Shown: piece by piece, positions 1-32,892 of the stretch
Numbering within the stretch: the first letter of the stretch is position 1
Layout of the letters: each line of letters begins with the position of its first letter
Notes under the pieces: model-generated
The model's input: the letters and a program-made list of their open reading frames with translations, nothing else
What the model was told of the DNA's origin: nothing
Database searches by the model: none
Origin: Syntrophomonas sp. DTU018
GTDB lineage: Bacteria; Bacillota; Syntrophomonadia; Syntrophomonadales; Syntrophomonadaceae
NCBI GenBank assembly: GCA_001513155.1
Contig: LFSR01000052.1
Span: 1-32,892, forward strand
Length of the DNA stretch: 32,892 nt
Direction of reading: 5' to 3'
Program-made: the position numbers and the translations under genes

Positions 1-142
1 ATCTGGCTAACAGCAATACTATAGCATTACCCTGATTAAAAAGCAAGAATTGCTAGGGATATAAATTTACTCTTAAAGTCGTTCTAACCACCGCCTGTCC
101 ACCATAAATTTTAAGAGACCGTAACGGAAAAGAGGTGGACTA

Positions 143-1192
143 GTGGGACGCAACAGTGTTCTGGTCTTTCTGAAAAGCCTGGTTATGGTTCAGATATTCT
201 TTGTTACCCTGCTGGCAGGAGTCAGCCTGGACATAAATAATTTTATCTGGCAAAATCATTCCCTGGTTACACGGATTCCGTCAGCCATACAGGGAATACA
301 GATCAATTTAAAGGAAGACCAAGCTGCGGCTTTGGTGCGCAATGTTAATGTTATGCTGGCCGGTCCGGAATCATGGCCGTGGACCGATCAATCCTATTTC
401 AGCAAAAAACTGCCCCGGGATATGATGGCCAGTACCATACAGGTCCTGGCCAATGCTGATTGGGACGATGCTGCTCCGGAAGAACCGGATGCTCTGCCCG
501 GAACTTTCGATCTTCCGGCCATTGTACAGGAAGACGAACCCAATCCCCTGTCCACTCAGGATATTTTACGGCTGAGAGATTATAAGGTGGCCTTGTATTG
601 CACCCATTCAGCCGAGACCTATACCCCTGACAGCGGCAAAGCCCGTCTGGACGGCAAACGGGGACTGATCACCAAAGTAGCGGAACAGGTAGCGACCAGT
701 CTTCGCCAGCAAGGGGTCAATGCCGTGTTCTATGATGAAATTCATGATTTTCCTGAGTATGATAAAAGCTATACCAATTCCCGGGCTACGGTCAAGCGCA
801 TAATAAGTGAACAGGAGCAGTTAGCGGCTCTGTTTGATGTGCACCGGGACAATATACCGGGTATGGAGAAAGCCGAGACGGTTAAAATAGATGGTAAGCT
901 CAGTGCTCGTATCCTGATTGTAGTTGGTACCGATGAGCGCAAACCTCATCCCAATTGGGAAAAGAATCTGGAGTTTGCCAACTGTATAGCCGAGTGCGGT
1001 GAACAGATGTATCCCGGGCTTATTAAAGGAGTGCGCACCAAAGCAGGAACCTATAACCAGGAGTATCATCCCCGGGCTTTGCTTATAGAAATAGGAAGTG
1101 ATTTGAATACTTTTGCCCAGGCCCAGTATGCGGCTCAGCTGTTTTCTGATATACTCATAAGAGTTTTGGCGGAGGAAGAAGTCAATGAGTAG
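143..1192 (+). CDS. spoIIP: Stage II sporulation protein P (cell-wall hydrolase)
   Basis: Probable SpoIIP, a membrane-anchored peptidoglycan amidase/endopeptidase that works with SpoIID and SpoIIM in engulfment during sporulation. The 349-residue product has one hydrophobic N-terminal segment (about residues 5-28), a low-complexity linker, and a C-terminal catalytic domain beginning near residue 148 with the family-typical stretch CTHSAETY and a later RALLIEIGS strand. These fit the zinc-amidase fold of the family. The start is GTG, chosen because AGAGGTGG lies at 131-138. It overlaps the next small gene by 8 bases, so the two are probably co-translated. The 142 bases upstream hold no complete gene; the tail of an upstream gene could end there but cannot be identified. 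Presence of this gene indicates an endospore-forming lineage. Confidence 0.9.
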   Translation: MGRNSVLVFLKSLVMVQIFFVTLLAGVSLDINNFIWQNHSLVTRIPSAIQGIQINLKEDQAAALVRNVNVMLAGPESWPWTDQSYFSKKLPRDMMASTIQVLANADWDDAAPEEPDALPGTFDLPAIVQEDEPNPLSTQDILRLRDYKVALYCTHSAETYTPDSGKARLDGKRGLITKVAEQVATSLRQQGVNAVFYDEIHDFPEYDKSYTNSRATVKRIISEQEQLAALFDVHRDNIPGMEKAETVKIDGKLSARILIVVGTDERKPHPNWEKNLEFANCIAECGEQMYPGLIKGVRTKAGTYNQEYHPRALLIEIGSDLNTFAQAQYAAQLFSDILIRVLAEEEVNE

Positions 1193-1475
1193 ATGGGCCC
1201 AAGTATTGTTAGTGGGATTAGTTATTACTCTGACCGTCTTAGGTCTTAATGTCAGCAATGAGGCTATTAACCAGCTCACGGCCAGCCAGCGGCCTCCGGT
1301 GGTGGCGCTGCAGATTGATTCCTCCCAGCTGGAATTCCATATAGCCGGGCAGCAGTATACGGTCCAAGGGGACAAGTTGGAACAAGCGCAGAATTCTATT
1401 AAAACCGCTTATGAAAAGACCATAAACCATTTTTACAGGATATGGGCAATTTTCAAGGTAGTATTTCTTTCCTGA
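1185..1475 (+). CDS. Small membrane-anchored hypothetical protein
   Basis: A 96-residue protein of unknown function. It has one N-terminal hydrophobic helix (about residues 6-24) that could be a signal anchor, followed by a short polar domain with no motif I recognise. Its ATG overlaps the spoIIP stop by 8 bases, which supports translational coupling and argues that it is a real gene. A role in sporulation or the envelope is a guess from position only. The C-terminus is hydrophobic (IWAIFKVVFLS) and the gene ends just before a TATAAT-like sequence that may serve murJ. Confidence 0.6.
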   Translation: MSRWAQVLLVGLVITLTVLGLNVSNEAINQLTASQRPPVVALQIDSSQLEFHIAGQQYTVQGDKLEQAQNSIKTAYEKTINHFYRIWAIFKVVFLS

Positions 1476-1481
1476 TATAAT
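1453..1481 (+). promoter_or_regulatory. Possible sigma-A promoter for murJ
   Basis: A perfect TATAAT lies at 1476-1481. The -35 region 17 bases upstream (TCAAGG, 1453-1458) is poor, so this is only a candidate. It would give a short leader before the murJ start. Confidence 0.35.
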
Positions 1482-1515
1482 AACTGGAAAGCGGTTCACG
1501 TTGGGAGATGACGAC

Positions 1516-3072
1516 GTGGCGCATACCGGCAGACATATGGCCCGGGCGGCATTCCTGCTCATGGTTACCGTTATCCTGTCCCGGGTTTTGGGCTATGGCA
1601 GGGAAGTAGCCCTGTACACCCTGTTCGGGCAAAACTACATTACCGATGCATACCGGGCTGCTTTTTCCGTTCCCGATTTAATATATATGCTGCTGGTAGG
1701 GGGGGCATTGAGCTCAGCGTTAATACCCGTGCTGTCTTCCTACCTGGCCAATGGGGAAGAGGAGGAAGGCTGGGAAGCCCTCAGTATTCTCACCAGCTGG
1801 GTTTTGCTGGTCATGCTTCTCCTGATAGCCCTGGCTTATTTTTATACCCGCCCGCTTATCATCCTGCTAACTCCCGGCCTGCCTGAGGAATATATTAACC
1901 TGGCGGCCGGCCTGACCCACATCATGCTGGTGCAAACTTTTTTCATGGCTTTAAATGGATTGGCTATGGGTGTTCTCAACAGCTGCCAGCATTTTGCCTC
2001 TCCTGCTCTGGGCAGCCTGGTTTATAATGCGGTTATAATAATAGTAGGTTGCCTGGGCTATAAACAATGGGGCATCGCTGCTTTTGCCTATGGAGTAGCC
2101 CTGGGGGCTGCTCTGAACCTGGCAGTGCAGATACCTGCCTTGAAACGGGTGGGGGTGCGTTATCGCTTCACCCTGCGCACCGATCATCCCGGCTTTGTAA
2201 AAATCCTGGGTTTAATGATACCGGTAATGGCCGGACTGGGGGTAGCCCAGCTTAATCTTTTTGTGACTCAGAATATCGCTTCCCACCTGGGCAGTGGAGT
2301 ATTAAGTTCTCTGAACCTGGCCCAGCGCATTATGAATCTGCCCGTAGGCATCTTTGCCGTATCCATAGGAACAGCCTTGTTCCCCACATTGGCCAGCTTG
2401 ATTGCCCAGGGAGAAATGGAAGGATTCCGGCGCTATACTTCACTGGGTATCAGGGCGACGCTCCTTTTGGGGGTGCCGGCTTCCCTGGGCTTGTTCGCCA
2501 TAGGCCAGCCCCTGGTCAGTCTTTTGTTTGAACAGGGAGAGTTTACCGGGGAAATGGTTCAGGCTACCACTCAGGCTCTCAATTACTACCTGTGGGGGCT
2601 GGCGGCCTACGCCTGCATGCAGGTGGCGGTACGGGGCTTTTATGCCCTGAAAGCTCCGGTCATTCCGGTGATTTCAGCGGTACTGGCAGTATTGGTCAAT
2701 GTAGTGCTGTCCATACAGTTAGGCTACCGGTGGGGGGCGCCGGGGCTGGCCCTGGCTTATTCCATAGCCGGGTGGCTTGACCTGTTGATCCTGCTGGCTG
2801 CTTTGCGCTGGAAAGTAGGCCCCATGGGGGGCAGCAAGATCGTCAGGGGATTTGTCATATCTGTGTTTGCCGGGGTCATTATGTTTTTTGCAGTTATGGG
2901 GGTAATGAACGGTTTAACTTCGGTTATAATGGTTACCAGCAAGGGTGCTCAGGCGCTGCTGATTGGGGCAGCGACTGCGGTGGGGGTGTTGGTATATGCC
3001 CCCATTATCATGAGATTTAGATTGGAGGAAACGAAAATCATAATGAACCTGCTGGGCAACCGCTGGGCTTAG
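1516..3072 (+). CDS. murJ: Lipid II flippase MurJ (MviN family)
   Basis: Probable MurJ, an integral membrane flippase of the MOP superfamily that moves lipid II across the cytoplasmic membrane for peptidoglycan synthesis. The product is about 518 residues, usual for the family, and is hydrophobic throughout with roughly 14 predicted membrane segments. The N-terminal region has the family pattern of LSRVLGYGREVALYTLFG followed by an AYRAAFSVPDL stretch. I chose GTG at 1516 because GGGAG sits 8 bases upstream. The in-frame TTG at 1501 and ATG at 1537 are alternatives without a good ribosome site. In a sporulating Firmicute the protein could instead be a paralogue with a special role, but the match to MurJ/MviN is clear. 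Confidence 0.85.
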   Translation: MAHTGRHMARAAFLLMVTVILSRVLGYGREVALYTLFGQNYITDAYRAAFSVPDLIYMLLVGGALSSALIPVLSSYLANGEEEEGWEALSILTSWVLLVMLLLIALAYFYTRPLIILLTPGLPEEYINLAAGLTHIMLVQTFFMALNGLAMGVLNSCQHFASPALGSLVYNAVIIIVGCLGYKQWGIAAFAYGVALGAALNLAVQIPALKRVGVRYRFTLRTDHPGFVKILGLMIPVMAGLGVAQLNLFVTQNIASHLGSGVLSSLNLAQRIMNLPVGIFAVSIGTALFPTLASLIAQGEMEGFRRYTSLGIRATLLLGVPASLGLFAIGQPLVSLLFEQGEFTGEMVQATTQALNYYLWGLAAYACMQVAVRGFYALKAPVIPVISAVLAVLVNVVLSIQLGYRWGAPGLALAYSIAGWLDLLILLAALRWKVGPMGGSKIVRGFVISVFAGVIMFFAVMGVMNGLTSVIMVTSKGAQALLIGAATAVGVLVYAPIIMRFRLEETKIIMNLLGNRWA

Positions 3073-3094
3073 AACCGGCAGGCCAGTTGAACAA

Positions 3095-3123
3095 TTGAAC
3101 CCCGGTGGGGAATTGGGTATAAT
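3095..3123 (+). promoter_or_regulatory. Sigma-A promoter of lepA
   Basis: TTGAAC at 3095-3100 and a perfect TATAAT at 3118-3123 are separated by exactly 17 bases. The start of transcription would be near 3130, about 35 bases before the lepA start codon. This gives lepA-hemW a promoter separate from murJ. Confidence 0.75.
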
Positions 3124-3165
3124 TTAGTCCATAATTTGTTAGAAAACCTCCTGGAGGTATCATAG

Positions 3166-4965
3166 TTGCAAAGTAACATACGCAATTTCAGCATTATCGC
3201 CCATATAGATCACGGCAAATCTACTCTGGCGGATCGCCTGCTGCAGTTTACCGGTGCTCTCAGTGAGCGGGAAATGCGGGAGCAGTTCCTGGACAAAATG
3301 GATTTGGAAAGGGAAAAGGGCATCACCATCAAGCTGCAGCCAGTCAGGCTCAACTACCGGGCAGCCGATGGTCAGGACTATATATTGAATCTCATCGATA
3401 CCCCCGGTCATGTGGATTTTTCCTATGAAGTTTCCCGCAGTTTGGCCTGCTGCGAAGGGGCATTGCTGGTGGTAGATGCCTCCCAGGGCATTGAGGCTCA
3501 GACTTTGGCCAATGTCTATATGGCTATGGATTTGAATCTGGAGATCGTAGGAGCGGTTAACAAAATAGATCTCCCCGGTGCTGATCCTGAAAAGGTCAAA
3601 CAGGAGCTGGAAGAGGTCCTGGGCCTGGACAAGAATGATATTGTGGCCATTTCCGCCAAACTAGGCATAGGCATTGAAGAAGTCCTGGAAGCCATTATCA
3701 AGTTCATACCTCCTCCCCGGGGAGACGAACAAGCCCCGTTGCAGGCCTTGATTTTTGACTCTTATTTTGATTCCTACAAGGGGGCTATCTGCTACTTCCG
3801 GGTGGTATCAGGACAAGTAAGGAAGGGAGACATCATTCGCATGATGTCTACCGGTAAGGAATATGAAGTTATTGAACTGGGAGTCTTTACTCCTTATATG
3901 ACAGAAGTGGAGGTATTAAAAGCCGGTGAAGTAGGTTACCTGGCGGCGGGCATAAAAAATGTCAGCGATACCAAGGTGGGGGATACCATAACTCTGGCTA
4001 ACCGGCCTGCGGCTGAACCACTTCCGGGCTATAAGGAAGTCAAGCCCATGGTATACTGCGGCTTGTATCCTTTGGAGAATAATGATTATGAAAGACTGCG
4101 GGATGCCCTGGACAAGCTGAAGCTCAACGACGCTTCCCTTTTCTATGAGCCGGAGACTTCGGAGGCTCTGGGATTTGGCTTTCGCTGCGGCTTTTTGGGG
4201 CTGCTGCATTTGGAAATAATCAAGGAACGCCTGGAGCGGGAATTTGACCTGAGCCTGCTGGCTACTGCTCCCGGTGTTATCTACCAGATTCTGCTTACCG
4301 ATGGCAGTATAATCTATGTATCTAACCCCACCCACTGGCCGGCTCCCCAGAAGATTGAGCAGGTTTTCGAACCGTTTGTTAAAGCCTCCATTATGGTGCC
4401 CAACGAATATGTGGGGCCAGTTATGGAGTTGTGTCAGGATAAACGGGGCATCTTTGTAAATATGGAATATCTCAGCACCCAGCGGGTTATGATCACTTAC
4501 AAGCTGCCTTTGGCTGAGATTCTCTACGACTTTTTTGATGCTCTTAAATCCAGGACCCGGGGTTATGCCTCCCTGGACTATGAATTCATCGGTTATGAGC
4601 CGGGTGATCTGGTAAAGCTGGATATTTTCCTGAACGGAGAAGTGGTGGACGCCTTAAGCATGATAGTCCACCGGGACAGAGCTTATTACCGGGCCCGTAA
4701 TGTTACGGAAAAACTGCGCCGTATAATACCCCGGCAGATGTACGAGGTGGTCATCCAGGCCGGAATCGGCAGCAAGATCATTGCCCGGGAGACCATTAAA
4801 GCTATGCGCAAGGACGTTTTGGCCAAGTGCTACGGAGGAGACGTCACCCGGAAGAAAAAACTCCTGGAAAAACAAAAGGAAGGCAAAAAGCGCATGAAAC
4901 AGATTGGCCGGGTGGAAGTGCCCAAAGATGCTTTTCTGACTGTTTTGAAGGTGGACAATGATTAA
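3166..4965 (+). CDS. lepA: Elongation factor 4 (LepA)
   Basis: LepA/EF4, a ribosome-associated GTPase that can back-translocate stalled ribosomes. At 599 residues it has the normal length. G motifs are visible: AHIDHGKST (G1, about residues 12-20), REKGITIK (G2 region), DTPGH (G3), NKID (G4) and SAK (G5). The C-terminal part has the LepA-specific domain ending with the lysine-rich stretch around [19 protein letters not shown]. The TTG start is supported by CTGGAGGT at 3151-3158. It has its own promoter and overlaps hemW by 8 bases, so lepA and hemW form an operon, the usual arrangement in Firmicutes. Confidence 0.97.
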
Positions 4966-6118
4966 CCAGCAGGACTATCGGGGGATATACATTCATATCC
5001 CCTTTTGCAAAGCCAAATGCAATTATTGCGACTTCTACTCAGTACCGCTGGCTGATGGGGACTGGCTGGAGAAGTATACCCGGGGGCTGGCTGCTGAAAT
5101 CCAGCAGCGAGCCTCTTCTTATGACGGCCAACCCATCCGTACGGTTTATTTCGGCGGCGGTACTCCCAGCCTGCTTACTCCGGCCCAGATCGAAACCATT
5201 CTGGCCAAATTGGACCAGGCCTTCGGGTTGCACAGCCCCATGGAGATTACCATGGAAGCCAATCCGGCAACTGTTGATCAAAAATATTTGCGGGACTGCC
5301 GACGGGCCGGGATCAACCGTTTGTCCCTGGGGGTGCAGAGCTTTATCGACCGGGAACTGCACCTGTTGGGAAGACTGCATTCTGCCCGGGACAGTGAGGA
5401 AGCGGTGCAGGCAGCTTTTGCAGCAGGTTTTGACAATGTTAATCTGGATTTAATTTATGGTATTCCCGGGCAAACTACAGGTGATTGGGAATATAACCTG
5501 CACCGGGCCATGGCCTTGGCCCCCCAGCACCTGTCTTTATACCTGCTCCAGCTGGAGCCCCACACTCCTCTGGGCAGGAAGGTTGAGGCCGGCCAGTTGT
5601 ACATGCTGGAAGATGAGGAGGAATACCAGCTTTACCGGACCAGCCAGGAGCTGTTGGCCCAGAAGAATTACCGGCAGTATGAGATTTCCAACTTTGCCCT
5701 GCCGGGCAAGGAATGCCATCACAACCTGCTCTACTGGGACAGCCGGGAGTATATCGGTCTGGGAGCCGGGGCGGTTTCCTTTATTAACCGGGTCCGCTTC
5801 CGCAATACTGCCAGGCTGGAGCAGTACCTGCAAGCTGCGGGAGATTACCCGCTGAATTTCTGGCAGGGGGAGATTCTGGAGGAAATGGATGAGGAGCAGC
5901 GCTGGGTGGATGCAGTAATTTTGGGTCTTCGTACGGCCCGGGGGATAAACCTGAAAGATTTTTACCGCCGGTTCGGAGTAGATCTGCACCAGAAATATGC
6001 TGAGGTAATCCAGGAGATGAAGACAGGAGGTTTTATGATTATCAGGGATGGATATTTGCGCTTGACGCCATCTGCCTATTTCATATCCAATCAGATCTTA
6101 GCCCGATTTATCCAGTGA
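4958..6118 (+). CDS. hemW: Radical SAM heme chaperone HemW
   Basis: HemW, the HemN-like radical SAM protein now regarded as a heme chaperone rather than a coproporphyrinogen oxidase. The radical SAM cluster motif CxxxCxxC is at Cys17, Cys21 and Cys24, and it lacks the extra Cys two residues later that marks true HemN. A GGGTPS motif (about residues 67-72) follows, as expected for the SAM-binding region. Length of 386 residues is typical. It overlaps lepA by 8 bases and ends 92 bases before hrcA. Older annotations would call this oxygen-independent coproporphyrinogen III oxidase. Confidence 0.92.
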
Positions 6119-6127
6119 TCCCATGCC

Positions 6128-6156
6128 TTGACAAAGATAACAGCAGGTGATATTTT
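6128..6156 (+). promoter_or_regulatory. Sigma-A promoter of the hrcA-dnaK operon
   Basis: A consensus TTGACA (6128-6133) and TATTTT (6151-6156) are separated by 17 bases. The predicted transcription start, near 6163, lies just before the CIRCE operator, so HrcA bound there would block transcription. Confidence 0.8.
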
Positions 6157-6168
6157 TTAATAAAATGG

Positions 6169-6195
6169 TTAGCACTCGACAGCCAAGAGTGCTAA
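6169..6195 (+). promoter_or_regulatory. CIRCE operator (HrcA binding site)
   Basis: A perfect inverted repeat TTAGCACTC, 9-base spacer, GAGTGCTAA. This is the canonical CIRCE element bound by HrcA. It lies between the promoter and the hrcA ATG at 6211, so the operon should be autoregulated and heat-induced. Confidence 0.97.
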
Positions 6196-6210
6196 CAGGG
6201 GTGATCACTT

Positions 6211-7224
6211 ATGACTTTGGATGAGCGTAAAAGGCAGATACTGCAATCAATCATCAAAGATTATGTGGAGACTGCTGAACCGGTTGGATCCAGAGCTGTA
6301 GTGCGCAAACATGATCTGAAAATATCCGCAGCAACAGTTCGCAACGAAATGGCTGATCTGGAAGAAATGGGCTACCTGGAGCAGCCACATACATCAGCAG
6401 GGCGAATTCCGTCAGAACGGGGATTCCGCTACTATGTGGACTGCATGATGGAAAATGAAACTCTGTCTGAGGAACAGCTGGAGGATTTAAGAAAGGCCAT
6501 TACCAGCAGTGTCCGGGATCTGGACCAGGTCATAGCTCAGATTGCCCAGTTTTTGTCCCAGATAACCCGTTATACTTCCTTTGTAATTGTTCCTTCAGTC
6601 AGTGCCACCCAGTTTCGCTATCTGCAGCTTATTAGCCTGAATCCCGGGCAGGCTCTCATAATTCTGGTGACTGATCTGGGAGTTATAATGCATCGTAAAA
6701 TTGATATTCCCCTCAGTGTTACCAACGAGGATCTGGAGAATATCGGGAGTTTGTTCAATAAAGTATTTGCCAGCCGCCGTCTGGATGAACTCAGACGTAC
6801 TGATCTGAGGGCCTTAAGGGAAGAGCTGTATCAGAGACGCAATGTCATTGACACCGCTCTGGACGCCTTGGAACTGCTGCTGCAGAGTTCCAAAGAGGAG
6901 CGGGTGGTGGTCAGCGGAGTCCTGAATCTGCTCAATGAGCCGGAATTCAAAGACCTGGAAAAACTGCGCCGCTTTTTATCTTTGCTGGAAGAGGAAGGGG
7001 CCATCAAAAACCGCCTGCCCCAGGATATTGGCGATAATGTCAATATCACCATTGGCCGGGAAAACCCCGAAGATATGAAGGATATGAGCGTGGTTATGGC
7101 AGGTTATAAGACCTTTGGGGAAATGGGTAAAATTGGGGTGATTGGACCGGTACGTATGGAATACTGGAGAGCAGCGGGTACGGTGGAAGCTGTTCGCGAC
7201 CTTCTCAAAGAAACATTCTACTAG
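6211..7224 (+). CDS. hrcA: Heat-inducible transcription repressor HrcA
   Basis: HrcA, the repressor that binds CIRCE and needs a chaperonin for active folding. It has 337 residues, normal for the family. The N-terminal winged helix (about residues 1-75) contains the typical run [18 protein letters not shown] followed by [18 protein letters not shown]. The C-terminal GAF-like domain follows. ATG is preceded by AGGGGTGAT. It is the first gene of the operon and lies directly downstream of a perfect CIRCE. In most Firmicutes the GroEL that assists HrcA is group I; here the next gene is an archaeal-like chaperonin, which makes the folding partner an open question. Confidence 0.96.
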
Positions 7225-7251
7225 GATTCATAAATCGTTACGGAGGAATAT

Positions 7252-8811
7252 ATGGCGGATAAACCGGCAAGGGCCAACCAGCAAGGTGAAGACAGGTTTC
7301 AAACATTATTAAACAATGCCAATGCAGCCCGGGTCATCTCCCAAGCTGTGGAAGGGACTCTGGGACCACGAGGTCTGGATGTAATGATGGTGGACCGCTT
7401 TGGTGGGGTAGTGATCACCAATGACGGGGTAACCATCTTAAATCTTATGGAAGTAGGGCACCCGGCGGCCCAAATGATTATCAATACGGCTCGTTCTCAG
7501 CAAAAGGAAGTAGGAGATGGAACTACCACCACTACTATACTGGCTGGCGCTATGATTGCTGAGGGATGTGCGCAAATAATCAAGGGGGTTCCGGTAACCA
7601 GAGTAGTGGAAGGAATTCGCCTGGGAGTAGAAGCGTGCGCCCGATGGATTGATGAAATCGCTCGCCCCATTAATGATCTGGATGATCCTGAACTGGCTGC
7701 CATTGCCGCAATAGCCGGACGCGGAGAACAGGAACTGGCCCGGCAAATAGTTGAAGGTGCCAAGATACTGGGAAAAGATATGCTGCTGAATCCTGAGTAT
7801 AAATATGCTGATGCGGTTTATGCCCGGGAGGCAGCTGATAATAGAGTTTTCCGCGGGGTTATTTTGAACAAACAGCCGGTTAACCGGGAAATGCCCCGGG
7901 AAATAAAAGATGCCAGTATTCTGGTCATTGATGATGCCCTGGCACCGGAGGAGATCAATACAGAAGCCTTGAAAACGGAATCCGGTTTTCAGTATTATCG
8001 CCAGTCCCGGGAAGACTATAAAAACAATCTGGTGCGTCTGGGGCAGATGGGAGTAAATCTGGTCCTGGTGGACCGCAGCATTGACGATATAGCCGAAGAA
8101 ATATTAACTGATGCCAATATAATGGTACTGCAGAGAGTATCGTCCCGGGAGCTGAACCGCTTGTGCCGCCATACCGGGGCTCGCAAAGTTAAACGCAGTG
8201 CCCTGAACCGTGAGCCCGACAGTCTGAGAGCTTACTTAGGCAGGGCGGATCATGTTCTGGTAGACGAAAAGCTGGAAGGGACCATGGTTTTCAATGGTAA
8301 AGGGGAAAACCAGGTTACCGTCTTGGTGGGTGCTGCCACCAGCGAAGTAGTTGATGAACGGGAACGAATGGCCCGGGATGCAGCTTCCGCAGTGCAGGCG
8401 GCCTTGAAAGGCGGAGTGGTTCCGGGAGGCGGTGCCATAGAAGTGTGGCTGTCTTCCCGCCTGGAAGACCTGGCTCGCCAGCAGGAAGGCCTGGTATCCT
8501 ATGGCATTTTGTGTGTCAAAGAAGCTTTAACCAGGATATTTTTATGTATGGCTGCCAATGCTGGTTTTAACCCCTTGGAGAAATTGGGAGACATCACGGC
8601 TTTGCAGCGTAAAAAAGGAGTAAACAGCATATCCTTTGATGTAAACACCGGTCAGCCGGCAGATATGCTGGAGGCCAAAGTGCTGGATCCAGCTCTGGTT
8701 AAGCGCCATGCTATTCAGGCGGCCGGTGAGGTGGCTGCTGCCATTTTGCGAATTGAAACCGTTATTAAGATGAAAGATGAAAGTACCGACCATCCCTTGG
8801 TGGTCGAATAG
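7252..8811 (+). CDS. Group III (archaeal-like) chaperonin
   Basis: A 519-residue chaperonin that resembles archaeal thermosome/TCP-1 subunits more than GroEL. Visible group II-type motifs are TLGPRGLDVMMVD (about 36-48), ITNDGVTIL (55-63), the nucleotide-binding GDGTTTT (88-94), VVPGGGAIE (389-397) and the C-terminal ILRIETVIKMK. There is no GGM-rich tail as in GroEL, and no groES-sized gene is adjacent. Bacterial chaperonins of this type, named group III after the Carboxydothermus hydrogenoformans protein, sit in the hsp70 operon of a limited set of Firmicutes, exactly as here between hrcA and grpE. They form double rings with a built-in lid and need no GroES. ATG is preceded by ACGGAGGAA. 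Expression should be under CIRCE control. Confidence 0.9.
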   Translation: MADKPARANQQGEDRFQTLLNNANAARVISQAVEGTLGPRGLDVMMVDRFGGVVITNDGVTILNLMEVGHPAAQMIINTARSQQKEVGDGTTTTTILAGAMIAEGCAQIIKGVPVTRVVEGIRLGVEACARWIDEIARPINDLDDPELAAIAAIAGRGEQELARQIVEGAKILGKDMLLNPEYKYADAVYAREAADNRVFRGVILNKQPVNREMPREIKDASILVIDDALAPEEINTEALKTESGFQYYRQSREDYKNNLVRLGQMGVNLVLVDRSIDDIAEEILTDANIMVLQRVSSRELNRLCRHTGARKVKRSALNREPDSLRAYLGRADHVLVDEKLEGTMVFNGKGENQVTVLVGAATSEVVDERERMARDAASAVQAALKGGVVPGGGAIEVWLSSRLEDLARQQEGLVSYGILCVKEALTRIFLCMAANAGFNPLEKLGDITALQRKKGVNSISFDVNTGQPADMLEAKVLDPALVKRHAIQAAGEVAAAILRIETVIKMKDESTDHPLVVE

Positions 8812-8822
8812 AGGTGACAATA

Positions 8823-9446
8823 GTGGAAGAAAAGGATTTTGTTCCCCGGCCTGAGGCTGAATCCCAAGAGCCGGCAGAGGGAACCAATGCAGCTAATGAT
8901 GCTAATGAAGCCAATGAAACCAGCCAGACCGGGAAAACTGAGAATGCAGAACCTGAGGCTGCCGGCGAAGAAGCGGCCCCGGATGTAAATGCATTACAGG
9001 AAGAAATCAATCGCCTGAAAGAGCAGGTTGCTGCCTATTATGATCAGTACCTGCGCTCTTTGGCTGAAGCAGATAATATACGCAAGCGGGCTCAGCGGGA
9101 GAGAGAAGAATACATGAAGTTTGCCGCTGTGCCGCTTATTAAGAAATTGCTGCCGGTGATGGACGACCTGGAAAGAGCTTTAACCATGTCCGAATCCAGC
9201 CGGGATTTTGACGCCCTGTATAAAGGGCTGCAGATGATCAGCAAGCGTATGCAGGAAATTATTGAGAGTGAAGGTGTGCAAGTTATTGAAGCCCTGGGCA
9301 AACCCTTTGATCCCCAGTACCACCAGCCCCTGATGGTGGAATCCAGCCCAGACCATCCGGAGAACACCGTTATTGAGGAACTGCAGAAGGGATATATGAT
9401 ACATGGCAGGGTAATTCGACCCAGTCTGGTCAAAGTCAGCAACTGA
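8823..9446 (+). CDS. grpE: Nucleotide exchange factor GrpE
   Basis: GrpE, the nucleotide exchange factor of DnaK. The product has about 207 residues: an acidic, Ala/Glu-rich N-terminal tail (to about residue 55), a long coiled coil around INRLKEQVAAYYDQYLR, and the C-terminal beta domain ending IRPSLVKVS, all typical. I chose GTG at 8823 because GAGGTGA lies 5 bases upstream. The GTG at 8814 is in frame but overlaps that ribosome site. The gene starts 11 bases after the chaperonin stop, so the two are co-transcribed. Confidence 0.95.
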   Translation: MEEKDFVPRPEAESQEPAEGTNAANDANEANETSQTGKTENAEPEAAGEEAAPDVNALQEEINRLKEQVAAYYDQYLRSLAEADNIRKRAQREREEYMKFAAVPLIKKLLPVMDDLERALTMSESSRDFDALYKGLQMISKRMQEIIESEGVQVIEALGKPFDPQYHQPLMVESSPDHPENTVIEELQKGYMIHGRVIRPSLVKVSN

Positions 9447-9486
9447 TTTTCATATACTCTGGTACTATTCATGGAGGTGTTGAGAT

Positions 9487-11280
9487 ATGAGTAAAGTGGT
9501 CGGCATCGACTTGGGAACGACTAACTCCTGTATTGCAGTGATGGAGGGGAAGGATGTAACAGTTATCACCAACGCTGAAGGTGAAAGGATCACTCCCTCA
9601 GCAGTGGGTTTCTCTAAATCCGGAGAAAGGTTGGTAGGAAGAATTGCCAAGCGGCAGGCCATTACCAATCCGGAACGTACGGTTTTATCTATTAAAAGGC
9701 ACATGGGTACCGACTATAAAGTGGAAATAGATGGCAAGAAATATACCCCCCAGGAAATCTCGGCCATGATCCTGCAAAAGCTGAAAACCGATGCTGAGGC
9801 TTACTTAGGGGAACCGATAACCCAGGCGGTGATAACCGTTCCGGCCTACTTCACTGATTCCCAACGGCAGGCCACCAAAGATGCCGGTAAAATTGCCGGT
9901 TTGGAAGTGCTGCGCATAATCAACGAACCTACCGCAGCGGCTCTGGCTTACGGACTTGATAAGGAGGATAATCAGACCATCCTGGTATTTGACCTGGGCG
10001 GCGGTACCTTTGATGTTTCCATACTGGAAATAGGGGATGGAGTATTTGAGGTTAAAGCTACCAGCGGTAATAATCGCCTGGGCGGAGATGATTTTGATGA
10101 CCGCATTATTAACTGGCTGGTAGAGGAATTCAAAAAGGAAAACGGTATCGATCTGAGAAACGACAAAATGGCCATGCATCGACTCAAAGAAGCTGCTGAG
10201 AAGGCCAAACTTGAATTATCCTCGGTGCTGACCACTGATATAAATATACCCTACATTACTGCTACCCAGGAAGGTCCGCTGCATTTGGAACGTACTTTGA
10301 CCCGGGCCAAGTTCAACGAAATGACCGCTGACCTGGTGGAAAAGACCATGGGACCCACCCGGCAGGCCTTAAAAGATGCCGGCTTAAAGCCTTCTGATAT
10401 CGATAAGGTTATCCTGGTGGGCGGCTCAACCCGTATTCCGGCGGTCCAGGATGCTATCAAGGAATATCTGGGCAAGGAACCCTTCAAAGGTATAAATCCC
10501 GATGAAGTAGTTGCCGTAGGGGCGGCTATTCAAGCTGCGGTTTTGGCCGGAGAAGTCAAGGACGTGGTATTGCTGGACGTAACCCCCTTGTCTTTGGGGA
10601 TTGAAACCCTGGGAGGTGTATTTACCCGCATTATTGAACGCAATACTACGATTCCTACTTCCAAGAGCCAGGTTTTTACCACCGCTGCTGACAATCAGAC
10701 TTCTGTGGATATTCACGTTCTGCAGGGCGAGCGCAAGATGGCCAGTGACAACGTGACCCTGGGACGTTTCCAACTGACCGGTATTCCGCCTGCTCCCCGC
10801 GGGGTACCCCAGATAGAGGTTAAGTTTGATATCGATGTCAACGGTATTGTGCATGTTTCCGCCAAGGATTTGGCTACCAACAAGGAGCAAACCATTACCA
10901 TCACCTCTTCATCAGGTTTAAGCGAAGAAGAAATTGAACGCATGATTCGCGATGCCGAAAAGTACGCCGAAGAGGATGAAAAGAAACTTAAACTGATCGA
11001 AGCCCGCAATACTGCCGACAGCATGATTTACCAGGCGGATAAGACTCTGAAGGAATTCGCGGACAAGATCAGCGAGGACGAGAAGCAGAAGATTGAGCAG
11101 GCCAAACAGGATCTGCAGGAGGCGGTCAAAGGGGAAGATGTCAGCCTGATTACTGCCAAAACCCAGGCTTTGACCGAAGCCATTTATGCGGTGTCAGCCA
11201 AGATGTATGAGCAGGCTGGTCCCAAAGATGCTAAGGATGATGTAGTGGATGCCGATTACACTGTTCCTGAGGATGATTAA
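9487..11280 (+). CDS. dnaK: Chaperone DnaK (Hsp70)
   Basis: DnaK, the ATP-dependent Hsp70 chaperone. The 597-residue protein shows all three Hsp70 signatures: GIDLGTTNS at the N-terminus, [12 protein letters not shown] in the ATPase domain, and [14 protein letters not shown]. The substrate-binding domain and helical lid follow. The C-terminus is acidic (ends DYTVPEDD) rather than the EEVD of eukaryotic proteins. ATG is preceded by GGAGGTG. A strong hairpin lies between this gene and dnaJ and may adjust the ratio of the two proteins. Confidence 0.98.
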
Positions 11281-11332
11281 AAAGCGCGCCTTAAACGTCA
11301 AAATGAAATATAATGAACTGGAAGGGCTAACA

Positions 11333-11360
11333 AAACCCGGAAGCCTCGGTTTCCGGGTTT
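11333..11360 (+). other. dnaK-dnaJ intergenic hairpin
   Basis: A perfect 10-bp stem, AAACCCGGAA (11333-11342) with TTCCGGGTTT (11351-11360), closes an 8-base loop. No T-run follows, so it is not a standard intrinsic terminator. It may attenuate read-through or protect the upstream mRNA 3' end, lowering dnaJ relative to dnaK. Confidence 0.6.
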
Positions 11361-11389
11361 ACCCTGTCTAATCTGGAGGGTGGAATATT

Positions 11390-12541
11390 ATGTCTAAGCG
11401 GGATCTTTATGAGATATTAGGTGTTTCACGGCAAGCCAGTGCTGACGAAATAAAAAAGGCTTACCGTCAACTGGCGCGCAAATACCACCCTGACGTAAAT
11501 CGCGACGACCCTAATGCCAGCGAAAAATTCAAAGAAATATCCGAGGCTTACGAAATACTCAGCGATCCCCAGAAAAGAGCTGCCTACGACCGCTTTGGCC
11601 ATGATGCCTTTGATCCCACCCGAGGTGCCGGCGGTTTTGGGGGCGGATTCGGAGGTGGCTTCGGCGGATTTGATTTCGACGATCTGGGCACCGGATTTGG
11701 TGATCTGTTTGATATGATCTTTGGTACGGGAACCAGCCGGGCGCGCCAGCGTAACCGGCCCCAGCGCGGTGCAGATCGGGAGATCCGTATGGAAATAAGT
11801 TTTGAAGATGCTTTGTTCGGGGTGGAGAAGGATATCCAGATATCCCGGGTGGAAAAATGTGAGCACTGCCAGGGTACCGGAGCACAGCCTGGATCAGAGG
11901 TTACTACCTGTCCCACCTGCAAAGGCAGCGGCCAGGTCCGCACTGCTCAATCCACACCTTTTGGCCGGTTCGAAACGATACGCACCTGCAGCCGCTGTAA
12001 TGGGGAAGGCAAAGTTATTGAGAAGCCCTGCAGCAAGTGCCGTGGTACAGGACAGGTGAAAAAGGCTCGCACTATTAGCGTTAAAATTCCACCGGGAGTT
12101 GATACCGGATCCCGGATTCGCCTGCAGGGCGAGGGCGAACAGGGCTTAAGAGGAGGGCCACCGGGAGATCTGTATATTACCCTGATTGTTCGGGAACACC
12201 CCCGGTTCAAACGGGATGGCACTACCTTGATAACCCAGGTAACCATCGACTTTGTGCAGGCTGCTTTAGGAGATACGGTGAAGATAGACTTGCCGGGAGG
12301 GGCCAGTCACGAATTGCATATTCCGGAAGGAACTCAGCCCGGAGAGGTTTTTGTGGTGCGAGGCAAAGGAGCACCCAGTCTGCACAGCCAGCGACAGGGT
12401 GATCTGAAGGTGATCGTACAGGTCAGCATCCCCAAAAAACTCACTAAACGTCAGAAAGAATTGCTCAGCCGCTTCCATGAAGAAGAAGAGAACTCCTCCA
12501 GCAAGGGTTTATTCGGTAAATTCAGGGACGCTATGGGCTAG
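11390..12541 (+). CDS. dnaJ: Chaperone DnaJ (Hsp40)
   Basis: Type I DnaJ, the J-domain co-chaperone of DnaK. The J domain (about residues 1-70) has HPD at 33-35. It is followed by a Gly/Phe-rich linker (about 76-105), four CxxCxGxG zinc repeats ([32 protein letters not shown]) and the C-terminal substrate-binding domain. Length of 383 is standard. ATG is preceded by CTGGAGGGTGG. It is separated from dnaK by 109 bases that contain a hairpin. Confidence 0.97.
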
Positions 12542-12555
12542 AAAGGTGTAACAGC

Positions 12556-13479
12556 ATGAAGTGGAAGGAAATTTCAGTTCTCACCTCCGGTATCTGCCTG
12601 GAACCTGTGGCGGGTATTTTTCATCAGCTGGGCACTGGCGGTGTTGTAATAGAAGATCCCCAGGCAGCCCGCCAGTATGTAAGCCGGGATCAATGGAACC
12701 CGGAAAGCATATCCGGCGATGTGCTGGGTCATGACTTTATAGTTGTCAAAGCGTATTTTCCCGATGAACGACAGGTTATGGAAGAGCTGAGCAACCGGCT
12801 CAAAGAGGTAGAGAGACAGTTTAATTCCCGGTGCAAGGTATATGTTAATGAGGTAAATGATGAGGAATGGGAACAGTCCTGGAAGAAATACTACCATACC
12901 TTTAAAGTAGGGCAGCGTTTGGTAATAAAGCCCTCCTGGGAAGCCTATCATCCTGCAGCCGGAGAAGTGGTAATTGATATTGATCCGGGTATGGCCTTTG
13001 GTACAGGAATTCATGCTTCCACCCGGTTCTGCCTGATCTTTATTGAGCAGTACCTTAAGGGAGGAGAAACGGTAGTAGATGCCGGGTGCGGTTCGGGCAT
13101 CCTGTCTATTGCTGCTGCCAAGCTGGGAGCGGCTAAAGTATACGCCATGGATATTGACGATGTGGCGGTACGCATTGCCCGGGAAAATGTTAAACTGAAC
13201 GGCCTGGAAGAGATTATTCAAGTGGAATCAGGAGATATTGTCTCAGCTTTGAGCAATTTTTCCCCCCAGATCATATTGGCCAACATAACTGCCGAGGTAG
13301 TGGCCCAGTTGGTTCCTGTTGCCGCTCAAGTTCTTCCCCCGGGAGGCTGGTTTTTCGGATCGGGAATTGTGGACAGCCGCTGGCCGGGTGTTAAAAAGCG
13401 ATTGGACAACCATGGATTTGAGATAGAGCAGCTGCTCACTGATGTGGACTGGATCGGAGTAGCTGCCCGCAAATTATAA
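12556..13479 (+). CDS. prmA: Ribosomal protein L11 methyltransferase
   Basis: PrmA, a SAM-dependent methyltransferase that trimethylates ribosomal protein L11. The 307-residue protein has the family stretch DPGMAFGTGIHASTRFCL, then SAM motif I VVDAGCGSGILSIAAAKLGA, and LANITAEVV for the later substrate/SAM motif. It lies 14 bases after dnaJ. The order dnaJ-prmA-rsmE-mtaB is common in Firmicutes and supports one long transcript from the CIRCE promoter. Confidence 0.94.
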   Translation: MKWKEISVLTSGICLEPVAGIFHQLGTGGVVIEDPQAARQYVSRDQWNPESISGDVLGHDFIVVKAYFPDERQVMEELSNRLKEVERQFNSRCKVYVNEVNDEEWEQSWKKYYHTFKVGQRLVIKPSWEAYHPAAGEVVIDIDPGMAFGTGIHASTRFCLIFIEQYLKGGETVVDAGCGSGILSIAAAKLGAAKVYAMDIDDVAVRIARENVKLNGLEEIIQVESGDIVSALSNFSPQIILANITAEVVAQLVPVAAQVLPPGGWFFGSGIVDSRWPGVKKRLDNHGFEIEQLLTDVDWIGVAARKL

Positions 13480-13512
13480 GCATGGCAAGTGGTGCGAAAG
13501 GGGTGGACAACT

Positions 13513-14262
13513 TTGCACCGCTTTTTTGTAAATCCTGAGGATATTGCCGACCAGCAGGTGCATTTTTCCCCGGCTGAATCCCGGCATATTGAACGGGTTC
13601 TGCGGCTGCGTCCGGGAGAAATCGTCACCGTGTTTGACGGAAGGGGCTGGGAATACCGGGTGCAATTGCTGGAGCGCGGTTCTTCGGGTTCCTTGAAAGG
13701 GCAAATACTGGACCGGGAATTCCGGGACCGGGAATCACCGTTTAAACTGGCGCTGGTACAGGGAATAGCTAAAGGCGAAAAAATGGATACTATCATCCAG
13801 AAAGCCGTAGAGATAGGAATTGACAGTATACATCCCGTCATAACCGAACATACAGTAGTGCAGTTGGAAGGTCCCAAGCGGCAGCAGCGCCAGGAACGCT
13901 GGCAGGAAATTTCCCGGCAGGCTTGCAAGCAATGCCATCGCAATTATGTTCCTCCAGTTTTTCCCCTGGTAAACATGGAGTCATTTCTGGAGCAGCATGC
14001 CAGCCAGCCAATTCTGATGCTCTACGAAGGCGAACAGAAGTGTACTTTGAAGCAGGTACTGCAGAATGAACTGCTGCCCAGGCAGGAACAGCCCTGGTAT
14101 CTTATGGTAGGCCCGGAAGGCGGATTTTCAAAACGAGAAGCGGCACTGGCCCGGGAAAAAGGGGTTTTGCTGGCAGGTTTGGGACCCCGGATTCTGAGAA
14201 CGGAAACAGCTGGCTTGATAGCGGCTGGTATTATTCTTTATGAATTGGGAGATTTGGGTTAA
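13513..14262 (+). CDS. rsmE: 16S rRNA m3U1498 methyltransferase RsmE
   Basis: RsmE, a SPOUT-class methyltransferase that modifies U1498 of 16S rRNA. The knot region is visible as LMVGPEGGFS and LGPRILRTETA near the C-terminus. I chose TTG at 13513: AAAGGGGTGG (13498-13507) sits 5 bases before it, and the resulting protein starts MHRFFV, as RsmE proteins usually do, with a normal length of about 249. In-frame GTG codons at 13489 and 13492 would add eight or seven unlikely residues and have no ribosome site. Confidence 0.92.
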   Translation: MHRFFVNPEDIADQQVHFSPAESRHIERVLRLRPGEIVTVFDGRGWEYRVQLLERGSSGSLKGQILDREFRDRESPFKLALVQGIAKGEKMDTIIQKAVEIGIDSIHPVITEHTVVQLEGPKRQQRQERWQEISRQACKQCHRNYVPPVFPLVNMESFLEQHASQPILMLYEGEQKCTLKQVLQNELLPRQEQPWYLMVGPEGGFSKREAALAREKGVLLAGLGPRILRTETAGLIAAGIILYELGDLG

Positions 14263-14291
14263 AATCTCCTTGTCGAAATGTGGAGGTGCAT

Positions 14292-15593
14292 ATGAAAAGG
14301 GTAGCCTTTCATACTCTGGGGTGCAAAGTAAACCAGGTGGAAACTGAACAGATAAAGGACGAACTGATTCAAAAGGGCTACCAGGTGGTTGATTTTTCGC
14401 AGCCAGCCGATTTATATATAATTAACACCTGTACGGTAACTCATGTGAGTGATCGCAAATCGCGAGCGGTCATCCGGCGGGCCTTAAGAACCAATCCGGA
14501 AGCTACGGTGGTAGTAACCGGATGCCTGGCGGAACTTGAACCGGAAAAACTCGCCAGTATGAAAGGGGTTAATTTGGTAGTCGGCAACCGGGACAAACAC
14601 CGGATAGCCGAGATTATCGACTCCCAGGATGAGCTGCTGACCAACGGGGGATTGATTAGAGAACCTATCAGCAGTCAGGATCCCCTGGAACCGGTGTATT
14701 ACCACCTTCACCATGAGCGAACCCGGGCCTTTGTTAAAATTCAGGATGGCTGCCAGAGTTTTTGTACTTATTGCATTGTTCCTTATACCCGTGGCCCGGA
14801 ACGCAGCAAGGACCCTGATCTGGTGGTTAAAGAATTTAAGCAGCTGATAGCAATGGGTTACCGGGAAATCGTATTAACCGGTATTCACACCGGCCAGTAC
14901 GGCAAGGCCATGCCTGGCTGGACCCTGGATAGGCTGGTAAAGAAAATTCTGGAAGAGGTAGGCGGAGAATACCGGATTCGCCTGAGTTCTATTGAACTGA
15001 GGGAAATAAGTGATCAGCTTATAGAATTAATGAGGAACGAGCCCCGTTTATGCCGGCACCTGCATATACCGCTGCAAAGCGGAAGCGATAAGGTGTTAAA
15101 GCGGATGGGGCGCCGTTACAACCGGGAGGAATACCGCCGCCGGGTACTGGAAACAGCCGAACTGGTTCCGGATATCGGGTTGGCCGCAGATGTGATGGTA
15201 GGTTTTCCAGGGGAAACCGAGGAAGATTTTGCAGCAACTTTTCAGCTGCTGCAGGACTTGCCTTTGCTGGATCTCCATGTTTTCAAGTACTCGCCGCGGC
15301 CCGGAACACCGGCAGCATCATTCCCGGATCAGGTGGATGAGAGAGTCAAGAATGAGCGCAGCAGCATTTTGCTGGATCTGGCTGAACAGAAACACCAGGC
15401 ATTTTTAAAGAAAATGATTGGTAAAAAGCTGACGGTTTTAGTAGAATCATGCCAGGCAGCAATGTGTACTGGATTAAGTGATAATTATATTGAGGTTGAA
15501 TTTTCCTCCATTTATAACCTGTGCGGTCAATTTGCAGAAACGATTGTGAATGACATTAGCCAAAACCGTGCAGTAGCAATATTAAAGCCATGA
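14292..15593 (+). CDS. mtaB: tRNA t6A37 methylthiotransferase MtaB
   Basis: MtaB, the radical SAM enzyme that converts t6A37 to ms2t6A in tRNA. The N-terminal MTTase domain has three cluster cysteines in HTLGCKVNQ, INTCTVTHVSD and VVTGCLAEL. The radical SAM motif is CQSFCTYC, followed by IVPYTRG, and a TRAM-like domain ends the protein. HTLGCKVNQ fits MtaB rather than MiaB. I chose ATG at 14292, preceded by GGAGGTG, over the in-frame GTG at 14280. Length is about 433. It continues the heat-shock transcript. Confidence 0.94.
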   Translation: MKRVAFHTLGCKVNQVETEQIKDELIQKGYQVVDFSQPADLYIINTCTVTHVSDRKSRAVIRRALRTNPEATVVVTGCLAELEPEKLASMKGVNLVVGNRDKHRIAEIIDSQDELLTNGGLIREPISSQDPLEPVYYHLHHERTRAFVKIQDGCQSFCTYCIVPYTRGPERSKDPDLVVKEFKQLIAMGYREIVLTGIHTGQYGKAMPGWTLDRLVKKILEEVGGEYRIRLSSIELREISDQLIELMRNEPRLCRHLHIPLQSGSDKVLKRMGRRYNREEYRRRVLETAELVPDIGLAADVMVGFPGETEEDFAATFQLLQDLPLLDLHVFKYSPRPGTPAASFPDQVDERVKNERSSILLDLAEQKHQAFLKKMIGKKLTVLVESCQAAMCTGLSDNYIEVEFSSIYNLCGQFAETIVNDISQNRAVAILKP

Positions 15594-15614
15594 GTAACTG
15601 GAAAGGGGAAAATC

Positions 15615-15980
15615 ATGGGTAGCAAGGAAATTGGACGCAAACTTCAACAAGCCCGTGAGGAGGCTGGGTTAAGCCAGGAACAGCTGGCCAGCATGCTGGG
15701 ATGTGCCCAATCTACGCTGTCCAATTATGAGAAGGGCAAGCGCCGTATCTACCTTACTCAGCTGGAAAACATAGCAGAAATACTTAACAAGCCCATTGAG
15801 TATTTTCTGGAGAGCAATAACGAACCAGCAAAACAGCCGAATCCGACGGACACCACCATTGATGAGCCAGAATTGCTGCAGATAGTCAATGCTTTGTACG
15901 ATTTACCCCGGGAGCAGAGAAGATCGGTAATGGACTATATAATCTGGCAGAAATCACGCCATACAATTCAGGAAGGTTAA
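15615..15980 (+). CDS. XRE-family transcriptional regulator
   Basis: A 121-residue DNA-binding protein. Residues 8-62 form a Cro/CI-type helix-turn-helix, with QEQLASMLGCAQSTLSNYEK as the recognition region. The C-terminal part (about 85-115) is predicted helical and could be an oligomerisation or ligand domain. Its target is unknown. It lies 21 bases after mtaB and 13 bases before two acyl-CoA dehydrogenase-like genes, so it could control them, but no operator or separate promoter is obvious here. Confidence 0.85.
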   Translation: MGSKEIGRKLQQAREEAGLSQEQLASMLGCAQSTLSNYEKGKRRIYLTQLENIAEILNKPIEYFLESNNEPAKQPNPTDTTIDEPELLQIVNALYDLPREQRRSVMDYIIWQKSRHTIQEG

Positions 15981-15993
15981 GGAGGACAGGTAA

Positions 15994-17172
15994 ATGTTCC
16001 GTGATACCATTTCGCCGGCAGATAAAGAATTAGTGTTTTTTACCCGGGATTTGGTTGCCCGGCGAATTGCTCCTCAGGCAATGACCTATGATACCCATGG
16101 GAACGAATTTTTCGATAGTTCGGCGCTGGAAGTGCTGGCTGAACACAATCTGCTGGCTCCCAACCTGCCGCCTGAGTATGGCGGGAGAGGATTGAGCAAT
16201 CTGGTTACCGCTATGATTTTGGAAGAAATTGCCGCAGGCTGTGCAGGGGTGGCCATTGCTGTGGCAGCCAATCTCCATGCTATCAGCCCCCTGATGGTGG
16301 CAGGCACCCAGGAACAGCGAGACCGGTACCTGCCCTTGATGGCCAACGGGAAAACCGGTCTGGGAGCCATAGCCATGGTGGATACGGGAGTTAATCTGGA
16401 TTTCCTGCTGCAGACGGAAAGAGTATCCATACGCGGTTCTTCCATAAAAGGGGAAGTTAATGAGGCTAATCAAACTGTCGTCAACGGCAGCAAGGATTAT
16501 GTCATGAATGCCGCTGCCGCCAAGTTCATGACCACCATGGTAGAATACAAAAGCAGCGGCAGCAGTGAGCCCGGCGGCTTGCAGATAATAGTGCTGCCCA
16601 TGGACACTCCGGGACTTTCCCTGGGGAATACCCGCCACAAACTGGGCCTGCGTTATTGCAGCACCGCGGAAGTCCACTTCAACGACCTTATAGCTGAACC
16701 CCATCATATGATCGGCACACCTGCCCAGGGGCTGGAGATATTCAAAGAATGTCTTTACCGGAATGTGCCTTTTGTTGGCGCAGTGTGTGTAGGAGTAGCC
16801 CGGGCAGCCTACCAGCATGCCCTGGAAATATCCAAGGAAAGAATGATTTCAGAACATCCGGTATTCGAGGAGAGTGCCGTAAGTCACAGCCTTGTAAATA
16901 TGGCCAGTCAGCTAAATGCTGCTCGCCTCAGTGTTCACCAGGCCTGCTGGAATATTGACCAGGGACTCGACTACACCCTCACTTCGCCCCAGGCTAAGAT
17001 AATAGCCAGTGAGGCGGCTCAGAACATTACCTGGCGTGCCATGGAGATTGTAGGGGGACAGGCTTATGTCAGCGGCAATAAAGCCGAAAAATACCTGCGT
17101 GACGCCAAAATGCTGTCTATTGTGGATGGCAGTGAGCAGTTTCATAGGTGCTTGCTGGCTTCTCAATTGTAG
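15994..17172 (+). CDS. Divergent acyl-CoA dehydrogenase-like protein 1
   Basis: A 392-residue protein with the acyl-CoA dehydrogenase fold: N-terminal helical domain with NLPPEYGGRGLS, middle beta domain (HKLGLRYCSTAEVHF), and a C-terminal FAD domain (IVGGQAYVSGNKAEKYLRDA). By eye the usual catalytic Glu of the IYEGT motif is Asp (SIVDGSEQ), and the alternative Glu site used by long-chain and isovaleryl enzymes seems to be Asn. The first family signature, normally TEPGAGSD, is degraded to VDTGVNLD. It may use Asp as base, form a heteromer with the next protein, or have another function. It is preceded by AAGGAGGAC and sits at the end of the heat-shock transcript. Confidence 0.85.
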   Translation: MFRDTISPADKELVFFTRDLVARRIAPQAMTYDTHGNEFFDSSALEVLAEHNLLAPNLPPEYGGRGLSNLVTAMILEEIAAGCAGVAIAVAANLHAISPLMVAGTQEQRDRYLPLMANGKTGLGAIAMVDTGVNLDFLLQTERVSIRGSSIKGEVNEANQTVVNGSKDYVMNAAAAKFMTTMVEYKSSGSSEPGGLQIIVLPMDTPGLSLGNTRHKLGLRYCSTAEVHFNDLIAEPHHMIGTPAQGLEIFKECLYRNVPFVGAVCVGVARAAYQHALEISKERMISEHPVFEESAVSHSLVNMASQLNAARLSVHQACWNIDQGLDYTLTSPQAKIIASEAAQNITWRAMEIVGGQAYVSGNKAEKYLRDAKMLSIVDGSEQFHRCLLASQL

Positions 17173-17193
17173 ACTCAAGGAAGGAGACGTGCT

Positions 17194-18366
17194 ATGGCTT
17201 TGTCATTATTAAGTGATAGTGACCGGGAACTGGTAATGGAAGTGCGCGAACTTGCTTCCACTCAAATCGCTCAGCGGGGTTATTATCTGGATATGATAGG
17301 AGACAAAGAACCGGACTGGGTTATTCCCGCTCTTTTGGCGGAACGCAATCTTTTGGCACCAACTATTCCCAAAAGCTATGGCGGCAGGGGATTATCCATG
17401 ATGGCTACTGCTGCTGTAGTGGAAGAGCTGGCTGCTGGCTGTGCCGGGGCTGCGGCTATTGTAGTCGCCAACAACTATGCTTTAACCCCTTTGCTGGTAG
17501 CGGGCAGCAAATCCTTACAGGAAAAATTTCTTCCCTTAATGACTCAGAAGGAACCCCACTTGGCCAGTCCCGTGATCAACGACGTTGCCAGCGAAACAGA
17601 CCTGAAACAAAAGGGACCCATCCCAGAAGATATAACCCGCATTTCTACCACCATACATTTGGAAGGCAACCAGGCAGTTATCAATGGCAGCAAGGACTAT
17701 ATCCTGAATGGAGCCATGGCTGATTTCATGGTACTGCTGGCCCGGGACAGCGATTCACGTCGTAAATCACGGCTGCAGTTTGTGGTGGTCCCAGCTAATA
17801 CTCCGGGGATAACTGTTGTAGAACCGGTGATGAAAATCGGCATGCGATCGGCTCATACAGTAAGACTGCAGTTCAAAAATGTTGCCGTACCGGAAGAATA
17901 TCGCCTGGGCCGGCCGGGAGGAGGATATTTCCTGCTGCTGCAGACCTTTGACCGTAATCTGGCTTTAGTCGGCGCTATCGGTGTGGGAATTGCCCGGGCG
18001 GCTTATGAGCTGGTGCGCAATCTGGCCAGAGAAAAGGATCTCCTGGGCAAGAATACCACCGCCAATGCTTATTTTGCTACCGCTCTGGCGGATATGAGCG
18101 CCCACATAGATGCTGCTCGGCTGTCAGTAGCCAGGGCTGCCTACCATATTGACCAGGAAGGCAATTATTCCCGCACTTCTACTATGGCCAAGCTGTATGC
18201 TACCCAAGTTGCCCAGCAGGTTACCTCCCAGGCGGTTGACCTGGTAGGACGCATGGGATTTCTGGTGGGACATCCAGCGGAAAAATTCCTGCGGGACGCC
18301 CAGATGCTGTCCATAATTGCCGGCAGTGACTACCTGCACCGCCAGACAGTAGCTGATCAGCTCTGA
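17194..18366 (+). CDS. Divergent acyl-CoA dehydrogenase-like protein 2
   Basis: A 390-residue paralogue of the preceding gene with the same fold (TIPKSYGGRGLS, MKIGMRSAHTVRLQF, GRMGFLVGHPAEKFLRDA). It departs further from active enzymes: the position of the catalytic Glu appears to be Ala (SIIAGSDY), and the TEPGAGSD signature is not recognisable. An alpha2-beta2 complex with the upstream paralogue is plausible, since such paired dehydrogenases with one inactive subunit are known in actinobacterial steroid catabolism. GGAGACG precedes the ATG, 21 bases after the partner's stop. A shared terminator region follows. Confidence 0.85.
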   Translation: MALSLLSDSDRELVMEVRELASTQIAQRGYYLDMIGDKEPDWVIPALLAERNLLAPTIPKSYGGRGLSMMATAAVVEELAAGCAGAAAIVVANNYALTPLLVAGSKSLQEKFLPLMTQKEPHLASPVINDVASETDLKQKGPIPEDITRISTTIHLEGNQAVINGSKDYILNGAMADFMVLLARDSDSRRKSRLQFVVVPANTPGITVVEPVMKIGMRSAHTVRLQFKNVAVPEEYRLGRPGGGYFLLLQTFDRNLALVGAIGVGIARAAYELVRNLAREKDLLGKNTTANAYFATALADMSAHIDAARLSVARAAYHIDQEGNYSRTSTMAKLYATQVAQQVTSQAVDLVGRMGFLVGHPAEKFLRDAQMLSIIAGSDYLHRQTVADQL

Positions 18367-18426
18367 TGGTGGACAGGGCTTGTTTATATTTGGAAAGATA
18401 AGCTGGGGGTTTCATAACCTGGCGTC

Positions 18427-18457
18427 AAAAAAAAGCGGAGCTTTGGCAGGCTCCGCT
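18427..18457 (-). terminator. Intrinsic terminator, mainly for the - strand operon
   Basis: An 8-bp stem, AGCGGAGC (18434-18441) with GCTCCGCT (18450-18457), has an A8 tract on its left side. Read on the - strand this is a GC stem followed by T8, a classic terminator for transcripts running left from the thiolase gene. On the + strand it is followed by GCATTATTT and may weakly stop the dehydrogenase transcript. Confidence 0.8.
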
Positions 18458-18571
18458 GCATTATTTGTAGAGTATTACCGGGCACGCGTATAACTATGTA
18501 TGCAGGTCTATTTATTTTCGCATGTTAACTGTTATGTTTATTAAGGAACTTTGACGATTTACCCAAAAAAG

Positions 18572-18654
18572 AAAGGGGGTGGCAGGGAGCTGCAAACAAT
18601 TCTCCCTGCCGAAATAAGGGGGGCGCTAGGGAGTTGCAGCCAATTCTCCCTGCC
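18572..18654. repeat. Tandem imperfect hairpin repeat (2 copies)
   Basis: Two direct copies of a palindromic unit, 44 bases apart. Copy 1 has a perfect 9-bp stem, GGCAGGGAG (18581-18589) with CTCCCTGCC (18602-18610). Copy 2 (18628-18654) matches it over 27 bases with 3 differences and keeps a shorter AGGGAG/CTCCCT stem. Both follow a G-run. On the - strand copy 1 is followed by a C- and T-rich run reaching TTTTTT at 18565-18570, so it may help terminate the thiolase transcript. The rest of the 330-base gap (18367-18697) holds the terminator at 18427-18457 and no gene. Confidence 0.7.
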
Positions 18655-18697
18655 ATAAACCTATAATATTTAATCACCAGTGGTGTTGCCCTGACTT

Positions 18698-19888
18698 TTA
18701 TTTGATATTTTCAACGATCATAGCAACTCCCGGGCCGCCGCTGGCACAGAGGGATGCACAGAGATATCTGCCGCCCCTGCGCTTCAATTCATTGATACCG
18801 GTCACCAACAATCGGGCTCCCGTTGCGCCCACCGGGTGACCGAGGGATATTCCTGAGCCTACTGCATTAACAATATCCAGGCTTAACTTAAGTTCCCGGT
18901 TTACTCCCAGGAATTGAGCAGCAAAGGCTTCATTGATCTCCCAATAGTCAATGTCTTTCTGCTCTAAACCAGCAAATTTTAAGGCCCGTCTTACGGCGGG
19001 AACTACTCCCATACCCATGATTTTTGGATCCACGCCTCCGGTAGCGGAAGATACCACCCGAGCTAGGGGCTTAATCCCCAATTCCTTGGCTTTTTCCGCA
19101 GACATCATAATTAAGGCCGAAGCGGCATCATTCAAGCTGGAAGCATTGGCAGCAGTTACTGTTCCGCCTTTTTTGAATACCGGCGGCAGTTTTGAGAACA
19201 GTTCCATACTGGCATCTTCTCTCGGGTGTTCATCAGTGTCAAAAATTATAGTGCCTTTTTTGGATTTTATTTCAATTGGCACTATTTCATCTTTGAACAA
19301 ACCTTCTTTAATGGCCTTACAGGCTCTCTTGTTACTCATTACGGCCAGTTCATCCTGCTCTTCCCGGGTTATACCATACATTTCTGCAATATTTTCTGCG
19401 GTTACCCCCATGTGATACCCGTTGAAGGGACAAATCAGACCGCCCAGCATTAAGCCATCCTGAATTACTTCCCCGTCACCCAGGCGATAGCCCTTTCTGG
19501 CTCTCTGCAGGATATAAGGGGTATTGGTCTGGCTCTCCACTCCCACTACAGCACCGATTTCCACTTTTCCCAGCATTATTTCCTGGGCACATATTTCGGC
19601 GGCCCGCAAGGAAGAAGGGCATTGCTGGTGAACGGTAACTGCGGCAGAATCAAAGGGCATACCGCACCCCAGGCCTATCAGCCGGGCGCTATTCCCCGGA
19701 CAGGAGGCCTGTCCCACATGACCGCATACAATGGACTCCACCATTTCTCCTTTAATACCTGCTTTTTCCAGGGCACCATTTAGGGCAAAAATACCTAGAT
19801 CAACTGGGCTGAACTGTTCCAGTGCGCCCATAAAGTTGCCAATGGCTGTACGAGCACCGCTTACGATTACAACTTCTTTAGTCTGCAT
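18698..19888 (-). CDS. Acetyl-CoA acetyltransferase (thiolase)
   Basis: A 396-residue thiolase that would cleave acetoacetyl-CoA with CoA to two acetyl-CoA, or run the reverse condensation. The active-site set is complete: nucleophile Cys90 in HQQCPSSLRA, His351 in LGHPVGATG, and Cys381 in CASGGPG; NEAFAAQF is also present. The Cys90 context is unusual, with Pro after the Cys and His in place of the common Asn before it. ATG is preceded by AAAGGGG. It is the last gene of the abfD-hbd-crt-thl operon and catalyses the last step. Specificity for C4 substrate is inferred from the neighbours. Confidence 0.93.
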   Translation of the reverse strand: MQTKEVVIVSGARTAIGNFMGALEQFSPVDLGIFALNGALEKAGIKGEMVESIVCGHVGQASCPGNSARLIGLGCGMPFDSAAVTVHQQCPSSLRAAEICAQEIMLGKVEIGAVVGVESQTNTPYILQRARKGYRLGDGEVIQDGLMLGGLICPFNGYHMGVTAENIAEMYGITREEQDELAVMSNKRACKAIKEGLFKDEIVPIEIKSKKGTIIFDTDEHPREDASMELFSKLPPVFKKGGTVTAANASSLNDAASALIMMSAEKAKELGIKPLARVVSSATGGVDPKIMGMGVVPAVRRALKFAGLEQKDIDYWEINEAFAAQFLGVNRELKLSLDIVNAVGSGISLGHPVGATGARLLVTGINELKRRGGRYLCASLCASGGPGVAMIVENIK

Positions 19889-19906
19889 TAACCCTTTCCC
19901 CTTTCG

Positions 19907-20671
19907 TTACTTACCTTTAAAAACTGCTTTGCGTTTTTCCAAAAAAGCCTGCATGCCTTCTTTCTGATCTTCAGTGGCAAAACAACTGGCCCAAGCCAAA
20001 GCTTCAAATTCAATACCTTGCTTCTGCTCAGCTTCCTGGGCATGATTTATACATTGTTTGGCTAGTTTTAAAGCTATTGGAGATTTTTCGGCAAACTTGC
20101 CGGCCAGTTTAAGAGCTTCCGCCAAGGGATCTTCTACCACCATATCTACTAAACCGTATTCCTTGGCTTTATCAATATTAATAATTTGCCCAGAGAAAAT
20201 CAGCTGTTTGGCTCGAGATGGACCGATCAGGCGGGGCAGGCGCTGGGTTCCGCCCGCGCCGGGGAATATGCCCAGATTTATTTCCGGAAAACCCAATTTG
20301 GCATCGGGAGCAGCTATCCTGATATCGCAAGCCAAAGCCAGTTCCAAGCCGCCTCCTAAGGCGAAGCCATGTATAGCAGCAATCACCGGTTTGGGAAATT
20401 CCTCTATTTTGTTAAATGTCCGCCAGAAGGAAAAATCTTTAGCTTCTTCCGGACTCAGGTTAACCATGTTGGATATGTCTGCTCCTGCGGCAAAGTTCTT
20501 TACCCCTGTTATAACCACTGATTTGATATTGGGATCGGCAGCCATTTTATCAAAAGCTTTATCCAATTCCATTACCATGGCTTTATTTAAGGCATTCAGA
20601 GCTTTAGGTCTGTCCAAGTAGACTATCGCTGTTTCCTCTTGGATTTTTATCGAAATGAATTCATAATACAT
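19907..20671 (-). CDS. crt: Enoyl-CoA hydratase (crotonase)
   Basis: A 254-residue crotonase that would hydrate crotonyl-CoA to 3-hydroxybutyryl-CoA. Both catalytic glutamates are present: Glu110 in GGGLELALACD and Glu130 in FPEINLGIFPGAGGTQRL. The oxyanion-hole region FAAGADISNM is also intact. GGAGGT precedes the ATG. It lies between the thiolase and 3-hydroxyacyl-CoA dehydrogenase genes with gaps of 18 and 32 bases, so it belongs to the same transcript. The second crotonase-like gene at 26529 is clearly a different type. Confidence 0.93.
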   Translation of the reverse strand: MYYEFISIKIQEETAIVYLDRPKALNALNKAMVMELDKAFDKMAADPNIKSVVITGVKNFAAGADISNMVNLSPEEAKDFSFWRTFNKIEEFPKPVIAAIHGFALGGGLELALACDIRIAAPDAKLGFPEINLGIFPGAGGTQRLPRLIGPSRAKQLIFSGQIINIDKAKEYGLVDMVVEDPLAEALKLAGKFAEKSPIALKLAKQCINHAQEAEQKQGIEFEALAWASCFATEDQKEGMQAFLEKRKAVFKGK

Positions 20672-20703
20672 AATTGGACCTCCGTTGAATCACGTCTCAT
20701 AAT

Positions 20704-21567
20704 CTACTTGGATATATACTCATAGAAACCACTGCCGGTTTTGCGTCCATATTTACCAAGAGCATATCTCTCCACCAGTGCCGGGCTGGGTTTGTCCTTG
20801 GGATCTCCAGTTTCCCGGAACCTTTCCATTAATACGTTATATTCCAGGTCAATTCCGGTAAGATCCAGCAACTCCAGGGGGCCCATGGGATGACCTAATC
20901 CGTTGCGCACAGCATTGTCAATATCTTCGATGGAAGCAATACCCTGATCCAACAGATAACAGGCTTCCTTGGTAATAGCGCTGAAAATTCGATTACATAC
21001 AAAGCCATAGATCTCTTTATTGACCCGGGTAGGTACTTTTCCTAAAGCACGGCTTACTTCCAATACTGTCTGCACGGTTTCTTCCGAGGTATGGGGGCCT
21101 TTTACCACTTCAATCAGTTTCATTACCAGGGCAGGATTAAACCAATGCATGTTCAATACTTTGTCTGGGCGGTTGGTGGCATCGGCAATTTTGGAGCTAA
21201 CTATATAAGAACTGTTGGTGGCCAAAATGGTATGGGGCGGACAAATCCTATCCAACTGGGTAAAAATCTGCCGCTTTATTTCCAGTATTTCAATGGCTGC
21301 TTCTATTACCAGATCAGCATTCTTGGCAGCCGTTTCCAAACTGCCGGCAAAGTTAAGGCGGCTTTTTACAGCAGCAACCTCTTCTGCCGACATTTTGCCT
21401 TTTTCTACGCGGCCATTTAGCCATTTGTCCGCAAAATCCTGGGCTTTCTGTAATGCCTCAGCCTTAACGTCAGTACAATAAACGGTAAACCCTGACACTG
21501 CTGCCTGTAGAGCTATCTGATGTCCCATAGTTCCTGCTCCGACAACACATATAGTTTTAACGTCCAT
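20704..21567 (-). CDS. hbd: 3-hydroxybutyryl-CoA dehydrogenase
   Basis: A 287-residue NAD(P)-dependent dehydrogenase that oxidises 3-hydroxybutyryl-CoA to acetoacetyl-CoA. The Rossmann motif VVGAGTMGHQIA begins at residue 8, and the catalytic His lies in MHWFNPALVMKLIE, a slight change from the common HFFNP. The C-terminal domain has GHPMGPLELLDLTGID. I chose ATG at 21567 because GGGAGGTT lies just upstream; an in-frame start 150 bases further up (21717) would add an unrelated tail and run into abfD. Length is normal. In a syntroph the NADH made here would be re-oxidised by hydrogen or formate production. Confidence 0.94.
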   Translation of the reverse strand: MDVKTICVVGAGTMGHQIALQAAVSGFTVYCTDVKAEALQKAQDFADKWLNGRVEKGKMSAEEVAAVKSRLNFAGSLETAAKNADLVIEAAIEILEIKRQIFTQLDRICPPHTILATNSSYIVSSKIADATNRPDKVLNMHWFNPALVMKLIEVVKGPHTSEETVQTVLEVSRALGKVPTRVNKEIYGFVCNRIFSAITKEACYLLDQGIASIEDIDNAVRNGLGHPMGPLELLDLTGIDLEYNVLMERFRETGDPKDKPSPALVERYALGKYGRKTGSGFYEYISK

Positions 21568-21649
21568 TATTTTAACCTCCCATACTAAAATGATGTTACT
21601 TGTCGAAATCATTCCCTCTATCGCATCTTTGACATGCTCAGCGGGATAA

Positions 21650-23119
21650 CTACCAGTCCAAATCCGGGTTTTCCCTAATTCCGCAGAGGATTTCTGCCTG
21701 TTCTTTGCGTTGCTCAAGATTGACCAACCGAGAAATCATAATCCGCTGGGCTTGAGGTGACCCGGCACCATGCATGGATTCCGTCAAGTACCCTACTGCC
21801 GCAGCGCCCTGGGTTATATTCTCGATTAATCGCAGCATTCTCTGGCGGTGTTCTGCCGGAATATCACTTCTGGCGGTAGAATATTTCTTAACCAAGGGCC
21901 CTATTTTAGGATGGGCAAAATCTTTTTCTGAAGGCATGGTACCAACGTATCCGCCAGCTATATCCTGGGCTATCCTGGCGATCTCATAGGGGAAGCGGGT
22001 GACATTCTGCTTGCATATATTTGCCAGCAACAGGTCAATCAAGTAATTTCCCGCCGCGGTTTTTCTGCCTTCCGAAGAACAAGCAATTCCGCAGGCATAC
22101 AGGGTTTCATTGAGGTGGCACATTTCAATAATCTTGTCTTTAATATGAGAAGCCTTGGCCACTCCCTGGTAATCGGCAATAGCCTGAGCGGCACCTATCA
22201 AAGCATCACCTACGCCCACTTTGCATCCGCCATAACTCTGACGGTGATATCCGGCGAAACGTTCAACCAAAATGGTGGTGAAGTCTGTTTCCCCATCCAT
22301 GAATACTCTTTCCCAGGGGACAAACACATCGTTGAATATAGCCATTACCTCTTGTCCGCCAAAGTTGACATTACCTACATCGATGCTACCTCCTTCCAAT
22401 TTGCGGGTATCACTGGCTTGTCTGCCGTAAACATAAAGCATTCCCGGAGTATCCAAGGGAATAGCAAAGCATACCGCCCATTCCTTCTCATTTTCTTTTA
22501 AACTGTTGTTGGGCATAACAAGGATTTCATGAGAATTGATCATTCCCGTCTGGTGTAATTTGCATCCCCGGACCACAATTCCGTCTTCTCTTCTTTCCAC
22601 CACATGCAGGTAAGCATCCGGATCGGGCTGCTGGCTGGGAGATTTGGAACGATCACCACGGGCATCAGTCATACATCCATCCACGGCCAAGTCATTTTCC
22701 TGTACGTATTCCATGTATTTGATAAACCGTTTATGATACTCGGTACCGTAAGCCTGGTCTATTTCATAAGTAGTGCTGTACACAGCATTAAAGGCATCCA
22801 TGCCCACACATCTTTGAAAACAGCTGCCGGTCTTCATTCCCAGCAATCTCTGCATTTTCACTTTTTTGACAAGGTCTTCAGTGCTCTGGTGCAGATGGGT
22901 AAAACGATTGATTTTCTTGCCGGTCAAGTTTGAGGTAGCGGTCATAATGTCTTCATATTCAGGATCAAGAGCCAGTTTGTAGGTCATAGCCATGGAATTA
23001 ATAGATGGTCTGATTATCGGGTGATCCACATAGTTCTCTATCCTTTCCCCGAACATGTAAAGTTCAATGTTCATTTTCCTCAGATCATCCAGATATTGTT
23101 GAGGAGTCTTAAGAGCCAT
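21650..23119 (-). CDS. abfD: 4-hydroxybutyryl-CoA dehydratase / vinylacetyl-CoA isomerase
   Basis: A 489-residue homologue of the flavin- and [4Fe-4S]-dependent dehydratase that turns 4-hydroxybutyryl-CoA into crotonyl-CoA by a ketyl-radical route and isomerises vinylacetyl-CoA. Cluster ligands known for the Clostridium aminobutyricum enzyme are present at Cys100, Cys104 (GSCFQRCVGMDA), His292 and Cys299 (GYHRQSYGGC). The C-terminus has the normal acyl-CoA-dehydrogenase-like fold. Length is standard. GAGAGGTG precedes the ATG. It is the first gene of a four-gene operon that takes the product to acetyl-CoA, downstream of a sigma-54 promoter. Related 4-hydroxyphenylacetate monooxygenases lack these ligands, so the call is firm. 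Confidence 0.95.
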   Translation of the reverse strand: MALKTPQQYLDDLRKMNIELYMFGERIENYVDHPIIRPSINSMAMTYKLALDPEYEDIMTATSNLTGKKINRFTHLHQSTEDLVKKVKMQRLLGMKTGSCFQRCVGMDAFNAVYSTTYEIDQAYGTEYHKRFIKYMEYVQENDLAVDGCMTDARGDRSKSPSQQPDPDAYLHVVERREDGIVVRGCKLHQTGMINSHEILVMPNNSLKENEKEWAVCFAIPLDTPGMLYVYGRQASDTRKLEGGSIDVGNVNFGGQEVMAIFNDVFVPWERVFMDGETDFTTILVERFAGYHRQSYGGCKVGVGDALIGAAQAIADYQGVAKASHIKDKIIEMCHLNETLYACGIACSSEGRKTAAGNYLIDLLLANICKQNVTRFPYEIARIAQDIAGGYVGTMPSEKDFAHPKIGPLVKKYSTARSDIPAEHRQRMLRLIENITQGAAAVGYLTESMHGAGSPQAQRIMISRLVNLEQRKEQAEILCGIRENPDLDW

Positions 23120-23220
23120 TCACTGCACCTCTCTTCAATGTTTTTGCAACCATGAGGCTTCTGGAAAATTAATCCTTGTCACCCCAGAGCATGCATTGGA
23201 TAACTGCCGGCAATTATTAT

Positions 23221-23236
23221 TGCAATAATCATGCCA
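23221..23236 (-). promoter_or_regulatory. Sigma-54 (-24/-12) promoter of the abfD operon
   Basis: On the - strand the sequence reads TGGCATG, four bases, TTGCA. GG (-24, 23235-23234) and GC (-12, 23223-23222) are exactly 10 bases apart, as sigma-54 promoters require. Transcription would start near 23211, leaving a leader of about 90 bases. The divergent gene codes for a sigma-54 activator. Confidence 0.8.
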
Positions 23237-23281
23237 TTTGCAGACTGCCCATAGTACCTCGACGTCAGACTGCAGTAAATC

Positions 23282-23326
23282 CAGGGCTAAATCAACTGAA
23301 CAGGCCTGTCGTGCTGACTTGCCCTG
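23282..23326. promoter_or_regulatory. Nested dyad, possible activator site upstream of abfD
   Basis: A 10-bp palindrome, ACAGGCCTGT (23300-23309), sits at the centre of a wider inverted pair CAGGGC (23282-23287) and GCCCTG (23321-23326). The centre is about 70 bases upstream of the -24 element, a normal distance for an enhancer-type site. Function is inferred. The remainder of the 329-base gap 23120-23448 holds the sigma-54 promoter and a possible regulator promoter, and no gene. Confidence 0.4.
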
Positions 23327-23359
23327 CTAAATCTGACCCAAACCATGCTGGAATAAAAC

Positions 23360-23389
23360 TTGCAATTTAGAAAGTAGTTAGTATATATT
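23360..23389 (+). promoter_or_regulatory. Possible sigma-A promoter of the regulator
   Basis: TTGCAA (23360-23365) and TATATT (23384-23389) are 18 bases apart. This is a moderate match and would start transcription about 55 bases before the regulator ATG. Confidence 0.4.
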
Positions 23390-23448
23390 GACGGCAAAGA
23401 AAGTTGACGAATGGTGCCGAAAAAGCGTTTATAAGGGAGGATGGAAAT

Positions 23449-25533
23449 ATGGATGCCAGTACGGTATGTAGATTTATGAGACCTGATCCCCCAACAGCGC
23501 ATGAGGACGAATCGTTACAGAATGTTATTGAGATGATTGTCAAAGAAAAAATCGATGGTATTCCTATTTGTAGATAAAAATAGATGCGTCAGAGGCTTGA
23601 TTACCCGTGCTCATGTATTGCGTCTTATTGCCCAAAACATTGATCTAAAAGCTCCTGCTCGGGAAATAATGAAAAGGGATATAATCACTATTAGTCCTGA
23701 CACAGAAGTGCAAAAGTTAATAACATGGAATGTAAGCAGCCTTCCAGTAATTGATCAAGATAAACTGGTGGGCATTGTTACACTATCCGACACTATAAGA
23801 GCTTATTATAAGTCGGTAGTAAACATTCGGAACACTTTGGATACTGTGATCTCTTCTATACGTGCTGGTATCATCAGTATTAATGAAGAAGGCATAATAA
23901 AGGTTATTAATCCGGCCGCTGAAGCAATATTCGGCGTAAAAAAAGACGATATTTTAGGACAGCGTATTCAAGCTGTCTTACCCCAATGCCGGTTATTTCG
24001 AATCATTGAAAGAGCGGAGCATGAATATGGGGTTATGGAAATGTATAACAATAGATCTTATCTTTGTAATCGATCCCCTATTTTAGAAAATGGACAAATC
24101 ATAGGAGCCGTTGAAGTGATCCAGGACATATCGGAGATAGAAATGCTGTCAGCGAAGTTAAAATCAACCCAAGAATTAATGCAGAGGGTTAATGCTATTA
24201 TTGAATGCTCTTTTGACGGGATCTTTGTTACTGATCACCAGGGTAACATCATAAAAGCTAATGATCATATCTTAATTTAGCTGGAGTATCTGAGTCAGAT
24301 GTAATCGGAAAGAATATAAATGAACTAGAAAGCGACTTGTTTGATCCACGGCTAATCAAGGAGGTTGCTGAGACAAAACAAGCGGCGACCATTGTTCAGC
24401 AATTGAAATCGGGCAAAAATGTTATTATTACTGCCAATCCAATAATTGATGATAATGACACATCGCATGGAGTAGTAGCTAATGTAAGGGATATTACCGA
24501 GTTAAATGCACTTAAAGAACAGATCAATTCATTAAATCAGCATTATATTCAGGAAATTAATAAATACAAAATAGCCAATAAATATATTTTCAGCTCACCC
24601 AAGTCAAGAGATCTTATCGATTTAGTTATTCGTGTCGCCCAGGTTGATTCCACAGTATTGATTACGGGAGAAACTGGGGTCGGGAAAGATGTTATTGCTC
24701 AAATACTGCATGAAAATAGTCCGCGCTCTGACAAGCCTTTTGTTCGCATTAATTGTGGAGCTATACCAGAGACTCTTTTGGAATCCGAATTATTTGGTTA
24801 TGAGCCGGGGTCTTTTACCGGGGCACGTAAAGGCGGGAAAATGGGTCTTTTTGAGGTTGCCAACCATGGAATTCTATTTTTGGATGAAATTAGAGAATTG
24901 CCGATAGTACTGCAGGTAAAACTGTTGCGAGTATTACAAGATGGTAAAATAACTCGGATAGGAGGAACTGTACCAAAACAGTTGGATGTACGAGTCATTG
25001 CAGCCACGAATAGAAGCCTAAGCGATATGGTTCTTAAAGGTAAGTTCCGAGAAGATTTATACTATCGCCTGAATGTAGTACCGATTACTGTTCCTCCTCT
25101 GCGGGAAAGAGTTGAAGAAATACCAGAATTCGTTAATTTCTTTTTATCTAAATATAATAAAAAGTATGGCATGAATAAGAGTATAGATGCCAGGGTCATA
25201 AGCGAAATGCAAAGATACAAATGGCCTGGAAATATACGCGAGTTAGAAAACGTAATTGAACGGGCAATTGTTACATCTAAGGGAGATGTAATAACTGACA
25301 TCAGACTGAGGGAATCAGACGAATTAGACCTAGATGCAATAGATTTTAGTACTATCCAAACAGAGAAGGGCAATAAGTTAAAAGCCACATTAGAAGTATA
25401 TGAAAAACGATTGCTGCAGGAAGCCTTGAAAAAATACGGTAGTACCAGGAAAACTGCTCAAGTACTAGGTGTGGACCAATCAACTATTGTAAAAAAAGCT
25501 GCTCGCTATAATATTCCACTAAGAAACAAATAA
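23449..25533 (+). pseudogene. Sigma-54 activator, CBS-PAS-AAA+-Fis, with two frameshifts
   Basis: A sigma-54-dependent enhancer-binding regulator of about 694 residues. Domains in order: a CBS pair (about 1-120), two PAS domains (about 125-240 and 245-350), an AAA+ domain with Walker A GETGVGKD, the sigma-54 contact loop GSFTGA (Ser for the common Ala) and Walker B GILFLDE, and a C-terminal Fis-type helix-turn-helix. ATG at 23449 is preceded by GGGAGG. Two single-base indels break the frame: an extra T near 23566-23570 and a missing base near 24269-24276. They compensate, so the first and last parts are in the same frame. Separate open parts are 23449-23577, the middle frame to 24280, and about 24280-25533. 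It probably senses a small molecule and activates the two sigma-54 promoters beside it. Confidence 0.88.
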
Positions 25534-25570
25534 ACTAATGGACTTTTGATAAGTATTATTGAGGATACTT

Positions 25571-25680
25571 TTCATCATTGCGATGATATTTTTCATATAG
25601 TTATGGATTCATGGGGAAAATGTCGAATCATAATAGTGAAACGCCATGATGACATATTTCATCATTTATCGATGATAAAT
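25571..25680. repeat. Dyad-rich regulatory repeat, copy 1
   Basis: This sequence contains TCATC-N5-GATGA (25572-25586), GATGA-N6-TCATC (25648-25663) and a further GATGA (25671-25675). It is a diverged copy of 26224-26340, sharing the 15-mer GATGATATTTTTCAT and an ATGACATATTTCATCAT block. It lies after the activator gene and about 720-830 bases before the + strand sigma-54 promoter. A weak 6-bp hairpin (25551-25570) before it may end the activator transcript. Confidence 0.65.
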
Positions 25681-25695
25681 GGAATTTAGGAAACA

Positions 25696-25956
25696 TTATG
25701 CGAAATGGCCTTTAACCTTTGATTCTCTCGAATGGAATAACGCCAGTACATCCAGTGTGTTTTTCGCGATTCTGAAGAATTCTCCATCTTCCCCAGAGTT
25801 TGATGAGTAGTTAGGATTGCACTGGCCGGAAAGATTCCCGGCATTGGTCTGCATTCCGTAATAGTAGTCAAACCTTTTATCCTGGCTGACTGCTGTTTCA
25901 TCTAGTTCTCGCCACTCTGTTATCGCTGCTCTCTCTTTAATTCCTGCTACCCGTCT
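25696..25956 (-). pseudogene. Transposase C-terminal remnant (IS4/IS1634-like)
   Basis: A - strand frame open for about 86 codons gives ITEWRELDETAVSQDKRFD, then YYYGMQTNAGN, and ends ESKVKGHFA with a stop. This resembles the end of DDE transposases of the IS4/IS1634 type (RFDG/Y..xxTN followed by a VxxHF segment). There is no start codon and the N-terminal two thirds are missing. The flanking bases 25957-26212 hold nothing I can identify. It shows past insertion between the two copies of the regulatory repeat. Family assignment is from motif memory only. Confidence 0.5.
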
Positions 25957-26223
25957 TTATAATAACTCTTCCTGCACCCTTGATCCTAACATCCTAAAAC
26001 ACTATATTCACCAGCATGTTGCAAAAACTGCGGTTGACCGGAAACAAGGGTTCTTCCAAAGCTTTCCTGTGTTTTCAATCTCATCGAGAAGGCTAAAGTA
26101 TAGTAATAACTTCATGCCTGACCATACCTTTATCATCCCAATAAGATTGAACGAGTTGAATATGGCTTTGCTTTTTGTTTTGTAAATGGCAATTATTCAA
26201 CCGATAAACTCAGGAGGATAAAC

Positions 26224-26340
26224 TTCATCACCTTGATGATATTTTTCATGTTTATAGCTTTATGGGGTAATTGCTGAATGAAGAAACAAGTATCAAACGC
26301 CGTAATGACATATTTCATCATATACCTGTATCGATGACAA
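26224..26340. repeat. Dyad-rich regulatory repeat, copy 2 (candidate upstream activator sites)
   Basis: TCATC-N5-GATGA (26225-26239), ATGACATATTTCAT (26305-26318) and TCATC...GATGA (26315-26337) repeat the layout of 25571-25680. The dyads lie about 70-180 bases before the -24 element of the + strand sigma-54 promoter, the usual place for enhancer sites. Another dyad TGTGTT-N14-AACACA (26351-26376) is closer still. Confidence 0.6.
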
Positions 26341-26402
26341 AAAGGATTATTGTGTTGCATGAAACGCATAAACACATACTTTTGACTTACTAATGTCAAC
26401 TT

Positions 26403-26418
26403 TGGCATGTTATTTGCT
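26403..26418 (+). promoter_or_regulatory. Sigma-54 (-24/-12) promoter of the ligase/symporter operon
   Basis: TGGCATG, four bases, TTGCT: GG (26404-26405) and GC (26416-26417) are exactly 10 bases apart. The -24 block is identical to that of the abfD promoter. Transcription would begin near 26429, about 100 bases before the ATG at 26529. Confidence 0.8.
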
Positions 26419-26528
26419 TTATATATTGGCCAGCTAAAAATACTTGGGGCCCGAGTATAGTCGAAGCATTTTTGAACCAGGCAAATCCATATAAAAAAGT
26501 TCAGAATATTATAACAGGATGTGATAGT

Positions 26529-27287
26529 ATGGCCAACAATATTTCTTCTAATATTGCCTTTGCTGTTGACGAAGGAATTGCTTTTGTCAGCATAAACCGA
26601 GTAGACAAACATAATGCAATGAATTCCGCTTTACTTGATGAATTATATGAGTTGTTTTTACAGATTGATGAATTGCAAGACGTACGAGTCGTAGTCCTTA
26701 GTGGTATGGGCAGCAATAAGGCATTTATTGCCGGAGCTGATTTGGAAGAGATAGCAGCCAGGCAAAACTTTGAGTTTCGTGACTATTATTACAAGTTCGT
26801 CAAAATAGCCAACTGTATTATGGATTTGGAGAAACCAGTTATTGCTGCAGTGAAAGGTTACGCCTTTGGAGGGGGATGTTTATTAGTCTTAGCCTGCGAT
26901 TTGGTATATGCTACTCCGAATGCGAAATTTGGCCAACAGGAAATAAATTACGGTTTTATGGGATCAGCCGGCATGTTGCCGAGATTGGTTGGAAAGCATA
27001 AGGCTGCGGAAATAGTGATGCTGGGAGACACTTTTGATGCTGAAGAAGCTTATCGAATAGGCATTGTAAATCGGGTAGTTGACGAAGAGATGCTTGATAC
27101 TGTTGTGAGGGATGCATGTGAAAAATTATGCAGTAAGTCACCTCATGCGTTACGAATGATCAAAAAATCCATCCGGGTTGCGCTGGAAACGGGACTTAGT
27201 GTTGCTAACCTTTATGAAACAGAGGTGGCAACCTTGTGTGGGAATACACCGGAATCACGTGAAGCATTAAAGCCCTTTACAAAATGA
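26529..27287 (+). CDS. Crotonase-family protein with one catalytic Glu
   Basis: A 252-residue crotonase-superfamily protein. The fold is clear (FIAGADLEEIA oxyanion region, GYAFGGGCLLVLACDL, GQQEINYGFMGSAGMLPRLVG). The first hydratase Glu (ELALACD in the other crotonase) is replaced by Leu, while the second (QQEINYG) is kept. That pattern argues against an ordinary hydratase and fits an enoyl-CoA isomerase or another single-Glu reaction. I chose ATG at 26529 with AGGA upstream over the in-frame TTG at 26472. It is the first gene after a sigma-54 promoter and is probably co-transcribed with the acyl-CoA ligase 112 bases downstream. Confidence 0.85.
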   Translation: MANNISSNIAFAVDEGIAFVSINRVDKHNAMNSALLDELYELFLQIDELQDVRVVVLSGMGSNKAFIAGADLEEIAARQNFEFRDYYYKFVKIANCIMDLEKPVIAAVKGYAFGGGCLLVLACDLVYATPNAKFGQQEINYGFMGSAGMLPRLVGKHKAAEIVMLGDTFDAEEAYRIGIVNRVVDEEMLDTVVRDACEKLCSKSPHALRMIKKSIRVALETGLSVANLYETEVATLCGNTPESREALKPFTK

Positions 27288-27399
27288 GATCTATCCAGTG
27301 GACTGTTATGAATCCTTCAGCAGAGAGGAGGGAAAAAAATAGAAGTATTCACTTACTGAATTTAATTACATAAAGACCCAAAGAAAAGGAGTGAGTGTT

Positions 27400-29066
27400 A
27401 TGGCAATTAAACAGTTTATTCCTCGCAATGTACCCAGGAGCCCCGAGTTTAAATTTGGTAAAAAACCACTGGATCAGTATATTAAGGACCATGCTCGTCG
27501 GGTTCCTAACAAAATCTGTATCAACTACTATGGTAAGGAAATAACCTGGGGCGAGATGGAAGATTATGTGGATCGTCTGGCAACGGCACTAACAGCTCTG
27601 GGAGTCAAAAAGGGTGATGCTATTGCAATTTATATGCAAAGCTGTCCGCAGTTTATGATCGCCTTTTATGCTGCTCAGCGGATTGGTGCCAGTGTGGGTC
27701 CGTGCAGCCCAATGTTCAAGGAATGGGAACTGGAATATGAGATCAACGAGCTTAACGCTCGGGTCATTATAGCAATACTTACCTGTACCCCATAATAAAA
27801 AATGTGAAGGATAGCACCCCCTTAGAACATATCATAGTCAGCTCCTTTAAAGATTTTCTGCCAGAGGAACCGGCTTTGCCATTCATTCTGGAATATGAAG
27901 ATCCCACGGACCTGGATGGGGCTATACAGATGATGGATCTTATTAAATCAACCACCCCCAACACCCCATCGGTAGATATTGATATTGAAAACGATGTTAG
28001 CCTCATCATTTTCACTTCTGGAACAACAGGTTTACCCAAAGGGGCAATGATTACTTACTGGAATGCTCTGTATAAAGCTGTTTCCACCGGAACTTGCTAT
28101 TATTTTAACGAATACGATGTATTTTTAAGCACCCAGCCCATATATCATATTGCCGGTATGTGCATGATGAATACTCATATTTACAATGGATCAACTATGG
28201 TACTGATTACTAAATATGCCCCGGAAATAGTAATGGAGGCAATTGAGAAATTCAAATGCAATACCTGGTATGGTTCAGCTTTGATGAACTTCGAAATAAT
28301 CAATCATCCTGACGTAAACAAGTACAATCTATGCTCCATGCGTATGGCTACTACTACAAGTTTTGGTGTACAGCTTACTAAGGAAATGGCAGACAAATGG
28401 GCGGAAATAACTAGAGGTGGGCAACTCTTAGAAATAGCTTATGGGTTATCGGAGAGTCATACCATGGATACGGTTACCCCACCAGAATACCCCAAATACG
28501 GGACCTGTGGAATTCCCCTCTTTGAAGAAATGCATGTCAAAATTGTGGACGAAAACGGTAATGAATGCCCTCCAGGTGAAATTGGAGAAATTGTGGTCAA
28601 AAACCCTGGCGTTTTCAAAGGATATTTAAACAATCCCGAAGCTACGAGTCAGGTTTTGCGTGATGGATGGTTATATACAGGTGATATCGGCCGGTTAGAT
28701 GAAGAAGGCTTCCTGATATTTATGGGTCGTAAGAAGGAGATGATTAAAACTTCTGGATATAGTGTATTCCCAGAAGAAGTTGAGCTATATCTTTGCAAAC
28801 ATGAAGCTGTGGCTCAAGCAGCAGTTATTGGCAAAAAAGACGAACGCAGAGGTGAGTTGATTAAAGCCTTTATTGTTTTGAAGGATCAGTATAAAGGAAA
28901 AATTACCGAGGATGAGCTTATAGAGTGGGCAAAGGATAAAATGGCAGCTTATAAACGCCCGAGAGAAATTGAATTCAGAGATTCGCTACCTGCGACAGGG
29001 ACTGGAAAATTATTACGTCGAGTATTGAGAGAGGAAGAAGAAAAACGACAAAACCAAGGGGAGTGA
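27400..29066 (+). pseudogene. Acyl-CoA ligase (AMP-forming), one frameshift
   Basis: An ANL-superfamily acid-CoA ligase of about 555 residues that would activate a carboxylic acid with ATP and CoA, releasing AMP and PPi. Motifs are the P-loop FTSGTTGLPKGA, YGLSESHT, YTGDIGRLDEEG, the hinge/A8 region GRKKEMIKTSGYSVFPEEVE, and the A10 lysine in PATGTGKLLRR. ATG at 27400 has AAAGGAGTGAG upstream. One base is missing near 27769-27775, probably in an A-run; restoring it joins the first part (to 27795) with the second (from about 27780), giving TYLYPIIKNVKDSTPL. Both halves are otherwise clean, so a sequence error is possible. Its substrate may be 4-hydroxybutyrate or crotonate, inferred only from the neighbouring operon. 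Confidence 0.85.
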
Positions 29067-29070
29067 AATC

Positions 29071-29325
29071 ATGTCTGACGAAAAAACCATGCCTGAAGTA
29101 AGAACAAACGGTCTCATCAAAATGAGAACAAGCGATCTGATAGCCCTGATTGTATTCTTTGTTATTAGCATTATCGCCTTTTTCCCATCTGTGAGAAACA
29201 CAATGTATAAAAATGTCAGCTTAAACTCTTGGATACTAGTAATCTTGACCTTTTGTGTACCAATTTACAATATTATTGCCGCCTATTTAAGCCTAGGCAA
29301 AAAAACTGAGAGCGTGGGGGAATAA
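29071..29325 (+). CDS. Small two-TM protein, possible symporter partner
   Basis: An 84-residue protein with a charged N-terminus and two hydrophobic segments (about residues 25-44 and 53-73). I do not recognise the family. It starts 4 bases after the ligase and ends 3 bases before the symporter, with GGGGAGTG before its ATG. Small membrane proteins encoded directly before sodium/solute symporters are a recurring arrangement (for example the YhdT-PanF pair), so a role as accessory subunit is a reasonable inference. Confidence 0.7.
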   Translation: MSDEKTMPEVRTNGLIKMRTSDLIALIVFFVISIIAFFPSVRNTMYKNVSLNSWILVILTFCVPIYNIIAAYLSLGKKTESVGE

Positions 29326-29328
29326 TGC

Positions 29329-30708
29329 ATGAAAACTCTTGAATTAACAATTGTTATTGTTTATGCAGTTGCAATGCTGGCAATAGGTTTTTACTTCCGG
29401 AGCAGGGCTTCGAAAACTGCTTCCAGTTTCTGGTCGGCTGAGTCAAATGTTGGAGTTTTAGTTAATGCCTTTGCCTTATTGGCTACCGTAATGAGCGGTG
29501 GGGGCATGATGGGAAATATCGGACTCGGAGCTACCCTAGGCCTTGCCTATATTGCTTGTGCAAATCTTGGGTCCGGCGCAGGACTGGGAATGGGAGCATT
29601 ATTGGTAGCCCGTCCTTTACGTAAAAGCGGTGCCAAAACAATCTCGGAATTCATTAAAATGCGTTTTCCCAATAAAGCTATAGCTTTGTTGGTTCCTATT
29701 GTTATTGCTATAGCCTATACTGTTTACCTGGTTGCTCAGATGAAAGCTTCTGGGACAGTAGGACAATATTTATTGGGAGTAGACTTTAATCTTGCTTTAA
29801 TTATTACTTGGGCGATCTTTACGGTTTATGTTATGATTGGCGGAATGTTAGCGGTAACCTGGACTGATTTTCTGCAGGGTATGCTGATGATGTTGGTAAC
29901 CGTAGTTACTTCAGTTGCCGCCTTGATGCACTTTGGCGGTTTCGATGCTATGATTAATATGGCTACTGAATACTATCCGCAAATGGGACAACTGCATTTG
30001 CCTCTGCTGTCTTATGCGGGATTCTTTTTTGTTTGGGTTTTCATCGGCCTGTGTTCTCCTCATATTCTGATGAGAGTAAGTACGGCTAAAAACCCCTTTG
30101 GAGCAGCCGTATCTCTTCATGGCGGCATGATTTTAATAACCATATTTACTGTTTGCACAATATTTATTCTTTCAACTGCTTCAAGATGTGTCATAGGTGT
30201 GGATGTACCTGATAACAAAGATGCTGCCTTCTTATATCTTATCGAAGTGATCTTCAACCCATTTTGGAAAGGACTTACCGCTGCAGCTATATTTGCAGCA
30301 ATTATGTCTACCGCGGCTGGTTTGTTAATAGCAGCTGCAGCAGCTATCTCCAATGACATTATTGTAGGAATATTTAAACCAGATATGGAGGAAAAGAAAC
30401 AAGCACGCTTGGGAAGCTTAATGGTTTTTGTAGTTTCCTTCATTGTGCTTCTGTTCTCCTTTAACCCTCCGGAGTACATCACGGTCCTATATACCCAGGC
30501 CATGAATTTCCTGGTTTGCTCATTAATGATACCTCTTTTAGCTGGCTTGTGGTGGAGACGAGCTACTGACTCTGGAGCGCTGGCTGCACTAATAGCGGGA
30601 GGAGGTTCCTATGCCATCCTGTTCTTCGGTATGGAACTGCCCACTTTTTCAGAAATGTTCATTTCTTTACCTATAGCTCTTGTTGCAAGATTGTGGGCAG
30701 CCTGCTGA
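29329..30708 (+). CDS. Sodium:solute symporter (SSS family), C-terminus frameshifted
   Basis: An integral membrane transporter of the SSS family with about 12-13 predicted helices. Features are an N-terminal segment with FYFRSRASKTASSFWSAE, the TM2 region with VMSGGGMMGNIG, and IFAAIMSTAAGLLIAAAAA, which matches the conserved sodium-site helix of the family. As read it ends at 459 residues with ALVARLWAAC. A missing base near 30690-30694 would give ALVAMIVGSLL and continue to a stop at 30774-30776, about 482 residues with a polar tail ending WHSESEAA. The 8-bp stem ACTCTGAG/CTCAGAGT (30754-30787) overlaps this end. It probably imports the acid used by the operon. Confidence 0.85.
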   Translation: MKTLELTIVIVYAVAMLAIGFYFRSRASKTASSFWSAESNVGVLVNAFALLATVMSGGGMMGNIGLGATLGLAYIACANLGSGAGLGMGALLVARPLRKSGAKTISEFIKMRFPNKAIALLVPIVIAIAYTVYLVAQMKASGTVGQYLLGVDFNLALIITWAIFTVYVMIGGMLAVTWTDFLQGMLMMLVTVVTSVAALMHFGGFDAMINMATEYYPQMGQLHLPLLSYAGFFFVWVFIGLCSPHILMRVSTAKNPFGAAVSLHGGMILITIFTVCTIFILSTASRCVIGVDVPDNKDAAFLYLIEVIFNPFWKGLTAAAIFAAIMSTAAGLLIAAAAAISNDIIVGIFKPDMEEKKQARLGSLMVFVVSFIVLLFSFNPPEYITVLYTQAMNFLVCSLMIPLLAGLWWRRATDSGALAALIAGGGSYAILFFGMELPTFSEMFISLPIALVARLWAAC

Positions 30709-30818
30709 GTAAACCTTCTGAGTCCGAAATTATAGCCAGGGTTGAAAGCTGGCACTCTGAGAGTGAAGCTGCTTAGTCCCTCAGAGTATACAGGCAGATT
30801 GGGTAGGTGAAATATACT

Positions 30819-31370
30819 ATGCAAATCAAGATACCAAGCAAAAAAGCAAATATTTCTGAAAATAAAGCAGTCAAAAACGTTCTCAAAGCATTGCAAAAGG
30901 AGAACAAAGCTAAAGTAGATGCCAGTGATTACAGCATTACAACAGAGAAATACTTCAACTATCCTTACTGGGTTGGAGAAGTATACACATCAAAACATAG
31001 AGTTCTATTCCCAGCAAAACATATAACATTTTACGTAGTATGCGATGCGTTAAACGGAGAATACGTTGTTCTACGAGGTATTCCGAAGCTTAGTGATGTT
31101 GATTGCAAAGAAAAGTATATTTTACCTACCCTAACATCAAAAGAAGATTTTTGTCGTATTATTGAAGATGCTAGAAAGAGTCGTATTAACAAGCAATTTA
31201 TTTTCGGACCGCCTCATTGCGAAGTGAAAGCAGTTTTTTTGCTGTACATCCCAACAATAAAAGTTATTCTACGAAATAAAGGTACCCAATCACGGCAGAG
31301 TTTTTATGTTAATTCTTATACTGGAGAGGTAAAAGTTAAACCAGAGGGCAATGACGAAGCAGTGGAATAG
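30819..31370 (+). CDS. Hypothetical protein at end of the symporter operon
   Basis: A 183-residue protein that I do not recognise. It has a lysine-rich N-terminus, no signal peptide and no clear membrane segment, and several aromatic-rich strands (YPYWVGEVYTSKHRVLFPAKH, FYVVCDALNGEYVVLRG). The C-terminal FYVNSYTGEVKV resembles the turn found in PepSY-type domains, but this is weak. I chose ATG at 30819 with GGTAGGTGA upstream over GTG at 30807. If the symporter reads through to 30776, the gap is only 42 bases, so it is probably in the same operon. Function unknown. Confidence 0.6.
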   Translation: MQIKIPSKKANISENKAVKNVLKALQKENKAKVDASDYSITTEKYFNYPYWVGEVYTSKHRVLFPAKHITFYVVCDALNGEYVVLRGIPKLSDVDCKEKYILPTLTSKEDFCRIIEDARKSRINKQFIFGPPHCEVKAVFLLYIPTIKVILRNKGTQSRQSFYVNSYTGEVKVKPEGNDEAVE

Positions 31371-31484
31371 ATGGCTGTTTGGCCACTGAGCTAAGAAAAG
31401 ACGGAATCAGTATCAAGGATGCTGCTAAAATACTGAGCCGTAAATTTGTTAAGGACTTGGCCCCATGCGACGCAACTCTTTTGT

Positions 31485-31680
31485 AATATTCGGCCTATGC
31501 CATACTTAGAGCATAATGCTCATATTGAACGGTTATTCCGTATTCTCAAGGAAGAAGAACTTCACTACAACCTATAGAGACATACAGTGAAGCGATTACC
31601 TCAAATGGGGGCTTACATAGATTTTTATAAGAACCACCGTATTCATTCAGCTCTGGGATATTTAATCCCGACTCCTTGGT
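31485..31680 (+). pseudogene. IS3-family transposase remnant
   Basis: The reading frame gives EHNAHIERLFRILKEEELHY, a stop codon (TAG at 31575-31577), then YIDFYKNHRIHSALGYLIPTPW. This matches the C-terminal end of IS3-type OrfB, including the last catalytic Glu (IERLFRILKEE) and the RIHSALGY block. The internal stop and missing 5' two thirds show it is dead. The remaining bases of the gap 31371-31947 hold a short open stretch (31374-31484) that reads like helix-forming protein but is not identifiable. Confidence 0.8.
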
Positions 31681-31818
31681 GGTTGCGAATTGGCTCTCTA
31701 TTCAGATTTAATAATTGCCAGCGAGATTGCTAAATTTGGCCTAGAAAAGAGGCCCCCCAATTTTATTGGAAGATAGAAAAGAATTATGGACCACAGCAAC
31801 CATGAAAGGAGAGTATTT

Positions 31819-31863
31819 ATGAACAAATGTAATTTCAGCAGCATGCAGGACACCCATCAGTAA
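31819..31863 (+). CDS. Possible 14-residue peptide or gene-start remnant
   Basis: AAAGGAGAG at 31805-31813 precedes an ATG that opens only 14 codons before TAA. The good ribosome site suggests a leader peptide or the start of a gene cut by the nearby insertion element. Nothing more supports it. Confidence 0.2.
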   Translation: MNKCNFSSMQDTHQ

Positions 31864-31947
31864 ACATTGTAGGAGTCTCAAAAAATTGAGCGATTTTTAA
31901 ACTAGGTGATTATGAAATAAGTTTATTTGCCTGTAAAGGGATAGGGG

Positions 31948-32802
31948 ATGATATATTTGTTCGCTTGCCTTAAACAGCGGTTTTTAAACATAAATGTTTA
32001 CCGTAAAGAGATAGACAGTAAGATAATGATAGCCGAGAGTCGTTACCTGGATAGTAATCAAGAGAGGTACCTTCGCCTGCTAGTAGATATTAGCACATTT
32101 AAAATTTTGCAAGCCTATGCGGATGGAGGTACGATATTCGGAAAGGAACGGCTGGGTCCCATTTACCTCAATAGCCTAGAAGGCATTTATGCCTCTATAA
32201 ATGAAGGAGCTTCCATTAATCAAGCCTTGCAGGAGGTTCAAGAAGATACCTTGACGGTTTCATTGGTTAAGGATGTTATTCGCACCTTAATTCAAGCTGA
32301 AACTTTTGTTTGTCAAGAAAGAGGTTTTGCTACTTCCAAAGAGTACAGTGATTACTGGGAAGACGTTTATCGAGGCAGATGTTGCTATTACAGCAATCTT
32401 GACCGAATAAGCAGAACCTGGGATGAAGTGGCCTCAGAATTTAATCGAGAACACCTCCTATTTAGTCGATTCGGCAGCCAGCACCTCTATGATATAGGTA
32501 AACTTGGGTATTTGATTATTGGCAATATGCTGGATACGGTGCACGAATTAAGCGTCATTATAAAATGCAACCGTCAAGGAATAATTGAGGAGGTCAACAG
32601 TGATCTAACACGTGTTACAGATAAAATTTGTCAAGAAGCGAAAGATTTTTGTAAACATTTGTACGGTAAGGAAGCATTTCGCTTATCAAAGAAAGAAACT
32701 GCTAATTTATTGGGGAGTAATGAAGGATGCACACATTTAATTGATCTTACCTATGATGGTCTGGAAACATTTAGTCAATGGTGGTATACGAAAAAATTCT
32801 AG
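31948..32802 (+). CDS. DUF2889-like protein
   Basis: A 284-residue protein of unknown function. The C-terminal half (about residues 180-280) resembles DUF2889, ending in the characteristic LLGSNEGCTHLIDL. That domain also occurs in anaerobes near acyl-CoA or aromatic metabolism genes, but no reaction is known to me. The N-terminal half (about 1-165) is mostly helical and I cannot assign it. ATG follows AAAGGGATAGGGG. It is 28 bases before hppA and may share its transcript. Base composition is AT-rich like the accessory region to its left. Confidence 0.65.
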   Translation: MIYLFACLKQRFLNINVYRKEIDSKIMIAESRYLDSNQERYLRLLVDISTFKILQAYADGGTIFGKERLGPIYLNSLEGIYASINEGASINQALQEVQEDTLTVSLVKDVIRTLIQAETFVCQERGFATSKEYSDYWEDVYRGRCCYYSNLDRISRTWDEVASEFNREHLLFSRFGSQHLYDIGKLGYLIIGNMLDTVHELSVIIKCNRQGIIEEVNSDLTRVTDKICQEAKDFCKHLYGKEAFRLSKKETANLLGSNEGCTHLIDLTYDGLETFSQWWYTKKF

Positions 32803-32830
32803 AAACAGCATAAGGAGAGAGTTGGGTATT

Positions 32831-32892
32831 ATGGAAAATCTTGCACTGTTTGCCCCCGCTGGTGGCGCTTTAGCCCTGCTGTTTGCGCTGTA
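32831..32892 (+). CDS. hppA: Membrane-bound pyrophosphatase, 5' end only
   Basis: The first 20 codons read MENLALFAPAGGALALLFAL and then run off the window. A short polar start followed by a hydrophobic helix of this kind is typical of ion-pumping membrane pyrophosphatases, which couple PPi hydrolysis to H+ or Na+ export. AAGGAGAGAG precedes the ATG. With so few residues the call is tentative. It would fit the lifestyle, since acyl-CoA ligases make PPi that can be used to conserve energy. Confidence 0.6.
   Translation, partial: MENLALFAPAGGALALLFAL

Follow-up and report, generated by a model that had tools for sequence, protein, structure and literature searches.

Archaeal-like chaperonins of bacteria were first described by Techtmann and Robb in 2010 (as cited in PMC5220055, PMC5635000 and PMC5904260), and as far as that description is relayed by the citing papers the gene reported here shows no essential difference from it, being located in a dnaK operon of a host that also possesses GroEL-GroES. 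Group III chaperonin genes are situated in the DnaK operon with one exception (PMC5635000), and type I and type III chaperonin genes are both regulated by HrcA (PMC5904260). Both the kind of protein and its operon position are already known from work described in 2010-2017 (PMC5635000, PMC5220055, PMC5904260). The nearest natural relative in the PDB is Ch-CPN, the group III chaperonin of Carboxydothermus hydrogenoformans (5x9u and 5x9v; PMC5635000), which matches our protein with 461 bits (5x9u) and 45% identity over 503 residues. The two proteins have in common the catalytic Asp pair, the equivalent of Arg155, the absence of the nucleotide-sensing insert, a built-in lid and a site in the DnaK operon; they differ in that the lid residue Phe253 of Ch-CPN corresponds to Tyr256 here, and in that the host of Ch-CPN is thermophilic. 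Archaeal group II thermosomes (1q3r, 3kfb) share the fold and the built-in lid (TM 0.80), but have six extra nucleotide-sensing residues, Lys in place of Arg, another lid length and only approximately 30% identity. The group I GroEL-GroES of the same genome belongs to the same superfamily and is likewise under CIRCE control; unlike the protein under study, this GroEL has no lid, is paired with groES and falls into a separate clade. What the present analysis adds is quantitative: the gene, here designated cpn3, is common (30% of the sampled species of the phylum) and easily lost, and the HrcA circuit stays in place when it is lost.

The cpn3 operon and the CIRCE sites of the genome

The window, i.e. 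the whole stretch of 32,892 nucleotides of Syntrophomonas sp. DTU018 that was analysed, contains at positions 7252-8811 of the forward strand an uninterrupted chaperonin reading frame of 519 codons with an ATG start and no internal stop, preceded by a ribosome-binding site (GGAGG, 7242-7246). An initial annotation had placed this gene between hrcA and grpE, inside a CIRCE-controlled Hsp70 operon, and both statements were borne out by the features of the region, which are as follows:

4958..6118, + strand: hemW, the left neighbour of the operon, kept in most relatives (TIGR00539, 285 bits; gene order)
6128..6156, + strand: candidate sigmaA-like promoter of the hrcA operon, TTGACA-N17-TATTTT (consensus scan, 10/12 matches)
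6169..6195, + strand: CIRCE operator, the HrcA-binding inverted repeat, perfect consensus, TTAGCACTC-N9-GAGTGCTAA
6211..7224, + strand: hrcA, heat-inducible transcription repressor, 337 aa (TIGR00331, 323 bits, cut-off 197; PF01628)
7252..8811, + strand: cpn3, group III chaperonin, 519 aa (PF00118, 5x9u match, tree, alignment, AlphaFold and Foldseek)
8814..9446, + strand: grpE, nucleotide exchange factor (NF010738, 169 bits, cut-off 137)
9487..11280, + strand: dnaK, Hsp70 (TIGR02350, 953 bits)
11390..12541, + strand: dnaJ, Hsp40 (TIGR02349, 465 bits)
12556..13479, + strand: prmA, ribosomal protein L11 methyltransferase, the habitual 3′ neighbour of the operon (TIGR00406, 217 bits)

Upstream of the operon lepA and hemW were found, while cpn3 is followed by grpE, dnaK, dnaJ and prmA; it is separated from hrcA by 27 nt and from grpE by just 2 nt. 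The putative promoter, proposed from its consensus match, is placed exactly 5′ of CIRCE, an element for which the chance expectation in the window is 0.02 at up to three mismatches. In another part of the window, positions 15994-25533 represent a beta-oxidation cluster specifying two acyl-CoA dehydrogenases, a thiolase, an enoyl-CoA hydratase, a 3-hydroxyacyl-CoA dehydrogenase, an HpaB-family protein and a sigma-54 activator, a gene content that fits a syntrophic degrader of fatty acids.

Exactly three CIRCE sites were detected genome-wide at up to three mismatches, positioned before the cpn3 operon, before groES-groEL and before hsp20. A standard GroEL is thus encoded apart from the group III gene of the DnaK operon: on contig C15 (locus L002) it follows groES, and 69 nt ahead of groES stands a perfect CIRCE of its own, which answers the check for a CIRCE-bearing groEL/groES elsewhere in the genome that the annotation had proposed. 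From these three sites the HrcA regulon is predicted to consist of hrcA-cpn3-grpE-dnaK-dnaJ, groES-groEL and hsp20. The last of these, on contig C14 (L003, about 1501-2005), is preceded at its promoter by a perfect CIRCE (G000:C14:25437-25463) and is therefore probably a member of the regulon.

Identity of the cpn3 product

The 519-residue protein was recognized by Pfam PF00118 (Cpn60_TCP1) with 383 bits (E 2e-114), and the NCBIfam thermosome models returned 306-322 bits as compared to 107-170 bits for the GroEL models (39 for the Chlamydia variant); all of these thermosome and GroEL scores lie under the curated cut-offs of their models, as is expected for a chaperonin belonging to neither group. 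Three thermosome-type motifs had been claimed for the protein, and TLGPRGLDVMMVD, GDGTTTTT and ILRIETVI were all found in the translation. A phylogeny against groups I, II and III had been named as the analysis able to overturn a group III assignment, and a maximum-likelihood tree of 50 chaperonins was constructed together with a quick tree. Group I was split from groups II and III with supports of 100/100, the clades of groups II and III received 100/99 and 87/93, respectively (95 for group III in the quick tree), and the maximum-likelihood tree placed the cpn3 protein outside group I and within the group III clade, beside copies from the same genus, the same family and a wider range of bacteria.

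Residue-level comparison was based on an alignment of 91 group III and 12 group II rows. R157 is equivalent to Arg155 of Ch-CPN, at which position the gamma-phosphate is contacted (PMC5635000); every one of the 91 group III rows has Arg there, and every one of the 12 group II rows has Lys. In the cpn3 protein 23 residues make up the nucleotide-sensing stretch (as in 90/91 group III rows) versus 29-32 in group II, the loop being approximately six residues shorter than its group II counterpart. The lid segment, 45 residues in length as compared to 49-50 in group II, aligns with the lid of Ch-CPN, and the built-in lid lies around residues 226-266. The catalytic Asp pair is conserved as D58 and D376 (Asp56 and Asp373 in Ch-CPN; the functional roles of this pair and of Arg155 are taken from PMC5635000), and the GDGTT motif is present. 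Four hydrophobic lid residues, L237, F243, Y246 and F253, have been called strictly conserved (PMC5635000); at the lid tip of the cpn3 protein the first three are retained as L240, F246 and Y249, and F253 is replaced by Y256, a Tyr that occurs in 17 of the 91 group III rows, namely our protein and 16 others. This replacement is a point counted against the favoured reading. An AlphaFold model built from ten homologues (pLDDT 86) was best matched in Foldseek by 5x9v (TM 0.88) and 5x9u (TM 0.87), with group II structures at approximately 0.80. The group III identity proposed in the initial annotation is supported by the tree, by the lid segment aligned to Ch-CPN and by the top structural matches, and judged by sequence and predicted structure the product of 7252-8811 is a group III chaperonin. 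It would be expected to form an ATP-driven, presumably hexadecameric ring that is closed by its own lid and consequently does not need GroES.

Two other identities were weighed against this assignment. The common superfamily and the 107-170 bits obtained with the GroEL models could suggest a divergent group I GroEL in need of GroES; that reading is almost certainly wrong, as the protein does not group with GroEL, which is set apart at 100/100, scores about twofold higher with thermosome models, and contains a lid segment aligned to those of Ch-CPN and group II where GroEL has none, and as it is a separate GroEL that adjoins groES in this genome, with no groES neighbouring cpn3. Hardly more probable is that the thermosome-like sequence reflects an archaeal group II thermosome recently imported into the lineage. 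The protein falls outside the archaeal thermosomes and clusters with bacterial copies from its own genus and family at the same locus, its short nucleotide-sensing loop is devoid of the six-residue group II insert and carries Arg for the group II Lys, and close mobile relatives were not encountered: PLSDB contained no plasmid relative above 60% identity (the best listed being 32%), and in IMG/VR there were just two relatives, one a 30% match and the other a short fragment. A recent import is refuted by these findings, which leave room for an ancient transfer at the base of group III.

Group III chaperonins are practically absent from IMG/VR, unlike group II thermosome-like proteins, which were found on 73 viral contigs (L181-L253) with 35-70% identity to archaeal ones. 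It was also observed that chain N of PDB entry 9rwq, a resurrected ancestor, outscores 5x9u against the cpn3 protein (585 bits); the entry is labelled 'Ancestral Group II Chaperonin (ACII)', yet its sequence is without the group II nucleotide-sensing insert, and it is probably the ACIII reconstruction, the group III ancestor of PMC12696368.

Distribution and gene order of group III loci

Of 398 genomes sampled evenly from the phylum, 119 carry group III chaperonins, and further copies were identified in Armatimonadota bins; the view that they are confined to a limited set of Firmicutes was correct as to their occurrence there, but understated their spread. Among 80 named genome loci, 77 have a co-directional hrcA upstream (within 400 nt in 75), and the next chaperone gene after cpn3 was grpE in 70 and dnaJ in 5, indicating that the operon position is general.

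A number of loci depart from this order. In L051, L055, L073, L075 and L077, with the same order also in L041, from Bacillota that belong partly to the Fermentithermobacillaceae, the CIRCE operon is reduced to hrcA-cpn3-dnaJ without grpE-dnaK, and in five of these six genomes dnaK-grpE was located elsewhere (dnaK loci L163-L167). No CIRCE was present in the stretch examined at L163-L167, nor was a HAIR operator detected upstream of the separated dnaK genes at up to three mismatches; in three of the genomes dnaK is preceded by a gene encoding a MerR regulator that resembles HspR (68-84 bits, under the model cut-off of 105). Where grpE-dnaK had left the operon, the group III gene remained with hrcA and not with dnaK. 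At L060 (5001-6500), from an uncultured bacterium, the group III gene groups with the Armatimonadota copies and has none of hrcA, grpE, dnaK and dnaJ within 5 kb. The Armatimonadota-type loci L084, L085, L093, L096 and L107 have grpE downstream and hrcA upstream in 4/5, i.e. in all with enough upstream sequence, and as none of these five loci contains a match to the CIRCE core the operator there may be a different one.

Apparent gene fusions were also inspected. In L014 (G008:C213) hrcA and cpn3 appear joined in one frame of 865 aa, but the junction is a run of approximately 100 N, an assembly gap rather than an HrcA-chaperonin fusion, and represents a pitfall in annotated databases. The long frames of G046 (703 aa) and G119 (831 aa) are no fusions either; they are due to upstream open sequence that is out of frame, in GC-rich DNA.

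Loss of cpn3 and the probable chaperonin partner of HrcA

Of 32 genomes in the family to which the window belongs, 22 have an intact cpn3 and 8 have none; in the other 2 (G042, G445) the gene is broken. When presence and absence of cpn3 were mapped onto an HrcA tree of 23 genomes, seven changes were required, of which at least four are forced by well-supported branches. Where cpn3 is missing hrcA directly adjoins grpE, and in L147 (G021, about 2592-3330) a decayed cpn3 remnant with frameshifts and a missing middle occupies the slot between the two genes, so that in-place losses explain at least part of the pattern. In relatives without intact cpn3, CIRCE was found before hrcA in all 14 loci for which the region is complete, and before groES in 16/16 (one of them the carrier of the remnant); among cpn3 carriers it precedes groES in 13/14. 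As relatives often lose cpn3 and keep both GroEL and the heat-shock switch, cpn3 is probably a supplementary folding machine that can be dispensed with, and not what runs the switch.

The initial annotation had asked which chaperonin controls HrcA, on the premise that HrcA normally needs GroEL. The GroE effect behind this premise is established in Campylobacter jejuni, where HrcA is bound by GroE and binds DNA more strongly in its presence, and Bacillus subtilis and Chlamydia trachomatis are cited for the same effect (PMC8533110); as HrcA is itself able to sense heat (PMC8533110), however, the premise does not hold absolutely. The question is less open than it appeared, given that GroEL is nearly always co-present and that cpn3 has repeatedly disappeared from relatives that retain HrcA and CIRCE. 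GroEL was found in 117 of the 119 phylum genomes carrying group III; of the other two, G263 has groES at a contig end, where groEL would come next (an assembly break), and G399 is a fragmented draft. Altogether no GroEL gene was found in five draft genomes with group III, namely G263 with its contig break and G399, G415, G425 and G448, in which neither groES nor groEL was found. The co-presence of GroEL, together with cpn3 loss in which hrcA and CIRCE are retained, points to GroEL as the likelier partner of HrcA and to cpn3 as a dispensable member of its regulon.

We therefore favour, at a probability of roughly 0.86, the reading that cpn3 encodes an ordinary group III chaperonin repressed by HrcA at CIRCE, which would be an output of the heat-shock switch, with GroEL acting as the partner of HrcA. 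GroEL would keep HrcA folded and active, and HrcA on CIRCE would repress the cpn3 operon, groESL and hsp20. Upon heat shock, unfolded and denatured clients would titrate GroEL away and HrcA would release CIRCE, and since cpn3 is predicted to be repressed at CIRCE along with hrcA, grpE, dnaK and dnaJ, it would be induced together with the Hsp70 system. Derepression would thereby supply more DnaK-DnaJ-GrpE, GroEL-GroES, Hsp20 and self-lidded group III ring, the latter adding folding capacity alongside the normal GroEL-GroES and serving as output of the switch, not as its sensor.

Counted against GroEL as the HrcA partner is the presence of hrcA upstream in 77/80 loci, a link that is tighter than that with dnaK and that could hint at more than co-regulation. 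The five draft genomes with group III in which no GroEL gene was found also count against it. It may be that HrcA is matured by the group III chaperonin, acting as a second or even the main chaperonin for it, and senses the load on both. The position of hrcA directly upstream in those named loci, the persistence of this link in lineages where grpE-dnaK left the operon and the predicted co-expression of cpn3 from the CIRCE promoter would all agree with such a role, which is nonetheless unlikely in view of the repeated loss of cpn3 with hrcA, CIRCE and groESL intact and of the almost constant presence of GroEL. Moreover, the correlation of pairwise distances was lower for hrcA-cpn3 (0.74) than for hrcA-lepA (0.86), and in this test, which is crude as the distances are saturated, no special co-evolution was seen. 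The presence/absence data do leave room for a secondary effect of the group III chaperonin on HrcA in carriers, where it might bind HrcA and add a second folding-load signal beside that of GroEL, as an accessory layer that can be lost without losing the basic switch; this we regard as slightly less probable still than a maturation role.

Two chaperonin types under one repressor provide a natural setting in which to study how a chaperonin with its own lid shares the work with GroEL. The losses at species level, where members of one genus occur with and without cpn3 and the operon and CIRCE are alike, represent matched pairs that allow direct tests of the share of cpn3 in heat tolerance and of its presumed dispensability for HrcA function. 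In one complete genome of the same family (G042; L176, G042:C1:1799359-1800910) cpn3 is disrupted at a short tract of TA repeats near codon 347, which represents either decay or repeat-length switching, and in G139, from the same genus as G042, the gene is intact.
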